DNA from: Spirochaetales bacterium
Lineage (GTDB): Bacteria > Spirochaetota > Spirochaetia > Treponematales > Treponemataceae
NCBI GenBank assembly: GCA_029098225.1
Contig: JAQXNX010000021.1
Coordinates: forward strand, 1 to 64,000
Length of the DNA stretch: 64,000 nt
Direction: 5' to 3'
Positions within the stretch are counted from its first letter, which is position 1. Every line of letters begins with the position of its first letter. Both the position numbers and the translations under genes were made by a program. Under the pieces are notes generated by a model. That model had not been told where the DNA came from. It did no database searches and saw only the letters and a list, made by a program, of their open reading frames with translations. This document shows positions 1 through 64,000 of this stretch, one piece after another.

Positions 1-1
1 T

Positions 2-52
2 GTAAGTCCTGATTAGGAATTCCTTTTCAAGCGGATTTAACTGCTTTCCCAT
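2..52 (-). CDS. start of an unidentified protein (cut by window edge)
   Basis: Only the first 17 codons are in the window. An ATG at 52-50 on the minus strand is preceded six bases upstream by a perfect GGAGG ribosome-binding site (59-63). The peptide begins MGKQLNPLEKEFL. A TATAAT-like box lies further upstream on the same strand, near 87-92, without a convincing -35. The product is not recognised. The gene is head-to-head with the kinase remnant that follows, so its promoter occupies sequence where the kinase should continue. Confidence 0.6.
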   Translation of the reverse strand, partial: MGKQLNPLEKEFLIRTY

Positions 53-117
53 GTGACACCTCCACGGGGCTCTTCTTCGTTTATTATATCATCTTAAACA
101 AATTTTTTAGCCCCTCA

Positions 118-303
118 GTGTCTACTTTTATTGTAGCATCATGTAACCCGGATGAACTTGATAAAAAAATTAAAAGCAAGGAACATCTTGGTTTACGTTC
201 TATGTTAGACAGAATGGAGTTAATTGGCGGTTCCATAGAATTCTTTACTTCACAGAATGAGGGAATGGAAATTAAAATAAGATTACCTTTGGAGAATGCC
301 TGA
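118..303 (+). pseudogene. C-terminal remnant of a NarX/DegS-type sensor histidine kinase
   Basis: The last ~60 codons match the end of a HATPase_c domain of two-component kinases: HLGLRSMLDRMELIGG is the G2-box region, followed by the usual I-x-I-x-L-P-L ending. The dimerisation helix, N box and G1 box are missing. Upstream is the promoter of a divergent gene, and there is no ribosome-binding site before the GTG at 118. The stop overlaps the next ATG in ATGA, the coupling expected of a kinase-regulator operon. I infer that an intact kinase lost its 5' part by deletion or rearrangement; a misassembled junction is the alternative. Confidence 0.6.
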
Positions 304-929
304 TGAAAAATATAGTATATATTGTAGATGATCATAATATGGTTCGTATCGGACTTAAAGCCTGGCTGGAAAAACATACTAAGTGGCGTGTACCAAAAGA
401 TTTTGCATCTTCTAAGGAATGTATAGACTGTTTAAATTGTCTTGATAACTCTTTAAATGTAGAAACAGCTTTTCCTGAAATAATTATTGTCGATGTTCAG
501 CTTATAAATGAAACCGGTTTTTCTCTTGTAAAAGAAATTTCTGAAAAATATCCGCAGATAAAATGCGTCATGTATTCAATGTTTGATACTTCTGGCTTTG
601 TTCTGCAGGCAAAAGATTCTGGCGCTAAAGGCTATATTTCTAAAGTTGCCAAGGAAGAAGAACTTGCTCACTGTCTTGATGTTGTGCAGAATGGTGGAAC
701 ATATCTTGAACAATATATGCTGGAAGCTCAAAATAAGGTTGATACAATTGTTTCCATACTTTCAAAACAGGAACGAAATATTTTTGAAGCAATTCTTCAG
801 GAAAAAACAAATAAACAGATTTGTGATGAATTTTTTATTTCTACCCGCACTGTAGAAAATTATACCAGCCGCTTATATGCAAAAATCGGCGTAAAGAATA
901 GAGAAGAGCTTATAGAAAGATTCCGCTAG
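303..929 (+). CDS. LuxR/NarL-family response regulator
   Basis: 208 residues. The N-terminal receiver domain (about 1-125) has the acidic pair at D9/D10, the phospho-acceptor Asp in IIIVDVQL (D64) and the conserved Lys in KGYISK. The C-terminal LuxR-type helix-turn-helix (about 150-205) reads LSKQERNIFEAILQ...NKQICDEFFISTRTVENYTSRL. It should act as a phosphorylation-controlled transcription factor in the cytoplasm. It overlaps the kinase remnant by 3 nt in ATGA, so its original partner appears to be the truncated gene. It may now be phosphorylated by another kinase or act as an orphan. Confidence 0.88.
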   Translation: MKNIVYIVDDHNMVRIGLKAWLEKHTKWRVPKDFASSKECIDCLNCLDNSLNVETAFPEIIIVDVQLINETGFSLVKEISEKYPQIKCVMYSMFDTSGFVLQAKDSGAKGYISKVAKEEELAHCLDVVQNGGTYLEQYMLEAQNKVDTIVSILSKQERNIFEAILQEKTNKQICDEFFISTRTVENYTSRLYAKIGVKNREELIERFR

Positions 930-989
930 AATATTGCGCATGTAATGACAATTATTTGCAAATGCATTATAATTTTGAGAATATTTTTA

Positions 990-1061
990 TTGCAGATTGA
1001 TAATTTTTTTATCAATCTGCAAAACGGCTGAGTCAAGGCTTTAAGCGAAGCGTGCCTTGAC
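990..1061. repeat. paired-hairpin intergenic element
   Basis: Two adjacent inverted repeats lie between the response regulator and valS. The first is a 14-bp perfect stem, TTGCAGATTGATAA (990-1003) with TTATCAATCTGCAA (1009-1022), around a T5 loop. The second is GTCAAGGC (1032-1039) with GCCTTGAC (1054-1061). No T-run follows, so this is not a typical terminator. A similar two-hairpin arrangement occurs at 37956-38030, and the two second-hairpin loops resemble each other. Confidence 0.6.
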
Positions 1062-1089
1062 CAGACGTATATAACGAGGAATAAACAAA

Positions 1090-3828
1090 ATGCAAGCAAT
1101 TGAACTAGAAAAGGCCTATGAGCCTAAATCTTTTGAAGACAGAATTTACAACGAATGGGAAAGTAAAGGATATTTTAAGCCGGTTTCTGATGAGGCTAAT
1201 CCTGTTCACTGCCAGTGTGCAGACTGCAACAAAAAAACAAATATTTATTCTGTCGTCATTCCTCCTCCAAACGTAACCGGAGTCCTTCATATGGGACATG
1301 GTCTTAACAATACTCTTCAGGATATTGTTGTACGCTATCACAGAATGAAGGGTGATAATACTCTCTGGGTAACTGGAACAGATCATGCCGGAATTGCAAC
1401 TCAGAACGTAGTTGAACGTCAGCTTAAAAAAGAAGGTAAAACCCGTAACGATCTTGGCCGCGAAAAATTTATTGAGCGCACATGGACTGTAAAGGAAGAT
1501 CATCATAATACGATTGTAAAACAGCAGAGAAAACTTGGAAACTCTACAGACTGGGAGCGTGAACGTTTTACAATGGACGAAGGTTTAAGCAAGGCTGTAC
1601 GCGATGTTTTTGTTACTTTGTATGAGCGTGGGCTTATGTACCGCGGTAAGCGTCTTGTAAACTGGTGCCCGCGTTGTGGAACTGCTTTGGCTGATGATGA
1701 AGTAGACCATGAAGATACACAGGGTGCAATGTATCACCTTTATTATGAATATGCTGATGGAAGCGGAAAGATTGAAGTTGCTACAACTCGTCCGGAAACT
1801 TTCTTTGGAGATACTGCTGTTGCCGTTAATCCAACTGATGAACGTTATACAGCCCTTGTTGGAAAAAAATTAAAATTGCCGCTTACAGGAAAAGAGATTC
1901 CAATCATTGCAGATGATTATGTAGATAAGGAATTTGGAACCGGTATGGTAAAAATTACACCTGCTCATGATCCAAATGACTGGGAAGTTGGTAAAAGACA
2001 TAATCTTGAAGTTGTTAATCTTTTAACTCCAGATGGCCGTCTTAACGAAAATGTTCCTGAAAAATATCGTGGATTAAAACCAGAAGAAGCTCGCAAGCTT
2101 GTAATTGAAGATCTTGAAGCCTGTGGACTTTTTAAAGGTGAAGAAAAGATGGTTCATTCGGTAGGCCACTGTTATCGCTGTAAAACTGTAGTTGAACCTT
2201 ATTTAAGTGACCAGTGGTTTGTAAAAATGAAGCCTCTTGCAGATAAGGCTCTTGCTGCCTGGAAAGCTGGAGAAATTCAATTCTTCCCACGTAAATGGGA
2301 AAATACATATGAAAACTGGCTTACAAATATACGCGACTGGTGTGTTAGCCGTCAGATCTGGTGGGGACATAGAATTCCGGTATGGTACTGCCAGAAATGT
2401 GGTGAAGTTATTGTTAGCCGTGAAGATCCTTCTAAATGTCCTAAGTGTGGTTGTGGCGCGGAAGATTTAAAACAGGATGAAGATGTCCTTGATACATGGT
2501 TCAGCTCCTGGCTCTGGCCGTTCAGTACTTTAGGCTGGCCGGAAAAAACAGTTGATTTGGAAAAATTTTATCCAACAACAGCGCTGGTTACTGCTTACGA
2601 TATTATCTTTTTCTGGGTTAGCCGTATGATTATGGCCGGTCTTGAATTTACAGGAAAGGCTCCTTTCCACGATATTTACATTCATGGTCTTGTACGCGAC
2701 AAGCAGGGCCGCAAAATGTCTAAGTCTCTTGGAAACGGAATGGATCCTCTTGAGATTATTGATATGTATGGTGCCGATGCACTTAAGTTCACCCTTGGAT
2801 TTATGTGTGCACAGGGACAGGATATTCTTATAGATAAAGACAGCTTTAAGCTTGGTTCACGTTTCTGTAACAAGGTTTGGAATGCCAGCCGCTATCTTTT
2901 AGGAAATCTTGAAGGTCGAAATCTTGTTCCTGTAACCGATGCAGATCTTACAGAACTTGATAAATGGATTTACAGCCGCTTGAACTATGCTGCAAAAACT
3001 GCACGCGAAGCTCTTGATACTTACCGTTATAATGATGCTGCTTCAGCTCTTATGGAATATTTCTGGAATGAATTCTGTGACTGGTACGTAGAGGCTACAA
3101 AAATTAACTTTAAAAATGGAGATGATAAAGAAAAAGATCGTCAGGCTTCTGTATTAATGAATATTCTTGAAGAAAATCTTCGTCTATTACATCCTTATCT
3201 TCCATTTGTTACAGAAGAAATATATTCAAAGCTCCCTCTTTCAGAAATTGCAGAAAACAGAAAAAAGGCCGGCGAACAGAAAATTGCAGACAACAGTGAT
3301 TATGTTGGAATGCTTATAAATGCTCCTTATCCAAAAGCTGTTGATGCACGAGATAATGCACAAATTGCAGAACGATTCGAAGCTCTTAAAGATTTAATTG
3401 GAAAAGTACGTGCAACAAAAGTTGACTGTGGAATTGACCCTGCAATTAAGATTAATATTGCTATTAAAATTGAAAAGGGAAGTGCAGCAGAAGTTGCCCG
3501 CGAAAAAATCGAAATGATTCAGTTGCTTGGCGGTGTAGCTAAGGTTGAATTTGTAGAGGCAAAGCCTGCTTCTTCAATTGGTGCTGTTGGAAACGGTTTT
3601 GAAGCCTTTGTTCTTGTAGATGAAAATATCAATAAGGAACAGCTGCTTTCACGTTTCCAGAAGACAATGGAAAAAGAACAAGGCTATGCGAGAATGAGCG
3701 AAAATAAACTTAACGGAAACTTTGCAAAGCATGCCCCTGCAGAATTAGTTCAGGAAGAGCGCGACAGACTGGCAGAAAGTCAGAAAAAAATAGCAACTCT
3801 TGAAAGTTATATTAAGGAGCTGATGTAG
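1090..3828 (+). CDS. valS: valyl-tRNA synthetase
   Basis: Class I aminoacyl-tRNA synthetase charging tRNA-Val, 912 residues. The class I signature is PPPNVTGVLHMGHGLNNT with HMGH as the HIGH box, and the second signature is GRKMSKSLGNGMDP. Editing (CP1) and Zn-knuckle segments (WCPRCGTAL, CYRCKTVVEP, WYCQKCGEV) are present, as are the C-terminal anticodon-binding domain and a coiled-coil tail ending in KKIATLESYIKELM. Odd feature: a Cys-rich insert (HCQCADCNKKTN) sits just before PPPNVTG, where many ValS proteins simply have W. A GAGGA precedes the ATG. No T-box leader was seen. Confidence 0.97.
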   Translation: MQAIELEKAYEPKSFEDRIYNEWESKGYFKPVSDEANPVHCQCADCNKKTNIYSVVIPPPNVTGVLHMGHGLNNTLQDIVVRYHRMKGDNTLWVTGTDHAGIATQNVVERQLKKEGKTRNDLGREKFIERTWTVKEDHHNTIVKQQRKLGNSTDWERERFTMDEGLSKAVRDVFVTLYERGLMYRGKRLVNWCPRCGTALADDEVDHEDTQGAMYHLYYEYADGSGKIEVATTRPETFFGDTAVAVNPTDERYTALVGKKLKLPLTGKEIPIIADDYVDKEFGTGMVKITPAHDPNDWEVGKRHNLEVVNLLTPDGRLNENVPEKYRGLKPEEARKLVIEDLEACGLFKGEEKMVHSVGHCYRCKTVVEPYLSDQWFVKMKPLADKALAAWKAGEIQFFPRKWENTYENWLTNIRDWCVSRQIWWGHRIPVWYCQKCGEVIVSREDPSKCPKCGCGAEDLKQDEDVLDTWFSSWLWPFSTLGWPEKTVDLEKFYPTTALVTAYDIIFFWVSRMIMAGLEFTGKAPFHDIYIHGLVRDKQGRKMSKSLGNGMDPLEIIDMYGADALKFTLGFMCAQGQDILIDKDSFKLGSRFCNKVWNASRYLLGNLEGRNLVPVTDADLTELDKWIYSRLNYAAKTAREALDTYRYNDAASALMEYFWNEFCDWYVEATKINFKNGDDKEKDRQASVLMNILEENLRLLHPYLPFVTEEIYSKLPLSEIAENRKKAGEQKIADNSDYVGMLINAPYPKAVDARDNAQIAERFEALKDLIGKVRATKVDCGIDPAIKINIAIKIEKGSAAEVAREKIEMIQLLGGVAKVEFVEAKPASSIGAVGNGFEAFVLVDENINKEQLLSRFQKTMEKEQGYARMSENKLNGNFAKHAPAELVQEERDRLAESQKKIATLESYIKELM

Positions 3829-3871
3829 TAAAGAATGCAGCACCGCTAATGCGGACTTTATAAGGAGACTT

Positions 3872-4366
3872 ATGTTAAAAAAAGGTTTTAAGATTTGTAT
3901 TTTATTTCTCGTATTATCTTTTTCGCTGAGTGGATGTTTTTCTGAAAAAAACACTCCGTTTTATGACAGTGAATGGATAATGCAGAATGTTGATGATCAA
4001 AATCAGCTTTATTACCATCATTTAATATTGTCGCCTGATCATAAGGTTATGCTGCGTGTTTCATATGCCGATTCTACAAATATTATTGTCTGGCAGGGAA
4101 CTTATAAGATAAATTCTAAAAAATTATATTTTAATTTTACAGAATGTATCCGATATGAAAAGGGTGAGGTTGTAGGAAACTATACCGCCGGACAAATGAT
4201 AAAATTCTATGCCGGAGAATATCTGTATTCAGTCGGAATTCCAGATGATGATACAGAAAAAAACGGAAGATACCATCTTCGTTTGATTCGTCCAAAAAAT
4301 TTCTTTTACGCAGATTCAAAAGATATGTTTGGTAATGCATTAGAGGATTTTGTCAAAGTAAAATAA
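3872..4366 (+). CDS. small lipoprotein of unknown function
   Basis: 164 residues. A basic N-terminus and hydrophobic stretch end in the lipobox LSGC (Cys22), so it is probably a lipid-anchored envelope protein. The mature part is polar and beta-rich by eye (HHLILSPDHKVMLRVSYADS, KLYFNFTECIRYEKGEVVG), resembling small extracytoplasmic beta-barrel lipoproteins, but no family was recognised. It has an AAGGAG ribosome-binding site and lies 43 bp after valS and 21 bp before the HD-domain gene, probably one transcript. Confidence 0.75.
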   Translation: MLKKGFKICILFLVLSFSLSGCFSEKNTPFYDSEWIMQNVDDQNQLYYHHLILSPDHKVMLRVSYADSTNIIVWQGTYKINSKKLYFNFTECIRYEKGEVVGNYTAGQMIKFYAGEYLYSVGIPDDDTEKNGRYHLRLIRPKNFFYADSKDMFGNALEDFVKVK

Positions 4367-4387
4367 CAGCAGGGCAGGAGAGAATAT

Positions 4388-5014
4388 ATGGCAAAGCAAA
4401 AATATCAGATGAAAGTTGAGCGTTCTCAAAAAATGGAAGCACAGGAAATGCAAAGACTTTCAACTATAAATTTTGCTCCATATATTCAGCTGGCAACTGG
4501 TCTTATTGGAAAATCACGGCATGCTGGTGGAAATATGTTTCGTCACCAGATGGATACACTTGCAATTCTAATTGATTACGGTTATATAGATTCTCCTTTG
4601 TTAAAGGCTTCCATTGTTCATGATACTGTAGAAGACATTCCAGATTTTGATAAAAATTTAATTATTAATGCAGATGAAGATGGACCCGATGTCCTTGAAA
4701 TTGTTATGGAAGTCACTCGACGCGAAAATGAAGATAAACGTCAGTTTTTGCACCGCATCCTTGATTATGGCAGTCAGAAGGCAAAAATTTTAAAATGTGC
4801 AGACAGAATCAGTAATATGATTTCTCTTGGTTATGTTACAGATCCAAAGTTTATTGAACGTTATTGCGACGAAACTGAATTTTTCCTTTTGCCTATGGCT
4901 CTGGAAGTAGATTTTAATATGTACCAGGAGCTTATAAGCCTTATTATGACCCGCCGACGCTATCTTGAAGACGGCGGATATTTTGATACCCGTATAAAAG
5001 AAAGTAATGGCTAA
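4388..5014 (+). CDS. stand-alone HD-domain (p)ppGpp hydrolase-like protein
   Basis: 208 residues that align over most of their length with the hydrolase domain of RelA/SpoT proteins. There is a histidine in FRHQMDTLAILIDYG (H53), the HD pair and ED motif in IVHDTVEDIP (H78, D79, E82, D83), and the later Asp/Asn in KCADRISNMISL (D139, N143). No synthetase, TGS or ACT domain is attached, so it resembles a small alarmone hydrolase that would remove pyrophosphate from (p)ppGpp. The matching synthetase is the separate gene at 32358. GGCAGGAGAG precedes the ATG. Family assignment is strong; substrate is inferred. Confidence 0.78.
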   Translation: MAKQKYQMKVERSQKMEAQEMQRLSTINFAPYIQLATGLIGKSRHAGGNMFRHQMDTLAILIDYGYIDSPLLKASIVHDTVEDIPDFDKNLIINADEDGPDVLEIVMEVTRRENEDKRQFLHRILDYGSQKAKILKCADRISNMISLGYVTDPKFIERYCDETEFFLLPMALEVDFNMYQELISLIMTRRRYLEDGGYFDTRIKESNG

Positions 5015-5028
5015 CCACAGATTACAAA

Positions 5029-7242
5029 TTATAATCCAAAAAATCCCATACCTTTTTTCAGATTTTCATCTATCGGAATATTCTTCAATTGTTCTTCAGC
5101 CTGCTTTTTAATTTCATTTTCAGCCTGAGCTTTTAATTGATCTGTTAATTCTTTCATAAGTTTTTCCAGCTCTTTCTGTATTTTCTTTACAGCTGCATCT
5201 GAATCTGTAATCAGGCCTTTTATATCTGTAAACTGTTCAATTTTTTCGGTGGCAAGTCCAGTTTTATCCGAAAGAAGTTTTGTGACTCTTTCCTGAGCTT
5301 CATCTGCAATAGAAGAAATCGCCTTATTAAAAGCTGTCGTAAACATAGTCTGAAACAATTCTGCAGCATTTGTATCTATTGTAAGAACAAGCCCGTCTGT
5401 TTGAGAATATGTATAGCCTAATTGAATCTTCATCGTTTTTACAGAATTTATAGCGTCACTGTATATATCATAAACAATTTTAGGTTCAAAAGCCGGAGTA
5501 AGAATCTGAACTTCAGATAAGTTTAAAGTTCCAGTGCCTTTTACGCTTCCATTTTTGTCTGCATCAAAATTACATTGAATTGCAGAATTTGAATTAAGCC
5601 CGTATGAATCGAATGTAACATTAAATGGAATATTGTTTCCATCATAAATTGCATCAATAAATGGCGCTGTTGTCTGTGTTCGCGCGTCTATAATTGCATT
5701 TAATTTATTCTGTGTTCCAAGAACTTCAAGGTTAGCTGAAAGTTCAGACTGTTTGTTTCTTTTGTCTGCATCACTTGAAAATTCCTTTGCAGAAAAATTC
5801 CAGTTGCTTCCTGAACCATATGCATTTTCCAGAAGGAATTTTGGAACATTGTCATTTTTGTAGTAAATAGTTCGTCCAGGGGCTCTCTGTGCAACTTTCT
5901 TTTCTTTTTTCTTTTTTTCTGCTTTAGCTTTTGAGTCAGAAGCGTTGTTTGCTTTAATTTCCATAGCCTTATCAAGAACCTGACGTGCATAAGGCGAATA
6001 TTGGTCTGCCATTCCATAAACAAAGGCTGTAATTAAATCATTAAATACAGATTTCAAACCTTTGTCTTTTAGAACTGTAAATTTTCCAATCTGTTCATCA
6101 ATCAGTTTCTTATCTGCCTGAATAGCATTAGAAATATCTTTAGACAAGGCGGCTATTGTATTTGCGTCTACCTGAACTTTTTCTACTGTAGATTTTGTTT
6201 GTTCTGCAATAGCATTTCCGGTATTAATTCCATTTGTAACAAGATCAATCAGTTCTTTTATTTTTATTGGATCATTCAAATTTTGATAATCAATTGAAGT
6301 TGCTTTTTCATAAATTGCCTGAACATCTTTAACAGATTTCTCAATTTTTTCCGGTTCATTCTTCCATTTTTCAATCAGTTCTTCTGCTGTTTTTTGTGCC
6401 TTCTCTGCAACTTGTGGAGACTTGAGATTTGCCTGCATGCCTTCAATTATATTCTGTGGATTATAGTCGGCAAACATTCCGTCAAGTGTGTTCTGTGTTT
6501 TTTTAAGAAGATCGTCTCTGGCAATCTGCAGCTTTGGATTTGGCTGTTTTGATTCTTTTTGATCTTTTTCTTTTGGTTTCTTTTCTTTTTTTATAAGTTT
6601 TCCAGATTTAGTTCTTTCTGTATTAACAAGGATTTCTGCAACAGTAATATTTTGAATATCAAATTTTCCTTTTAAAAGTTCAGTTAAATTAAAATCAAGC
6701 GTTATTTCCCCTATCTGGAATAAATTTTTCATTTCTTCATCGGGATTAGCCTGCTGAAGATTTTTGATTTTTAATTTTGAATTTAAGAATTCTACATGAA
6801 GATAATCTATGTCTGTTTTTGCCTGAAAAATTCCCTGCATTGCAGAAGTTATTCCTTTTTTTACAATGATATCCTTAAAAGTAACAACTACAATAAATAG
6901 GGCTGCAAGAAAACCTGCTGTAATGGCAAAAGGTATAAATTTGAATCCTGCTTTCCTTTTTTTAATATCTTTTGAAATTTTCTTTAAACGAATGAGCTGC
7001 TTTTTTTCAATTGTTCCGGTTTTATCTATAGAAAGAAATCCCGGCTTTACAGAATCTTCCTTGAATAAACTTTTAATTAAATCTTTATCAGCAGGAATAT
7101 AAATTTTTTTAAGAATTTTTGATTCTAGTTTTTTTGGAGTATATTTTTTCTTAAATAATCCTGGAATTTTTTTTGCTTTTACAAGTTTAATCTTTTTCTG
7201 TTTTTTCTTTTCTGTTATATTTTTATTTTCGTTATTATCCAT
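5029..7242 (-). CDS. TIGR03545-family membrane-anchored protein
   Basis: 737 residues. A very basic cytoplasmic N-terminus (1-100) is followed by one membrane segment (about 101-122, FIPFAITAGFLAALFIVVV) and a long extracytoplasmic part. That part contains an AsmA-like stretch (LHVEFLNSKLKIKNLQQANP, ITLDFNLTELLKGKFDIQNI), a long coiled-coil/helical region (about 230-430) and a C-terminal beta-rich part. This matches the uncharacterised family TIGR03545, usually found next to TIGR03546 in bacteria with outer membranes; here that partner is directly upstream. A role in the envelope is inferred. It converges with the HD gene with a 14-bp gap. Confidence 0.75.
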   Translation of the reverse strand: MDNNENKNITEKKKQKKIKLVKAKKIPGLFKKKYTPKKLESKILKKIYIPADKDLIKSLFKEDSVKPGFLSIDKTGTIEKKQLIRLKKISKDIKKRKAGFKFIPFAITAGFLAALFIVVVTFKDIIVKKGITSAMQGIFQAKTDIDYLHVEFLNSKLKIKNLQQANPDEEMKNLFQIGEITLDFNLTELLKGKFDIQNITVAEILVNTERTKSGKLIKKEKKPKEKDQKESKQPNPKLQIARDDLLKKTQNTLDGMFADYNPQNIIEGMQANLKSPQVAEKAQKTAEELIEKWKNEPEKIEKSVKDVQAIYEKATSIDYQNLNDPIKIKELIDLVTNGINTGNAIAEQTKSTVEKVQVDANTIAALSKDISNAIQADKKLIDEQIGKFTVLKDKGLKSVFNDLITAFVYGMADQYSPYARQVLDKAMEIKANNASDSKAKAEKKKKEKKVAQRAPGRTIYYKNDNVPKFLLENAYGSGSNWNFSAKEFSSDADKRNKQSELSANLEVLGTQNKLNAIIDARTQTTAPFIDAIYDGNNIPFNVTFDSYGLNSNSAIQCNFDADKNGSVKGTGTLNLSEVQILTPAFEPKIVYDIYSDAINSVKTMKIQLGYTYSQTDGLVLTIDTNAAELFQTMFTTAFNKAISSIADEAQERVTKLLSDKTGLATEKIEQFTDIKGLITDSDAAVKKIQKELEKLMKELTDQLKAQAENEIKKQAEEQLKNIPIDENLKKGMGFFGL

Positions 7243-7262
7243 AAATTACTCCGTTTACATTT

Positions 7263-7778
7263 TTAAATAAGCTCTAGTGAGGCTGCCTTAAATTTTGAAA
7301 CAAGCGGTATTTTGTAAAAGAATTTTGCAATTTTACTGTTATTCCAGGCAGATGCAACTTTTGTACGCCATAATCGGATAAAAAGTATAAAAAATACAAA
7401 AACCGGAATATAAACAATCAGACTGAAGGCAAGTGAGCCGCAAACCATTGTATTATTTATTTTTGTAAATCCTACGAATGGAATTTCTATAATTTTTGCA
7501 AAAAATCCAGAAAGCTTTTCGCTGGTTAAGATTTTATATCCAAGGGAATCAAAAAGATTATCTGCTAGAGGTGCTGCAAAAGACATTAAAAGGGTAGTAA
7601 CAAAGTATGCACTTTTATTAATTCGTACAAAAAGAAAGAACACAAAAAGTATATACCATAAAAGATTATTTTTTGGAATGAATCCCAGCATTACACCAAG
7701 GCATACTGCATTTGCAACTTCTGAAGCTTTAGAATTTGAATTTAATATTTTGAAAAACGCAACAATTTTTTTAATCAT
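7263..7778 (-). CDS. TIGR03546-family integral membrane protein
   Basis: 171 residues with several hydrophobic helices (LLWYILFVFFLFVRI, AYFVTTLLMSFAAPLADNLF, MVCGSLAFSLIVYIPVFVFF). The N-terminal part, SKASEVANAVCLGVMLGFIPKNNLLW, is DUF2062-like and typical of family TIGR03546. It is the first gene of a two-gene unit, 20 bp upstream of the TIGR03545 gene. The paired occurrence suggests that the two proteins act together in the inner membrane, but no biochemical function is known to me. Confidence 0.75.
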   Translation of the reverse strand: MIKKIVAFFKILNSNSKASEVANAVCLGVMLGFIPKNNLLWYILFVFFLFVRINKSAYFVTTLLMSFAAPLADNLFDSLGYKILTSEKLSGFFAKIIEIPFVGFTKINNTMVCGSLAFSLIVYIPVFVFFILFIRLWRTKVASAWNNSKIAKFFYKIPLVSKFKAASLELI

Positions 7779-7996
7779 AAAATTCCCTTATAAACATTTT
7801 AATCTTATTGTTAATTATACCATTATCTTTTTAATATTGATAGTATTTTTTTTAATGTAATATATGCGATTGCTGAATGAATAGTAGTGAATGAATTGTG
7901 AAAAATCTTTTAAAACACACACTCTATAGACTATTTTCCATAAATTCAGTATTTTATAAGAAGTAAAATTTAATCTATTTTTAGAGGAGATATACA

Positions 7997-9049
7997 ATGG
8001 CAGATGTAAGAGTTGCTATTAATGGTTTCGGCCGTATTGGTCGTTTGGCTTTCCGTCAGATGTTTGACGCTAAAGGTTATGAAGTAGTTGCTATCAACGA
8101 TTTGACAAGCCCAAAAATGCTTGCTCACCTTTTGAAGTATGATACAGCACAGGGTGGATACGCTGGACGCATTGGTGAAGGAAAACACACTGTTGAAGCT
8201 CACGATGGTGAAGGCGAAGATAACTACATCGTAGTAGATGGAAAGAAAATCGTAATCTACAAGATGCCTAACGCTGCTGATCTTCCATGGGGAAAGATTG
8301 GTGTAGACGTAGTTCTCGAGTGTACAGGTTTCTACGTATCAAAGGAAAAGAGCCAGGCTCATATCACAGCTGGTGCTAAGAAGGTTGTAATTTCTGCTCC
8401 TGCTGGAAACGACCTCCCAACAATCGTTTACAATGTAAACCACAAGACTTTGAAGAAGGGTGACAATATCATTTCTGCAGCTTCTTGTACAACTAACTGT
8501 CTTGCTCCTATGGCTAAGGCTCTTAATGATGCATTCCCAATCCAGTCTGGTATCATGTCTACAATCCACGCTTACACTGGAGATCAGATGATTCTTGATG
8601 GTCCACAGCGCAAGGGTGACCTCCGCCGTTCACGCGCAGGTGCTCAGAACATCGTTCCAAACTCAACAGGTGCTGCAAAGGCTATCGGTCTTGTAATTCC
8701 TGAATTGAACGGAAAATTGATTGGTTCTGCTCAGCGTGTTCCAGTTCCAACAGGATCTACAACTATCCTTACTGCTGTAGTAAAGGGTAACGATGTAACT
8801 AAGGAAGCAATCAACGCTGCTATGAAGAAGGCTTCTGATCCAGAAACATTCGGATACAACGAAGATGAAATCGTTTCTTCTGACGTAATCGGAATGCGCT
8901 TCGGCTCACTCTTCGATGCAACTCAGACAATGGTTACTAAGATTGCTGACGGACTTTTCGAAGTTCAGGTTGTATCATGGTATGATAACGAAAATAGTTA
9001 CACATCACAGATGGTTAGAACTATTAAATACTTCTCAGAAAACTGCTAA
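7997..9049 (+). CDS. gap: glyceraldehyde-3-phosphate dehydrogenase
   Basis: 350 residues. Converts glyceraldehyde 3-phosphate to 1,3-bisphosphoglycerate with NAD+ in glycolysis. The Rossmann motif INGFGRIGR is at the N-terminus, the catalytic Cys is in [13 protein letters not shown], and the C-terminal [13 protein letters not shown] signature is present. Strong ribosome-binding site AGGAG. Codon choice is more biased and richer in C-ending codons than in neighbours, as expected for a highly expressed gene. A strong terminator follows, and then copies of this gene's 3' end. Confidence 0.97.
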
Positions 9050-9289
9050 TTATAGTTAGATAGTATTTAATTAAAGGGGCTTCTTTGAAGCCCCTTTTTT
9101 ATGTAACTATTTTCGTTATCTTTTATCCAACTGTCGCAATTTTGCTATGCAAAATCGCTCCGTGCGGCTCTGTTAACCATCGCCGCATGGTATGATAATG
9201 AAAACAGCTATACTTCTCAGACATTTTCGGAAAAAAGGTTGCGAGTGACGCAGCAACCGCCGAAAATGCCGAGCGCCCCTGCGCGAAGG
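9013..9289. repeat. tandem repeat of the gap 3' region, copy 1
   Basis: About 277 bp beginning inside the last 12 codons of gap. It contains the stop, the terminator, a two-hairpin stretch, an 11-codon gap-like fragment and a palindromic insert. It is repeated almost exactly in the next 279 bp, with a few single-base differences and small indels in homopolymers. Confidence 0.9.
9076..9100 (+). terminator. rho-independent terminator of gap
   Basis: Perfect 8-bp stem GGGGCTTC (9076-9083) / GAAGCCCC (9087-9094) with a TTT loop and a run of six T. It lies 27 bp past the gap stop codon. Confidence 0.95.
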
Positions 9290-9326
9290 GGTTAGAACTA
9301 TTAAATACTTCTCAGAAAACTGCTAA
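9188..9326 (+). pseudogene. gap 3'-end fragment interrupted by a palindromic insert
   Basis: 9188-9220 encodes [11 protein letters not shown], identical in protein to the gap C-terminus but different at six third-codon positions. After about 70 bp of palindromic DNA, 9291-9326 encodes [11 protein letters not shown] and a stop, matching gap itself. The fragment has no start or ribosome-binding site. The silent-only differences suggest that the 11-codon piece came from a different, functional gap gene. A second such piece lies at 9467-9499. Confidence 0.75.
9222..9290. repeat. GC-rich nested palindrome inserted in the gap fragment
   Basis: Outer inverted repeat CATTTTCGG (9222-9230) / CCGAAAATG (9260-9268) encloses GGTTGC (9237-9242) / GCAACC (9253-9258). 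A second hairpin, CCCC-TGCGCGAA-GGGG, follows. The insert is much richer in G+C than its surroundings and splits a gap-derived reading frame, so it looks like a REP- or MITE-like element. A diverged second copy is at 9501-9569. Confidence 0.7.
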
Positions 9327-9568
9327 TTATAGTTAGATAGTATTTAATTAAAGGGGCTTCTTTGAAGCCCCTTTTTTTATGTAACTGTTTTCATTATCAT
9401 TTTATCCAACTGTCGCAATTTTGCTATGCAAAATCGCTCCGTGCGGCTCTGTTAACCATCGCCGCATGGTATGATAATGAAAACAGCTATACTTCTCAGA
9501 CATTTTCGGAAAAAGGTTGCGAGTGACGCAGCAATCGCCGAAAATGCCGAGCGCCCCTGCGCGAAGGG
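9290..9568. repeat. tandem repeat of the gap 3' region, copy 2
   Basis: Near-identical second copy. It includes the last 11 codons plus stop of gap (9291-9326), a second terminator (GGGGCTTC 9353-9360 / GAAGCCCC 9364-9371, then seven T) and the same hairpins and fragment. It ends at the GCGCGAAGGGG sequence, about 50 bp before the ssrA promoter. The terminal repeat is not followed by another gap tail, so the array stops here. Confidence 0.9.
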
Positions 9569-9620
9569 GATATATATATCAGAACAAATTCATGTCGTTT
9601 ACTACATTAGTTTGTTAGGC

Positions 9621-9649
9621 TTGACAATTCTGTTTTGATATTTCATAAT
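9621..9649 (+). promoter_or_regulatory. ssrA promoter
   Basis: Consensus TTGACA (9621-9626), a 17-bp spacer and CATAAT (9644-9649). Predicted transcription start is around 9656, a few bases before the mature tmRNA 5' end, which RNase P would generate. Confidence 0.88.
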
Positions 9650-9661
9650 GGATTTCGCTTT

Positions 9662-10041
9662 GGGGATGTCCCGGTTTCGACGGAATTGGGAAATCTTGTA
9701 CTGCAGGTGAGGGTGAAGGTCCTCTAAACTGACAAAAAAATAACTGCAATTTTCGCAAGAAAAGAAGAAGAAGCTGATGAAGCTTCTTTCGAAGCAGAAG
9801 CACTTGCTGCGTAAGCAGTGTGCAGGAACTCTTTCAGCTCTGTTCCGCGTTGATTGATGTTCTTTTACCTATCGGGACTTGCTTTCTAATGTTTCTGGTC
9901 TTTAGAAGGGACTTTTAATCAGAATACGGAGGCGACGCTTGTTATGCTGCTACCGGCTCCCGACAACTACCTCGCATAACTAAACTTGTAGATGTACCTG
10001 GTTTACTTTTTCGGACGGGGGTTCAATTCCCCCCATCTCCA
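9662..10041 (+). ncRNA. ssrA: transfer-messenger RNA (tmRNA)
   Basis: Rescues stalled ribosomes and tags the unfinished protein. The 5' end GGGGATG pairs with CATCTCC at the 3' end to form the acceptor stem. GGTTTCGACGG near the 5' end and GGTTCAATTCC in the T arm are the conserved tRNA-like parts. CCA is not encoded. The tag frame begins at GCA 9746, after TAACT, and ends at TAA 9812-9814, so it has 22 codons, starting AIFARK and ending FEAEALAA. The ALAA end is the usual protease signal, but the tag is about twice the usual length and rich in Glu and Ala. Confidence 0.95.
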
Positions 10042-10152
10042 CAAGAATGTTTCTGTTGGGGGCTCATCGCCGCCCCCAACACCCCCCCCGCTAAAAGGAT
10101 GAAGCTGCACTGCAGCTTCGAATAAGAGTAGGTTCAATTCCCCCCATCTTCA
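10020..10152. repeat. direct repeat of the ssrA 3' end, attachment-site-like
   Basis: The last 22 bases of ssrA (10020-10041) are repeated with one mismatch at 10131-10152. The 89 bp between contain a perfect hairpin, GTTGGGGGC (10055-10063) / GCCCCCAAC (10072-10080), and a near-perfect palindrome, GAAGCTGCA-C-TGCAGCTTC (10101-10119). No integrase or cargo gene is present. tmRNA 3' ends are well-known integration sites, so this may be a scar of an excised island, or simply another repeat insertion. Confidence 0.6.
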
Positions 10153-10160
10153 ACAAAAAA

Positions 10161-10200
10161 AAATAAGGGAGTCAGAAAATCTGACTCCCTTATTTTTTTT
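10161..10200. terminator. bidirectional terminator between ssrA and the partner-switch operon
   Basis: A 16-bp perfect stem, AAATAAGGGAGTCAGA (10161-10176) with its complement (10180-10195), around an AAA loop. It is flanked by an A-tract on the left and a T-tract on the right, so it can stop transcription from both sides. Confidence 0.92.
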
Positions 10201-10230
10201 GTTTTCGAGCTTTATTCAAAATAGTGGTGA

Positions 10231-10782
10231 TTATTCGCCATCCATTCCGTTGTGGAACTTTGTCTGATATTTCTTAAGCATTGCTACAGCATTGCGTTTT
10301 CCGTTATAAACAAATCCTCCATTCCAGTATTCAAGGGCAGCAAAAAGAGCATTACCTCCATCCTGACTGTCAGATTCTTTTGTACGGAATGAAACGTAGT
10401 CTGCAAGCTGTAAGAAATCATTCTTGTGTAAACATTCAATTCTCTTTCTGTTAAAGTCATTCCATTTTTCCAGATCCTGGAAGCCTTCGCCTTCATCCTG
10501 AACAATAATATGTGCATGTGTAGGGCTAAATGAGTACCAAACAGTTACCTTTTTATTTATATCACAGTGATTTCCATGTTTTACAGCATTTTTAATTACT
10601 TCACTAATCTGCTGTTCAAGAAGGTTCAACTCTTTTATTTCTGTTGGTGCAGACTGAACAATCAGAAGTGTAAAATATCTGATCTGTCTGAAGTCTGATG
10701 GAAACTCCTTCTTAAGCATATTTGTCTTATCAAATAATGGATCATTCTCATCCGAGCGAAGTTCTTTAAATTCCTGAATCAT
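10231..10782 (-). CDS. anti-sigma-factor-like serine kinase (HATPase, RsbW/SpoIIAB type)
   Basis: 183 residues. The N box EQQISEVIKNAVKHGN and the G1-like VQDEGEGF identify a GHKL ATPase of the anti-sigma kinase group. It has no dimerisation or sensor domain. It is the last gene of a three-gene minus-strand unit with a SpoIIE-type phosphatase and a STAS protein, the usual trio of a partner-switching circuit. There the kinase binds and phosphorylates the STAS protein and, when free, holds a sigma factor or other target. No sigma gene is adjacent, so the final target is unknown. Confidence 0.8.
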   Translation of the reverse strand: MIQEFKELRSDENDPLFDKTNMLKKEFPSDFRQIRYFTLLIVQSAPTEIKELNLLEQQISEVIKNAVKHGNHCDINKKVTVWYSFSPTHAHIIVQDEGEGFQDLEKWNDFNRKRIECLHKNDFLQLADYVSFRTKESDSQDGGNALFAALEYWNGGFVYNGKRNAVAMLKKYQTKFHNGMDGE

Positions 10783-10804
10783 ATAATCCTCCTAACTCTC
10801 GCAA

Positions 10805-11143
10805 TTATTCTTTTACCATTAAAAGAGCTTCTTCAATACTGTTCGCAATAGGGAAGTAGCCCATGAGTTTTGTAAGTTCAATTACCTTCTTAACCGAACC
10901 ATGAATATTTGCAATAGCTAGATTTAAATTCATCTTTTTAATTGTTGAACAAATGTAAATAAGTGCACCAATTCCAGATGAGTCGATATAATCTACCTGC
11001 TCCAGATTGATAACAAAATTCTTTACATTTTTCTCCAACATTTTCATTACAAGCTCCTTCAGTTTATAGGAGTTGTAAAGATCCATTTCTCCGGTTACGT
11101 CAATAATATAAACATCGCCGTTCTTTCGTATTTTAAGTTCCAT
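10805..11143 (-). CDS. STAS-domain anti-sigma-factor antagonist
   Basis: 112 residues covering one STAS domain. It contains VINLEQVDYIDSSGIGALIYI, whose Ser in DSSGIG is the conserved phosphorylation site, and ends in ...VKKVIELTKLMGYFPIANSIEEAL. Expected to bind the downstream kinase when unphosphorylated. The neighbouring phosphatase at 11158 would reset it. Spacing is 14 and 22 bp to its neighbours, so all three are probably co-transcribed. Confidence 0.9.
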   Translation of the reverse strand: MELKIRKNGDVYIIDVTGEMDLYNSYKLKELVMKMLEKNVKNFVINLEQVDYIDSSGIGALIYICSTIKKMNLNLAIANIHGSVKKVIELTKLMGYFPIANSIEEALLMVKE

Positions 11144-11157
11144 ATAGAAGCTCCTTT

Positions 11158-12828
11158 CTATTGTATTTTAATAACCAGAAGGCTTTGGTCATCATATTGC
11201 TGCGCAATACCACAATACTTTTTCAAATCGTCTTTTACACGGTTTGAAATATCCTTTGCACTCGCACCGCAATTTTTTACAATTACTTTTTTAAAGTTAT
11301 CGGTTGAATATTGTACACCATTTTCACTAAGAGATTCAAGTAAACCATCGGTACAAGTTGCAAGAATATCACCAGAATTTAATTTAATTATCTGATTTGA
11401 ATATTCTGTGTCTTTTGTAACACCGAGTGGTTCGCTTATTGAAGAGAGTTGTTTGAACTCTTTTGTTTCTGCAGAATAAAGGAATACAGGATTATTACCA
11501 CATGTAGAAATTTCAGCTTCTTTTGTTGTCGCATTATAGTTTATTAAGGCTACACTGGCAAAGTGGTCAATCTTTGAGCTTTCAAGACAAATTCCTCTGT
11601 TTGTCCATGACATAATAGTTGAAGCAGACTGATTTGTGTTTACTGCAAGACGAAGAATTGCACGAATCATTATCATAACGATAAGTGAGTTCATTCCTTT
11701 TCCTGCAACGTCTGCCATAATGAATGAAACTTTATCTTTTCTTGCAACTATAATATCATAATAGTCACCACAGACATTTTCTGCAGCGTTAGAGAAACAT
11801 CCTATTGATAATCCTGGAATAACAGGAAGCTTAGCAGGAAGCATATCTTTCTGATATTTTGATGCAATACTTCCGCCTTTGTTCAATTCAGTATGCTCTG
11901 CATAAGCAAGGAAGCTGTAAAGTGGCTTCATTGTTGAAGAAATTGCATCACCAAGAATAAGAGCTTCATTGTAATCTTCGTTAGAGAACTTTTCGCTTTC
12001 TGGATTTCTTGAAAGTGCAATTACTCCAAGAACTCCTTCTGCCTGTTTGATAGGAACAAAAATATAGCTTCCACATCTTAAGAAGTCTTCAGGTCCATTC
12101 TGATAAATTCGTCCGTCTTTTACAGAATCTGGAATGTATGCAGGTTCTCCATTTGTATAAATATCACCAAAAATATTGCCTTCAAGCTGGAACTGTGCAA
12201 ATTTGAAGTTAGTTTCTACACGAATCGGCTTATGAGGAAGATCTTCCGGTAATTTATATGGAGGTGGGAATGAACCTTTAAATGATTTAACAGCAAGAGT
12301 ATTGTCATAATCATCTGCTATAAGAATTACACAACCATCGGCTTTAACTTTTTCCATAAGAATATCATTACAATATTCCAGAAAGTTTTCCATACTGTTA
12401 TCACTTGAGAAGAATGTTGAAAGCTTTGAAATAAGATCCTTGTTTACATCAAGTAATCTCTGGTGCTTTTCTTCAAGTTTAGCAACAACTTCTTTAGTAA
12501 CTGTGTCTGAATCCTGGCTGGTTGCAAGCTTTGCATTTTTTTCTGCAAGTTTTTCTTCGCGGCGCTTTGGAGTATCAAAAATTTTGATTACCATAATTGG
12601 TATTAATGCAAGCTCGCAGAGAATTGCTGTAAATACAAAATAGATGTAATAAGCTTTATAATAACAGTAAATTGAACCTGCAATCATCAATGCTGTTACA
12701 ACAAAAAAGATAAAACTAATCTTTGCTGTATTTTTGATTTTTATAATCGCCATGAGTGCAATGAGTATAACTGCTACACCCGCACAAAGCAGCAAAGGAA
12801 ATCCTATAAATGAATCAATAGTTGGCAA
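11158..12828 (-). CDS. membrane GAF-SpoIIE (PP2C-type) phosphatase, RsbU-like
   Basis: 556 residues. Three or four N-terminal membrane helices (about 1-85), a coiled coil (about 95-140), a GAF domain (about 140-315, with CGSYIFVPIKQAEGVLGVIALS) and a C-terminal SpoIIE phosphatase. The phosphatase shows GDYYDII, FIMADVAGKGMNSLIVM, STCGNNPVFLY and LATCTDGLLES, so the metal-binding Asp residues are present. It should dephosphorylate the adjacent STAS protein in response to a signal sensed by GAF or membrane domains. The start is TTG, supported by GGGAG seven bases upstream. Confidence 0.88.
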   Translation of the reverse strand: MPTIDSFIGFPLLLCAGVAVILIALMAIIKIKNTAKISFIFFVVTALMIAGSIYCYYKAYYIYFVFTAILCELALIPIMVIKIFDTPKRREEKLAEKNAKLATSQDSDTVTKEVVAKLEEKHQRLLDVNKDLISKLSTFFSSDNSMENFLEYCNDILMEKVKADGCVILIADDYDNTLAVKSFKGSFPPPYKLPEDLPHKPIRVETNFKFAQFQLEGNIFGDIYTNGEPAYIPDSVKDGRIYQNGPEDFLRCGSYIFVPIKQAEGVLGVIALSRNPESEKFSNEDYNEALILGDAISSTMKPLYSFLAYAEHTELNKGGSIASKYQKDMLPAKLPVIPGLSIGCFSNAAENVCGDYYDIIVARKDKVSFIMADVAGKGMNSLIVMIMIRAILRLAVNTNQSASTIMSWTNRGICLESSKIDHFASVALINYNATTKEAEISTCGNNPVFLYSAETKEFKQLSSISEPLGVTKDTEYSNQIIKLNSGDILATCTDGLLESLSENGVQYSTDNFKKVIVKNCGASAKDISNRVKDDLKKYCGIAQQYDDQSLLVIKIQ

Positions 12829-12964
12829 GAGTAACTCCCATTTAAGCGAATTAACGCATTTTTAAATTTTTTAACAAAAAATATCTATATTTTCATTCTA
12901 ACATTGAAATTTTTAGTCGTCAACATTTTTTTGCATACATCTTTTTTTCTTTAAAGCTGTCTCT

Positions 12965-13948
12965 TTACTCCAGATGATTTTTTGTTTCTTTTACTTCGGC
13001 GTCGGTTTCTTTGTCAAGTGTTTCTGTAGAGCTGTTTTCTATTGCTTTTCTAAGAATAATGCTTTTTATTCTGTTCACAATCCTTCTGTGCAATGGAATT
13101 CTGTATATTTTTTCAAAATTCTTAGCAACTTCATCAATAGAAATATCATCTCCAAACTTTTTCTTTAAATCATCCCAGTATCGCACAAGCCATACATATA
13201 AATCTGCAACTGTTCTGTGTGGAAAAGAACGAAGCATTTTGTTTTTAATAATTGTTGATGCCAGAGGAAAATAAACGTTCTTATACCAGGAATCAATAGC
13301 TTCTGCAAGGCTTATTTCTTCTTCTTTATTCTGATTCATAAAGTATTTATGAGTCAAAATATGATTATAAATTACGTCATAACGGCCTGTACGTGAAAAA
13401 TCAAGACACCAGTAATCAGTTATATCTCCAAAACCTGTTTCTGAATAAAAAACTCGTTTTTCGTAGTTTATAATCTGATTAACAATATCTTTAATATTAT
13501 CAGGCTGTTTTAATATAATTTCGCTTTGAAGGGAAACAACTTCTGCATCTATAAACTCAGTTCCTCTTGCTTTTGCTACAGAAACCCTGTGATTTCCGTC
13601 TCTTACAAAGTACAATCCCGAAATTTCGTATACTTTTATAGGTGGTAAATCTATTGATCTGAGGGCAGCTTCGTCTACATGCTCCCATCTTGCCTTTAAA
13701 TGTGAGCTTTTAGGGAAGAAGCGGTTATCAAAATCATTATAACGTCCTTCGCTTCCAACAACTTTTGCAATTGGAATTACTTTCATTCCTACGTAAGTTT
13801 CATTCATCGGCTTTATCATTTGCTTTACATCATTTAAAGAAATGAGAGAAACTTCTTCTGGAGAAAGCAGATGTTGAATGGAATTTACAAATGCTTTATT
13901 TCGTGCTCTATTAAAATCTTCTTCTGATTGTGCAGATACCATACTCAT
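12965..13948 (-). CDS. ParB/sulfiredoxin-fold protein of unknown role
   Basis: 327 residues. The central part (about 85-145) has the ParB-like core LPPIKVYEISGLYFVRDGNHRVSVAKARG. The N-terminus (RARNKAFVNSIQHLLS) and the C-terminal ADLYVWLVRYWDDLKK region match a widespread family usually annotated as a ParB-like or transcriptional regulator. Nuclease, nucleotide binding and DNA binding are all unproven for it. It has a GGGAGG ribosome-binding site and lies 17 bp downstream of the phosphoesterase gene, in the same operon. The C-terminal tail is highly charged and probably disordered. Confidence 0.7.
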   Translation of the reverse strand: MSMVSAQSEEDFNRARNKAFVNSIQHLLSPEEVSLISLNDVKQMIKPMNETYVGMKVIPIAKVVGSEGRYNDFDNRFFPKSSHLKARWEHVDEAALRSIDLPPIKVYEISGLYFVRDGNHRVSVAKARGTEFIDAEVVSLQSEIILKQPDNIKDIVNQIINYEKRVFYSETGFGDITDYWCLDFSRTGRYDVIYNHILTHKYFMNQNKEEEISLAEAIDSWYKNVYFPLASTIIKNKMLRSFPHRTVADLYVWLVRYWDDLKKKFGDDISIDEVAKNFEKIYRIPLHRRIVNRIKSIILRKAIENSSTETLDKETDAEVKETKNHLE

Positions 13949-13965
13949 AAATAAACCTCCCAGAA

Positions 13966-14712
13966 TTATGATCTTTGATTAGTCTGCGATTGTTGTGAAT
14001 CTTCTGGTTTTACTGGAAACTCAATTACACAATGTGCATAGGCGTTTACAACGATTGTTTCATAATATTTTCCTATACGTTCTTCGCGCATATCATAAAG
14101 ATGGATATGACCGTGAATCATGTATGTCGGCTTGTATTTTTCAAGAAACCAGTTGTAACATTCAAATCCTACATGACATGGGTCTTCTTTATCATGAATA
14201 TGACGTGGAGATGCATGAGTCATAAGGATATCTAGATAACGTCCATATTTTATTTTATTGCAGATTAGCCGCGGAATCAGTTTTAAAAGCTTTAACTTCA
14301 TCTGAAAATCCGTATACTGGCATAATCCTTTATTATATTTTCTTGAACCAGACATTCCGGCAATTAAAAGGGGAGTAGATTTTCCTTTTTCATTAATTAC
14401 AGGAAAACGCCAGTCTTCATAACTTTTAAAACCTAAATACATGGCTCCGTGTCCGTGAGAAGTATCTGCGTATTGTTCTGCAAATTTTTCGCTGCTTACA
14501 GCTGTTGTCGGATGATAATAATGAAATTCTTCCAGATTATGGTTTCCAAATACAAAATATGTCGGTTTGTTAAAAACAGTAACTATAAAATCAACATAAT
14601 CAAGAGGTAAATCTCCGGCACATAATATTAAATCTATATCCGGAAAAGCTTCTTTTACATTCTGATTGTAAATCATAGGATCTACATAATCCGAAACGCA
14701 CAAAATTTTCAT
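13966..14712 (-). CDS. calcineurin-like metallophosphoesterase
   Basis: 248 residues. Metal-site motifs in order are CVSDYVDPMIYN (the usual D-x-H replaced by SDxxD, as in one bacterial subclass), LCAGDLPLDY, FGNHNLEE, LMTHASPRHIHD and MIHGHIHLYD. It should hydrolyse a phosphomono- or diester in the cytoplasm; there is no signal peptide and the substrate cannot be read from sequence. It lies between the TPR/Mrr-like gene (20-bp gap) and the ParB-like gene. Confidence 0.85.
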   Translation of the reverse strand: MKILCVSDYVDPMIYNQNVKEAFPDIDLILCAGDLPLDYVDFIVTVFNKPTYFVFGNHNLEEFHYYHPTTAVSSEKFAEQYADTSHGHGAMYLGFKSYEDWRFPVINEKGKSTPLLIAGMSGSRKYNKGLCQYTDFQMKLKLLKLIPRLICNKIKYGRYLDILMTHASPRHIHDKEDPCHVGFECYNWFLEKYKPTYMIHGHIHLYDMREERIGKYYETIVVNAYAHCVIEFPVKPEDSQQSQTNQRS

Positions 14713-14732
14713 TTTTTAATTATACATCCTGT

Positions 14733-16094
14733 TTAACTTCCTGCCTTTGAAAGCACAGCTTCGAGTTTTTGTTTATCAATAAGTTCAATAGGTCTGTTTT
14801 CTGCAAAACGTCTTGCCTGATTATTATAGCCTGAACTTGAAAACAGGAATGTTTTTATACTGTTTATTGATTTCATTGTATCAAGAGCATCATGAACTTC
14901 CTGTTCTTCTACAGGCTCCGGATTTCTGTAAAATCTTATAAGAAGAACCTGTTTTCTTACATTCATCCAGGAATCATCACCTTTTGAAACTCCTGTTAAT
15001 TGAGCTCCCCATTTTTTTGAATCACAGCTTAAAACCTGCAGACCAAGTCCTTTTGCAGCTGCATTTTTACAGATTTCGGCAAATTCATCATTACTGCTGG
15101 TCAAATAATCCTTAAGATAGTCGTTAGCCTGTAAATCTTTATATTCAGAAAGTTTTGCTGAAACATCTCTAAAGCCTTTATTAATTTTATAAATAGCTTC
15201 CCACTGTTCAAGGGCTTTATCAATTTTACGGATTTTTTCATAGCAGAGACCAAGAAAATATCGTGCAAAAAGTGTTTCTGAAGAACTGTTGTTTTTATCT
15301 AATTCAATTGCACGCTGAAAATCTACCATCGCATTATCATAGCGGCTGGCAATCATATAGCAGGAACCATGTTCAATAATTGCTTTCTGTTTTACATCAG
15401 GATCTCTCTGAGCTTTTTCAAAGGCCTTTAATGCTCCCTGTAAATCTTTTTCGTCTTTGAATATTTTTCCAAGATAATAATAGCTTGAATATGTATCTGG
15501 ACTAAGCTTTAATGCTGTAGCAATCTCTTTTTTAGCCTCATTGAATTGTTTTGTTCTATAATACATCATTCCAATTTCGGCATGAGCTTTTGCATGCTTT
15601 TTATCAATCATTGCTGTTTTCTGCATAAAACCTAAGGCAATGTCGTATCTGTTTTGCAATTCATAAATTTTTCCTGCCTGGAAAAAATTATCTGCATTTG
15701 TTGGTTCCATTTTTGTAAGAAGAAGAAAATTCTTTAATGCGTCATTCTGCTGTTTATAATCTAAAAGCAGGTAAGCATATTCTTTTCTAAAATCAATTTC
15801 ATCAATTCCTTCTCCAAAAACCGCATTTTCATCTACAGATTTGTATTCAAGAATTGCAAGTTCTTTTCTGTTCTCTTTAAGGTAAGCTTTTCCAAGATAA
15901 TAATGAGCTATATAATTTTTTGGATCTTTAGCAACAATCTGTTTTGCTATTTTAACAGCATTTTGTGTTTTGCCCTGTTTTATGAGTTTTGGAATGGCAT
16001 CAATTTTTTGCGGAGAAATAATATTTTTTATAACAAAGAACGCTAATATTCCGATTACACCAACAAGCAGTGCAATAACAATTATAATTCCCAT
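14733..16094 (-). CDS. membrane-anchored TPR protein with a degenerate Mrr-like C-terminal domain
   Basis: 453 residues. One N-terminal membrane helix (IIIVIALLVGVIGILAFFVI, about 3-22) is followed by about eight TPR units (30-310). The C-terminal ~110 residues end in SINSIKTFLFSSSGYNNQARRFAENRPIELIDKQKL (in two parts: the F-S-S..A.R.FA stretch and the IELID strand), which resembles the Mrr/PD-(D/E)xK restriction-endonuclease fold. The catalytic Q/E-x-K position reads IRFYR, so nuclease activity is doubtful. TPRs suggest a protein-binding scaffold at the membrane. First gene of the operon running to 12965. Confidence 0.72.
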   Translation of the reverse strand: MGIIIVIALLVGVIGILAFFVIKNIISPQKIDAIPKLIKQGKTQNAVKIAKQIVAKDPKNYIAHYYLGKAYLKENRKELAILEYKSVDENAVFGEGIDEIDFRKEYAYLLLDYKQQNDALKNFLLLTKMEPTNADNFFQAGKIYELQNRYDIALGFMQKTAMIDKKHAKAHAEIGMMYYRTKQFNEAKKEIATALKLSPDTYSSYYYLGKIFKDEKDLQGALKAFEKAQRDPDVKQKAIIEHGSCYMIASRYDNAMVDFQRAIELDKNNSSSETLFARYFLGLCYEKIRKIDKALEQWEAIYKINKGFRDVSAKLSEYKDLQANDYLKDYLTSSNDEFAEICKNAAAKGLGLQVLSCDSKKWGAQLTGVSKGDDSWMNVRKQVLLIRFYRNPEPVEEQEVHDALDTMKSINSIKTFLFSSSGYNNQARRFAENRPIELIDKQKLEAVLSKAGS

Positions 16095-16244
16095 TCCTGC
16101 AGAACTCCAATAATAAAGTTGGTTAAGAAAGTAAACAGAACTTCGATAATAAGATTATTGAATTTATGCTAAAGTGTCAAACTGATTTTTATAACCACAC
16201 ATATGTAAGAAAAAAAACTTTCAGAAATTTTCGGATTTCTAAAC

Positions 16245-16322
16245 CGCACGCTAGCGTGCTACACGCTACAGTGCCTTGTAATTATATACTTTGCCGCTCT
16301 CGCGGCAGCACTGTATAATTAC
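16245..16322. repeat. GC-containing nested palindromes upstream of the TPR genes
   Basis: Contains the 14-bp perfect palindrome GCACGCTAGCGTGC (from about 16245). It is followed by an outer inverted repeat GTAATTATA (16278-16286) / TATAATTAC (16314-16322) enclosing TGCCGC-TCTC-GCGGCA (16292-16307). The surrounding DNA is AT-rich, so the GC cores stand out. It sits between divergent genes and could be a REP-like element; the outer arm contains promoter-like TATAAT sequence. Confidence 0.6.
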
Positions 16323-16328
16323 TGATTA

Positions 16329-16356
16329 TTGATTTTTTCAAAACTTTCTTTATAAT
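16329..16356 (+). promoter_or_regulatory. promoter of the TPR gene pair
   Basis: TTGATT (16329-16334), a 16-bp spacer and TATAAT (16351-16356). A GAGGG ribosome-binding site lies just before the ATG at 16371. Confidence 0.7.
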
Positions 16357-16370
16357 TTTGAGGGAAATAG

Positions 16371-17546
16371 ATGAAAAACAGATATTTATTCATTTTATTT
16401 ATTCTTTTTTCTCTTTCTGCAGCAGTTTATTCTCAGACTCAGGGAGAAAAATTATTTAAAGAAAATAATCCTGTTGATGCTGCCCAGGTACTTGAAAGCG
16501 AAATTCAAAAGAAAAATATTACCGAAAATACCTATAATTTTCTTGGACTTTCTTATTATCAGACTGGAGAGTTTGAAAAATCTGTAGAAGCTTTTTCCCG
16601 CGGAATAAAAGCTCAGCCAGAAAATGCGCGTATTTTATTTTTTAATCAGGGAAATTCATATTATGCCCTTCAGGATTATAATGCTGCTGCTGAATGTTTT
16701 ACCCAGGCTTTAATTGCAGATCCAGATTTTTCCGTTGTTCTTTTAAATAAAGCGAATTCTCTTTTAATGGATGATAAGCTGAAAAATGCAAGGGAAACTT
16801 ATTCTGAATATCTTAAAAAAAATCCGGATGATGTTCAGCGAGAAAAAATTACTTTAATTATTGCCGCATTGGATGAAGAAATTGCCAGACGTGAAGAAGA
16901 AGAACGCGAACGAAATAAAGCTTTGTGGGAAGCAGTAGATGCTTCAATTGAAGAAAAAAATGAAAATACAGAAGATGATTGGGAGCTTGTAGATTCTTCT
17001 ATAGATGAAGCCGAGCTTGCAAGTCTTAGCGATAAAAAAGAAGAAGTTTCTGACAATCTTTCTGAAAAGAGCTGGGAAGAAATTGCTGACTCAAAAATTT
17101 CAGAAAAACTGGAAGCACAAAATCAGAATACAGAAATTCAGGATTCTGGAGATAACTGGGAAGTAATCTCAGATAATACGCTTTCTGTAATTACTGAAGA
17201 AGAAGTTTTTGAAAACGACGAGTGGGAAGAACTTGATGAACAGTGGAAAAAAGAACAGGAAGATATAGATAAAGATTCTAAATCTGAATATGAAAAACGC
17301 AAGAAGGAACTTGAAGAACTTGCTGCAAAAAATCAAAAGACTGAAAAATCAGAACGCGGAATGACAGAAGAAGAAAAAGAAGCTTTCCGCAAACAAATTT
17401 TAGAAGATTTACAGACTTCTCAAAACGAAAGTCGTCAAAAGCTTCTGGAAGATGTAACTAATTCCCTTCAGTCAAATGATGCTTCAAGCATGAGTTCTGA
17501 TGCTGATTCTCTTATAGATTATGATTTTGAATCTGAGCTTGATTAA
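16371..17546 (+). CDS. secreted TPR protein with acidic tryptophan-motif repeats
   Basis: 391 residues. Signal peptide about 1-21, ending near VYSQ. Three or four TPR units (about 25-160; GLSYYQTGEFEKSVEAFSRG is one) precede a long acidic, probably disordered region. In that region a short motif recurs: DDWELVDSS, SWEEIADS, DNWEVISDN, DEWEELDE. The C-terminus is coiled-coil-like and Glu/Lys/Gln-rich. Likely a periplasmic interaction protein. The next TPR gene starts 2 bp after its stop, so the two are translated together. Not recognised as a named family. Confidence 0.75.
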   Translation: MKNRYLFILFILFSLSAAVYSQTQGEKLFKENNPVDAAQVLESEIQKKNITENTYNFLGLSYYQTGEFEKSVEAFSRGIKAQPENARILFFNQGNSYYALQDYNAAAECFTQALIADPDFSVVLLNKANSLLMDDKLKNARETYSEYLKKNPDDVQREKITLIIAALDEEIARREEEERERNKALWEAVDASIEEKNENTEDDWELVDSSIDEAELASLSDKKEEVSDNLSEKSWEEIADSKISEKLEAQNQNTEIQDSGDNWEVISDNTLSVITEEEVFENDEWEELDEQWKKEQEDIDKDSKSEYEKRKKELEELAAKNQKTEKSERGMTEEEKEAFRKQILEDLQTSQNESRQKLLEDVTNSLQSNDASSMSSDADSLIDYDFESELD

Positions 17547-17548
17547 TT

Positions 17549-19486
17549 ATGATAAAATTATCTGATCTTAAAAAAAATAAAAATACAATAAAAATAATAA
17601 TTCCGGGATGTATTATTATTCTTCTATTTTTGCTGTGTATTTTCAGATGTTCCTGCAAAACAGGTTCTTCAAAAAATCTCACAGAAATTTCTGAAGATAA
17701 AAATTCATCAGATTCTGCAGAAAAAAAATCTTCAAGTGCAGATAAAAAATCATCCGGCGCAGATAATTCCAGCAAAGATAAAAATTCTTCCGGCGCAGAA
17801 AATTCCAGCGCAGAAAAAAATTCTGACGTGGTTGAAGAATTATCAGACAGAGAAAATTTTCCTGACAGCGAAGAACTTTTTACTGAAGGGAAAAAATCTT
17901 CTGTTGAAGAAAATCTTTTAGAAAGAGAAGAGGTTTCCGGTGCGGAAAAAAAATCATCTGATAAAAAATCGTCTGATGAGGATAAAAATTCTTCTAAAGA
18001 TAAAAAATCCTCTAAAGATAATAATTCTACTATAGAAAATAGTGATAAAACTAAAAAATCTAAATCTGATAAAAACTCTTCAGATATTAAAAATGAATCA
18101 GAGGACAAATCAGAAAATATAAGTGCAGAAGAACATAAGGAAGATTCTGAAAATCAGAAAAAACTTAATGAACTTTATTCTCTTATGGAAGCATACGAAA
18201 ATCTGGAATCTGCTGAAGAAAAAGATAAAAATCTTGAACGTTCTCTTGAACTTGCAAAATCAATTCTTGAAAAAGACCCTGAAAATGATGCTGCTCATTA
18301 TATTCTGGCTCAGGAAGCTTTAAATAAAAAAGATTACGAAACTGCTAAAAATGAACTTGAATTTGCAATTGCGAAAAACAGAACAAATTATCTGTATTTT
18401 TACGATCTTGGAAAAATTTCTTATATTACAAAAGATTTTAATAAAGCTGCAGATTTTTTTCTTACGGCCTGTGGTTTAAACGAGTTATTTGCCCAGAGCC
18501 GCTATAATCTTGGTTTATCCTACAATAAGCTTTCAAAATTTAATGAAGCCCGTACTTCATTTGAAAAAGCTGTAGAAATAAATCCGTTTTATAAAAAAGC
18601 ATATCTGGAACTTGCGAGAGTTAATGAAAAATTAGGAAATTATGACGCAGGTGCTGCTGCTTATAAAAAAGTAATAGAGCTGGAAAGCGATAATGTAAAC
18701 GCATTAGTTGAGCTTGCTTCCTTGTGTCACGAAAGTGGAAATTTAGAAGAATCAGAAATTTATTTTCGACAGGCTTTGTCTAAAATGGACAAATCCGAAA
18801 TAAGGACTCTTACAATGTATAATCTTTCTGCAGTTCTATTGGAACAGAACAGACTTGGCGATGCAGAAAATTATGCGCTTCAGTCTTATGAAGAAAAAGA
18901 TACATTGAATAATAATGCTTCAAAAGCAAACATTGTTTACAATTATGGTTTTGTCTGTGAGAAAAATGGAAAACTTGAAAAAGCAAAACAGCTTTATTCA
19001 GTTGCAATTATGCTTAATGATTCTCATTACAAGGCAAAGGCTAATCTTGCAGGCTTGTATATGCAGGAAGAAAATTGTAATTACGAAGTTGTTATTCCGC
19101 TGTTAAAACAGTCTTATGCGCAAAATCCAAAAAGTTTTGAAGTAAATTACAACCTTGGAAATGCTTATATTGCAACAGAAAAATATGAATCTGCTTTGGA
19201 ATATTTAAATAATGCGCTGTTACTTTCTCCAGAAAACAAAGACTGTAAAATGGCAATGGCACTTGCAAATACAAAGCTTGGAAATTTTGAAGAAAGTAAA
19301 AATATTTATGAAGCCATTATCTTACAAAATACTGATTATCTTGATGCATATATAGAATATTCTAAAATGCTTATGCAGGCAAAAAATAATAAAGACGCGT
19401 TAAAGAATCTTTTGATTGTTAAGCAGAAAAATCCTGAATATCGAAAAACTGAAATTGATAGTTTAATTGCTGTACTGCAGTATTAG
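17549..19486 (+). CDS. membrane-anchored TPR protein with a Ser/Lys/Asp-rich linker
   Basis: 645 residues. A membrane helix (about 17-35, IIIPGCIIILLFLLCIF), then about 150 residues of low-complexity Ser-Lys-Asp-Glu repeats (units such as DKNSSGAENSSAEKNS), then 10 or more TPR units to the end. Probably anchored in the inner membrane with the TPRs in the periplasm. The linker is coded largely by AAA, TCT and GAT, so it is prone to slippage. Function unknown; it forms a two-gene unit with the preceding TPR protein. Confidence 0.75.
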   Translation: MIKLSDLKKNKNTIKIIIPGCIIILLFLLCIFRCSCKTGSSKNLTEISEDKNSSDSAEKKSSSADKKSSGADNSSKDKNSSGAENSSAEKNSDVVEELSDRENFPDSEELFTEGKKSSVEENLLEREEVSGAEKKSSDKKSSDEDKNSSKDKKSSKDNNSTIENSDKTKKSKSDKNSSDIKNESEDKSENISAEEHKEDSENQKKLNELYSLMEAYENLESAEEKDKNLERSLELAKSILEKDPENDAAHYILAQEALNKKDYETAKNELEFAIAKNRTNYLYFYDLGKISYITKDFNKAADFFLTACGLNELFAQSRYNLGLSYNKLSKFNEARTSFEKAVEINPFYKKAYLELARVNEKLGNYDAGAAAYKKVIELESDNVNALVELASLCHESGNLEESEIYFRQALSKMDKSEIRTLTMYNLSAVLLEQNRLGDAENYALQSYEEKDTLNNNASKANIVYNYGFVCEKNGKLEKAKQLYSVAIMLNDSHYKAKANLAGLYMQEENCNYEVVIPLLKQSYAQNPKSFEVNYNLGNAYIATEKYESALEYLNNALLLSPENKDCKMAMALANTKLGNFEESKNIYEAIILQNTDYLDAYIEYSKMLMQAKNNKDALKNLLIVKQKNPEYRKTEIDSLIAVLQY

Positions 19487-19496
19487 CTTTAAGGCG

Positions 19497-21425
19497 TCAG
19501 GTTCGTTTTACAAGCTCAAATAATTTTTCGCGTGAGAAAACTGTGTATACTGGTCTTCCATGCGGACAATGCGGATCTTCGAGTGTAAAGGCTGCTTTTA
19601 CAAGTTCTTCGGCTGTCTGTGAATCTATCATATATCCGTCTTTAATTGCAGCCTTACATGCAGTCATAGCTGCAATAGAACGTATAATCTGTTCAACTTC
19701 GACTTGTTTTTCAAAAAGAAGTGCTTTTAATTCAAATTCTGTTCCTGTCCATCTTTCCGGAACTGCAGAAATTTCCCAAAGCCCGTCTTCAACAAATTCT
19801 GTTTTAAAACCGATTTTATCAAGGCGCGGCTTTAATTTTTCCATCTGTTCGTCCTGTTTTTTAGATTCTGTAGTAATTTTGTATGGAATTAAAAGTTCCT
19901 GAGTTTTTGCATCTTCCTGAGAGTTCATAAGATTATCAAAAAGAATTCTTTCATGAACAGCATGCTGGTCAATTATATAAAGACTATTGTTTTTTTCTGC
20001 AAGAAGAAATGTTCCGAGACAAAAGCCAATAAATCGAATTTGCGTTGGAGAGACATTTTTCTGCTGAAAAGAAGCCTTTGTAATTTTAAGTTCTTCATTT
20101 TCCTGTTTTTCAATTTGCAGCTCAAGAGAAGGCTGAGCTTCATAATTTTCCTGAGATGAAAAATCATTTTGAGAGTAATAATTTTTTTGTGAAGAATAAT
20201 TATTTTGCTGCGAAAAATATTTTGCCCTGAAGTCGCTCATTTTTGAAGAAGATGAACTATTCCAGTCTGTTGTGTTTTTATAGGAAATATGTTTTTTATA
20301 TGGCGAATCGGACAATGCTGCTTCTGCATAAGCTGCGGTTGATTTTATTCCTGCAGAATTTGTCGGGCGCATTGAAGAAAAATCCGGGCGAACTTCATCT
20401 GTAGTTTTTCCTTCGGCAAAATTCTGTTGTGTGTAACGTAAGAAGAAATCTTTTATAGAAGAACTGATTGCATGATGAAGTGCAGAAATATCCGAAAATC
20501 TTGCTTCTTTTTTTGCAGGATGAATGTTAAAATCTACTAAATCTGGCCTTACATCTGCAAAAACTGCACATACAGGATATGTCCCGTTTGGAAAAAAGCC
20601 TTGTCCTCCATATTCAACAGCTTGAACAAGTGAGTATTCCTGAATTTTTCGTTTATTTACAAAAATTTGAATGTCTTTTTTATTTGTTCTGGAAACTGCT
20701 GGTTCTCCAATAACTATATTAATTTTCCATTCAGGATTTGAAGCGCTTTCTGTTCGAACAATAGTATAAAATAAATCTGATTGGAGTTCAGATGAGGTTG
20801 CGCTTATAAATCTTTCTTTAATGCTCTGATTTTTTTGAAGATTTAATTTTGTTTCTCCATCCTGAATGAATTTAAAAGCAATTTCCGGATTTGCAAGTGC
20901 TTTTTCTATAAATGTATTTTTGCACATTAAGGCTTCTGTTGCAGGCCTTTTTAAAAACTGTCTGCGTGCAGGAAAATTCTCAAAAACGCCTTCCACCTGA
21001 ACAATAGTCCCTTCACGTTCAGTGCATGGCGTTAAAATATGATCTTCTGTAATGCTTGCTTTCATCTGCCAGCTTCCGCTTATAATTGAAAGTCTTGAAA
21101 CAGCAGCAATGGAAGCAAGTGCTTCTCCTCTAAAGCCAAGTGTTGAAAGTTTTAATAAATCTTCTTCTGTAGAAATTTTACTGGTTGCATGCGGCCTTGC
21201 ACAATTCTGCAAATCTTCTTTTGTCATTCCGCAGCCATTATCAACAATCCTAATCCTGTCTATTCCTCCGCCACAAATTTCGACCGTAATATCCTGAGCA
21301 CCAGAATCTATCGCATTGTCCATAAGTTCCCGGATAATAGCATTCGGGCGGTCAATAACTTCTCCAGCTGCAATTTTTCTTGCAACTTCTGCATTAAGAG
21401 CACGGACAGGATTTTGTAAACTCAT
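19497..21425 (-). CDS. mutL: DNA mismatch repair protein MutL
   Basis: 642 residues. N-terminal GHKL ATPase has AAGEVIDRPNAIIRELMDNA, DNGCGM and TLGFRGEALASIAAVS. A Ser/Gln/Asn-rich linker (about 350-430) leads to the C-terminal dimerisation/endonuclease domain with DQHAVHERILFD, ACKAAIKDGY and CPHGRPVY. In the endonuclease motif DQHA(x)2E(x)4E the last Glu is replaced by Asp. Strand-nicking MutL proteins occur where MutH is absent. It is the last gene of xseA-xseB-mutL and overlaps xseB by 4 nt. Confidence 0.95.
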   Translation of the reverse strand: MSLQNPVRALNAEVARKIAAGEVIDRPNAIIRELMDNAIDSGAQDITVEICGGGIDRIRIVDNGCGMTKEDLQNCARPHATSKISTEEDLLKLSTLGFRGEALASIAAVSRLSIISGSWQMKASITEDHILTPCTEREGTIVQVEGVFENFPARRQFLKRPATEALMCKNTFIEKALANPEIAFKFIQDGETKLNLQKNQSIKERFISATSSELQSDLFYTIVRTESASNPEWKINIVIGEPAVSRTNKKDIQIFVNKRKIQEYSLVQAVEYGGQGFFPNGTYPVCAVFADVRPDLVDFNIHPAKKEARFSDISALHHAISSSIKDFFLRYTQQNFAEGKTTDEVRPDFSSMRPTNSAGIKSTAAYAEAALSDSPYKKHISYKNTTDWNSSSSSKMSDFRAKYFSQQNNYSSQKNYYSQNDFSSQENYEAQPSLELQIEKQENEELKITKASFQQKNVSPTQIRFIGFCLGTFLLAEKNNSLYIIDQHAVHERILFDNLMNSQEDAKTQELLIPYKITTESKKQDEQMEKLKPRLDKIGFKTEFVEDGLWEISAVPERWTGTEFELKALLFEKQVEVEQIIRSIAAMTACKAAIKDGYMIDSQTAEELVKAAFTLEDPHCPHGRPVYTVFSREKLFELVKRT

Positions 21426-21679
21426 TGTCTGGTTCCTTGAACTTCGCCTCTGTCTTCAAAAAGTTCCATTTGAGGCGGATTGTCCTTATCCAAAGGATTT
21501 GGTTCATTCATTAAAATCTGAATTTTTCCTTCTATTTCATCAAGCTGTTTTTCCATTCCATGTGCAAGCTTGATTCCTTCTTCAAAATCTTTTAAGGCAT
21601 CTTCAAGAGAAATATCCTGTCTTTTAATATCATTTGAAAGCTTTTCCAGTTTTTCAAGATTTGCTTCAAAATTATTCAT
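21422..21679 (-). CDS. xseB: exodeoxyribonuclease VII small subunit
   Basis: 85 residues. The core FEANLEKLEKLSNDIKRQD...SLEDALKDFEEGIKLA is the XseB signature. It pairs with XseA to form exonuclease VII, which degrades single-stranded DNA from both ends. It starts 18 bp after xseA and overlaps mutL in ATGA. Confidence 0.93.
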   Translation of the reverse strand: MNNFEANLEKLEKLSNDIKRQDISLEDALKDFEEGIKLAHGMEKQLDEIEGKIQILMNEPNPLDKDNPPQMELFEDRGEVQGTRQ

Positions 21680-21697
21680 ATTTCCTCCATTTTAAAG

Positions 21698-22939
21698 TTA
21701 TTCTACCTTTGCAGAAAATTCTCCTGCAGCAGGTTTTATTTTTATTTTTTGACCGGCTTTTACAATATTTGCATCGCGTATTACATTTCCGTTTTCATCG
21801 GTAACCATTGAGTATCCGCGATTAAAAATTGTCTGCGGACTGGCGTTTTCCAGAATTGTAACTGCATTTTTAATCGTCTGTCTGTAATCTTTAATTCTAT
21901 CATTTAAATTATTACGCAGGTTTTCATAACAGGTTTCAAAACGATTTAAAAGAGGCTGCTGAATATTTCTGAATCGGACTTCAAAATTTTCCGGATTAAA
22001 ATTCCTGATTAAGAGTCTTTTCTGTTCGGTTTTTTGTTTTACAGCTTCATAAATAGTCTGTTTGTAAAGGCTGATTGTATTCTGAATATCTGCTAAAAGC
22101 GGAACTGCCATTTCTGCAGCTGCAGAAGGAGTAGGGGCTCTGAAATCAGCTGAATAATCGCATAATGCCCAGTCTATTTCATGACCGACTGCAGAAATTG
22201 TTGGAATTTTAGAATTTGCTACAGCCCGTACAACACTTTCTTCGCTGAACGGAAGTAAATCTTCCAGTGATCCACCGCCTCGTCCAACAATCAGAATGTC
22301 GCATAAATGATAGAAATTTGCTGTTTCAATCATTTTTACAATAGTTTTATCTGCGCCTTCACCCTGAACAATTGCAGGAAGAACAATTACGTTTATATTT
22401 TTATTTCTTCTTTTTGTAACGTTTAAAATATCTCGGATTGCAGCACCAGTTGGACTGGTAACAACGCCAATTGTTTTTGGAAAAGCCGGAAGCTGCTTTT
22501 TTTTGTCTGAATCGAATAAACCTTCTGCGGCAAGCTTCTTTTTTCTTTCTTCAAGCATTTGAAGTATGTTGCCGCTTCCTGTATTTTCCATGCTGGTAAC
22601 AATTATCTGGTAATTTCCCTGAGGCGCATAAACAGAAAGGCTTCCAGTACAGCAGACTTTATCTCCGTCTTTTGGTTTAAATGAAAGTTTACTGGCAGCG
22701 CCACGGAAAATAACTGCTTTAATCTGCGCATTTGAATCTTTAAGCGTAAAATAGATGTGTCCTGCAGCGCTTGGCCGCCAGTTAGAAATTTCACCTTCGA
22801 TTTTTATTGTGCTGAACGAAGTTTCTAAAATTTCTTTTATATAATTTGTAATTTGAGTTACAGAAAAAACATTATTTGCAAAAAGAGCGTTCGGATTCAT
22901 TTTCCCACCAGAAACTTTGCGAGAGTCGAAAGCTTCCAC
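21698..22939 (-). CDS. xseA: exodeoxyribonuclease VII large subunit
   Basis: 413 residues. An OB-fold nucleic-acid-binding domain (about 20-120, with VTQITNYIKEILE and GEISNWRPSAAGHIYFTLKD) is followed by the catalytic domain with GVVTSPTGAAIRDI, VGRGGGSLEDLLPFSEE and SAVGHEIDWALCDY. The coiled-coil part (about 280-370) binds XseB. Length is usual. First gene of the repair operon xseA-xseB-mutL. Confidence 0.95.
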   Translation of the reverse strand: MEAFDSRKVSGGKMNPNALFANNVFSVTQITNYIKEILETSFSTIKIEGEISNWRPSAAGHIYFTLKDSNAQIKAVIFRGAASKLSFKPKDGDKVCCTGSLSVYAPQGNYQIIVTSMENTGSGNILQMLEERKKKLAAEGLFDSDKKKQLPAFPKTIGVVTSPTGAAIRDILNVTKRRNKNINVIVLPAIVQGEGADKTIVKMIETANFYHLCDILIVGRGGGSLEDLLPFSEESVVRAVANSKIPTISAVGHEIDWALCDYSADFRAPTPSAAAEMAVPLLADIQNTISLYKQTIYEAVKQKTEQKRLLIRNFNPENFEVRFRNIQQPLLNRFETCYENLRNNLNDRIKDYRQTIKNAVTILENASPQTIFNRGYSMVTDENGNVIRDANIVKAGQKIKIKPAAGEFSAKVE

Positions 22940-22990
22940 TAAAACTTACTTTATTTTATTAACTTATTCAATGGATTGCCGATAAAGAAA

Positions 22991-24526
22991 ATGATGAAAG
23001 GGATAATTATTTTTATAGAATCAGATTCAATTTATGCATCTCAAAAAGCTTTTGATGGAAAATCTGCTGTAGATTTGTCTTATGAATGGGCAAAAAAACT
23101 GGAAATGGATATTTGTACAATTTCTGAAAAACTTTCAGTTTTATCAGCTTTAGAAGAAATGTTTGATATTTGTGAAAAAAACGCTGCAAATTACGCTGTT
23201 ATTTCTTTTAACGATGTTCCATTTACAAATTTGAGTGTTACAAAGAAATTAATAGAAAATCATATTGAATATAAGGCTGAATATACTTTTTCTGATGGTT
23301 ATCCTTATGGTTTTACTCCGGAAATTATTGATAAAGGAACATTAAAGATTCTTATCGGCATGCTTAAAAATCAAGGAGAAAACAAAGAAAATAATTCTCC
23401 GCTTGCAAGAAATTTCTTATATGAGTTAATCAAAAAAGATATAAATTCTTTTGAAGTAGAGACTGTTCTTTCTGAGTCAGATTGGAGACTGTTTAGATTC
23501 AGTTTTTGCACAGAAAAAAAAGAAAATTTTATAGCCTGCAAAGAATTATATGAAAAAATAATTTCAAAATCAGAAAATGAGCTTACAGCAGACAAAATAG
23601 TAGAAAAAGCTTCGATGTTACCTTCCATTTTGAAGACAGTTCCTGGTTTTTATAATCTTCAGATCTGTTCATATGAAGAAAAATCAATTTATTCTCCATA
23701 TTATAATGAATATAAGAATAAATATTCAGAAAATCCTTCAAAAGAAAAATGTTCTTTTATGAAATTTGAAGCAATAAAAAAATTAATAAAAGAAATTTCG
23801 GAATTAAGCGAAAATGCCGTTGTTAGTCTGAGTGCTTTCGGCGAAGCTTTTTGTCATCCGCAGATAATAGAAATTATTGAAGAAATTATAAAATATAAAG
23901 GGCTATGCGTTTTTATAGAAACAAATGGACTGTTAATAAATCAGGAAATTGCAGAAAAACTTGCTGAACTTTATAAAAAATATCCTTCACAGAAAAATTT
24001 CTTTGAAAAAATCATGATTGCTGTAAAACTCGACAGCTTTTCAAAGGAAACTTATAACATAATTCATCCGGAAAGCTGTGAAACTGATTTTGAAACCGCG
24101 GTTACTGCAATTAATCTTTTAAAAAATGCTTTGCCAGGTTGTGTTTATCCTCAATTTGTAAGAATGCAGCAAAATGAAGAAGAACTTGAAAAATTCTTCC
24201 GTTACTGGAATGAAAATAACAGCGGAAAATTGATTATCCAGAAATATGACGACTATGCGGGTCTGCTTCCTCAGTATAAAGTTGCCGACTTGTCTCCTCT
24301 AGAAAGAAATGTCTGCTGGCATATCAGACGAGATATGACTGTTTTAATTAACGGCGATGTTCCTGTGTGTCACAGCTGTATTTTTTCTGATTGTGTAGGA
24401 AATGTTTTTGAAAATTCTCTGGATTCTGTCTGGAAAAAGCTGGATGATTTTGTCGTTCAGCATATAAACGGAAATTATTGTCAAAAGTGCAGGAATTGCG
24501 ATGAATACTATACCTTTAACTTTTAA
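22991..24526 (+). CDS. spiro-SPASM family protein
   Basis: About 511 residues from ATG 22991; an in-frame TTG at 22976 is possible but has no better ribosome-binding site. The N-terminal third resembles a nucleotidyltransferase-like fold. The middle resembles a radical-SAM barrel, but the place expected for CxxxCxxC reads LQICSYEEKSIYSP with only one Cys. The C-terminal SPASM-type domain keeps a Cys cluster (CWHIRRDM, VCHSCIFSDCVGN, YCQKCRNCDEYY) able to bind a 4Fe-4S centre. This matches the spirochete-restricted spiro-SPASM family. SAM chemistry is doubtful. It opens a tightly packed run ending before flaA. Confidence 0.78.
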   Translation: MMKGIIIFIESDSIYASQKAFDGKSAVDLSYEWAKKLEMDICTISEKLSVLSALEEMFDICEKNAANYAVISFNDVPFTNLSVTKKLIENHIEYKAEYTFSDGYPYGFTPEIIDKGTLKILIGMLKNQGENKENNSPLARNFLYELIKKDINSFEVETVLSESDWRLFRFSFCTEKKENFIACKELYEKIISKSENELTADKIVEKASMLPSILKTVPGFYNLQICSYEEKSIYSPYYNEYKNKYSENPSKEKCSFMKFEAIKKLIKEISELSENAVVSLSAFGEAFCHPQIIEIIEEIIKYKGLCVFIETNGLLINQEIAEKLAELYKKYPSQKNFFEKIMIAVKLDSFSKETYNIIHPESCETDFETAVTAINLLKNALPGCVYPQFVRMQQNEEELEKFFRYWNENNSGKLIIQKYDDYAGLLPQYKVADLSPLERNVCWHIRRDMTVLINGDVPVCHSCIFSDCVGNVFENSLDSVWKKLDDFVVQHINGNYCQKCRNCDEYYTFNF

Positions 24527-25466
24527 TGAACATCAGATAAAAATGAATATTCTCGGTGGGCTTGTAAATAACGATAGTTCCACACTGGATGTTTCGGTAA
24601 TTCTCTTAAATTCTATGTCGGATCTTCTTAAACCTCAGATTTTTGACAGTCTTATTCAATGTAATTTTCGTTCAATAGTTTCTATAGAGCATAATAGAGA
24701 AAATGCAAATATTGAGGATTTAGCAAAAAAATATCCGCTGATTAAATTTTTAATTCCTCTGGAAGAATCTTCTGAAGGGCAGCTTATAAATTTAGCCATG
24801 AGTGAAGTAGATTCTACTTATGTTCTGGTTTTAAGGGATACAATTCAGTTTTCTAAAAATCTTTTACCTTCGAATCTTGCTGAACGATTAATAAAATCAA
24901 ATGCTTATTGTATTGTTCCACGCCTGTTAGATTCAGGCAAAAATCCTGCATATGGAATTTTTACGCCCGGAAATGATGGGAAAAAATTTGCGATTAATGA
25001 ATCTTCAACTGTAACTGATGGAATGAAGACAATTTATCCTCCAGATTTTATTGCTTTATATAACCGCGAAAAATTTATTTCTCTTGGCGGTTATGACTGG
25101 ACTATAAAATCTCCTTACTGGCAGAATCTTGATCTTGCAATCCGTTCATGGCTTTGGGGAGAAGAAACTTTATTTTCTACAACGCTTCAGTTTACTTATC
25201 TCTCAGATTTTTCTGTACCAGACAAAACTGTGAATCTTGATTACATCCGGTATTATTTAAAAAACGAACTTCCTAAACTTAAAATGGAAACTGGAATTAT
25301 AAAAAAATCTTCGTTTTTTGTATTTTTGAATCATTCTTCCTGTGGAATTATGGAAGCAAAACGTCAGTTTAACGAGGCAAGAAAGTGGGTTCAGAAAAAT
25401 AAATATCGTTTTAAAAAGGATTTAACTCTTCTTTTATCTGAGTGGGGGGTAACTTATGAAAAGTAA
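24501..25466 (+). CDS. glycosyltransferase-like protein (GT-A fold suspected)
   Basis: 321 residues. It overlaps the spiro-SPASM gene by 26 nt; this start is preferred because AGGA lies seven bases upstream, whereas ATG 24543 has none. The order of elements resembles family 2 glycosyltransferases: VSVILLNSMSDLL, then an IKFLIPLEESSEGQLINLAM segment, STYVLVLRDT in the DxD position, and a late FISLGGYDWTIKSPYWQNLDLAIRSW stretch. A clear DxD is not visible. It overlaps the next gene by 11 nt. Acceptor and sugar unknown; context suggests a surface glycan. Confidence 0.6.
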   Translation: MNTIPLTFNEHQIKMNILGGLVNNDSSTLDVSVILLNSMSDLLKPQIFDSLIQCNFRSIVSIEHNRENANIEDLAKKYPLIKFLIPLEESSEGQLINLAMSEVDSTYVLVLRDTIQFSKNLLPSNLAERLIKSNAYCIVPRLLDSGKNPAYGIFTPGNDGKKFAINESSTVTDGMKTIYPPDFIALYNREKFISLGGYDWTIKSPYWQNLDLAIRSWLWGEETLFSTTLQFTYLSDFSVPDKTVNLDYIRYYLKNELPKLKMETGIIKKSSFFVFLNHSSCGIMEAKRQFNEARKWVQKNKYRFKKDLTLLLSEWGVTYEK

Positions 25467-27930
25467 AAGAGTTGTAATTGTTCAATGTCGTCTATCTTCC
25501 ACAAGACTTCCTGAAAAAGCCTTATTAAAGCTTGGCGAAAAATCTGTGCTTGCGTGGACGCTAAGAGCCATGCATAAAGTTCCTGCAGAACATTATTTTG
25601 TGGCAACCGATATGGATTCTTTTGAAAAACTTGCTCCGGTTTGTCACGAAAATGGCTTTGAATGTTATGCCGGAAGTCTGGATAATGTTTTAAATCGTTT
25701 TACTTCTCTTTTGCAGACTTTGGATTCAAAAACAGTTATACGGGCAACAGCAGATAATCCTTTTTTGTTTTATGAAGCTGCAATAGAAAGTGTAGAAGAA
25801 TTTGAAAAAATTAATAAAACTCAAAAATGTGATTATTTTACTTTTAAAGGCCTGCCACATGGAAGCGGAATAGAAGTTTTTTCTGCTCAATCGCTTATAC
25901 AGGCTGCCAAAGAAACCTCTGATCCGTATGATCTGGAGCATGTAGGCCCCGCACTTTATAATCACCAGGAAAAATATAAGTGCATATTTGAGGATGCTCC
26001 CAGACGTTATAAAGCAAAAATTTGCAATTGCAGAACAACAATAGATACATATTCAGATTATTTGCGCGCAATTTCAATCGTAAAATATCTTGGCTTGAAT
26101 AATGACGAACCTTATACCTGTCAGCAGATACTCGAAGCAGCAGATTCTTCGTGTGTAAAGCATCCTGTAATACTTGTTCCTTCTGTAATAAAAGGAAGGG
26201 GAACAGGTCATCTTCGCCGCTGCCTTTCTATTGCAAGAGAAAATAATTATTTTATATATATCCCACAGGATGCAAGTCTTGAAGGAACTGTAAAACTTGT
26301 TTCTGATGCTATAAGTAACGGAGTTGATGAAACAAATGTTATAGATAAACTTCCAGACGAAACTCTTTCTCCTGTAATTATTACCGATACCTTTGAGCTT
26401 ACAAAAAATCAGATTGAAAGTTTTTCTAACTGTAATTCTTTAATTTCTATAGATGAAGGTTCAGATTATTCAGATTACTGCGATTATCTTTTAGATATTA
26501 TTCCTTCTATCAAGAAAAGAATTGTAAACAAAATTGAACCTGATTTTATTACAAAGCCTTTGAATGTCCGTGAAAATCAAAACGGAAAAAATAATTATGA
26601 AAAAATACTCGTTTGTCTTGGCGGAGAAGATCCTGCAAAACTGACTATTCCAGCTGTAAAAGCTGTTTCAAGCTGTTACCCCGAAGCAATGATTACCGCT
26701 GTTTATAATAATTCAGATAAATCCTATGTTTCTTATTCGGGTGGAGAAAAAATAGAATTCGTAGAAGAAATTGAAAATCTTAGAGAAAAGGTCTTTGAAT
26801 ATGATCTTGTCCTTACTCATTACGGTCTTACAGCCTTTGAAGCAATGTATGCCGGCTGTTCAGTAATTCTATTACCAACTTCTAAACTTCATGTAGAACT
26901 GGCAAAAAAATATTCATTTCCTTTTATAGAAAAATCAGTTAATGAAGATTCATTAAAAAAAGCACTTGATTTTGAGCAGAAAGAATTTGATAAAAAATCA
27001 TTCTTTAATGAAAATAAAGAGAATCCTGTTATTCTTGAAGAATTTCTTAAAACGCTTACAAAAGGTGAAAAGATATTATGCCCGGTTTGCGGGAAAAAAC
27101 AGAATTTTCCAGACGAAGTTATATCGCGTAATGAGACAAGAACTTACAGACGCTGTCAGAATTGTGGAATAGCTTATATGTCTTTTTCAATTGATGGTGG
27201 AAGAGATTATCATAAGGCTTATTTCTTTGAAGAATATAAAAATCAGTATGGAAAAACATATAAAGAAGATTTTGAATCTATAAAGGCTCAGGGAAAAAGA
27301 CGTCTTTCTGTTATAAAGAATCTTAAAGGCGATTTTTCTGATAAAACTCTTCTTGATATTGGTTGTGCTTATGGACCATTTTTAAGTGCAGCGAACGATT
27401 CTGGACTTTCCTGCTTTGGAACAGATATTTCTTCTGATGCAGTAGATTATGTTCAGAATGAATTAAAAATTCCTGCTGCCTGTTCAACATTTCCTGATAT
27501 AAACACTATGGAAGAATTTGGGCTTGAACAGTTTGATTTTGTTTCCATGTGGTATGTAATTGAACATTTTAAAAATCTGGAAGAAGTTCTTAATAAAGTT
27601 TATTCGCTTGTTAAATTAGATGGAATTTTCGCGTTTTCTACTCCAAGTGGTGAAGGAATTTCTGCAAAATCTGATAAAGATGCATTTTATAAAAACAGCC
27701 CTGCAGATCATTATACAATCTGGGAACCATCACGTGCTGAAGCCATATTAAAAAAGTTTGGTTTCAGAATAGAAAAAATTATTTCTACAGGACATCATCC
27801 GGAACGCTTTCCTTATATTCAAAAATGTGGAGCAAAACCTGGAAGTTTAAAATGGATTATGACAGAAAAAAAGAGCAGATTATTAAAACTCGGTGATACT
27901 ATGGAAATTTACTGCAGGAAGGTTTTATAA
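25456..27930 (+). CDS. SpsF-like cytidylyltransferase / SpsG(PseG)-like / methyltransferase triple fusion
   Basis: 824 residues with three enzymes in a row. Residues 1-215 are an SpsF/NeuA-type cytidylyltransferase (VVIVQCRLSSTRLPEKALLKL, ATADNPFL). Residues about 235-530 resemble SpsG/PseG (GRGTGHLRRCLSIA, ISIDEGSDY, LVCLGGEDPAKL, LTHYGLTAFEAMYAG). A zinc ribbon (about 540-570, CPVCGKK...CQNCG) leads to a class I SAM methyltransferase (LLDIGCAYGPFL near 633). Together they could activate, trim and methylate a nonulosonate-like sugar. It starts within the previous gene (11-nt overlap) and its stop abuts the next ATG. Confidence 0.8.
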   Translation: MKSKRVVIVQCRLSSTRLPEKALLKLGEKSVLAWTLRAMHKVPAEHYFVATDMDSFEKLAPVCHENGFECYAGSLDNVLNRFTSLLQTLDSKTVIRATADNPFLFYEAAIESVEEFEKINKTQKCDYFTFKGLPHGSGIEVFSAQSLIQAAKETSDPYDLEHVGPALYNHQEKYKCIFEDAPRRYKAKICNCRTTIDTYSDYLRAISIVKYLGLNNDEPYTCQQILEAADSSCVKHPVILVPSVIKGRGTGHLRRCLSIARENNYFIYIPQDASLEGTVKLVSDAISNGVDETNVIDKLPDETLSPVIITDTFELTKNQIESFSNCNSLISIDEGSDYSDYCDYLLDIIPSIKKRIVNKIEPDFITKPLNVRENQNGKNNYEKILVCLGGEDPAKLTIPAVKAVSSCYPEAMITAVYNNSDKSYVSYSGGEKIEFVEEIENLREKVFEYDLVLTHYGLTAFEAMYAGCSVILLPTSKLHVELAKKYSFPFIEKSVNEDSLKKALDFEQKEFDKKSFFNENKENPVILEEFLKTLTKGEKILCPVCGKKQNFPDEVISRNETRTYRRCQNCGIAYMSFSIDGGRDYHKAYFFEEYKNQYGKTYKEDFESIKAQGKRRLSVIKNLKGDFSDKTLLDIGCAYGPFLSAANDSGLSCFGTDISSDAVDYVQNELKIPAACSTFPDINTMEEFGLEQFDFVSMWYVIEHFKNLEEVLNKVYSLVKLDGIFAFSTPSGEGISAKSDKDAFYKNSPADHYTIWEPSRAEAILKKFGFRIEKIISTGHHPERFPYIQKCGAKPGSLKWIMTEKKSRLLKLGDTMEIYCRKVL

Positions 27931-29601
27931 ATGAATTGTCTTATTTTGGGTGCAGGGCTCATGCAAAAGCCTGCAATTTTGAGTGCAAAGGAAGCGGGAT
28001 TTAAAACTTGTGTTGTAGATGCAGATAAAAATGCAGTTGCAATTCCTTATGCAGATGAATTCTGCCAGATAGATTTAAAAGATAAAGATGGAATTCTTAA
28101 ATATGCTCAAAAGCTTTCTAAAAGCGAAAATGGAGGGCTTGCTGCTGTATTTACCGCTGGAACAGATTTTTCTGCAAGTGTAAGTTATGTCTGTGAACAA
28201 CTTAGGCTTCCGGCTCACTCATATAATGTTGCATTGAATGCAAGCATAAAAACACAAATGCGCCAGTGTTTTAAAGACGCAGAAGTTCCGTCTCCAGAAT
28301 TTATTAATGCTTCAATAGATGATAAGACAGAAGATGTATTAAAAAAAGTTCTTTCTGTAATGAATTATCCGTTTGTAATTAAACCTGTAGATAATATGGG
28401 AGCCAGAGGCTGCAGAATGGTTCGTTCAGAAAATGAATTTGAAGCTTCTTTAAAAGCGGCAGTTTCCTGTTCACGAACAAAAAATGCAATTATAGAAGAA
28501 TATATGGAAGGACCTGAATATTCTATAGATGCAATTGTGTATAACGGAACTTTCACAATTACAGGTTTTGCAATTCGTCACATTAAGTATCCGCCATATT
28601 TTATTGAAGTAGGGCATACAATGCCGGCTGTCCTGGATAAGAAAATTCATGATGAACTTATTTCTGTTTTTGCACTTGGAGCAAAAGCTCTTGGGCTTAC
28701 ATGCGGAGTAGCAAAAGCAGATATTAAATATACAGAAAAAGGTCCGATGATTGGTGAAATTGCCGGGCGACTTTCCGGTGGATATATGTCGGGCTGGACT
28801 TATCCATATTCTTCGGATTTAAATCTTACAAAACAGGCTCTTTTAGTTGCTGCAGGAAAAGAACCCGATGAGCTTCTTAAAAAAAGAATTCCTGTAGATT
28901 ATTGTCCTTCGCAAATATGTAAGAATCTGGAAAAGCCTTATGAACTTTATGAGGTTCCTTCAATTAGAACCTGTGCAGAACGGGCATGGATGAGTATTCC
29001 CGGAGTTATAAAGAATATAGAAGATATTGAAGATTTTACAGATAAAGCTATTACTGATGTTCTCCCCAGAGCTGGCGCTGGAATAGGAGCTTCAGTAACC
29101 TTTCCAAGAAATAATGTAGAAAAATGTGGAAATATTATTTCTGTAAGTAATAAAAGAGAAATTGCAATAGAAGCAGGAGAAAATGCTGTTTCGAATATCT
29201 TTATAACTCTTGAGCCATGTAATCCAGTAACAGATGAATTTTTAAATGGAAATTCAAAATCAGATGAAGAAGCTTTTCCTCCATATGCTTTTTTCAAGCT
29301 TTCGTCTGAGCAGGAAAAAGAACTTGCTGAAGAATTATCTTTGACTGGTGGATTTATAGGTAAAAATCAAAAAACATATGATTTTATTCCAGAACTTTTG
29401 AAAAAATCCGATTATAAAATGATAAAGGACTGGTCATATAATACCATAGGAACAACGCTGAAAAAATTTGATATTCTGCGCAAAAATCATCCGGAATTAA
29501 ATAGTCTTGAATTTTTTAAGGCTGTATTACGAGGCGGGCTTCAAGGTGCTGTATATTATAGTGACAGTGTAGAAATTAAGGTGAATGCAAATGAAAAATA
29601 A
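27931..29601 (+). CDS. ATP-grasp ligase of unknown substrate
   Basis: 556 residues. The N-terminal fold MNCLILGAGLMQKPAILSAK is that of the biotin-carboxylase/PurK/PylC group. ATP-grasp motifs include YPFVIKPVDNMGARGCRMV, IIEEYMEGPEYSIDAIVY and ADIKYTEKGPMIGEIAGRLSGG. Such enzymes join a carboxylate to an amine or other nucleophile using ATP. The C-terminal ~220 residues are a less recognisable extension. Placed between the sugar-modification fusion (0-bp gap) and the amidase (11-nt overlap), it may attach an amino acid or acyl group to a surface polymer; that is inference. Confidence 0.75.
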   Translation: MNCLILGAGLMQKPAILSAKEAGFKTCVVDADKNAVAIPYADEFCQIDLKDKDGILKYAQKLSKSENGGLAAVFTAGTDFSASVSYVCEQLRLPAHSYNVALNASIKTQMRQCFKDAEVPSPEFINASIDDKTEDVLKKVLSVMNYPFVIKPVDNMGARGCRMVRSENEFEASLKAAVSCSRTKNAIIEEYMEGPEYSIDAIVYNGTFTITGFAIRHIKYPPYFIEVGHTMPAVLDKKIHDELISVFALGAKALGLTCGVAKADIKYTEKGPMIGEIAGRLSGGYMSGWTYPYSSDLNLTKQALLVAAGKEPDELLKKRIPVDYCPSQICKNLEKPYELYEVPSIRTCAERAWMSIPGVIKNIEDIEDFTDKAITDVLPRAGAGIGASVTFPRNNVEKCGNIISVSNKREIAIEAGENAVSNIFITLEPCNPVTDEFLNGNSKSDEEAFPPYAFFKLSSEQEKELAEELSLTGGFIGKNQKTYDFIPELLKKSDYKMIKDWSYNTIGTTLKKFDILRKNHPELNSLEFFKAVLRGGLQGAVYYSDSVEIKVNANEK

Positions 29602-30625
29602 TAAACTGAAAATATTTTTTTACTTACTTTTTATTCCTTTTTTTGCAGTTCATGCTGCTAATGATATTTCTTTAATGGAAAAATCAAAAACAAACGGAAT
29701 GACAATTTATTATGATTCACTTTCTCAAAGCGGAATAATAGAAAAAAACGGACATCAGCTTACATTTCGTATGGGAGAACAGATAGTTCTTTTAGATAGT
29801 CTTCAGATGATGATTACAGACGCTCCTGAAATTAAAAATAATCAGATTTTTGTTTCAAATAAATTTCTTTCAGATTCAGAAGAATTTTTCAGCAGAAAAT
29901 CTGAGCTTCCTTTTAAAGTCGGAGCTATTTTAATTGATGCCGGACATGGAGGAAAAGATCCGGGTGCTTCAAAGACATATAAAATTAAAGGAAAAGATGT
30001 AACAATTCGCGAAAAAGATATTAACCTTACTGTTGCAAAAATGCTTTATGAAAGGCTTCATGCTGCTTATCCTTCAAAGCAAATTATTCTTACCCGCGAT
30101 AAAGATGTATATTTAACCTTAAGTGAACGAACTGATATAGCAAATAATGTAAAGGTTGGCGAAAACGAAGCTGTACTGTTTGTTTCAATTCATGTAAATT
30201 CTTCATTAAATAAAACTTCTTCTGGATATGAAGTATGGTACCTTTCTCCGGGCTACAGGCGTACAGTTTTAGACAAATCCTCTGTTGAAGTAGATAATTC
30301 TGTCTATTCAATTTTGAATGCAATGCTTGAAGAAGAATATACAACAGAAAGTATAATGATTGCTCAGTTTATTATGGACGGTCTGCAGGCTCAGATTGGA
30401 AAAGAATCTCAGGCACGCGGAATAAAGGCAGAAGAGTGGTTTGTTGTAAAAAATTCAAATATGCCGAGCGTTCTTGTAGAACTTGGATTCGTTTCAAACG
30501 AAAAAGAAGCATTACTTTTAAATGATGAAAAATACTTGAAAAAGGCAACCCTGGGAATATATAATGGAATTGCAGCGTTCATAACTCATTTTGAACATTC
30601 GCAAGGATTTACTACAATAAAATGA
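29591..30625 (+). CDS. N-acetylmuramoyl-L-alanine amidase (Amidase_3, AmiC-like)
   Basis: 344 residues from ATG 29591, which has AAGGTG at usable distance; an ATG at 29585 is too close to it. A signal peptide (about 1-20, ending HAAN) is followed by an N-terminal domain of the AMIN or copper-amine-oxidase-like type. The zinc amidase domain then shows ILIDAGHGGKDPGA, REKDINLTVAK, FVSIHVNSS and LVELGFVSN, so the His/Glu ligands are present. It cleaves the bond between muramic acid and the stem peptide in the periplasm. It overlaps its neighbours on both sides, so it belongs to this operon. Confidence 0.9.
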   Translation: MKNNKLKIFFYLLFIPFFAVHAANDISLMEKSKTNGMTIYYDSLSQSGIIEKNGHQLTFRMGEQIVLLDSLQMMITDAPEIKNNQIFVSNKFLSDSEEFFSRKSELPFKVGAILIDAGHGGKDPGASKTYKIKGKDVTIREKDINLTVAKMLYERLHAAYPSKQIILTRDKDVYLTLSERTDIANNVKVGENEAVLFVSIHVNSSLNKTSSGYEVWYLSPGYRRTVLDKSSVEVDNSVYSILNAMLEEEYTTESIMIAQFIMDGLQAQIGKESQARGIKAEEWFVVKNSNMPSVLVELGFVSNEKEALLLNDEKYLKKATLGIYNGIAAFITHFEHSQGFTTIK

Positions 30626-31098
30626 AATTAAGAAATTTAAGTAAAGAGATTATATTATCAGGTGTATTGCTTGCATTTGTTTTATTCAGTTTTTTATTTT
30701 CCCTTATTTGCTACGAAAGTAATAGAAGCGGACTTCGCAGAACTTTTATTTTTCCTTCTGCAGATGAAGGAAAATATGTAATTGAATACAGAAATCTTTC
30801 AAAAAATGCAGTTCAGGGCGATATTGAATATTTTATTGATGAACTTCTTTTAGGTTCTTCTCTGGAAAGAACAAAAATGCTTTTTACTGCAGGAACAGCT
30901 GTAGAATCCTGTTTTGAGAGAAAAGGTGTACTGTATTTGAACCTTTCAGATAAACTTTTAGAAATAGGTAATGGAGTTGTAGATATAAAAGATGGCGTTA
31001 AATTACTGGAAGATAATGTAAAAAGAAATTTTCCCCGAATTGATTCAATTGAATTATTTATTGGCGGGAAATATGCTTTTGAATCTCAAAATCTTTAA
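30622..31098 (+). CDS. GerMN-domain membrane-anchored protein
   Basis: 158 residues. An N-terminal membrane helix (about 12-32, IILSGVLLAFVLFSFLFSLI) is followed by a GerMN domain (about 45-155), with ALF-like IDELLLGSS, FERKGVLYLNLSDKLL and FIGGKYAFE. GerMN domains occur in envelope proteins linked to spore germination or peptidoglycan metabolism, often beside amidases as here. It overlaps the amidase by 4 nt in ATGA. Last gene before flaA. Confidence 0.78.
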   Translation: MKLRNLSKEIILSGVLLAFVLFSFLFSLICYESNRSGLRRTFIFPSADEGKYVIEYRNLSKNAVQGDIEYFIDELLLGSSLERTKMLFTAGTAVESCFERKGVLYLNLSDKLLEIGNGVVDIKDGVKLLEDNVKRNFPRIDSIELFIGGKYAFESQNL

Positions 31099-31115
31099 AA
31101 GTGTTAATGTTATTC

Positions 31116-31144
31116 TTGACAAAAACGACTTGTTATTAGATAAT
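31116..31144 (+). promoter_or_regulatory. flaA promoter
   Basis: TTGACA (31116-31121), a 17-bp spacer and GATAAT (31139-31144), within the 93-bp gap before flaA. It looks like a sigma-70 promoter rather than a flagellar sigma-28 promoter. The leader is about 40 nt with an AGGAG-type ribosome-binding site. Confidence 0.85.
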
Positions 31145-31191
31145 TATTTTATACAAGGCTACATCGAATTAGTATAAAAAGGAGCTTCAAG

Positions 31192-32274
31192 ATGAAGAAG
31201 ACTTTTGGATTATTTGCAGCTGCTATGCTGCTTGTTGGTGGCGTTGCATTCGCAGAGGAAGCAGTGCTCATCGATTTCACTCTTTTGGATGCTGACTGTG
31301 TTGAAGACGGTAATGGAAATCTCACTCAGAACAGTCATACAGTTATGGATTATTCTGTGAGTGCAGGAGCAACTTTCACCGAAGATCAGAAAGATCTTAT
31401 GAAAACTTCTTTAGCACTTCCAGAGTGGGAAGTTAAACTTAATTCTTCTGCAAAGACAGTAGCAAGTTTAGCAGACTCTAAGGTAGTTGCTGCTCCTGTA
31501 AAGGCAGAGGCTGATCAGCCATTTGCTGGTAGCAACATTATGGGTGTTCGTATTGTATTCCCTACATGGAATTCAAACGCAAATGCAAGAATTGAACCTC
31601 CATTTGATATTCCTGCTTACGAACCACTCGCATCTGCAGATGAAAATGGTAACCGTCAGGAACCAACTGATGAAGAAAAAGCAAGTGGAAAAACACTTTT
31701 CGAAGACGGATATGGTGTTGTAAAAAATGTTGGAACAGTAAAATCAATTGCTGTAACAACAATGGGTATGAACTATCCTCATGGATTGTATGTTCTTTTG
31801 TCAGATAACGATGGCGTTGAACACCGCTATTTCATGGGTTATCTTGGATTCGACGGATGGAAAGAACTCCGCTGGAACAACCCACAGTATATTAGTGAAA
31901 TCAGAAACCGTGAAATTCGTGTATATCCAATCTATCCACGTGGACTTCCTTTTGTTAAGTTCCAGGGATTCCAGATTACACGCGATGCAGCTCACATTGG
32001 TGGAGATTTCATCGGATACTTCAAAGACGTAAAGATTATTTACGACAAGGCTCTTCTTACAAGCGATCGTGATATTGCAGATGAAGATCTTTGGGGAATC
32101 ATTGGCAAGAAAGAAGATGCTCGCCAGGCTGCTGAAATGCAGAAATTCGGAAACAAGCAGGTTAATCGCTATCTTGAAAAAGCAAAGCTTGCTGCTGAAG
32201 ACGAATTTACATCAAGCCTTAACACAGAAGGTTCTGGTGCAGCACAGAAAAATGAAGGACAGGCTGCTAACTAA
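31192..32274 (+). CDS. flaA: flagellar filament outer layer (sheath) protein FlaA
   Basis: 360 residues. Signal peptide 1-21 (LFAAAMLLVGGVAFAEE), then the FlaA fold typical of spirochete periplasmic flagella: VLIDFTLLDADC near the start of the mature protein, GVRIVFPTWNSNANARIEPP, MNYPHGLYVLLSDNDG and FQGFQITRDAAHIGGDFIGYF (as consecutive elements). Exported to the periplasm, it coats the FlaB core. Own promoter and terminator make it a single-gene unit. Codon use is biased, as in a highly expressed gene. Confidence 0.95.
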   Translation: MKKTFGLFAAAMLLVGGVAFAEEAVLIDFTLLDADCVEDGNGNLTQNSHTVMDYSVSAGATFTEDQKDLMKTSLALPEWEVKLNSSAKTVASLADSKVVAAPVKAEADQPFAGSNIMGVRIVFPTWNSNANARIEPPFDIPAYEPLASADENGNRQEPTDEEKASGKTLFEDGYGVVKNVGTVKSIAVTTMGMNYPHGLYVLLSDNDGVEHRYFMGYLGFDGWKELRWNNPQYISEIRNREIRVYPIYPRGLPFVKFQGFQITRDAAHIGGDFIGYFKDVKIIYDKALLTSDRDIADEDLWGIIGKKEDARQAAEMQKFGNKQVNRYLEKAKLAAEDEFTSSLNTEGSGAAQKNEGQAAN

Positions 32275-32295
32275 TTTAGTTTAGCAACCGCTAAA

Positions 32296-32334
32296 AACGC
32301 TTTGGAAAGATAAATAATTCCAAAGCGTTTTTTT
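32296..32334 (+). terminator. flaA terminator
   Basis: Stem AACGCTTTGGAA (32296-32307) / TTCCAAAGCGTT (32318-32329), a 10-nt loop, then a T-run. It ends 24 bp before the next start codon. Confidence 0.93.
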
Positions 32335-32357
32335 ATGCCCTAAAATAAGAGGCCATC

Positions 32358-33608
32358 ATGAATACCGCAAATCTTATATCAAAAAAAACTCTTAGAGAAA
32401 AGTACGAAGCTTATAATCCTTACTTCAATTATATTATGTCTGAGATTGTAAAAATTTTACAATCTAAAGTTTCTTTAATGGCTCAACCAACTTATAAAAG
32501 CCGTGTAAAAAGTTTTGACAGTTATTATAAGAAAATTTTACGCTTAAAGCCCGAAACTGTTCAGGAAGAAAAAAAATTAATTTGTCTTACAGATATGATG
32601 GGTATAAGAATGATTTGTGCCTTTCTTGAAGACATAAATATTGCTGTTGAACAATTAAAGAAAATTTTTGATATTAAAGAAGTTGAAATAAAAGGCTCGA
32701 ATAATAATTTTAAGGAATTTGGTTATGAATCTGTTCATGTGCTGATTAAAATTCCAAATGAAATAAAATTAAAAGTTGAAAAAAAATTCAAGGGACTCGA
32801 TAATCTTGATGATGATCTTGTATGCGAAATACAGATAAGAACAATTCTTCAAGATGCCTGGGCTGAAGTTGAACACGAATTAATTTACAAAACTGAATTT
32901 AATCCTTTTGATATTCCGTTAAGACGAAAGCTTGCATCTATAAATGCTTCATTAACTTTGGCCGATATTACATTTCAGGAAATTCGAGACTATCAGAATA
33001 AGCTTCAAAAGGAATTGGATGAAAGGCGCCGTTCATTTTATAACATGGCTGACGGTTTACTTAATGAAAAACCTGCTGAAGAAGGAAGCGAAGATATTTC
33101 AAGAGTGTCTCCATATGTTCAGGGTACAATTGATGAACTTTTACTGCGTGCAATTGAAGCACATAATCAGGGACATCTTTCTGAAGCCGTTGATATTTAT
33201 ACAAGAATTATTGAAGCAGTTCCAGACAGTGAAAAAAATATTATTTCTGTAATTCGAAAGCACCGCGGAATGGCATTTTTTGCAATGAATAATCTTGAGG
33301 CTGCAATAGAAGATTTTCAGAAAAGTATTGAAGCAGATCCAAAAGCTTTCCGTTCTTATTATTACAAAGGAATTGTATATTCAATTCAGAAAAAGTATCA
33401 GGAAGCTGTAGACTGTTATTCTAAATCGCTTGAATTAAATGAATTTCAGGCTCATACAAACTTCCGCCGGGCAATGGCTTATTATGAACTTGGCGAATAT
33501 GAAAAATCTATGAATGATCTTGACGTTGCGCTAAAACTTGGAATGAATGCTGCTGAATGTAAACCTTTGCAGGATAAACTTGTAAAGAAGTTCCATATGA
33601 ATATGTAG
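32358..33608 (+). CDS. small alarmone synthetase fused to TPRs (RelA/SpoT synthetase domain only)
   Basis: 416 residues. The (p)ppGpp synthetase domain (about 20-200) shows SRVKS (49-52), LTDMMGIRMI (D79, R84), the G-loop GYESVH (122-127), EIQIRT (157-162) and WAEVEHELIYK (168-178). There is no HD hydrolase, TGS or ACT domain. Residues about 245-405 are four or five TPR units (IYTRIIEAVPDSEKN, AFFAMNNLEAAIEDFQKSIE). It should transfer pyrophosphate from ATP to GDP/GTP; the TPRs probably tie this to a protein partner. The hydrolase partner is likely the gene at 4388. GAGG precedes the ATG. Confidence 0.88.
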   Translation: MNTANLISKKTLREKYEAYNPYFNYIMSEIVKILQSKVSLMAQPTYKSRVKSFDSYYKKILRLKPETVQEEKKLICLTDMMGIRMICAFLEDINIAVEQLKKIFDIKEVEIKGSNNNFKEFGYESVHVLIKIPNEIKLKVEKKFKGLDNLDDDLVCEIQIRTILQDAWAEVEHELIYKTEFNPFDIPLRRKLASINASLTLADITFQEIRDYQNKLQKELDERRRSFYNMADGLLNEKPAEEGSEDISRVSPYVQGTIDELLLRAIEAHNQGHLSEAVDIYTRIIEAVPDSEKNIISVIRKHRGMAFFAMNNLEAAIEDFQKSIEADPKAFRSYYYKGIVYSIQKKYQEAVDCYSKSLELNEFQAHTNFRRAMAYYELGEYEKSMNDLDVALKLGMNAAECKPLQDKLVKKFHMNM

Positions 33609-33680
33609 ATTTTTATAATAAAATTTGACTGATTACAATATATAAATTTAAAAAAATCACTTAAATAGTATTTTTTACTA

Positions 33681-33709
33681 TTGACGTAAAATATAATTTA
33701 TGATAACTT
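33681..33709 (+). promoter_or_regulatory. candidate tRNA-Glu promoter
   Basis: TTGACG (33681-33686) with a 17-bp spacer to TAACTT (33704-33709). A TATAAT also lies at 33692-33697 without a good -35. One of these probably drives the tRNA. Confidence 0.5.
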
Positions 33710-33732
33710 ATTCAAAGTCAGTTTTGACATAT

Positions 33733-33804
33733 GTCTCCTTCGTCTAGTGGTTAGGACATCGGGTTTTCATCCCGACAACAGCAGTTCAATTCTGCTAGGA
33801 GATG
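33733..33804 (+). tRNA. tRNA-Glu (anticodon TTC)
   Basis: A cloverleaf can be drawn. Acceptor GTCTCCT pairs with AGGAGAT (first pair G-U), followed by discriminator G. The D arm contains TAGTGGTTAGGAC. The anticodon stem TCGGG/CCCGA carries the loop TTTTCAT with anticodon TTC. T arm is AGCAG-TTCAATT-CTGCT. CCA is not encoded. Confidence 0.95.
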
Positions 33805-33816
33805 GATAAAAATTAT

Positions 33817-33842
33817 AAGCTCACCTGAGGTGAGCTTTTTTT
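33817..33842 (+). terminator. tRNA-Glu terminator
   Basis: Stem AAGCTCACC / GGTGAGCTT with a TGA loop, followed by a T-run, 12 bp after the tRNA. Confidence 0.92.
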
Positions 33843-33918
33843 GTTTTTGAGTAGTTTTTGCAAATAATGAATCTGGCGGTTATTATTTTCCTTAAATACT
33901 AATCAGGTGGGGATTGGC

Positions 33919-36369
33919 GTGGAAATATCAAATTATTTATCTGAAGAAGTAAGGAAAAAAATAAAATCGGCTATAAAAGATGCCGGCGGGAACGAAGTTT
34001 TTTTTACCGGCACAATAGATGAAAATGGTATTGTAAATTCAATCAAAGTTGGTTCCAGAGGAAATGAAAATACAGTTCCCGTAAATTTTAATGATGAAAG
34101 GGATTGTGCTGTCTTAATTCATAATCATCCCAGCGGAAATTTATTACCTTCAGATGCAGATTTAAATGTTGCAAGTCATTCCAGCGAATATGGAAAAGGC
34201 TTTTATATAATTAATAATGAAGCATCTGAAGTTTATATTGTCGTTGAATGTGTACTTCCAAGAAAAATAACAAAAATTGATTCAGAAAAAACTGGATTAA
34301 TTATAAGTGAAGGCGGAGAACTTTCTAAGCTTTCAGAGACCTTTGAAGAGCGTCCGACTCAGGTTGAATTAATTAAGCAGATTGTAGAAACTTTTAACGA
34401 AGAAAAAATCGGAGTATTTGAAGCTGGAACCGGAGTTGGAAAATCATTTGCATATTTGATTCCGGCAAGTATCTGGGCATTAACCAATAATGATAAGGTT
34501 GTAATTTCCACAGGAACTATCAATCTTCAACAACAGCTTTGCCAGAAGGATATTCCGTTTGTAGAAAAAATTCTTGGCCAGAAAATTAAATATGTATTGA
34601 TGAAAGGCCGTCAGAATTATATTTGTAAGCGGCGCCTTAATGATGCTCAGGCTGTTTTAGATTTATTTGAAGATGAAAAAAATGAAATAACTCATATAAA
34701 AGAATGGGCTGATTCTTCTGCTACAGGAAGCAAAAGTGAATTAACTTTTCAACCTTCAGAAAGCTCCTGGACAAAGGTAAATTCAGACAGTGATGTATGC
34801 ATGGGAGCAAGATGTCCTTATCACAGTGATTGTTTTGTTATGAAGGTAAGACGCGAGGCTAGTGGCGCAAATCTTATTGTTGTAAATCATCATCTGTTAT
34901 TTGCAGATATAGAATCAAGGTATAGCGGTGCCGGATATTCAGATGCAGTTGTTTTACCTCCATATCGTCATATAATTTTTGACGAAGCTCATGGAATAGA
35001 AAATGCTGCAACAAGTTTTTTTAGTGAAAGTTTTACAAGGTTTTCAATTAACCGTATATTAGGGCAATTATATAGAAAGAAAAAAAATTCTTATAGTGGA
35101 TTTTTATGTACAATAGCACTTCTTTCTTCAAACGAAGAAAAAGCAGATGAAGCTTCTTCATTAATTGATAAAATTAAAAATAGTATAGTAAATATAGAAA
35201 TTGCAGGAAAAGATCTTTTGCAGAATGAATATACATTAAGATTATGTGATTCGACTGCAAGGAATTTTGGCCCTGTATTTGTTGCCTTGGGGGAGCTTTC
35301 CAGAAATCTCGCTGCTTTTGCAGACATAGTTAGAATTGTAATGGAAGGCGTTTCTCCAGATGATAAAGAAATACCAGCTTTCTGGGAAGCAAAGAGTCTG
35401 TTAAGACGTTTAGATGCAATAGTTATTCTTATTAATAATTTTCCTAAATGGGATGAAAAGCGGGAAAGTGTTTTCTGGCTTCAAAGAAAGAGATTATCAG
35501 GAGCCATGCAAAAAGAAGGTGGCGATGGAGAATATGTAGTTTTTACTCAAACTCCTCTTGAAATTTCAAAAATGATGAATGGTGGAATTTATGAACAGAT
35601 GAAAACTGTTGTATGTACTTCTGCTACTTTAAAAACTGGAAGAACTTTTGATTACTGGATGGGAAGATGTGGAATTAACTTATGCGAAAAAGAAAGAATT
35701 TCTGTTGGCGAATTTGATTCTCCATTCCCATATAATAAAAATATGCTTTTTGCTGTTCCAAAAGATGCTCCTTTTCCAGAAAGCCCTGATTTTCAGCAGT
35801 ATATTCAAATGGCTATTTCGCGATTAATCCGTGCATCAAACGGACGAACTCTTGTGCTTTTTACCTCTTATGACAGCCTGAAAAATGCACATAATGCTGT
35901 AAGTTCACTTTTGCGTGATTTTGATGGAAGAATTATGAAACAGGGGGATGACGATAATGCAAGACTCCTTGAAGCATTTAAGCAGGAAAATGAAAGCGTT
36001 CTTTTTGCTACAGATTCATTCTGGCAGGGAGTTGATGTTCCTGGAGAGTCGTTGTCGCAGGTAATAATTGTTAAACTTCCTTTTACGGTTCCTAACGATC
36101 CTGTATTTGTAGCGCGTGCAGAAGATATTACAAAAAAGGGCGGAAATTCCTTTATGGATTTGAGTGTTCCAGAAGCTGTAATAAAATTCCGGCAGGGAAT
36201 CGGGCGATTAATTCGCAGAAGTGATGATAAAGGTGTAGTTGTTGTTCTGGACAAAAGAATAGTTGAAAAACGTTATGGTTCAAATTTTATAGCAAACATT
36301 CCGGATTGTAAAAAAATGTACAGTCCTCTGGAAGATATAGTTGATGAAATAAAATCCTTTATTTTTTAA
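33919..36369 (+). CDS. DinG-family helicase with N-terminal JAMM (RadC-like) domain
   Basis: 816 residues from GTG 33919, chosen because AGGTGGGG lies just upstream; the GTG at 33907 overlaps that site. Residues 1-110 form a JAB/RadC-like domain with Glu26 and the metal motif HNHPSG...SDAD (H68, H70, D81). Then a DinG/XPD-type superfamily 2 helicase: FEAGTGVGKS (Walker A), four Fe-S Cys (YICKRR, SDVCMGARCPYHSDCF), IFDEAHGIE (DEAH box), LFATDSFWQGVDVPG, KFRQGIGRLIRR. It should unwind DNA 5' to 3'. The JAMM domain could be a nuclease-like, peptidase-like or binding module. Confidence 0.87.
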   Translation: MEISNYLSEEVRKKIKSAIKDAGGNEVFFTGTIDENGIVNSIKVGSRGNENTVPVNFNDERDCAVLIHNHPSGNLLPSDADLNVASHSSEYGKGFYIINNEASEVYIVVECVLPRKITKIDSEKTGLIISEGGELSKLSETFEERPTQVELIKQIVETFNEEKIGVFEAGTGVGKSFAYLIPASIWALTNNDKVVISTGTINLQQQLCQKDIPFVEKILGQKIKYVLMKGRQNYICKRRLNDAQAVLDLFEDEKNEITHIKEWADSSATGSKSELTFQPSESSWTKVNSDSDVCMGARCPYHSDCFVMKVRREASGANLIVVNHHLLFADIESRYSGAGYSDAVVLPPYRHIIFDEAHGIENAATSFFSESFTRFSINRILGQLYRKKKNSYSGFLCTIALLSSNEEKADEASSLIDKIKNSIVNIEIAGKDLLQNEYTLRLCDSTARNFGPVFVALGELSRNLAAFADIVRIVMEGVSPDDKEIPAFWEAKSLLRRLDAIVILINNFPKWDEKRESVFWLQRKRLSGAMQKEGGDGEYVVFTQTPLEISKMMNGGIYEQMKTVVCTSATLKTGRTFDYWMGRCGINLCEKERISVGEFDSPFPYNKNMLFAVPKDAPFPESPDFQQYIQMAISRLIRASNGRTLVLFTSYDSLKNAHNAVSSLLRDFDGRIMKQGDDDNARLLEAFKQENESVLFATDSFWQGVDVPGESLSQVIIVKLPFTVPNDPVFVARAEDITKKGGNSFMDLSVPEAVIKFRQGIGRLIRRSDDKGVVVVLDKRIVEKRYGSNFIANIPDCKKMYSPLEDIVDEIKSFIF

Positions 36370-36415
36370 TAATAATCCGTTATACTGAATGCAGTAAATT
36401 CTTTGGGAGATTTTA

Positions 36416-37177
36416 ATGTTTAGTGCATTAACTTTAATATGTCTGGTTTCTATGGTAATTCCTGCTGCTATTGGGAACATCTTTGCTTATCCTGTTTCAA
36501 AGAAAATCAGCTGTAAAATTTCCGGATATATTTCTAAAGTTCTTGCGCGTCGTCTTTTTGCAATTCTTTATGCCTATAAAAGATTTCACTTTTGGGGATA
36601 TAAGCAGGAACTTAAAGCTTTACCAAAGCAGTTTATTGCAATTTCTAATCATCAGAGCCTTTTAGATATTCCTGTATTTATGAATCTTCTTAGAGATAAA
36701 GAAATTCGTTTTATTGCAAAAGATACTCTTGGCAGACATGTTCCTCTCGTTTCAGAAATGCTAAGAGCCGAAAAGCATTGTTTAATTCCACGAAAAGCTA
36801 AACCTATGGAAGCTATGCGTTATGTAGAAAAATTTGGAAAACGAGTTATAGAAAACAATCAGATTCCGGTGCTTTTTCCTGAAGGTTCAAGAACTAAAAA
36901 TGGAAGGGTAGGAACTTTTTATTCTGCAGGCTTCAGAAAATTGACCGAAGCAACAAATCTTCCCGTTGTTGTATTTGCAATAGACGGAGGATATCAATTA
37001 AGAGATTTAAGAAAGATTTTTACAAGACTTGAGAAAGGCTGTTATAGAATAAAAGCATTAAAGGTTTATGATCCGCCAAAAACTAAAGAGGATTGTGTAT
37101 TTATTCTGGAGGATTCAAAAAATATAATTCAGAATCAGCTGGAACAATGGTCTGTATTAAAACCCTCTGAAGAATAA
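36416..37177 (+). CDS. plsC: 1-acyl-sn-glycerol-3-phosphate acyltransferase
   Basis: 253 residues. The acyltransferase motifs are AISNHQSLLDIPVF (NHxSxxD), FIAKDTLGRHVPLV and FPEGSRTKNGR. An N-terminal membrane helix (1-20) anchors it. It converts lysophosphatidic acid to phosphatidic acid in phospholipid synthesis; a role with another acceptor is possible. GGGAG precedes the ATG, and a TATACT box lies about 30 bp upstream. Confidence 0.88.
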   Translation: MFSALTLICLVSMVIPAAIGNIFAYPVSKKISCKISGYISKVLARRLFAILYAYKRFHFWGYKQELKALPKQFIAISNHQSLLDIPVFMNLLRDKEIRFIAKDTLGRHVPLVSEMLRAEKHCLIPRKAKPMEAMRYVEKFGKRVIENNQIPVLFPEGSRTKNGRVGTFYSAGFRKLTEATNLPVVVFAIDGGYQLRDLRKIFTRLEKGCYRIKALKVYDPPKTKEDCVFILEDSKNIIQNQLEQWSVLKPSEE

Positions 37178-37182
37178 AAAAA

Positions 37183-37209
37183 ACTGCCGCTAGCTGGCAG
37201 TTTTTTTTT
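37183..37209 (+). terminator. plsC terminator
   Basis: Stem ACTGCC / GGCAGT around GCTAGCT, preceded by an A-run and followed by nine T. It may also stop the minus-strand zinc-ribbon gene from the other side. Confidence 0.9.
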
Positions 37210-37231
37210 GACTAATAGCAAATAATTTTTA

Positions 37232-37405
37232 TTATTTGAAGTCTTTAGGTCTTCTTTCAACGCGTTTGCATTTCTGACATTCGGCCTGATTCTTAAGTCT
37301 GCCGTTTTCAATCATTGTCTTCATTATGATTTCGCCACCGCAATCTGGGCAAATGAACTTTTGTGTTGCAACTGTTGTACGAGAGTTTTTACTTGCTCCT
37401 GCCAT
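37232..37405 (-). CDS. 57-residue zinc-ribbon protein
   Basis: A short gene on the minus strand: ATG at 37405-37403, stop at 37234-37232. A GGAGGC ribosome-binding site lies six bases upstream. The peptide has two CxxC pairs (FICPDCGGE and ECQKCKR) spaced as in a rubredoxin-like zinc ribbon, and a basic C-terminus (VERRPKDFK). The size and composition recall small ribosome- or nucleic-acid-associated proteins. No named family is claimed. It converges with plsC and is divergent from rpsT. Confidence 0.75.
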   Translation of the reverse strand: MAGASKNSRTTVATQKFICPDCGGEIIMKTMIENGRLKNQAECQKCKRVERRPKDFK

Positions 37406-37574
37406 TGTATGCCTCCAAAGGAATATTCGTCATATATAATAATAATAAATTTATTAAGTGTCAATTGCTGAAAACTTGGATTTTTACAAATTCTTCAATA
37501 ACGTCAATTGACAGTTTATTTCTAATCTGATAATATCTTTTAAGTTAACTAAATAAATTTTTGGAGGACTCCAA

Positions 37575-37850
37575 TTGGCTAGCAAACAATCTTCTGCAGA
37601 AAAAAGACATGCTCAGAGTGAAGTAAGAAGACTTCATAATAAGGCAATTAAAAGCACATGCAGAACTTACGCAAAACAGTTTGTAGAAGCTGTTCAGGCA
37701 AAGGATCAGAAACTTGCTGAAGAAAAATATAAACAGCTTCAGAAAGAACTTGACAGTGCAAGAAGCAAGGGTGTTTTGAAGAGAAACGCTGTTTCAAGAA
37801 AGAAGTCAAGAATGATGAATCTTTTTAATGCTACATTTAATGCAAAATAA
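37575..37850 (+). CDS. rpsT: 30S ribosomal protein S20
   Basis: 91 residues, typical of S20: ASKQSSAEKRHAQSEVRR near the start, then NKAIKSTCRTYAK and SKGVLKRNAVSRKKSRMM. Binds 16S rRNA. It starts with TTG (37575-37577), supported by GGAGG eight bases upstream. A weak start is common for S20 and is linked to autoregulation in other bacteria. Confidence 0.95.
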   Translation: MASKQSSAEKRHAQSEVRRLHNKAIKSTCRTYAKQFVEAVQAKDQKLAEEKYKQLQKELDSARSKGVLKRNAVSRKKSRMMNLFNATFNAK

Positions 37851-37920
37851 GATTTCTGAATCCTGTGTCACTTTTCGTAAGTGAAAATACGTCTGTTAAA
37901 TATTCAGCCGTATTAGTAAA

Positions 37921-37953
37921 ACCAGTTGAATACGGTTCAACTGGTTTTTTTTT
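37921..37953 (+). terminator. terminator after rpsT, with an alternative pairing
   Basis: Stem ACCAGTTGAA (37921-37930) / TTCAACTGGT (37936-37945), loop TACGG, then a long T-run. The 7-base CCGTATT at 37908-37914 can instead pair with AATACGG (37929-37935), which would open the terminator stem. Confidence 0.85.
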
Positions 37954-37955
37954 GA

Positions 37956-38030
37956 GCATTTTTGTAAGACAAAAATGCATTTAATCCTAAAATCAGCAAA
38001 CTCAAGTCTTTAAACGTAAGAGTTACTTGA
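37956..38030. repeat. paired-hairpin intergenic element
   Basis: A 10-bp perfect stem, GCATTTTTGT (37956-37965) / ACAAAAATGC (37969-37978), is followed by TCAAGT (38002-38007) / ACTTGA (38025-38030). The second loop, CTTTAAACGTAAGAG, resembles the loop CTTTAAGCGAAGCG of the element at 990-1061. No coding or promoter role is apparent. Confidence 0.55.
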
Positions 38031-38058
38031 CTTGTTGAATTGTAAATTATGTTCAGCC

Positions 38059-38391
38059 ATGGAAAAGAAAATAAAAAAAATTGCAAAAAATAATCTAATA
38101 AGAAGCATATATGAAAAATCTTCAATTGAACTAAAAGACGTAGAAACTGTTGTCAATCTGCTTCAGGAAGAAATGAAAAAAACTTTTGAACTGGGTATTA
38201 ATATAGAATGGCGTGGTTTAGGAGTCTTTGAAGTTAGGGAACGCAAGGGAAGGAAAAATGCCAGAAATCCAAAAACCGGTGAAGAAGTTAGCTTTGAAGA
38301 TAGAAGTACAGTTTTCTTTAGACCTGGAAAAGAATTAAAGGAAAATTTGAAAAATCTTCATTCAAAGGATTTAAAAGCAGATAGAGAATAA
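38059..38391 (+). CDS. HU/IHF-family DNA-binding protein
   Basis: 110 residues from ATG 38059; a TTG 27 bp upstream is possible but has no ribosome-binding site. Fold features are NNLIRSIYEKSSIELKDVETVVNLLQEEM (in two helices), then IEWRGLGVFEVRERKGRKNARNPKTGE (beta arms), with the RNPKTGE signature intact. It bends and compacts DNA. The C-terminal ~15 residues are a charged extension. It lies 13 bp before lnt. Confidence 0.85.
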   Translation: MEKKIKKIAKNNLIRSIYEKSSIELKDVETVVNLLQEEMKKTFELGINIEWRGLGVFEVRERKGRKNARNPKTGEEVSFEDRSTVFFRPGKELKENLKNLHSKDLKADRE

Positions 38392-38404
38392 ACTCGGACA
38401 GAAT

Positions 38405-40069
38405 GTGAAAAGAAATAGCCTTTTATTTAATTTATTTTTAATTTTCTCCGGAGCTTTTATTTTTTTCCTGGCACATCCAAATTATATTTTTAAGAACGGG
38501 CTTGGTGTTTTAGGCTTTATCATTTATCTTCCATTTTGTCTTTTGCTAAAAAATTCAAATATTAAAAATACATTTTTTTACGGCGGATTTTACGGAAGCT
38601 TAAGTTATATTTTATTTTTATTCTGGCTAAGAAATTTTCATCCGATAGCATTGTTTTTTATTTCGATTTATTTTTTTATATTGTATGGAATTTTATTTTT
38701 TGTACTAAAGCTTCTGGAAAAAATATTTTCAAATTATTATTTTATAATTCAAATCCTTTGTGTATGTATTTTTGAATATTTAAGGACTCTTGGATTTTTG
38801 GGCTTTCCATACGGACAACCAGGCTATACACAATGGAAATTTTTACCGCTGATTCAGTTCAGCAACATAACAGGAATTTCAGGCTTGAATTTTCTTGTTA
38901 TAATTCCCGGCTTTTTAATTGCAAAAATTATTGAATTAAAAAAATCAAAAAATAAAGCGCATTCAATTATGTGGCCAGTTTTATTGACCGGAAGCGTATG
39001 GGCAGGATTATTTATTTTTGCATTATTATATGGCTCAATCTGCATAAAAAAATATGAGCGGATTGAAAAACAATCAGATAAGATTACGGTGGCTTTAATT
39101 CAGAATAATGAACATCCATGGGAAAATGGAATAGAAGCACATAATAAAAATGTGAGTAATCTTATTGAGCTTTCTAAAAAAGCCATAAAAGAAAAAAATG
39201 CTGAATTAATTGTCTGGCCCGAGACTTCTGTTGCTCCTTCAATTCTTTATCATTTTTATAAAATGGATAATTCTCCCAGATTTGTACTTGCAAATAAAAT
39301 AATAAATTTTATGCTTTCTGCTGATGCAGATTTTGTTATAGGAAATGTTAATAAAATTGTAAAAGAAAATGGAAAGGAATTGAATTATAATAGCGTGCTT
39401 CATTTTATTCCGGAAAAAAATATTTTTCCACCAGAGCCTGAAATTTATTCAAAGCAGCATCTTGTTCCTCTTTCTGAATGTTTTCCTTTGGAAAATATAT
39501 TTCCAAAATTTGCAGAAATTTTAAAAAATGGTTCGCCTGATTTTTGGGAAGCCGGTAAAGAAAATGTAATCTTTGCCTATAAGAATTTATATTTTGTAAC
39601 TCCAGTATGTTTTGAGGATACCTTTGGAAATGATTGCCGTAAAATGATTTATGATTTAAAAAATCAGAAATATATGAATGATGCTCAGAACGTAAAAAAT
39701 TATGGAGCAGCATTTATTAATCTTTCAAACGATTCCTGGTCCGAAAGTCTTGTTTGTCAGAAGCAGCATTTAAGCATGGCAGTTTTTAGAAGTGCAGAAA
39801 ATAATATTCCCTCTGCAAGAAGTACGACAAGCGGCCAGACTGCTTATATTAGCGGCATAGGAAAAGTTGTAAATGAGCTTGCTCCATTTAGCAGTGATTA
39901 TCTTATATGTGAAATTCCTGTCCTGGAAAAGAATCCTATGACATTTTACACATTGTATGGAGATTTATTTTCCTGTCTGATAATAATTTGTTTTTCTGCA
40001 TTGTTGATAATCAGGTTAATAACTGCTATAATAAATCAGTTAAAAAATAAAAAGCAAAAAGGCAGATAA
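38405..40069 (+). CDS. lnt: apolipoprotein N-acyltransferase
   Basis: 554 residues. Six to eight membrane helices in the first ~210 residues, a nitrilase-type domain and a final helix. The catalytic triad of the family fits: Glu in IVWPETSVAPS, Lys near SKQHLVPLSE, Cys in TPVCFEDTFG. It adds the third acyl chain to lipoproteins, of which this window has several. Start is GTG 38405, with only a weak ribosome-binding site. Followed 16 bp later by the bactofilin. Confidence 0.88.
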   Translation: MKRNSLLFNLFLIFSGAFIFFLAHPNYIFKNGLGVLGFIIYLPFCLLLKNSNIKNTFFYGGFYGSLSYILFLFWLRNFHPIALFFISIYFFILYGILFFVLKLLEKIFSNYYFIIQILCVCIFEYLRTLGFLGFPYGQPGYTQWKFLPLIQFSNITGISGLNFLVIIPGFLIAKIIELKKSKNKAHSIMWPVLLTGSVWAGLFIFALLYGSICIKKYERIEKQSDKITVALIQNNEHPWENGIEAHNKNVSNLIELSKKAIKEKNAELIVWPETSVAPSILYHFYKMDNSPRFVLANKIINFMLSADADFVIGNVNKIVKENGKELNYNSVLHFIPEKNIFPPEPEIYSKQHLVPLSECFPLENIFPKFAEILKNGSPDFWEAGKENVIFAYKNLYFVTPVCFEDTFGNDCRKMIYDLKNQKYMNDAQNVKNYGAAFINLSNDSWSESLVCQKQHLSMAVFRSAENNIPSARSTTSGQTAYISGIGKVVNELAPFSSDYLICEIPVLEKNPMTFYTLYGDLFSCLIIICFSALLIIRLITAIINQLKNKKQKGR

Positions 40070-40085
40070 AAGGTAAGATTCTTAA

Positions 40086-40514
40086 ATGGCTGAAAAAAAA
40101 GAAATAGAAAAGAAAAACATTACAATTTTAGGTGACGAAACAGAATTTGACGGAGTCCTTGAATTCAGCGACAGACTGGTTATTACTGGTAAATTTAATG
40201 GAAAAATAATTGCACCTAAAGGAGATCTTACAATTGCTAAAAATGCTGAATGTACAGTTGAATCTATTGATGCGAATTCTATTGTTGTTTCCGGAAATGT
40301 AAAAGGAAAATTATATGCTGCTGAGCGTGTTGAAATTTGTGCGGGCAGTGTAGTAGAAAGCGATATTACAACAGCACGAATCAGAATTGCCAATAACGTA
40401 GAATTTAGTGGAGAAGTAAGCATGCTGGATTCAGAACCGGATGTAGATTTATTTTCTGTAGCTTCTTCTGAATATAAAAAGGCAATGATAATTCATTCTG
40501 ATGTAATAAAATAG
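40086..40514 (+). CDS. bactofilin (polymer-forming cytoskeletal protein)
   Basis: 142 residues. The DUF583 core is a right-handed beta-helix of short hydrophobic repeats: FDGVLEFSDRLVITGKFNGKI, LTIAKNAECTVESIDANSIV, VSGNVKGKLYAAERVEI (as successive turns). Bactofilins form filaments that localise wall enzymes or shape cells. The tail (SVASSEYKKAMIIHSD) is short. Likely co-transcribed with lnt. Confidence 0.9.
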   Translation: MAEKKEIEKKNITILGDETEFDGVLEFSDRLVITGKFNGKIIAPKGDLTIAKNAECTVESIDANSIVVSGNVKGKLYAAERVEICAGSVVESDITTARIRIANNVEFSGEVSMLDSEPDVDLFSVASSEYKKAMIIHSDVIK

Positions 40515-40684
40515 TTTTTAAAAAATTATTTTGCTTGACAGAAATGAAAAAAAATATTAAAAAGAAATAAAGGGCAATTATTACTGAACACCTTCCTTTC
40601 AAAAAGAAAATCAAAATTAGTTTAATATATGTTTTTTCGGGGAAATCTCAAAAACAATAAAATCATAAATATGGAGTAAATTTA

Positions 40685-42391
40685 ATGTCAGCATTAAGAA
40701 GACGAAGTGAAGAAACTCAAAATTCTGATGCAATGCCTGCAGAAGAAAATCAGGCTGTTTTTGATTTTGATTCAAATGAAAATCAAACTGAACAATCTGC
40801 TGAAAATGTAGAAGAAAAAAATGATTCTGAACTCAACGAAGAAAAATCAGAAGACGAAACAGAAAATCAGTCAGAATCAGGAAAAGTTGTAGTAAAGAGA
40901 AAAAAGATAGTTAAAAAAACAGAAGAAAATTCAGAAGGTGCTGGTGACACAGCCTTTGCACACAGAAATCAAAAACAAGGCAGATATAATAACAGAGCAC
41001 CTCAGCCAAGAAGAAATTATGGTTCACGACCTACTTATCCTTCTCCAAGTGGAGAGGTTGCAGAAAGTATTGCTGCTGCAGATGCTGCTTCTTCTGAAGA
41101 TATTTCAAACAGACCAAGACTTTTAATAAATGATTTAACTTTAAAGAGTATGCCGGAACTTCGTGAGCTTGCAAAGCAGTATGGTTTTACAGAAGATGAT
41201 CTTGCTCCAATGAAAAAGCAGGACTTGATTTTTGTAATTCTTAAGGCTCACACAGAGCATGGTGGAATTATTTTTGCTTCAGGAGCTCTGGAAATTTTAC
41301 CAGACGGTTATGGATTTTTACGTTCTCCTCAGAATAGCTATCTTCCTGGTCCGGATGATATTTATATTTCTCCTAGTCAGATTCGTCTGTTTAATCTAAA
41401 AACCGGTGATACAGTTTACGGACAGACTCGTTCTCCAAAAGAAGGTGAACGATTTTTTGCATTGCTTCGTATTGAAAGCGTAAACTTTGATGAGCCTCGT
41501 GTTGCTCAGACTCGTGTTCCTTTTGAAAACCTTACGCCACTTTATCCGGATGAAAAATTACGCCTTGAAACAGTATCTACAGAAGTTTCTACACGTATTG
41601 TTGATCTGTTTGCTCCAATCGGAAAAGGTCAGCGTTTATTAATTGTTGCTCCTCCAAAAGCTGGTAAAACAATCCTTATGCAGAAAATTGCAAATGCAAT
41701 TACAACAAATAATCCTGAAGTTTACCTTATCGTTCTTTTGATTGATGAACGTCCTGAGGAAGTTACAGAAATGGAGCGTGCAATTAAAGGAGAAGTTATT
41801 TCTTCAACTTTTGATGAGCAGGCTACACGCCACGTTCAGGTTGCAGAAATGGTTCTTGAAAAGGCAAAACGTCTTGTTGAGCACAAACGTGATGTTGTAA
41901 TTTTACTTGATTCAATTACCCGTCTTGCACGCGCATACAACCAGACAGTTCAGACTTCAGGAAAGGTTCTTTCTGGTGGTGTTGACTCTAACGCTTTGTT
42001 CAAGCCAAAGAGATTCTTTGGTGCCGCACGTAATGTAGAAGAGGGTGGTTCTCTTACAATTATTTCTACAGCTTTGATTGAAACTGGTTCACGCATGGAT
42101 GAAGTTATCTTTGAAGAGTTCAAGGGAACCGGTAACAGCGAAATTGATCTTGACCGCAAGCTTGCTGAACGTCGTCTCTTCCCTGCAATTAATATTAAAA
42201 AATCTGGAACACGTAAGGAAGAGCTTCTTCTTACAGAAAGTGAATTGCAGAAAATATGGATTTTACGCAAGGTATTGAATCCAATGGAAGATGTAGAAAT
42301 TACAGAACTTATTCTAGACAGAATGAAGAAGAGTAAGACAAATGAAGCGTTCCTTGCAAGCATGAATGCAGGAACAGCTGGAATGGAGTAA
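40685..42391 (+). CDS. rho: transcription termination factor Rho
   Basis: 568 residues, longer than E. coli Rho (about 419). The first ~140 residues are a low-complexity acidic then Arg/Asn/Gly-rich extension ([33 protein letters not shown]). Then the Rho_N helix bundle ([14 protein letters not shown]), the cold-shock RNA-binding domain (DGYGFLRSP...[15 protein letters not shown]) and the RecA-like ATPase with VAPPKAGKT and [16 protein letters not shown]. The 170-bp leader holds a TTGACA but no clear -10. GGAG precedes the ATG. Confidence 0.96.
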
Positions 42392-42431
42392 TTAATTTAC
42401 TATCGAGGAATATATAAAAGGAGGAAAATTA

Positions 42432-43019
42432 ATGGCTATCGATCGTAAGGAATTAAAAGCAGCTGCTAAGCAACAGATTTCAGGAAATATTGCTACCTAC
42501 TTTGGTTTAAATATTGTTCTTGGACTTATTCTTTCAGCTTCTGCAGTTAGTTTTATTGGTCCTATTATTCTTGCAGGACCTCTTCAGTTAGGACTTGTAC
42601 TTTTTATGATGCAGGTTGTAAGAAAAGGTGAGGGTGAATTCGGAACTGGATTTAAAGGTTTTAATTACTTTGGATCTTCTTTTATTGCCGGCCTGTTAAT
42701 GAGCATTTTTATTTGTCTTTGGACTTTGCTTTTTTATATTCCAGGAATAATTGCTGCCCTCAGATATTCAATGACATTTTATATTCTTGCAGATAATCCT
42801 GAATTAAGCGGATATGATGCAATAAAAAAATCCAAGGAAATGATGATTGGACACAAATGGGAATTATTTGTTCTCCTTTTAAGTTTCTTCTGGTGGTATG
42901 TTCTTGGCGCAATTACTTTAGGACTTGCATATATTTATGTTCAGCCATATGTTGATGCGACACTGGTAAATTATTACGAAAAATTAAAGGCAGAACAAAA
43001 TACAGCTAAAGCTGAATAA
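42432..43019 (+). CDS. DUF975-family integral membrane protein
   Basis: 195 residues. The N-terminus MAIDRKELKAAAKQQISGN and the later ADNPELSGYDAIKKSKEMMIGHKWELF are typical of DUF975. Four or five membrane helices. Function unknown. AGGAGG precedes the ATG; 41 bp after rho. A second, more divergent member is at 54483. Confidence 0.8.
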   Translation: MAIDRKELKAAAKQQISGNIATYFGLNIVLGLILSASAVSFIGPIILAGPLQLGLVLFMMQVVRKGEGEFGTGFKGFNYFGSSFIAGLLMSIFICLWTLLFYIPGIIAALRYSMTFYILADNPELSGYDAIKKSKEMMIGHKWELFVLLLSFFWWYVLGAITLGLAYIYVQPYVDATLVNYYEKLKAEQNTAKAE

Positions 43020-43023
43020 AAAA

Positions 43024-43061
43024 AAAGCGTCAAAAATCAAATGATTTTTGACGCTTTTTTT
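43024..43061 (+). terminator. terminator after the DUF975 gene
   Basis: Perfect 16-bp stem (43024-43039 / 43042-43057) with a 2-nt centre, containing GCGTCAAAAATCA, followed by a T-run. Confidence 0.93.
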
Positions 43062-43298
43062 ATGAGAACTTTTTTTTACTGATCAAAAAAATGCGTAATT
43101 TAAAAAAAATCGTTTTCGATAATTATAATTTCAAAGGTATAAATCATTTTACAAAACATAAAAAATTAGAAAAAAAAAATAAAAGAATTATTCATTTGTT
43201 TATTTTTAAAATTGTAGTATAATAAATATAGAAAGAGTTTAAAAAGATATTAAAAGTGTAGAATACAGGATGTGATCTTGTGATTTCATGGAGGATGC

Positions 43299-45191
43299 GT
43301 GCTTTTCAATTTCGACTATATGGTGTCGTTTCTTTTTATACTCATAATTTTTCTGTTGTTTTATTTTCTTAAGCCAAAGCTTTCAACCCGAACAAATATT
43401 ACTTTTGTACTTCTTTTGTTTTCAGAAATTTTTACAACTCTTCTTCAGTTAATAACTCAGGGTGGTAATTATTCTTTAGTTTCATATTCCAATACAATAT
43501 TTATTATTTTAGAATGTGTTTTTGCTGCAATGTTTCTTGCACGTTCATTCTTTCTTTTTTATTTTTTTATTTCATTATGCGAAGTAAAAATCACTCCATT
43601 AAGAAAAAAACTACTTATAGTAACAAATATTAGTTTTGTGCTTCTGATTATTGCATCTTCTGTTTGTTTTGTTTTAAATTATTATGACATATATCCATTT
43701 TCTGTAATTATAATTTTTACACTTATTCCATGTTTGTTTTATGTTCACAGTTTATTTTTTGTTTTAAAAAAGAATAAAGCTGTAGGTGCAAGAGGGCTTG
43801 TAAGCAGTGCTTTATGTATTATAACATTAATTACAGCAGAAATTTTTTCTGGTATATTTGATAATTATATTCCTATAAATCTTGTCTGGCTTTTTGTGAT
43901 AATTATTTTATTTTTGTCATTTGAAAACCCTGATAATCACATTGATGCAAGAACCGGCTTTTTTATACGACAGGCCTTTCATACATATATAAGAGAAAAT
44001 CGAAGATTAAACCGTGAATCATATTATGTAGGTTTTGTAATTAAAAACTATATAGAAAAAAGAATGATTTATGGCGAAGTTCAGATGGATCAGGGATTGA
44101 CCGAAATTGGAAAATGTTTAAAAAATCATTTTCCTCATCATAAATGGTTTTATCTTAGAGATGGTCATTTCATAGTTGTGTGCAAAGATAATAAAGACGC
44201 AGATATCATCAAGAAATTTCTAAAAGACAGATTTTCTTTTATATGGAAGAGTGAGTCTGCCAAGCTTTATTTAAATATTTCTATGATTGAACTTGTGCCT
44301 GAAATTTCAATTAAATCTTCAGATACACTTTTAGATGGCTTGAGAATTGCATTTGCAGATGCCGAAGCTCTGGCAGATGGTGAAGTGCTTTATATTAATC
44401 AGGCAATATTTGATGAAATGGGACGACGTTCAAAAGTGCGAAAAGTCCTTGATTCCGCTTTGCAGAATAACGGGATTCAGCTGTATCTTCAGCCTATAAT
44501 TGATTCTAAGTCCAGAAAGATAATTGCTGCAGAAGCTCTTTCGCGTCTTTATGATGAAGAACTTGGAGTTATACCTCCTGTTGATTTTATTGATCTTGCA
44601 GAAAAAAATGGAAATATTGAAGCTCTTGGAGAACAGATTCTGCAGAAAACCTGTGAGTTTATTACAAATAATGATATTCAAAAACTTGGCTTACAATGGA
44701 TAAATGTAAATTTGTCTCCAGTTCAGTGCCAGAACAGTGATCTGCCTGAACGTATTTCTGCAATTGCAAAACGTTATTCTGTTTCTGCAAATCATATTCA
44801 TCTTGAAGTTACTGAAGAATCTATGATAGATGTGCATATTCTCAGCCGTCAGATGAAGAATTTAATTTCTTATGGCTATGATATTTCTCTTGATGATTAT
44901 GGAAGTGGTTTTTCAAATATTGTTCGTGTAAAGCGTTTTCCTTTCAATAATATTAAGCTTGATATGGGAATTGTCTGGGAACATTTTAAACAGCCTGACA
45001 ATATTCTTCCAAGTATTGTTGGTATTTTTAAAGAAAGAGGTCTTTCTGTTACTGCTGAAGGAGTAGAAACAAAAGATATGGCAGATGCATTACAGAATAT
45101 GGGATGCACTTATCTTCAGGGCTTCTATTTTTCAAAGCCGGTTCCTGCTTCTGAATTTCTGGAATTAGTCAGGAAGCAGAATTTTGCATAA
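43299..45191 (+). CDS. membrane c-di-GMP phosphodiesterase (EAL) with degenerate GGDEF
   Basis: 630 residues from GTG 43299, with GGAGG five bases upstream. About seven membrane helices (1-210). A GGDEF-like domain (about 220-370) has LRDGHFIVV where GGDEF should be, so it is probably inactive or regulatory. The EAL domain (about 375-625) keeps AEALSRL, WINVNLSPVQ, LEVTEES, LDDYGSGFSN, IKLDMGIV, AEGVET and LQGFYFSKP, so hydrolysis of c-di-GMP is likely. A TATAAT lies at 43218-43223 with a ~70-nt leader. Confidence 0.9.
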   Translation: MLFNFDYMVSFLFILIIFLLFYFLKPKLSTRTNITFVLLLFSEIFTTLLQLITQGGNYSLVSYSNTIFIILECVFAAMFLARSFFLFYFFISLCEVKITPLRKKLLIVTNISFVLLIIASSVCFVLNYYDIYPFSVIIIFTLIPCLFYVHSLFFVLKKNKAVGARGLVSSALCIITLITAEIFSGIFDNYIPINLVWLFVIIILFLSFENPDNHIDARTGFFIRQAFHTYIRENRRLNRESYYVGFVIKNYIEKRMIYGEVQMDQGLTEIGKCLKNHFPHHKWFYLRDGHFIVVCKDNKDADIIKKFLKDRFSFIWKSESAKLYLNISMIELVPEISIKSSDTLLDGLRIAFADAEALADGEVLYINQAIFDEMGRRSKVRKVLDSALQNNGIQLYLQPIIDSKSRKIIAAEALSRLYDEELGVIPPVDFIDLAEKNGNIEALGEQILQKTCEFITNNDIQKLGLQWINVNLSPVQCQNSDLPERISAIAKRYSVSANHIHLEVTEESMIDVHILSRQMKNLISYGYDISLDDYGSGFSNIVRVKRFPFNNIKLDMGIVWEHFKQPDNILPSIVGIFKERGLSVTAEGVETKDMADALQNMGCTYLQGFYFSKPVPASEFLELVRKQNFA

Positions 45192-45217
45192 TTTCTGAAA
45201 TCAAGATTGTTGTTTAA

Positions 45218-46009
45218 TTAATCAGGATTATGCGGGCGTTTATTATATTTATAAGTATATCTTGCACAAATATATCTGCCAATAAAATGACTCATAAAAG
45301 CAGTTATATTCCATTTTGTCCTGTAAAGGCTGACCTTCTTTCCTTTAAATGCTCGTTTTAAACATTGAGCTACAACCTTTTGTGGAGGAAAGCCTCCCTT
45401 AACTTCTTTTCTTGCTCCATTAGAAGCAACGTTTGCAAATTCAGAACTAACAGAGCCCGGACATAAAGCGCAGACTTTAATTCCTTTGTCTTTTAATTCT
45501 GCAGCAAGTGCGATAGAAAAACTTAAAACATAAGCTTTTGAAGCTGCATAAACAGCAAAATTCCCGAGTGGTAAAAAAGCTGCCAGTGATGCAGTATTAA
45601 TTATGACAGAATTTTTTTTAAGATAGGGGAGTGAAGCACCACAAATTCCTGTTAATGAAATACAGTTTAAATCTATCATTTCCATTTGTCTGTTAATTGA
45701 AGTTTCTGCAAATGGGCCATAGGTACCAAAGCCTGCATTGTTAATTAAAAGTCCTATATAAAAATCTTTCTCTTTTTCAATAAATGTTTTAAATCGTTCC
45801 GCACCTTCTTTACCGGTTATATCCATAGGAACTGGCCTGATGAGATTTTTTCCAGCTTTAGAATTTATTTCGCCTGCAATTTCGTTTAATTTTTCTTCTC
45901 TGCGGGCAATTATAATAATTTCATCAAAATTGTATTTTTGAGCAACCTGAAATGTAAATTCTTTTCCAATGCCCGAGCTGGCACCTGTAATAATGGCAAT
46001 ATCCTTCAT
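45218..46009 (-). CDS. short-chain dehydrogenase/reductase
   Basis: 263 residues. NAD(P)-binding ITGASSGIGKEF, NNAGFGTYGPF and the catalytic Ser...YxxxK in INTASLAAFL and YAASKAYVL identify a classical SDR. The C-terminus is basic (HFIGRYICARYTYKYNKRP). The substrate is unknown; ketoacyl or steroid-like reduction is typical of relatives. The start codon lies six bases after a TATACT box, with no ribosome-binding site. Confidence 0.88.
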   Translation of the reverse strand: MKDIAIITGASSGIGKEFTFQVAQKYNFDEIIIIARREEKLNEIAGEINSKAGKNLIRPVPMDITGKEGAERFKTFIEKEKDFYIGLLINNAGFGTYGPFAETSINRQMEMIDLNCISLTGICGASLPYLKKNSVIINTASLAAFLPLGNFAVYAASKAYVLSFSIALAAELKDKGIKVCALCPGSVSSEFANVASNGARKEVKGGFPPQKVVAQCLKRAFKGKKVSLYRTKWNITAFMSHFIGRYICARYTYKYNKRPHNPD

Positions 46010-46015
46010 ATAATC

Positions 46016-46045
46016 AGTATATATCTTTTATGTTCTTGAAATCAA
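46016..46045 (-). promoter_or_regulatory. promoter of the SDR gene, leaderless arrangement
   Basis: On the minus strand TTGATT (46045-46040), an 18-bp spacer and TATACT (46021-46016), then only six bases to the ATG at 46009. It overlaps the divergent promoter of the NagZ-like gene. Confidence 0.65.
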
Positions 46046-46065
46046 TCAGTTCATTCCTTTATAAT
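46036..46065 (+). promoter_or_regulatory. promoter of the NagZ-like lipoprotein gene, leaderless arrangement
   Basis: TTGAAA (46036-46041), an 18-bp spacer and TATAAT (46060-46065), then six bases to ATG 46072. No ribosome-binding site. It overlaps the divergent SDR promoter by 10 bp. Confidence 0.7.
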
Positions 46066-46071
46066 ATCTGC

Positions 46072-47352
46072 ATGAAAAAAAAATACGTATGTTATTGGCC
46101 GCTTTTTATATTTTTCGTTTTTTCAATTTTTTTGATTTCATGCAATAAAAATAAATCTGATGAAAATCATTTTTCTGGTGAAGACAATAAATATTCTGAA
46201 AATTCTGATGAAAAAAAACTTTCAGACTCGGAAATTCTAAAAAATGAAGAATTAAATTCAAAAGCTGAAGACATCCTGAATGAAGAAATTTTGGCTCTTG
46301 AAGAATTAAAAAAACGTGCTGCAGATTATGTTTCGCATTTAACCCTTGAACAGAAAATCAGCCAGCTTTTTATGGAAAATCTTGAAGGTTCTGTAAGTTT
46401 TAAAAGTTATGAGTCGGTTGGCGAAATGACTGGTAAAGATGATTCAACACCTTTAGTTGCCGGCGGTTACATTTTCTTTTCTTATAATATTCCTCCAACA
46501 AGAGAAGAAATGAAAAATTATATAAAAACTATAAGAGATTATTGTAAAATTAATAATTTAATTCAACCTTATCTTTCTGTAGATCAGGAAGGTGGTTCTG
46601 TAAATAGATTAAGAAAATTAAATTCAAAGCTGCCTTCAAATTTATATGTTTCTCAAAATTATTCTGTTGGAGAAGCCTTTGAACTTTATACAATTCAAGC
46701 AAAGGAAATGAAGGATCTAGGTTTTGATATGAATATTGCACCTGTTGTTGAAACTCTTTCAGAAGATAATAAAGAATTCATAGAAGACAGAAGTTTTGGA
46801 GAACCTTACGATGTTTTGCTTTATGCAAATGCCTGTGTAAAGGCATACGAAAAAAATGGAATTGCAACGGTTGTTAAACATTTTCCGGGAAATACAAATA
46901 CAGATCCTCATTCTGGCTTACCTGAGATTTCTTTGACTGCTGAAGAATTAGATATATCTCTGGCTGCTTTTAAAAGAGTTATAAAGAATCAGCCGACTGC
47001 TGTTTTAATGTCTCATGCCAGAGTTTCCTGTTTTGATCCGCAGACGCCATCCTGCTTATCTAAAAAATGGGTTACGGAAGTTTTGCGCGAAGAACTTGGA
47101 TTTGAAGGACTTATAATTTCTGATGATATTTTTATGGCTGCTTTGGAAAAAAATGGATATCCCCCTGAAAAGGCTGTTGTAATGGCTATAGAAGCCGGAG
47201 TTGATTGTATTATGATTTCTGAAAAACGTTTTGCTTCGAGTGCAAATATTTTATATAACAAATGTCTTGAAGACGAAGAATTTTCTGTGCTTGTGGATAA
47301 AGCCTGTCAGCGAATTATTTTGTATAAAATGAAAAGCGGAATTTTGGAGTAA
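46072..47352 (+). CDS. glycoside hydrolase family 3 lipoprotein (NagZ-like)
   Basis: 426 residues from ATG 46072, chosen because it gives a clean lipoprotein signal (LFIFFVFSIFLISC, Cys24) and lies just after a promoter; ATG 46030 would sit inside the -35 region. An acidic linker (25-85) precedes the GH3 domain with LSVDQEGGSVNRLR, NIAPVVE, VVKHFPGNTNTDPHSG and LIISDDIFMAAL (nucleophile Asp). NagZ-type enzymes release N-acetylglucosamine from muropeptides, usually in the cytoplasm; here an envelope location is predicted. The next gene starts 3 bp after its stop. Confidence 0.87.
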   Translation: MKKKYVCYWPLFIFFVFSIFLISCNKNKSDENHFSGEDNKYSENSDEKKLSDSEILKNEELNSKAEDILNEEILALEELKKRAADYVSHLTLEQKISQLFMENLEGSVSFKSYESVGEMTGKDDSTPLVAGGYIFFSYNIPPTREEMKNYIKTIRDYCKINNLIQPYLSVDQEGGSVNRLRKLNSKLPSNLYVSQNYSVGEAFELYTIQAKEMKDLGFDMNIAPVVETLSEDNKEFIEDRSFGEPYDVLLYANACVKAYEKNGIATVVKHFPGNTNTDPHSGLPEISLTAEELDISLAAFKRVIKNQPTAVLMSHARVSCFDPQTPSCLSKKWVTEVLREELGFEGLIISDDIFMAALEKNGYPPEKAVVMAIEAGVDCIMISEKRFASSANILYNKCLEDEEFSVLVDKACQRIILYKMKSGILE

Positions 47353-47355
47353 CGA

Positions 47356-48207
47356 ATGGGAAAAAAAGAGAAAAATGAAAAACTAAGTGGTAAAGATGCT
47401 TTTGAAAAATTTTATTCTGAGATATATGGAGAACGCTGGGAAAAATTAAAGCAGACCTTTTCGCAGGAAAATTGTCTTACAGAATTTTTTATTCCCGGGG
47501 CTCAAAAATCATATTTTCTGGATTCTGCTTCTATACTTGCAGCTCTTGCTCTTCCATTAGATGATTCTGTAGAAACAATTCTGGATTTATGTGCAGCGCC
47601 CGGAGGAAAAACTGTTGTTCTTTCTTCAAGAATGTCTTCTGAAACTCAACTATTCTCTAATGAGCGCTCCAGTGACAGAAAAAAAAGATTATGCATAACT
47701 GTAGAGGAATGTATTCCTCCTTCCATTTCATCAAGAATAAAAGTATCCTGTAGTGATGGAGCTGTATGGTGTAAAAAACAGTCTGAATGTTATGACAGAA
47801 TTTTATTAGATGCACCATGTTCTTCTGAACGCCATGTTTATAACGATAAAAAATATCTTGATTTATGGACAACTTCGCGGATAAAACAGGTTACTACAAT
47901 GCAATGGGCTCTGCTTTCCAGTGCATATCGTCTTTTAAAAAAAGGTGGATATATGGTTTATTCAACCTGTGCACTTTGTCCTCAGGAAAACGACGGAATT
48001 ATCAGCAGGTTAATAGAAAAATTTACAAAGTCTATACCGCTTGAGCTTTGCAAGCCTGAAGTTATTTTTTCTGAAATAAAGAATTATATTAAATCGGAAT
48101 TTGTTATTCCTTCTTATGAAAAAACTGACTTCGGATATCAGGTTCTGCCAGATGTAAATAATGGAGCCGGACCAATTTATTTTTCTATAATTAAAAAATG
48201 TGAATAA
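47356..48207 (+). CDS. RsmB/NSUN-family RNA m5C methyltransferase
   Basis: 283 residues. SAM motif ILDLCAAPGGKTVVL, LLDAPCSSERHV (motif IV, PCS) and MVYSTCALCPQEND (motif VI with the catalytic Cys) are those of RNA cytosine-5 methyltransferases. The N-terminus is short and there is no NusB-like domain, so it is closer to minimal NSUN-type enzymes than to full RsmB. Target RNA not predictable. GGAG at the end of the upstream gene serves as ribosome-binding site. Confidence 0.87.
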   Translation: MGKKEKNEKLSGKDAFEKFYSEIYGERWEKLKQTFSQENCLTEFFIPGAQKSYFLDSASILAALALPLDDSVETILDLCAAPGGKTVVLSSRMSSETQLFSNERSSDRKKRLCITVEECIPPSISSRIKVSCSDGAVWCKKQSECYDRILLDAPCSSERHVYNDKKYLDLWTTSRIKQVTTMQWALLSSAYRLLKKGGYMVYSTCALCPQENDGIISRLIEKFTKSIPLELCKPEVIFSEIKNYIKSEFVIPSYEKTDFGYQVLPDVNNGAGPIYFSIIKKCE

Positions 48208-48323
48208 TATATTTTTTGAAGCAGGAGAATGCTTAAAAAAAAAATTTATATTATTTTAGTATTTGTATGATTATAGATAGTAAAAACTCTAAAAACATAA
48301 CAAAACTTTCAAAATTTTTTTGC

Positions 48324-48353
48324 TTGATTATATATACCATTTTTTGATACAAT
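48324..48353 (+). promoter_or_regulatory. promoter of the GAF-HD gene, leaderless arrangement
   Basis: TTGATT (48324-48329), an 18-bp spacer and TACAAT (48348-48353), then eight bases to the ATG at 48362. No ribosome-binding site is present. Confidence 0.65.
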
Positions 48354-48361
48354 AGATACGT

Positions 48362-49606
48362 ATGAATATTGGAACAAGTGAAGATAAATTACAGCAGATT
48401 ATCGATGTAGAGAGACGACTTGGTGAAATTCAGGACGTTGATGTCCTCTTGGAATGTATCCTTACTGAAACTCGAAAAATTGTAAATGCCGATGCCGGAT
48501 CAATTTATGTTCGGGATGGTAATTCTCTGAAAATTAAGTATGGTCAGAATGATACTCATTTAAAGGAACTTGCTCCTGGAGAAAAGCTTCCTTATACATA
48601 TTTTTCTTTTCCAATTAATGAAAAACAGATTTGTGGTTATGTAGCTCTTACAGGAAAACCTTTAAATATTAAAGATTGTTATCGCATTAGTGATGCAAAG
48701 CCTTATAAGTTCAATAAGAATACCGACTTAGCTACAGGATATCGTACAAAATCTATGTATACCTTGCCATTAAAAATGGCAAATGGAAACCTTCTTGGTG
48801 TTCTTCAAATAATTAACAGAAAAGACGAAAGCGAACATATTGTAAACTTTTCTGACGAAGATGAGCTTTTAATTGAACATTTCGCTTCCAGTGCTGTTCA
48901 GGCATTACAGCATGCATATCTTACATCTAACATGGTTATGCGAATGCTTCGCATGGCTGAGTTCCGCGATCCAAAAGAAACATATCCTCATGTAGAACGA
49001 GTTTCATCATATTCTCTTGAAATTTATGACCGCTGGGCTTTTAATCATAATGTTCCAATGGAAGAATTCCATCGCTATCGAGATAATTTAAAGATTGCTG
49101 CAAAATTCCATGATGTTGGAAAGGTCGGAATTTCTGATGTAATTCTTAAGAAAACATTCCCTCGTTTTACAGACGAAGAAAGAAATATAATGAAAGGTCA
49201 TACTATTATTGGTGCTCAGCTTTTTGAACCTCCAGAGTCTGCACTTGATGTTATGTCTCAGGATATTGCTCTTCATCATCACGACAGATGGGATGGTGGA
49301 GAATCCGGTTATCCTGGAGATGTAAATATAAATGACTTTTCTATTAAAACTGGCGTTGTTCCAGCTTTTAAGCCTTTGTCTGGAAAAGATATTCCTCTTG
49401 CTGCCCGTATAGTTGCAGTTGCCGATGTATTTGATGCATTAAGCCATAAACGTTGCTATAAAGAGGCGTGGTCAATTGATGATGCTTTTCAGGAAATTCA
49501 GAATAATTCAGGTACTCATTTTGACCCTGAAGTTGTTCTTGCGTTTATGCAGATAAGAGAACGTATCTGTTCTATTCAGCTTGCTATTCCTGACGAAGCA
49601 GAGTAG
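48362..49606 (+). CDS. GAF and HD-GYP-like phosphohydrolase
   Basis: 414 residues. GAF domain about 20-185 (IVNADAGSIYVRDG, SMYTLPLKMANGNLLGVLQII). Then an HD-GYP-type domain (about 200-405) with KFHDVGKVGI, KGHTIIGAQLFE, ALHHHDRWDGGESGYPGD and ADVFDALSHKRCY. The HD pair and GYP are kept but the usual HHE reads HHH. It probably degrades c-di-GMP or a related dinucleotide under control of a ligand bound by GAF. Its end overlaps the convergent YaiI gene by 23 bp. Confidence 0.87.
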   Translation: MNIGTSEDKLQQIIDVERRLGEIQDVDVLLECILTETRKIVNADAGSIYVRDGNSLKIKYGQNDTHLKELAPGEKLPYTYFSFPINEKQICGYVALTGKPLNIKDCYRISDAKPYKFNKNTDLATGYRTKSMYTLPLKMANGNLLGVLQIINRKDESEHIVNFSDEDELLIEHFASSAVQALQHAYLTSNMVMRMLRMAEFRDPKETYPHVERVSSYSLEIYDRWAFNHNVPMEEFHRYRDNLKIAAKFHDVGKVGISDVILKKTFPRFTDEERNIMKGHTIIGAQLFEPPESALDVMSQDIALHHHDRWDGGESGYPGDVNINDFSIKTGVVPAFKPLSGKDIPLAARIVAVADVFDALSHKRCYKEAWSIDDAFQEIQNNSGTHFDPEVVLAFMQIRERICSIQLAIPDEAE

Positions 49607-50063
49607 TTTTTTCTTCTTTCAAAAGTTTCTGTAGTTCTCTATCAAAGCAGTTTGCAAATAATGCAAATTTTTTTCTGTCGTAACCTTCATTGTAATGTTT
49701 TACAAGACCAATTGCTTCCAGCTGCATGTCTAAACTGCTTTTTGAATTTAATTTTTTTATTGAATCGTCTGTGAATTTTGTTCCTCGGTCATTAATTGTG
49801 CATATCCCTTTTTCAACAAGTTTTTGTGCAAAAATAATGTCTTTTGTAATTACTAAATCGTATTTTTGAGTGTGTTCCAGAATATAGTTATCAGCGGAAT
49901 CTTTTACCTGTTCGCAGATAATCATGTTTCTGTGTAAGCCTTCACTAACAGATATTTCTTTGTTGGCAACAAAATTTATTTCTATGTTATTATTATTTGC
50001 AATTTTGGATGCATGATTTCTTACAGCAGAAGGGCAGGAGTCTGCATCTATCCATATTGTCAT
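49584..50063 (-). CDS. YaiI/YqxD (UPF0178) family protein
   Basis: 159 residues. MTIWIDADSCPSAVRNH at the start, then YDLVITKDIIFAQKLVEKG and INDRGTKFTDDSI, define UPF0178, a PIN-like fold with conserved acidic residues. Biochemical function unknown. Its start overlaps the end of zapA by one base, making it the last gene of the infC operon. Confidence 0.88.
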   Translation of the reverse strand: MTIWIDADSCPSAVRNHASKIANNNNIEINFVANKEISVSEGLHRNMIICEQVKDSADNYILEHTQKYDLVITKDIIFAQKLVEKGICTINDRGTKFTDDSIKKLNSKSSLDMQLEAIGLVKHYNEGYDRKKFALFANCFDRELQKLLKEEKTTLLRQE

Positions 50064-50395
50064 TATAAAACCTGATCAATTTTAGAAATCATATCTAAGG
50101 TTCTCTGCTCAATTTCTTCTGCATCAAAAAAATCTGTCTGATTATCTGTATCTGCTTGCAAAGAAACTGTTCCATTTTCTAGAGCAACCTTGTTCTGTTT
50201 TTCTTTATATAACTCATCACAAATCATCATTCCTGAAAGAATTGCAATCTGCAGAGGAGTTTTAATAGAACTGATTTGAGATACTTCATCGGTTATTTTT
50301 TTATAGTAACCAAAAAGCTTATTTAAATATTCTTCATCTTCTTCAGATTGAATTGTGAAAGCTGTTCCTAATGCTTGAATTCTTAGTTTTCCCAT
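50063..50395 (-). CDS. zapA: cell division protein ZapA
   Basis: 110 residues. The N-terminal domain MGKLRIQALGTAFTIQSEEDEEYLNKLFGYYK (in two parts) and the following coiled coil PLQIAILSGMMICDELYKEK match ZapA, which crosslinks FtsZ filaments. It starts directly after the stop of the coiled-coil gene. The C-terminal acidic extension (QTDFFDAEEIEQ) is longer than in short ZapA proteins. Confidence 0.8.
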   Translation of the reverse strand: MGKLRIQALGTAFTIQSEEDEEYLNKLFGYYKKITDEVSQISSIKTPLQIAILSGMMICDELYKEKQNKVALENGTVSLQADTDNQTDFFDAEEIEQRTLDMISKIDQVL

Positions 50396-51010
50396 TTAGA
50401 AAATATCAAATCCCAGACCGTCTTGATCTTCTTCTGCTGAGTCTTCTTCATATTCTTCCTGAATGCTGTCTAAAGGCTGATTATCATCAGTATCTTCATT
50501 TGTTATAGGAGTATTATAAGTAACAATTGATGATGAAGAAGTTTGTTCTTGAATTGATGTTTCAGAAGCATTGAATGAATTTTGTAATGCAACCTGCTCC
50601 TGATATTCTTTTTGATTTTTTTCTTCGTTTTCTGTTGAATCAGAAACATCAGAAGTAGTGTCTTCCTGATTTTCTGGCACTTCCACAGTTTTTTCTTCTT
50701 TTTGAACTTCCTGCATAGCGTTAAAGTTCATTGTGGTAGCTGATGCAGCTTGAGCAACTGGATGTTCTCCATTTTTTAAAACTGTGTTCTCAATGGAATC
50801 CAGTCGTTCAAGTGCATTTTTGATTCCTATCTCAATCTGATTCTGGTCCGAAGTAAAATTAGAAAGTTGCTCCGACTTGAGAGAAAGTGCATTTGTGAGC
50901 TCGTCACACTTTGTGCGAAGAGCAGCATTTTCTTCTTGCAGCTGTTGTATTTTTTTTACAGCACTTTCAACTTTTTCTTCAAGACGCATTACCTGATCAA
51001 GAGAAATCAT
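50396..51010 (-). CDS. coiled-coil protein, ZapB-like in position and N-terminus
   Basis: 204 residues. An N-terminal coiled coil (about 1-80; LEEKVESAVKKIQQLQEENA) resembles ZapB. The rest is Glu/Ser/Thr-rich and probably disordered, ending in the short motif EDQDGLGFDIF. It sits between rplT (9 bp) and zapA (0 bp), which supports a role in division with ZapA. No enzymatic motif is visible. Confidence 0.65.
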   Translation of the reverse strand: MISLDQVMRLEEKVESAVKKIQQLQEENAALRTKCDELTNALSLKSEQLSNFTSDQNQIEIGIKNALERLDSIENTVLKNGEHPVAQAASATTMNFNAMQEVQKEEKTVEVPENQEDTTSDVSDSTENEEKNQKEYQEQVALQNSFNASETSIQEQTSSSSIVTYNTPITNEDTDDNQPLDSIQEEYEEDSAEEDQDGLGFDIF

Positions 51011-51019
51011 AACCTATCC

Positions 51020-51379
51020 TTAGGCGTTAAGTGCCTTTTTAGCAGCTTCAACTACAGCTTTGAAGGCAACCGGGTCTTCAATAGCCATATTTGAAAGAGC
51101 TTTGCGGTTTAATTTAATTCCAGCCTTGTTAACTCCGTCAATAAAGCGTGAGTAAGTAAGACCTTCTTCTCTAACAGCAGCGTTAATACGAGAAATCCAC
51201 AATGTGCGGAATTCACCTTTGCGGTCTCTGCGGTCAACGTAAGCATGATTTAAAGCTTTTGTAACTGCATCTTTTGCTGGTTTATAATTTGACTTTCTGT
51301 CGCCTTTAAAACCCTTAGCAAGTTTTAAAATCTTAATACGGCGATTCTTTCTTTTTGTTCCGTCTATTGCTCTTGACAT
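51020..51379 (-). CDS. rplT: 50S ribosomal protein L20
   Basis: 119 residues. [22 protein letters not shown] is the N-terminal rRNA-binding tail; [18 protein letters not shown] and [17 protein letters not shown] are diagnostic. Required for 50S assembly. Third gene of infC-rpmI-rplT. Confidence 0.97.
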
Positions 51380-51391
51380 ATTCTACTCCTA

Positions 51392-51592
51392 TTAACCGTA
51401 TGGAAGCATCTGCTTTCTGATTCTCTTTGCATCTGCTTCATCTACATAACCTGCAGCACGCAAGTTTCTCTTTCTTTTAGGAGAACGTTTTGTCAAAATA
51501 TGACGAAGGTTCTGCTTCTTGTGCTTAACTTTGCCAGTTCCTGTAAGAGAGTATCTCTTAGCAGCTGACTTCTTTGTCTTCATTTTAGGCAT
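51392..51592 (-). CDS. rpmI: 50S ribosomal protein L35
   Basis: 66 residues. [20 protein letters not shown] and the later [14 protein letters not shown] are typical of L35. It lies between infC (11 bp) and rplT (12 bp). Confidence 0.96.
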
Positions 51593-51603
51593 TTCTAAAC
51601 CCC

Positions 51604-52146
51604 TTATTTTGCGGCTTTTGCTGAGATTGTCATCGACATGTTTCTTCCGTCCATAGCGGCAGGCTTATCGATGTTGTACGCCGAGGTAAGTCGCTTTAAC
51701 ACCTCATTCAGAACATCATAGCCGAGTTCAGTGTGGGCAAGCTCACGACCGCGGAAACGGATTGTAACCTTAACCTTGTCACCCTCGTCAAGAAATTCCT
51801 GTATATGCTTGGCCTTAGTATCAAGATCTCCTGAGCCGATTTTTGGCTGCATGCGGATTTCCTTCAACTTTAATACTTTCTGGTTCTTCTTGGAATCACG
51901 GAGCTTTTTTTCCTGTTCGAACTTGTATTTGCCATAATCAAGTATTTTACAAACCGGTGGGTTAGCATTTGGTGAAACTTCAACAAGATCCAAGTCTCTG
52001 TCTTTAGCCATTTTGAGGGCTTCCTGAGTTTGAACAATGCCTAACTGATTTCCCTCATCATCGATAAGACGTACTTCGCGTACACGAATCATTTCGTTGA
52101 TTCTCTGACCGTTTTTGTTGTTGTTATTGTTATTCACGTATGCCAA
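51604..52146 (-). CDS. infC: translation initiation factor IF-3
   Basis: 180 residues. IF3-N domain ([51 protein letters not shown]) and IF3-C domain ([29 protein letters not shown]). The start is TTG (52146-52144) with GGAGG seven bases upstream; rare start codons are usual for infC and allow IF-3 to limit its own synthesis. A short Asn-rich N-terminus (NNNNNNK) is unusual. First gene of the operon. Confidence 0.96.
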
Positions 52147-52232
52147 TTTTCCTCCTGGTGTTAAACATTTGCAATGTTTTCACACTTGCATAATTTGTAA
52201 AACACATTTTTACATATAGCGTGTATCTTTTT

Positions 52233-52261
52233 ATTATATGGATTTTTATACTCTGTGTCTA
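52233..52261 (-). promoter_or_regulatory. infC operon promoter
   Basis: On the minus strand TAGACA (52261-52256), a 17-bp spacer and TATAAT (52238-52233). The leader of ~85 nt contains a small hairpin, AAACATT / AATGTTT (52163-52179), which could take part in ribosomal-protein feedback. Confidence 0.75.
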
Positions 52262-52265
52262 GTCA

Positions 52266-52394
52266 GTTTAGGGGGCAGGTTCATGGTTTTAATTTTTAGT
52301 CTGATGAAGGGGAAAGCCTTCCCCTCGGCCGCACTTTCGTTGCGTCCTACCCCTTCGCCTGGTGGGACGCAGCAAGCTGCTTACCCCCTGAAAC
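52266..52394. repeat. GC-rich structured intergenic element
   Basis: Three inverted repeats: outer GTTTAGGGGG (52266-52275) with CCCCCTGAAAC (52384-52394, one extra base), GGGGAA (52309-52314) / TTCCCC (52319-52324), and TGCGTCC (52341-52347) / GGACGCA (52365-52371). Base composition is far from the AT-rich surroundings. It fills most of the 318-bp gap between infC and the methyltransferase gene, and no gene was seen in it. Confidence 0.6.
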
Positions 52395-52451
52395 CCCTGA
52401 AATCCAGTAACCGGAGCATTGTACCTACTATAAAAATACCTGAAATTTCAA

Positions 52452-52457
52452 TATAAT
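52452..52457 (+). promoter_or_regulatory. -10 box directly before the THUMP-like methyltransferase gene
   Basis: TATAAT (52452-52457) ends seven bases before ATG 52465. No convincing -35 at the correct distance and no ribosome-binding site, so a leaderless mRNA is suggested. Confidence 0.5.
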
Positions 52458-52464
52458 TCTATAT

Positions 52465-53466
52465 ATGGCGGAATTTGTCTCTTCATTTATCACAGGTTTT
52501 CAAGATGTTGTAAAATATGACTTGGAAAAACGCTTTCCAAAATTAAAAATAATTAACCTTTACGACGGGCTTGTTCATTACCGCTTCGACGATGATTCCC
52601 GTGAATTAGAAAAAATAATTTATTTTAATAATACTTTTTTTGTACTTAAAACCCTGAAAGGAAAAGGGCTGAATTTTAATTCTCTTATCGGTACTGTTTG
52701 TTCTTCTAAAAATTATTTTCTTGTGAATAAGGGAAGTTTTCGAGTTCGTTTTCAAAATGAAAATCAATTTACAAAGGTAGATAAAAATCTGACTCGTCGT
52801 GCAGAAGAATATATTATTCGAAATTCAAAATTAAAGCTTGACCGTCTTTCACCAACTAATGAAGTTTGGTTTTCTATAAGACGTGAGAACTTTGCTTTTT
52901 GCGGTGAACTTATTTCTAAGCGCGAATTTACAGAAAAAAATCTGAACAAAGGAGAACTTCGCCCAGAAATTGCTTATCTCATATGCTGTTTTGCAAATAT
53001 TCAGAAGGATGATACAATACTTGAACCTTTCTGCGGTTACGGTTCAATTCCTGTTCAGCTTGCAAAAAAATTCAGGTTTAAAAAGCTTTATGTAAGTGAT
53101 ATTGAAGAAGATCGGGTTATACAGACTTCTTCACGTAAGCAGCTGTCTATGGCACAGGAAGGTTTAATTGACTGTCGCAAAGAAGATGCTTTTCAACTTT
53201 CTCATATTGAAGATAAATCTATCAGCCTTGTAATTACAGATCCTCCGTGGGGATATTATGAAGATATTGGCGATATAAATGAATTTTATAAAAAAATGTT
53301 CAGGTCTTTGAATCGTGTTCTTACAGATAATGGAAGAGCTGTTATTCTTTCTGCACGTAAGGAAGAACTTGAACTGACTGCTGCAGAAAATGGATTTAAA
53401 ATAAAAAACAGCCTTCATACGCTTGTGAATGGTAAGAAGGCTGGTGTTTATGAATTTATCCGCTGA
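52465..53466 (+). CDS. RlmL/Trm11-like RNA methyltransferase
   Basis: 333 residues. The N-terminal half resembles a THUMP-type RNA-binding region. The C-terminal Rossmann methyltransferase has LRPEIAYLICCFA, DTILEPFCGYGSIPVQLAKK (SAM site) and VITDPPWGYYEDI (motif IV, DPPW, for N-methylation of a base). Closest in layout to tRNA or rRNA guanine-N2 methyltransferases. The exact substrate cannot be told. Confidence 0.82.
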   Translation: MAEFVSSFITGFQDVVKYDLEKRFPKLKIINLYDGLVHYRFDDDSRELEKIIYFNNTFFVLKTLKGKGLNFNSLIGTVCSSKNYFLVNKGSFRVRFQNENQFTKVDKNLTRRAEEYIIRNSKLKLDRLSPTNEVWFSIRRENFAFCGELISKREFTEKNLNKGELRPEIAYLICCFANIQKDDTILEPFCGYGSIPVQLAKKFRFKKLYVSDIEEDRVIQTSSRKQLSMAQEGLIDCRKEDAFQLSHIEDKSISLVITDPPWGYYEDIGDINEFYKKMFRSLNRVLTDNGRAVILSARKEELELTAAENGFKIKNSLHTLVNGKKAGVYEFIR

Positions 53467-53475
53467 TTTTTTTTA

Positions 53476-54486
53476 TCAGTCTGGTTTGTATAAATAAGCA
53501 GGGTAGGAATTAAATCCGTTCATATCTTCAATTACGCTTTTTGGTAATCCAAGAGTAGCAGCTGTCTGCGCATTTGAAAATTCGGTTACACTGTTCATCA
53601 GATAATCCATAAATGTAATTTTTTTTGATTTATGGAATTCAACAATTCTTATTCCCGGCTTATTAATTTCTTCATCACATAAATCGTTCAGCATGTTATC
53701 CCAGGTTCCTATTTTGTCAATCAGACCATTGTTCAAGGCCTGAGCAGCTGTATAAAGTCTTCCGTCAGATAAGGCTTCGGCTTGTTTGTATGTCATATTT
53801 CTTGAATCAGCTACGATTGAGACAAACTGCTCATAGCATTCATCACTTATTTGCTGCATAATTTTGCGCTGCTCATCTGTTACAGGCTCATTATAATTGA
53901 ACATGTTTTTATTGCTTCCTGAATGAATTGTTTCGCTTTTTATTCCTATTTTTTCAAAAAGACCTGTTAAATCATATGAGCTTCCAAAAATTACTCCAAT
54001 GCAGCCGGTTAACGTATTTCTGTTTGCATAAATTTTATCTGCAGCGCAGGAAATATAATAGCCTCCGCTTGCTGCCATTGAGCCTTGATAAACATAAATT
54101 GGTTTTCCTGCATCTTTATAATCTTTAAGTGCAAGATAAAGCTCATCTGCCTGATAAACTGCTCCACCGGGAGAATTTATAAAGATAGCAAGTCCTTTAT
54201 TATTATAATCATACTTCAGGCTGTCTACTGTTGAAAGAAGCCATTTCTGGTCATAATCATAATTGTATTCTTCAATTGTTCCTTCTATATATAATGCTGC
54301 TACATAGTCATTTTTATAAATCTTTGAATAGGATTTTGAATAATTAGAATATGTAGTTATAGTTCCACCATTGTATGTATTTGAAGTTGATTTCTTATTT
54401 TGTACAACTTTATAAGTACAAACTCCAAGGGCAATAAAAATAATTACAATAAAGGTAATCAGTCCATTTCTTGAGTTCTTGTTCAT
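53476..54486 (-). CDS. sppA: signal peptide peptidase SppA
   Basis: 336 residues from ATG 54486, which overlaps the upstream stop in ATGA and has GGAGG upstream; a start further upstream is less likely. One N-terminal membrane helix (GLITFIVIIFIALGV). Protease features: GLAIFINSPGGAVYQADELY, VYQGSMAASGGYYISCAADK (nucleophile Ser) and LTGCIGVIFGS, with the Lys expected near GIKSETIHSGSNKN. It degrades cleaved signal peptides in the membrane. Coupled to the DUF975-like gene. Confidence 0.92.
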   Translation of the reverse strand: MNKNSRNGLITFIVIIFIALGVCTYKVVQNKKSTSNTYNGGTITTYSNYSKSYSKIYKNDYVAALYIEGTIEEYNYDYDQKWLLSTVDSLKYDYNNKGLAIFINSPGGAVYQADELYLALKDYKDAGKPIYVYQGSMAASGGYYISCAADKIYANRNTLTGCIGVIFGSSYDLTGLFEKIGIKSETIHSGSNKNMFNYNEPVTDEQRKIMQQISDECYEQFVSIVADSRNMTYKQAEALSDGRLYTAAQALNNGLIDKIGTWDNMLNDLCDEEINKPGIRIVEFHKSKKITFMDYLMNSVTEFSNAQTAATLGLPKSVIEDMNGFNSYPAYLYKPD

Positions 54487-55244
54487 TCGTATAAATCCTC
54501 CATAGAAATTTTTCCACATTCAACTGCATCTTTTAGCATTGCATGATAGGCATTAATGTATGTCATTTTTCTATATGGCAGAAGGAAAATATATCCTATT
54601 CCAAAAGAAAAAGCACATAAAATTTCCCATCCCAAAAAACTCAGTGCCATTACAAAAATTTCCCATTTATAGCCTCTCGTAATTATATTGCTTATTTTTA
54701 CAGCCTTTGTTGGAGAAAGATTTTTATATTCAGCAAGCAAATATTCTGTCTGAGAATAAGCAAATATTTTTACAATTCCAGGAATAATAAAAAGGAGCAT
54801 CCAGATATGTATCCAGAGATATTTCCAGAGGAAAGCGAGTAATGCTCTCCACCAGTCAGCAAAGCCTTCTAAAAAAGCTGAAAGAGAAATTTTTTCTGGA
54901 GTTTTAGACATTTTTATAAAAAAGTTCAAGGCAGCAACTATAAGAACAGCGTCAATTGCTCCTCTTAATAATTGCTCAAAAAAACTTCCATAAGTATTTC
55001 TTATTTCGTTTAATCGGTTATAAAGCTCATAATATAAATCCTGTAAGCTTTCTGTAGTTTGAAGTGCCTGTGAATATGTTTCTGCCGTGATTCTAAAGGT
55101 TTCTGAATAAATTCTAATTAATTGAGGAATATCAAAAATTGATGAAACAAGTGTAATAATAAATGAAATTAAGATTGCGTATCCCCACCGCCCTTGTAAC
55201 TGCTTTAATGAAAACTGTTTATATTTTCTTCGGTCAAAGTACAT
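54483..55244 (-). CDS. DUF975-like integral membrane protein
   Basis: 253 residues with five or six membrane helices. RRKYKQFSLKQLQGRWGYAI at the start and EYKNLSPTKAVKISNIITRGYKWEIF near the end are DUF975-like. A soluble loop (about 45-85) separates the first helices. Unknown function. It overlaps sppA by 4 nt, suggesting a membrane quality-control role, but this is only context. Confidence 0.75.
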   Translation of the reverse strand: MYFDRRKYKQFSLKQLQGRWGYAILISFIITLVSSIFDIPQLIRIYSETFRITAETYSQALQTTESLQDLYYELYNRLNEIRNTYGSFFEQLLRGAIDAVLIVAALNFFIKMSKTPEKISLSAFLEGFADWWRALLAFLWKYLWIHIWMLLFIIPGIVKIFAYSQTEYLLAEYKNLSPTKAVKISNIITRGYKWEIFVMALSFLGWEILCAFSFGIGYIFLLPYRKMTYINAYHAMLKDAVECGKISMEDLYE

Positions 55245-55309
55245 AAAAGCTCCTGATAATCTTTTTAGTAATGCTAATACTTTTTTTAATTTTATGCTAC
55301 ACTCTGCTT

Positions 55310-56332
55310 ATGAAGCTTATTTGCGGTCCAATGGCTACAATTTCTCATCCGGCTTTCAGAATTCTTGTGGAAAAATTCGGTGGCTGCGATGAATATTTTA
55401 ATGAAATGATAAATGCAGGTTCTCTTTTAAATGATGGTCCTTTTGAAAAATTTTATATCGACCCGACTCCTGTTCCAGAGAAAATGGTATGGCAGCTTAC
55501 TGGTCATGATTGCGAAAGAATGGTTCGTGCGGCACAAAAATTGCTTGCGCTTCCCGGAATTGGAATTGATATAAATATGGGCTGTTCTGCACCAGATGTT
55601 TATAAAACAGGGGCTGGAATTGGCTGGATGCTTCGCCCTATAGAAGAAACAAATTCCATGATGCTTGAAGTTGGAAAAATTGTTGCTGCTTATAATCAGG
55701 AAAATCCTGAAAATAAAAAACGTTTTTCTGTAAAGCTTCGTCTTGGAGATGAGAATTTTACAGATGAAGGTTTTTATTCATTCTGTGATATGCTTGTTAA
55801 AAATGGAGTTGAACTTTTAACTCTTCATCCGCGTACAAAAAAAGAAAAGCTTTCACGACCTCCTCGTTATTATTATTGTCAGAGGCTTTGTGAAAGATAT
55901 AAAAAATCCGGTGTAGAAATATATCTTAATGGAAATGTTAAAGATGCAGCTTCTGCAAAGTATGCATATGAACAGTGTCCGGATATAAATGGAATTATGA
56001 TTTCTCGTGCGGCCGTTCAAAGACCCTGGATTTTCAGAGAAATTAATTCCGGAGAAAAAGTTCCGGCTCTTTCTATAGATATGAAACAGATTTGTTATGA
56101 TTATATAAGTGATATAGAAAAATATCAGCCGGAGGAATTTTATAAAACACGGCTTCAGAGATTTTTTACATATTTCTGCATGAATTTTAAGTTTTCACAT
56201 TATGCACAGACAAAATTTATTAATGCAGCAGAGAAGGGAATTGATGAATTAAAGCTGCAGATTAATAATTTTTTTGAAGAGTGCCCTGATGAAATAATAA
56301 AAAATCTGGAATTTAAGACTGATACAAATTAA
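55310..56332 (+). CDS. tRNA-dihydrouridine synthase
   Basis: 340 residues from ATG 55310, where the family's conserved N-terminus LICGPMATISHPAFR begins; an upstream ATG at 55271 would add an unlikely hydrophobic tail. FMN-barrel motifs are IGIDINMGCSAPDVYKTGAG (catalytic Cys), VKLRLGDE, LTLHPRTKKEK, YLNGNVKDA and IMISRAAVQRPWIF. It reduces uridine to dihydrouridine in tRNA D loops. A TACACT box ends six bases before the ATG and no ribosome-binding site is visible. Confidence 0.92.
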   Translation: MKLICGPMATISHPAFRILVEKFGGCDEYFNEMINAGSLLNDGPFEKFYIDPTPVPEKMVWQLTGHDCERMVRAAQKLLALPGIGIDINMGCSAPDVYKTGAGIGWMLRPIEETNSMMLEVGKIVAAYNQENPENKKRFSVKLRLGDENFTDEGFYSFCDMLVKNGVELLTLHPRTKKEKLSRPPRYYYCQRLCERYKKSGVEIYLNGNVKDAASAKYAYEQCPDINGIMISRAAVQRPWIFREINSGEKVPALSIDMKQICYDYISDIEKYQPEEFYKTRLQRFFTYFCMNFKFSHYAQTKFINAAEKGIDELKLQINNFFEECPDEIIKNLEFKTDTN

Positions 56333-56378
56333 CAGCCAGCTGCTTAATTTTTTTTATAATTTCGTCGATAATTAATTG

Positions 56379-57461
56379 ATGAGCGAAAATGTTCTGCCTG
56401 AAGATAATTCAGATAATACAGAAAGTCAAATTTCTCAGCCACCACGACAAGAGCATCCAGTATCAGGAAGAAAAGTTTTTTTTGTAAATCCTCCATTGTA
56501 TGTAGAAAATTATCTGCATCTTGAATTAAAGCAGCATGAATATGAAGTTTATATAATTCCTGATTACCGTTATACAAAAGATGCGCTTAGAAATTTTCCT
56601 GACGCACTGTGCTTTATTTTTATTGATGACGGGCTTAGCTTTGATGAATGGTTTAATTTTGTAAAATCCTTTCAGTTTGATAATGTTTTAAAAACAATTT
56701 TTATTGGATTAATGTCTGCCGTAATTCCGGCACAGGTAAAAGAAAAATTCATGCTGAATCTTTCTCTTCCCGGCGGATTTATAATGCTCAATGAATGTAA
56801 AGGTTCAAAGCTTATAGAAAAGATTGTCGGAATACTTGATTTTAATGGAGCTAAGGGAAGAAGAAAATATATACGACTTGATTGTGAAAATGATGTTTCT
56901 ATAAATGGTTATTTTGCAAATAAAAGTCAGCTTTATCAGGTTACAATCGTAAATATTTCTTCGGTAGGATTTGCCTGTTTTTATCCTAAAACATATGGTG
57001 AAGCCTTAGTTAAAAATTCATATGTGCCTAGTTTTTCAGTTACTTTAGGAAGACGTTCAATTGTAACTCCTTCAATAGTTTTTGATACAAGGCCGTACGA
57101 TGAAGACCGACTGTTTTCTGTTTTATTATTTGTAAAGCAGGTTGGTGAAGACGATAGAAAAATAATTAAGAATTTTATTTTTGAACAGCTTCAGAATAGA
57201 TTTGAATCTTCTGTATTTTCGCTTCCTCCAGATATGGATGATTATTCAAACAGAAATCCTAAATTTTCAAAGAAAGATTCTCAGGATAATCCTGCACCTT
57301 CTGAATCTTCCGGAGAGAATGCAGAGAATTCTGATAAAGACGTAAAGGATTTGCCTGAATATATAGAAGATGATAAAAAAGAAGATTCTAATAATAGTGC
57401 AGAAAATACAAAAATGACAGGAACTTCTTATGACAATCCTGAAGTTTCTGACGAGATATAA
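56379..57461 (+). CDS. PilZ-domain c-di-GMP-binding protein with receiver-like N-terminus
   Basis: About 360 residues from ATG 56379. Residues about 28-155 look like a degenerate receiver fold (KVFFVNPPLYVENYLHLEL, FIFIDDGLS). The PilZ domain (about 165-285) carries RRKYIRLDC (the RxxxR c-di-GMP motif) and VNISSVGFACF (the D/NxSxxG motif), so binding is likely. The C-terminal ~80 residues are acidic and disordered. GATAAT (56367-56372) ends six bases before the ATG; TATAAT also lies at 56355-56360. No ribosome-binding site. Confidence 0.82.
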   Translation: MSENVLPEDNSDNTESQISQPPRQEHPVSGRKVFFVNPPLYVENYLHLELKQHEYEVYIIPDYRYTKDALRNFPDALCFIFIDDGLSFDEWFNFVKSFQFDNVLKTIFIGLMSAVIPAQVKEKFMLNLSLPGGFIMLNECKGSKLIEKIVGILDFNGAKGRRKYIRLDCENDVSINGYFANKSQLYQVTIVNISSVGFACFYPKTYGEALVKNSYVPSFSVTLGRRSIVTPSIVFDTRPYDEDRLFSVLLFVKQVGEDDRKIIKNFIFEQLQNRFESSVFSLPPDMDDYSNRNPKFSKKDSQDNPAPSESSGENAENSDKDVKDLPEYIEDDKKEDSNNSAENTKMTGTSYDNPEVSDEI

Positions 57462-57483
57462 GAAGCTTTACTCAGGCTAAAAA

Positions 57484-59406
57484 TCAGCTTTTAGTTTTTT
57501 CAGATTCCTGTTGTTTTTTATCATCTTCTTTATGGAAGGCTTCTTTCTGTTCGTACATAATGTTATCAACAGTTTCTACAGCCTGTTCAAGAGTAAGATC
57601 TGAATTTGCCGGAACTGAATAAGTTCCTACACTTGCAGAAAGTGTATATGGAAGATGCATTACAGAAGTTTTTGAATAAAGTCTGTCTTTTATCTGTTTG
57701 CAATAATCTTCGCCATTGTAATTTTTACTGTTTCCGACTACCAGAAATTCATCTCCACCATAGCGTATGCACAGCCAGTTATGTGGCACTGTTTCAAGTA
57801 CAGCAGCTGCAACAGTTTTAACTGCAAGGTCTCCATGAAGATGACCAAAATCGTCGTTTATGTGCTTCATTTTATTAATATCAACAAAGAACAGCACAGT
57901 AGTAAGCCCATTTTTTTTGTTTTGCGCATAAAATGGCTTTGCAAGTTTATCAAGTCCCTGCCGGTTGAGCATTCCAGAAAGAGCATCTTTTGTAGATAGT
58001 TTTAAATATTGCTGGCTCATCTGCTTGTACATATTTTTCTTTCTAAAGTGTTCAATACTTGTTCCCAAATTTCTTGTCCAGATATAGCCGTAACGGTTGT
58101 CAATCATAGAAAGATTGTTTTTTGTTACAAAGTATCCGTGAACATAAGAATGGTGGAAAATAGGCAGAAATAAAAAGGTTGAACTTTCTTCACTTTTCAT
58201 TTTTGCAGGAATAAGATCGCAGGTGTTTATCATTTCCCGTAAATATTTTTTATTATCCTGAACAGAACAAATAGCCTGAACTTGAGTTCCGTAACTTAAA
58301 TTTTGCGGAAGATTTTCAGCAGAATTTATGAGTACCGAAGTCCAGTCTGACTTCATGAATATACAAAAATCTGTTCCTTCAAAACTATGATTTTTTGTAA
58401 AATAGTTTTCTATATTGGTTAGAAGGGTAAATACATCAACTGCTTCGGTAAAGATTTCTGTAATAACTTCTATCTGTGTATCAAATTCTTCTTTTTTGTA
58501 AGATTCATCAATAATATTCAGCATGTCTCTATTTTGCTGATTTGTGTGAGCAAAAGCACATCCGCAGGATTGTCTGAAAACCGGTGTACTTTGCATTTTT
58601 AATATTTGAGAAGAATTAACTCCGAATTCAAGTCTGCTTATAACTTCTGCTCCCATTTGTTTTGCATTGTTATAAACTGTAGTTAAAGAAGGAGATGCGC
58701 ACATTGTTTCTGGAATATTATCAAAACCAATCAGTTTTAAATGTTCAGGAACTTTTATTTTATTTTCTAAACAAACTTTTAGAATTGCTAATTCAATTAA
58801 ATCGTTTGCGCAAACAAAAGCCTGAGGTAATGGATTTCCATTTTTTATAAATTCATCAAAGAAACGGTAGGCACAATGATAATCACTGAATTCGATAGTA
58901 TAAATTTTATTTATGTCTATTTTTATTCCATTATCCTTAAGAGCTTCTACATAAGCTTTTTGACGGTCTGCTATATCTATTGAAGTTTCTTTTCCAGAGA
59001 TGTAAGCAATATCTTTTATATTATGCATTTTAATTAAATGAGAAACTGCGTCATACATGCCTGTATAATTATCCAGTTTAAGACAGCACAAACCGTCCAT
59101 TTTTTTATTAATGGAAATGGCCGGTTTACCAGATTTAATAATTCTAAGGCGTTCTCGTTCTATAATTCGAGGATTCCCGATTAAATCTGCAAGAATAACA
59201 ATTCCATCAAAATCATCATAATTAATAAGATTAAAAATTGAAGCGCCTGTAAAATTTGGGAAGCCGGAATGTTCTATAAAATTATAAAAATTAAACAGAT
59301 AAATATCTGTATTTTTTCCTTCTGCAGCTTTTTGCATTCCCTGAATAAAATCTTTGAGAAAATATGTACTCCAGGCACAGGCTAGAACAGCAATTTTTTT
59401 CTTCAT
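57484..59406 (-). CDS. LacI-type ligand-binding domain fused to GGDEF (diguanylate cyclase)
   Basis: 640 residues from ATG 59406, chosen because it starts the binding fold and lies seven bases from TATAAT. Residues 1-290 are a LacI/RbsB-like sugar-binding domain (IAVLACAWSTYFLKDFIQGM, AFVCANDLIELAILKVC, LKLIGFDNIPETM) without HTH, signal peptide or membrane helix. A middle region (about 300-465) includes a coiled coil. The GGDEF domain (about 475-620) has DALSGMLNRQGLD, VDINKMKHINDDFGHLHGD and RYGGDEF, so it should make c-di-GMP in the cytoplasm. No RxxD inhibitory site was seen. Confidence 0.88.
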   Translation of the reverse strand: MKKKIAVLACAWSTYFLKDFIQGMQKAAEGKNTDIYLFNFYNFIEHSGFPNFTGASIFNLINYDDFDGIVILADLIGNPRIIERERLRIIKSGKPAISINKKMDGLCCLKLDNYTGMYDAVSHLIKMHNIKDIAYISGKETSIDIADRQKAYVEALKDNGIKIDINKIYTIEFSDYHCAYRFFDEFIKNGNPLPQAFVCANDLIELAILKVCLENKIKVPEHLKLIGFDNIPETMCASPSLTTVYNNAKQMGAEVISRLEFGVNSSQILKMQSTPVFRQSCGCAFAHTNQQNRDMLNIIDESYKKEEFDTQIEVITEIFTEAVDVFTLLTNIENYFTKNHSFEGTDFCIFMKSDWTSVLINSAENLPQNLSYGTQVQAICSVQDNKKYLREMINTCDLIPAKMKSEESSTFLFLPIFHHSYVHGYFVTKNNLSMIDNRYGYIWTRNLGTSIEHFRKKNMYKQMSQQYLKLSTKDALSGMLNRQGLDKLAKPFYAQNKKNGLTTVLFFVDINKMKHINDDFGHLHGDLAVKTVAAAVLETVPHNWLCIRYGGDEFLVVGNSKNYNGEDYCKQIKDRLYSKTSVMHLPYTLSASVGTYSVPANSDLTLEQAVETVDNIMYEQKEAFHKEDDKKQQESEKTKS

Positions 59407-59413
59407 GTTATCT

Positions 59414-59419
59414 ATTATA
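59414..59419 (-). promoter_or_regulatory. -10 box directly before the GGDEF gene
   Basis: TATAAT on the minus strand (59419-59414) ends seven bases before ATG 59406. The -35 is weak and there is no ribosome-binding site; a leaderless mRNA is suggested. Confidence 0.55.
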
Positions 59420-59430
59420 ACAGAAGAATT

Positions 59431-59459
59431 TTGAATTGCATACATTTTCTTTTTATGAT
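59431..59459 (+). promoter_or_regulatory. candidate glyS promoter
   Basis: TTGAAT (59431-59436), a 17-bp spacer and TATGAT (59454-59459). The ~100-nt leader has a short GC stem (TGGC-CCAC-GCCA) but no T-box signature. GAGG precedes the glyS ATG. Confidence 0.55.
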
Positions 59460-59569
59460 AATCTCACAGCTACAACTAAAAAATGCGGGGAAAGGCACAT
59501 TCCATGTGAACTGACACTGCAGAAAATCAAAAATGGCCCACGCCAGGGTCGTAAAGTGAGGTAATAAAT

Positions 59570-61054
59570 ATGGCAAATAACGAAAAAGACACACACGCAT
59601 GTACACTGGACAAAATCATCAGCTTGTGTAAGAGACGAGGCTTTGTTTATCAGGCTTCAGAAATCTATGGTGGCCAGGCAGGTGCATGGGACTACGGTCC
59701 TCTCGGTGTAGAATTCAAAAGAAATATTCAGAATGAATGGTGGCATTACATGACTCAGCTCCATGATGATGTAGTTGGTCTTGATTCTGCTATCTTCCAG
59801 CATCATACAACATGGAAGGCTTCTGGTCACGTTGACCACTTCTCTGACCCTATGGTTGACTGTATTGAATGTAATGCACGTCACCGCGCAGATAAATTGA
59901 TCGAAGACTTTGTTGCAGCAAATCCTGATGTAAATCCTGGAAAACCAGTTGATACAATGACACACGATGAAATGAAAGCTTTCATCGATGCAAACATCAA
60001 CTGTCCGACTTGTGGAAGCAAAAACCGCAAGTATACAGCCGTTCGCGAATTCAACCTTATGTTCAAAACATATCAGGGACCAATCGCAGACGACAGCCAT
60101 TTGATTTATCTCCGTCCTGAAACCTGTCAGGGTATCTTTACAGACTTCAAGAACATTGTTCAGTCTAACCGTATGAAGGTACCTTTCGGTGTCGCTCAGG
60201 TTGGTAAATCTTTCCGTAACGAAATCATCTTTAAGAACTTTATTTTCCGTACCTGCGAATTTGAGCAGATGGAAATGGAATATTTCTGTAAGCCTGGTAC
60301 AGAGGATGAAACTTTTGACCGCTGGAGAAAGGACCGCTGGCAGTTCTACTTAAAGTACGGTATTCCGGAAAAGCAGCTTAAGTGGCACCACCACGACAAG
60401 CTTGCCCACTACGCTAAGGATGCTTACGATATTACTTACAACTTCCCGATTGGATTTGAAGAAATCGAAGGTATTCACAGCCGTACAGACTTTGACCTTT
60501 CACAGCATCAGACATACTCAAAGAAGGATATGTCTTATATCGACCAGGAAGATGGAAACAAGAAATACATTCCTTATGTAATTGAAACTTCTGCAGGTTT
60601 GAACCGTAACTTCCTTATGTTCCTTTGTGAAGCATATGAAGAGCAGAATGTTGCAAAAGAGGGTGAGCCAGAAGACTACAGAACTGTACTTCACCTTGAC
60701 CCACGTCTTGCACCTATCACAGTTGCAGTTTTGCCTTTGATGAAGAAGGACGGACTTGCTGAAAAGGCTAAGGAAATCCAGCACATGCTCAAGGAAGACT
60801 TTGTAACTGACTACGATACTTCAGGAACTGTTGGTAAGCGCTACCGCCGCCAGGATGAAGTTGGTACTCCATTCTGTGTAACTGTAGACTACGATACAAT
60901 TCAGGAAAAGAAAGAAGACGGTTCTGCAAACGAGCTTTACAATACTGTAACAGTACGTTATCGCGACTCTATGGAGCAGGAACGAGTTGCTCTCGATGAC
61001 CTCGTATTCTTTATCCAGAAGGCTATTAAGAATTACAAGCCGGTGACAAAATAA
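59570..61054 (+). CDS. glyS: glycyl-tRNA synthetase, single-chain class II type
   Basis: 494 residues. Class II motifs are YLRPETCQGIFTDFKNIVQ (motif-1 area), FGVAQVGKSFRNEI (motif 2) and a C-terminal anticodon-binding domain. Zn-type Cys pairs occur in the insert (DCIECNARHR, NCPTCGSKNRK). This is the archaeal/eukaryal-like dimeric GlyRS rather than the alpha2-beta2 GlyQ/GlyS form. Codon use is biased toward C-ending codons, as in gap and flaA, so it is probably strongly expressed. Confidence 0.95.
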   Translation: MANNEKDTHACTLDKIISLCKRRGFVYQASEIYGGQAGAWDYGPLGVEFKRNIQNEWWHYMTQLHDDVVGLDSAIFQHHTTWKASGHVDHFSDPMVDCIECNARHRADKLIEDFVAANPDVNPGKPVDTMTHDEMKAFIDANINCPTCGSKNRKYTAVREFNLMFKTYQGPIADDSHLIYLRPETCQGIFTDFKNIVQSNRMKVPFGVAQVGKSFRNEIIFKNFIFRTCEFEQMEMEYFCKPGTEDETFDRWRKDRWQFYLKYGIPEKQLKWHHHDKLAHYAKDAYDITYNFPIGFEEIEGIHSRTDFDLSQHQTYSKKDMSYIDQEDGNKKYIPYVIETSAGLNRNFLMFLCEAYEEQNVAKEGEPEDYRTVLHLDPRLAPITVAVLPLMKKDGLAEKAKEIQHMLKEDFVTDYDTSGTVGKRYRRQDEVGTPFCVTVDYDTIQEKKEDGSANELYNTVTVRYRDSMEQERVALDDLVFFIQKAIKNYKPVTK

Positions 61055-61206
61055 AAAAAACAATTTGCGGGTCCCAGCGACGGCAAAAAGGGGAATAGGA
61101 ATCCCCCCAGGTGCCCCCGAGAAACAATCTCGCTACGCTCGCTTGTTTCTCGACCCGGGGCCCCCCTTTCCCCTTTCTTGCCTGCGTCCCACAAATTGTT
61201 TTTTTT
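61053..61206. repeat. 154-bp GC-rich long inverted repeat
   Basis: The ends are perfect 15-bp complements: A8-CAATTTG (61053-61067) and CAAATTG-T8 (61192-61206). Inside, GGCAA-rich and TTGCC-containing arms pair imperfectly, and a perfect 10-bp apical stem CGAGAAACAA (61118-61127) / TTGTTTCTCG (61143-61152) closes on a CG-rich loop. The whole segment can fold into one hairpin. It follows the glyS stop directly and could end its transcript; no ORF was found. Confidence 0.75.
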
Positions 61207-61235
61207 ATCCGACATCTTTATAATAAGGATAACGA

Positions 61236-61997
61236 ATGGAATACGTCCGACTTGGTAAAACAGATTTATTAATCTCCCGCGTTGCTTTTGGCGCTATGAA
61301 GCTGACTGAGGCCGGTGGAGAAGAAGATGCTGCTTCACTAGTTCGTAAAGCTTATGAAGAGGGAATTAATTTTTTTGATACATCACGAAAAACTCCTGAA
61401 AGCGAAAAACTCCTTGGCGACGCACTTTATGATATCCGTAAAAATATTATTCTTTCTACAACAACAGATTCAAAATTACCTGATGATATTATTAATGATT
61501 TAGAAAACAGCCTTATGATTTTGCATACGGATAAGGTTGATTTATATCAATTCGAAACAGAAAAATTTCTTCCACTTCCTGGTGGAGAAGATAAAATTTA
61601 TGAAACCTTAGTTTCTTTAAAAGAATCTGGAAAAATTGCGCATTTTGGAATTGTTACAACTAATCTTGAGGTTGCAATTCGTGCTGTAGAAAGCGGTTAT
61701 TACGAAACAATTCAATTCCCATTTAATATGCTTTCCTCTGATTCAGTTCTGGAGCTTGTAAAGATTTGTGAAGAAAATGATGTTGGTTTTATAGCTATGC
61801 AGCCATTATGTGGCGGAGTTATAGAAAATATCCCGCTTGCATTTGGATTTATGCGTCAATATGAGAATGTAATTCCAATCTGGGGTGTAAAAACAATGCA
61901 GGAAATGGAACAAATTCTTTATTTTAACGATCATCCTCCGGTTGTAGACGAAAAATTTAAAGAGGATGCGGAAAAAATCAGATCATTCTTTAATTAA
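61236..61997 (+). CDS. aldo/keto-reductase-fold protein lacking the catalytic tetrad
   Basis: 253 residues. The fold is clear: YVRLGKTDLLISRVAFGAMK, EEGINFFDTSRKTPESEKLLG, LHTDKVDLYQFE, GKIAHFGIVTTN, GFIAMQPLCGGVI. However, of the usual Asp-Tyr-Lys-His set only the Asp remains: the Tyr position reads K/T (FDTSRKTPES), the Lys of the ATK motif is replaced (ILSTTTDS) and the His after LY is absent (DLYQFETEK). It is also shorter than a standard enzyme (about 280-330). It may be a binding or regulatory relative. AGGAT precedes the ATG. Confidence 0.75.
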   Translation: MEYVRLGKTDLLISRVAFGAMKLTEAGGEEDAASLVRKAYEEGINFFDTSRKTPESEKLLGDALYDIRKNIILSTTTDSKLPDDIINDLENSLMILHTDKVDLYQFETEKFLPLPGGEDKIYETLVSLKESGKIAHFGIVTTNLEVAIRAVESGYYETIQFPFNMLSSDSVLELVKICEENDVGFIAMQPLCGGVIENIPLAFGFMRQYENVIPIWGVKTMQEMEQILYFNDHPPVVDEKFKEDAEKIRSFFN

Positions 61998-62034
61998 ATT
62001 TATTTTTTTGAATAATTTTTGTCTGAATAAATTA

Positions 62035-63495
62035 TCAGCCGAAGAAACTTAAATCTACAGCTTCTGTTCCTTCCGGATTATCTGCGTTGAATACAGTATG
62101 TTCAGAACCAGTTGTTTCAGCTGATGGTGAAGGGGCAGGCTGTTCCGGGGCTTTAGTTTCCGGTTGTTTTTGTTCTGTTTGAACCGGAGAAGTATTATTT
62201 GCAGAAGCTGCTTCAGAAGCTTCCTGTTCTGCTTGTGCTTCTTTTATAGACTTATATTTTTCTTCAACGGCTTTCAGCATATCCTGTTTTTCATGAGGGG
62301 ATAGAACTCTAAGAATTGAAATTCCATCTTTTCCTGTTTGAACAACCTTCAAAGAACCGTCTGATTCAAATTCTGTAAGCATCTGAACTATTGGATTTTT
62401 TGGATCTTCCGGATTAGAATCAATTACTTCCGCAATTTTTCTGTTAGAAAGATAAACATAACTTCCTATAGGGTAGAGTGAAACCGCATACAGCAATGCT
62501 TTAATAACAGTCATATCATAGCTGTGATTCTTATTCTGAATAAGCTCCATAATGCTGTCAAAAGTATCTTTTGCGCTTCTGTAGCTTCTGGAAGAAGTCA
62601 TTGCTTCATAAGAGCATGCAACGCTTATAATTTTTCCCATTGAAGAAATCTGATCGCCGGTTAATTTTCGCGGATAACCCATTCCGTTTTCTTTTTCGTG
62701 GTGTTCCAGAACGCCTAATTGCATTGAAAGTGGAAAATTTAATTCCTTAGCAATTGTATAACCTAAAACTGTATGTTTAGATATCTGTGCCTTTTCTCCA
62801 GATGTTAATGGTCTGTTTGCCATATAAAGCTGAGGAGGAAGCTTTAACATTCCTATTTCGTGAATAATACAGGTAACGCCCAGTTCAACCATTTTTGAAA
62901 GAGGAGAGTGTAACTGAAGTCCAATTGCAAGGGCAAGAACAGTAGTTCTCATCGTATGAACAATAAGAAAGTTTTTTCCAGTTTCTTCAACCGAAGGATT
63001 TACTCTAAGGATATAACGTCTGTGGTCTTTAATAAAAATACAAAGTTCCTGAATGCTTTCTTCAAGATCTTCCTGATTTATTTTTTTATGAGTTGCATAA
63101 TGTGTAAAGACAGATTCAATATAATTTAAATATTCAAAATAAACTTTTTCTACCATTTCCATTCTGTCTTTATCACTGTTTCCTATAACAGTTTTCTTAG
63201 AATTTTCAATGGCTTTCTTAATAGAATCATTAATTTTTGAATCAGAATCTTCTTTATTAATTTCGGAAAGAGATGTATTTTCTGTTGCACTTAAATCTAC
63301 GGAAGAAGCAATTTCGCCGCCTAAATCTACATCACCGTCACAAAGTACACTGGAGAACTGCCATTTTTCTATGGCTTTAATCATGTCTTCATTTAAATCT
63401 GCATTTTTAGGAAGAAATAAAAAAGTACTGTCGATGTATAAATCGCCAGTAAAGGACATACCTTCTTTTAATGCGGATAATTCCAGCGTATTCAA
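62035..63495 (-). CDS. HD-GYP-type protein with degenerate metal site
   Basis: 486 residues. N-terminal DUF3391-like region (LSALKEGMSFTGDLYIDS), then a linker, and an HD-GYP domain (about 170-370) with IIHEIGMLKLP, SKHTVLGYTIAKE, LEHHEKENGMGYPRKL and ACSYEAMTSSRSYR. The first motif HDxGK reads HEIGM, so the Asp and Lys are lost, while HHE and GYP remain. It may bind rather than hydrolyse c-di-GMP. The tail (about 405-486) is Pro/Glu/Ala-rich. An AGGAGA site precedes the ATG. Confidence 0.85.
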   Translation of the reverse strand: MNTLELSALKEGMSFTGDLYIDSTFLFLPKNADLNEDMIKAIEKWQFSSVLCDGDVDLGGEIASSVDLSATENTSLSEINKEDSDSKINDSIKKAIENSKKTVIGNSDKDRMEMVEKVYFEYLNYIESVFTHYATHKKINQEDLEESIQELCIFIKDHRRYILRVNPSVEETGKNFLIVHTMRTTVLALAIGLQLHSPLSKMVELGVTCIIHEIGMLKLPPQLYMANRPLTSGEKAQISKHTVLGYTIAKELNFPLSMQLGVLEHHEKENGMGYPRKLTGDQISSMGKIISVACSYEAMTSSRSYRSAKDTFDSIMELIQNKNHSYDMTVIKALLYAVSLYPIGSYVYLSNRKIAEVIDSNPEDPKNPIVQMLTEFESDGSLKVVQTGKDGISILRVLSPHEKQDMLKAVEEKYKSIKEAQAEQEASEAASANNTSPVQTEQKQPETKAPEQPAPSPSAETTGSEHTVFNADNPEGTEAVDLSFFG

Positions 63496-63681
63496 GTTAT
63501 TCTCCTGATTTCTTATATTTTACATATTAAAAAGGCTGTAAAATAAAAAAAATTACAATTCTACCTATAATATATCGGCATAAAATATGAAAAAAAACAG
63601 TGGAAATTAAAAATATATGGATTTTTGAGAAAAAAAAACCGAAAAGTCTCACAATCTTTCCGGTTTTTCTATATAGTAAAC

Positions 63682-63855
63682 ATGGTATTAATGCTCAGGT
63701 GGCTGGATGTCAACTTTCCACCCGAAAATTATAACCAGCTTTTGCAAAACCTCACACAGTTTGCAAGCAGCTTAATTATATTATCGATAATACTTGAATC
63801 TACTTTAGTGTTTTTTTGTTTAAAAACTAAAATTTTTATTAATTACAGTTATTGA
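63682..63855 (+). CDS. possible small membrane protein
   Basis: 57 codons from ATG 63682, four bases after a TATAGT box. A hydrophobic stretch (FASSLIILSIILESTLVFF) could cross the membrane. There is no ribosome-binding site and no recognised homologue, and the low-complexity tail (KTKIFINYSY) is not protein-like. An in-frame TTG at 63625 lies inside a hairpin (AAACCG / CGGTTT, 63638-63666). Included as a weak candidate only; the 394-bp gap otherwise holds only promoter sequence. Confidence 0.25.
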   Translation: MVLMLRWLDVNFPPENYNQLLQNLTQFASSLIILSIILESTLVFFCLKTKIFINYSY

Positions 63856-63880
63856 CAGATATTTGTTTTTGCTAGATTAT
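63852..63880 (+). promoter_or_regulatory. promoter of the last, partial gene
   Basis: TTGACA (63852-63857), a 17-bp spacer and GATTAT (63875-63880), ending nine bases before ATG 63890. No ribosome-binding site. Confidence 0.6.
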
Positions 63881-63889
63881 GTTTGAAAT

Positions 63890-64000
63890 ATGGCTGATAG
63901 TAATATTACTAGAAATTATCTTGAAACATTGTCATTTAGCGAGCTTGTTGCCATTGCAGATGAATATGGTGTAGATGTTCCAGAAGATCTGGATCACCGC
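63890..64000 (+). CDS. start of an unidentified protein (SAP/Rho_N-like N-terminus)
   Basis: 37 codons up to the window edge. YLETLSFSELVAIADEYG and the following VDVPEDLDHR resemble a SAP- or Rho_N-like helix-extended-helix motif, which often binds nucleic acid. The rest is not visible. A leaderless start is likely given the promoter directly upstream. Confidence 0.55.
   Translation, partial: MADSNITRNYLETLSFSELVAIADEYGVDVPEDLDHR

Follow-up and report, generated by a model that had tools for sequence, protein, structure and literature searches.

What do the genes just upstream of flaA in a spirochaete make? We analyzed a 64,000-nt stretch from a Spirochaetales bacterium (GCA_029098225.1, contig JAQXNX010000021.1, positions 1-64,000 of the forward strand; "the window"), in which six closely packed genes precede flaA. 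A previous reading of the sequence alone proposed that these genes belong to an undescribed system with a joint product, possibly a methylated, amino-acylated nonulosonate-type sugar on the flagellar filament or the envelope. Flagellin glycans matter: the 450.2-Da flagellin glycan of Treponema denticola is essential for filament assembly (PMC9481697), and Leptospira FlaB1 likely has glycans on Ser/Thr where the core meets the sheath (PMC13144727), and these seem to bridge the two. We propose that the cluster probably serves to synthesize and activate a pseudaminic-type nonulosonate, N-acylated and O-methylated, for Ser/Thr residues of FlaB.

Six overlapping or abutting genes upstream of flaA

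The genes are listed in Table 1. The tight packing noted in the sequence-only reading is real: successive overlaps of the first six genes are 26, 11, 0, 17, and 4 nt, flaA comes next, and all are on the same strand. The domain assignments are backed by Pfam or NCBIfam, except for the glycosyltransferase-like protein and the PseG-like part of the fusion protein, neither of which matches any Pfam family. The GerMN-like protein scores just below the cut-off for its profile (21.8 versus 23 bits). It is separated from flaA by 93 nt, and this gap contains a promoter candidate.

Table 1. Features of the locus, with positions in the window.
Feature	Position	Strand	Basis
Spiro-SPASM protein (TIGR04321)	22991..24526 (ATG at 22991; or start at 22976)	+	Pfam/NCBIfam
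GT-A-fold glycosyltransferase-like protein	24501..25466	+	fold comparison
Triple fusion: CMP-sugar synthetase-like, PseG-like, methyltransferase	25456..27930	+	Pfam/NCBIfam
ATP-grasp carboxylate-amine ligase-like protein, L-amino-acid-ligase branch	27931..29601	+	Pfam/NCBIfam
N-acetylmuramoyl-L-alanine amidase (Amidase_3), probably in a separate flaA module	29585..30625	+	
GerMN-like (Germane) membrane-anchored protein, flaA module	30622..31098	+	
Sigma-70-like promoter candidate, TTGACA-17-GATAAT	31116..31144	+	11/12, consensus match only
flaA, periplasmic-flagellum sheath protein	31192..32274	+	PF04620, E = 1.6e-79

The gene order is conserved, but there are two modules

Among 18 loci from the same class, all seven genes are in the same order in 12, and the genes for spiro-SPASM, the glycosyltransferase-like protein, and the cytidylyltransferase are kept in all 18. 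This implies that the neighborhood is conserved beyond chance. The run consists of two modules: spiro-SPASM, the glycosyltransferase-like protein, and the fusion; and the amidase, GerMN, and flaA, perhaps with the ATP-grasp gene. The two modules are located apart in a genome of the size of T. pallidum's and in one of the size of T. denticola's. In the latter (G316), the three-gene module, the ATP-grasp gene, and amidase-GerMN-flaA are all present but dispersed. The ATP-grasp gene is not linked to the spiro-SPASM module in several genomes. Because amidase-GerMN-flaA is separable, a joint product of all six genes is not supported. We also set aside the idea that the whole run including flaA is a single operon, given the 93-nt gap, the promoter-like site, and the split modules in relatives.

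In the non-Spirochaetia loci that we examined, the glycosyltransferase-like gene is not linked to spiro-SPASM, and there is only a distant GT2 in one locus (L063). Comparing NeuB neighborhoods across distant genomes revealed no conserved partner; NeuB is an orphan gene. The neighborhoods of ATP-grasp genes outside the cluster had no conserved partner either, except for a fusion to FMN_dh (see below).

The genes are lost along with flagella

In a draw of 149 genomes from across the phylum, all of which encode flagellin, we found spiro-SPASM in 144, NeuB in 143, Maf in 145, and the ATP-grasp protein in 143. The only family that lacked all four was f7, whose genomes are Borrelia-sized.

We also examined 198 genomes from the class: 137 flagellin-positive genomes outside of f7, 41 flagellin-negative genomes, and 20 from f7 (Borrelia-like). 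Spiro-SPASM is present in 129/137, 0/41, and 0/20 of these groups, respectively, and the ATP-grasp gene in 126/137, 0/41, and 0/20 (Fisher tests, 3e-24 and 4e-23, not corrected for phylogeny). Maf shows the same pattern. Co-loss with flagellin is also seen inside two families (f53 and f55). The window's own genome has four matches to NeuB-family synthases, which are not linked to the cluster, and four to Maf-type transferases. Gene content and co-loss with flagella thus give good support to the earlier proposal that the flagellar filament receives a sugar of the nonulosonate type, with the chemistry predicted from the domains.

Sugar activation and acylation

The triple fusion contains a CTP_transf_3 domain (residues ~1-235; PF02348, E = 8e-27), a PseG-like hydrolase (~236-530), and a zinc-ribbon with a SAM methyltransferase (~531-824). 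Its CTP-binding signature is intact (RLSSTRLPEK), and this signature is present in 26 of 30 cytidylyltransferase ORFs. The PseG-like domain is picked up solely by the NCBIfam model for PseG, far under the cut-off of this equivalog (TIGR03590; 53 versus 153.55 bits). All 30 of the PseG-like ORFs have a GxGHxxR site (GTGHLRR in the window's fusion). Relatives encode the fusions CTase-PseG, PseG-MT, and CTase-PseG-MT; along with the fusion of ATP-grasp to FMN_dh, these link the steps of the proposed pathway.

The glycosyltransferase-like protein has a GT-A fold (Z = 19.5, rmsd 3.8 over 266 residues, versus GalNAc-T3), and its closest solved folds are polypeptide GalNAc-transferases. Its DxD/DxH metal site is degenerate: LRDT in the window's copy and LWSD or LWND in others.

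The profile of the ATP-grasp protein matches the L-amino acid ligase BL00235 (3vot; E = 3e-31 over residues 48-398). The window's copy is below the cut-off for LAL_C2 (PF18603; 23.9 versus 29.4 bits). Outside its own class, we found that the ATP-grasp protein is fused to an FMN-dependent alpha-hydroxy-acid dehydrogenase (FMN_dh), which is a new point, and these fused relatives do pass the LAL_C2 cut-off (40-73 bits). In the T. pallidum-sized genome, FMN_dh is within the module.

Subtracting a mono-acetyl nonulosonate (274.1 Da) from the 450.2-Da glycan of T. denticola leaves 176.1 Da, as for a methylated acyl group; 176.07 Da equally fits an O-methyl-hexose residue. A ligase and a methyltransferase would explain a methylated acyl part of the glycan, which is also a new point. 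To our knowledge, no gene set has been published that accounts for this unusual acyl group. The flagellin of Shewanella bears a mono-acetyl nonulosonate of 274 Da plus a group that can be methylated, and this modification depends on an ATP-grasp_4 ligase as well as on a methyltransferase (PMC3765264). With this experimental parallel, methylation and acylation of the sugar are plausible, as previously suggested. The FMN_dh fusion and the mass of the glycan suggest that the acyl group is a hydroxy acid rather than the amino acid proposed earlier.

Spiro-SPASM: a chimera that has probably often lost its radical site

The window's copy scores 483.9 bits against TIGR04321 (the cut-off is 250). None of the papers that we searched mentions spiro-SPASM by name, and a single-sequence scan of genome contigs with the protein found no relative. 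It comprises an N-terminal pseudo-cytidylyltransferase (residues ~1-222) and a radical-SAM fold with a four-cysteine auxiliary-cluster domain. The N-terminal domain resembles cytidylyltransferases (fold Z = 20.5; hhalign 97.9%), and the CTP-binding signature RxxSxRxPxK is found in 0/120 sequences. Among solved structures, BtrN is the best sequence match to spiro-SPASM (E = 5e-20) and is also a close match by fold (Z = 21.3). A further new point is that spiro-SPASM joins a pseudo-cytidylyltransferase to a BtrN-like radical-SAM domain.

As noted previously, the window's copy has the SPASM cysteines but lacks CxxxCxxC (ICSYEEKSIYSPY); many relatives do have this cluster motif (54/120). All four auxiliary-cluster cysteines (ORF residues 447, 465, 505, and 508) are present in 119/120 sequences. 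As there are only four, they probably bind one cluster, as in twitch-type proteins. On a quick tree, parsimony gives 19 changes in the presence or absence of CxxxCxxC, at least 9 of them forced.

Might spiro-SPASM still carry out radical chemistry, using other residues to hold its first cluster and catalyzing an essential BtrN-like dehydrogenation of the sugar? The similarity to BtrN would fit, a GEP-like motif is often retained, and the radical-SAM core is under purifying selection too. But in the 66/120 members without CxxxCxxC, the replacements are unrelated (e.g., YSPY, YKPN, or NRQN), so no alternative set of ligands is conserved, and we think that this explanation is unlikely. Instead, we lean towards spiro-SPASM being a phylum-wide part of the flagellin-glycan machinery, in which a dead CMP-sugar synthetase is fused to a BtrN-like dehydrogenase, the radical cluster was lost repeatedly (at least nine changes forced, 19 by parsimony), and the auxiliary Fe-S cluster was kept under purifying selection. 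In many spirochaetes, it would then lack radical chemistry and serve as an Fe-S CMP-sugar scaffold or as a partner of the live synthetase. A natural series of radical-SAM proteins in which the radical site was lost many times while the auxiliary cluster was kept is rare, and it should be useful for asking what auxiliary clusters do alone.

A proposed pathway

What we observe is which genes are present and in what order, how their domains are arranged, how conserved they are, and that they disappear together with flagella; each chemical step below, and the acceptor, is inferred. The PseG-like domain would remove UDP from a diamino-sugar precursor, which the unlinked NeuB would condense to a nonulosonate, and the CTP_transf_3 domain would convert this to the CMP-nonulosonate. 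The ATP-grasp ligase may couple a hydroxy acid, handled by FMN_dh, to a free amine on the sugar, with methylation by the methyltransferase. Transfer of the sugar to flagellin in the cytoplasm would fall to the unlinked Maf proteins, perhaps with assistance from the GT-A-fold protein. Spiro-SPASM may act on or hold the CMP-sugar beside the live cytidylyltransferase; its radical step would be ancestral and since dispensable in many lineages, including the window's. The amidase, GerMN, and FlaA would form a neighboring module for filament housing and the sheath. FlaA itself is unlikely to be the acceptor, as flagellins, not sheath proteins, are reported to be glycosylated (Wyss 1998, as cited in PMC13144727).

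This names a compact and phylum-conserved set of candidate genes for the flagellin-glycan pathway. The set is absent from Borrelia-like genomes, although these retain flagellin, and from spirochaetes that have none. With the candidates named, the pathway can be tested directly.

Alternative destinations and structures

The cluster could instead make an envelope or lipoprotein glycan (of the outer sheath or a peptidoglycan-linked polymer), and the nearness of flaA would be incidental. The amidase and the GerMN protein are in the same run, and nonulosonates also decorate surface polymers of Leptospira (PMC3438082). However, amidase-GerMN-flaA is the separable module, and over 90% of flagellin-positive non-Borrelia genomes have spiro-SPASM and the ATP-grasp gene. 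Since none of the flagellin-negative genomes keeps either gene, even within f53 and f55, the envelope is disfavored as the destination of the sugar, and we consider this explanation unlikely.

It is also unlikely that the 176-Da part of the glycan is a second sugar, namely an O-methyl-hexose added by the GT-A-fold protein, with the ATP-grasp protein having another role (e.g., in amino-acylation or peptide-bond formation). The residue would have an identical mass and the GT-A-fold gene adjoins, but the metal site of that protein is degenerate, its gene is unlinked to spiro-SPASM in the non-Spirochaetia loci examined, and the ATP-grasp gene is nearly universal. Also, the T. denticola glycan reportedly bears an N7-acyl group, not a second sugar.

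Comparison with known systems

One close counterpart is the FlaB glycan of T. denticola (Kurniyati et al. 2017, as cited in PMC9481697), from the same phylum and with the same target. Its mass is that of a mono-acetyl nonulosonate bearing a methylated group of 176 Da. As this flagellin glycosylation is already published, the system is not wholly undescribed, contrary to the earlier suggestion. The modules are dispersed in the T. denticola-sized genome, whereas they form one run in the window.

The sfmABCDE genes of Shewanella oneidensis are alike in the mono-acetyl nonulosonate and in the need for an ATP-grasp_4 ligase alongside a SAM methyltransferase, with Maf candidates elsewhere; unlike the window's cluster, they include PseI-like, TPP, and reductase genes and lack both SPASM and the CTase-PseG-MT fusion (PMC3765264). 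SfmE and the window's ATP-grasp protein belong to the same Pfam family. The L-amino acid ligases BL00235 (3vot) and BacD are further counterparts of the ATP-grasp protein, whose profile matches 3vot, and LAL_C2 is present in the fused relatives; the window's copy is below that cut-off, and its relatives carry the FMN_dh fusion.

BtrN (4m7t), the radical-SAM dehydrogenase of butirosin biosynthesis, has the same fold as spiro-SPASM, and the auxiliary-cluster region aligns too, but spiro-SPASM carries a further, cytidylyltransferase-like domain at its N-terminus and in many cases has no radical-SAM cluster. Finally, the pseudaminic acid pathway of Campylobacter and Helicobacter (PseB-PseI, PseF, and PseG) has in common with the window's system a PseG-like site, a CMP-sugar synthetase, a NeuB-family synthase, and Maf. 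The window's system differs in its low PseG score (53/153.6 bits), in having the methyltransferase in a three-domain fusion, and in the addition of spiro-SPASM and the ATP-grasp ligase.

Gene layout and modules

All the genes named by the sequence-only reading were found where it had placed them, on the forward strand. From spiro-SPASM to GerMN, consecutive genes overlap by 26, 11, 0, 17, and 4 nt; a 93-nt gap separates GerMN from flaA, and xseA lies upstream in divergent orientation. Spiro-SPASM matches TIGR04321 (483.9 bits; cut-off 250), and the 824-amino-acid fusion contains CTP_transf_3, PseG-like, and Methyltransf_23 domains. Because the PseG-like domain does not reach the PseG equivalog cut-off, the sugar could be of either the Pse or the Leg type. 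The remaining matches are to ATP-grasp_4, Amidase_3, and FlaA, with a sub-threshold match to Germane.

Coordinates of the gene run and of other features
Feature	Location	Positions	Remark
Spiro-SPASM to flaA run	Window, + strand	22991-32274	
RelA/SpoT-like domain fused to TPR repeats	Window, 3' of flaA	32358-33608	Same in most close relatives
TPR protein	Window	17549-19486	Extended low-complexity region close to the N-terminus, strongly charged and rich in Ser, Lys, Asp, and Glu
Two more, stronger NeuB genes, ~22 kb apart	Window's genome, G000:C11	181178-203911	Probably a separate surface-polysaccharide locus
True GT2-like protein	L063 (genome G064)	5814-6788	At the position of the degenerate GT in other loci; may point to the origin of the GT-like family
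HAD phosphatase and free FMN_dh genes	L041 (genome G061)	9523-11307	Immediately 3' of the SPASM-GT-fusion run, FMN_dh second
KDPG aldolase-like ORF (read by eye)	L085	15009-15641	~6 kb away from the single NeuB gene in the 1.14-Mb genome

We collected ~19 kb around spiro-SPASM from 40 genomes and mapped the window's genes with iterated profiles. The full order (SPASM, GT-like, CTase-PseG-MT, ATP-grasp, amidase, GerMN, flaA) is present in 12 of 18 loci from the same class; another lacks the amidase, and five have SPASM-GT-CTase-PseG-MT only. Outside the class, the cytidylyltransferase (CTase) adjoins SPASM in 12 of 22 loci (with an intervening gene in one), and a single locus of the 22, L060, has SPASM-CTase-PseG/MT-amidase-GerMN-flaA. 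The sugar domains, three in all, may stand apart or be joined, either in pairs (CTase-PseG or PseG-MT) or as the triple fusion. In two genomes, G061 (T. pallidum-sized, 1,139,633 bp) and G316 (T. denticola ATCC 35405-sized, 2,843,201 bp), amidase-GerMN-flaA lies apart from SPASM-GT-fusion, and ATP-grasp is at a third location, away from both. The tightly coupled run is thus two or three modules joined rather than one obligate operon. The two-module structure of the cluster is new here. The flaA gene of T. denticola shares a transcript with the four genes that precede it, TDE1713-1716 (PMC9481697), two of which correspond by position to the amidase and GerMN.

Distribution and flagella

Of 149 genomes drawn from across the phylum, all with flagellin, 144 have spiro-SPASM, 143 NeuB, 145 Maf, and 143 ATP-grasp. 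The only family that lacks all four is the Borrelia-like f7, whose four genomes in this draw measure 1.0-1.5 Mb and, like those of Borrelia, are spread over several replicons. In a draw of 198 genomes from the class, spiro-SPASM (E < 1e-20) is present in 129 of 137 flagellin-containing genomes outside f7, in 0 of 41 without flagellin, and in 0 of 20 from f7; the corresponding counts for ATP-grasp are 126/137, 0/41, and 0/20. (Fisher values, computed ignoring phylogeny, are 3e-24 and 4e-23, respectively.) Maf follows a similar pattern, aside from weak matches in G177 and G243 and the incomplete genome G299. Two families, f53 and f55, each include genomes with and without flagellin, and gene presence agrees perfectly, so several independent losses contribute.

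The sequence-only reading had allowed for a product on either the filament or the envelope. The class-wide distribution and the co-loss within f53 and f55 tie the gene set to flagella, not the envelope. The overall direction of that reading was right; what is new here is that the distribution spans the phylum and follows flagella, Borrelia-like genomes excepted. The 1.14-Mb genome G061 has four Maf-like matches, as many as most treponemes, which suggests several distinct Maf roles.

Spiro-SPASM and GT-like proteins

The predicted structure of the window's SPASM protein (pLDDT 92.6) falls into two parts, of which the first (residues 1-222) matches a Leptospira cytidylyltransferase (6oew, Z 20.5) and the second (residues 210-511) radical-SAM/SPASM proteins (SuiB, Z 22.4; BtrN, 21.3; SkfB, 20.1; anSME, 19.6). 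In a sequence profile search, the family's best solved relative was BtrN (E 5e-20). A profile built from true cytidylyltransferase domains recovers 87 of 116 SPASM N-termini, and hhalign relates the two with 97.9% probability. Because this profile matches but the CTP signature is found in 0/120 SPASM N-termini (vs. 26/30 cytidylyltransferase ORFs), the N-terminus is a pseudo-cytidylyltransferase. It plausibly pairs with the live cytidylyltransferase encoded next door.

All four auxiliary-cluster cysteines are present in 119 of 120 SPASM members, and the radical-SAM CxxxCxxC in only 54 of 120. On a quick tree built without the CxxxCxxC columns, this trait changes 19 times, with at least 9 changes forced by well-supported branches. 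Within the set, the window's protein is closest to L032 (49% identity), which keeps the motif as CTGKCIYCPY, where the window's protein has CSYEEKSIYSPY. Motif-less pairs have dN/dS of ~0.09-0.18, radical-SAM part included, so these genes are not decaying. Since radical-SAM proteins are the ancestors of this family, the motif was more likely lost many times than gained many times. The chimeric make-up of the SPASM protein and the recurrent loss of its radical site are new here.

A Pfam search gave no match for the 321-amino-acid GT-like protein. Its predicted structure (pLDDT 88.7) resembles polypeptide GalNAc-transferases (Z 19.5, rmsd 3.8, 266 residues; next families 15.9 or below), and its DxD site is degenerate.

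A predicted route to flagellin glycans

The ATP-grasp profile matches the L-amino acid ligase BL00235 (E 3e-31) and BacD; its top-scoring match is 4dim, a PurD-annotated protein. In 5 of 5 scanned relatives from outside the class, ATP-grasp and an FMN-dependent alpha-hydroxy-acid dehydrogenase (FMN_dh) form one fusion protein, and the long frames (720-780 amino acids) suggest the same fusion in most of the others. This link between ATP-grasp and FMN_dh is new here. The HAD phosphatase and free FMN_dh of L041 probably supply steps that this pathway otherwise lacks. As a carboxylate-amine ligase is tied to a hydroxy-acid enzyme, we suggest that a hydroxy acid is amide-linked to the amino sugar. 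A keto-deoxy acid from the KDPG aldolase-like ORF could be the source of a 3-deoxyhexonate acyl group. From what is known of these families, the pathway would include PseG-like hydrolysis, CMP activation of the sugar, and acylation by ATP-grasp; methylation and transfer to FlaB by Maf are also predicted, and a role for the SPASM protein is a guess. The direct results behind this route are the gene content and order, the domain architecture, the co-loss with flagella, and the motif loss.

The FlaB glycan of T. denticola is reportedly a mono-acetyl pseudaminic-type nonulosonate with a 2-methoxy-4,5,6-trihydroxyhexanoyl group at N7. The mass sum (274.116 + 176.068 = 450.185) is in line with this structure, and an O-methyl-hexose equals the 176.068 part in mass. 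The glycan on the FlaBs of T. denticola weighs 450.2 Da and is required for filament assembly and motility (PMC9481697). Where core and sheath meet, Leptospira FlaB1 probably carries Ser/Thr glycans (PMC13144727), and the glycosylated proteins are reported to be flagellins rather than sheath proteins (Wyss 1998, as cited in PMC13144727). The flagellin of Shewanella oneidensis carries a 274-Da mono-acetyl nonulosonate plus a further methylatable group, and deletions show that full modification requires both a SAM methyltransferase and an ATP-grasp_4 carboxylate-amine ligase (PMC3765264). The window's cluster likewise contains a methyltransferase and an ATP-grasp_4 ligase.
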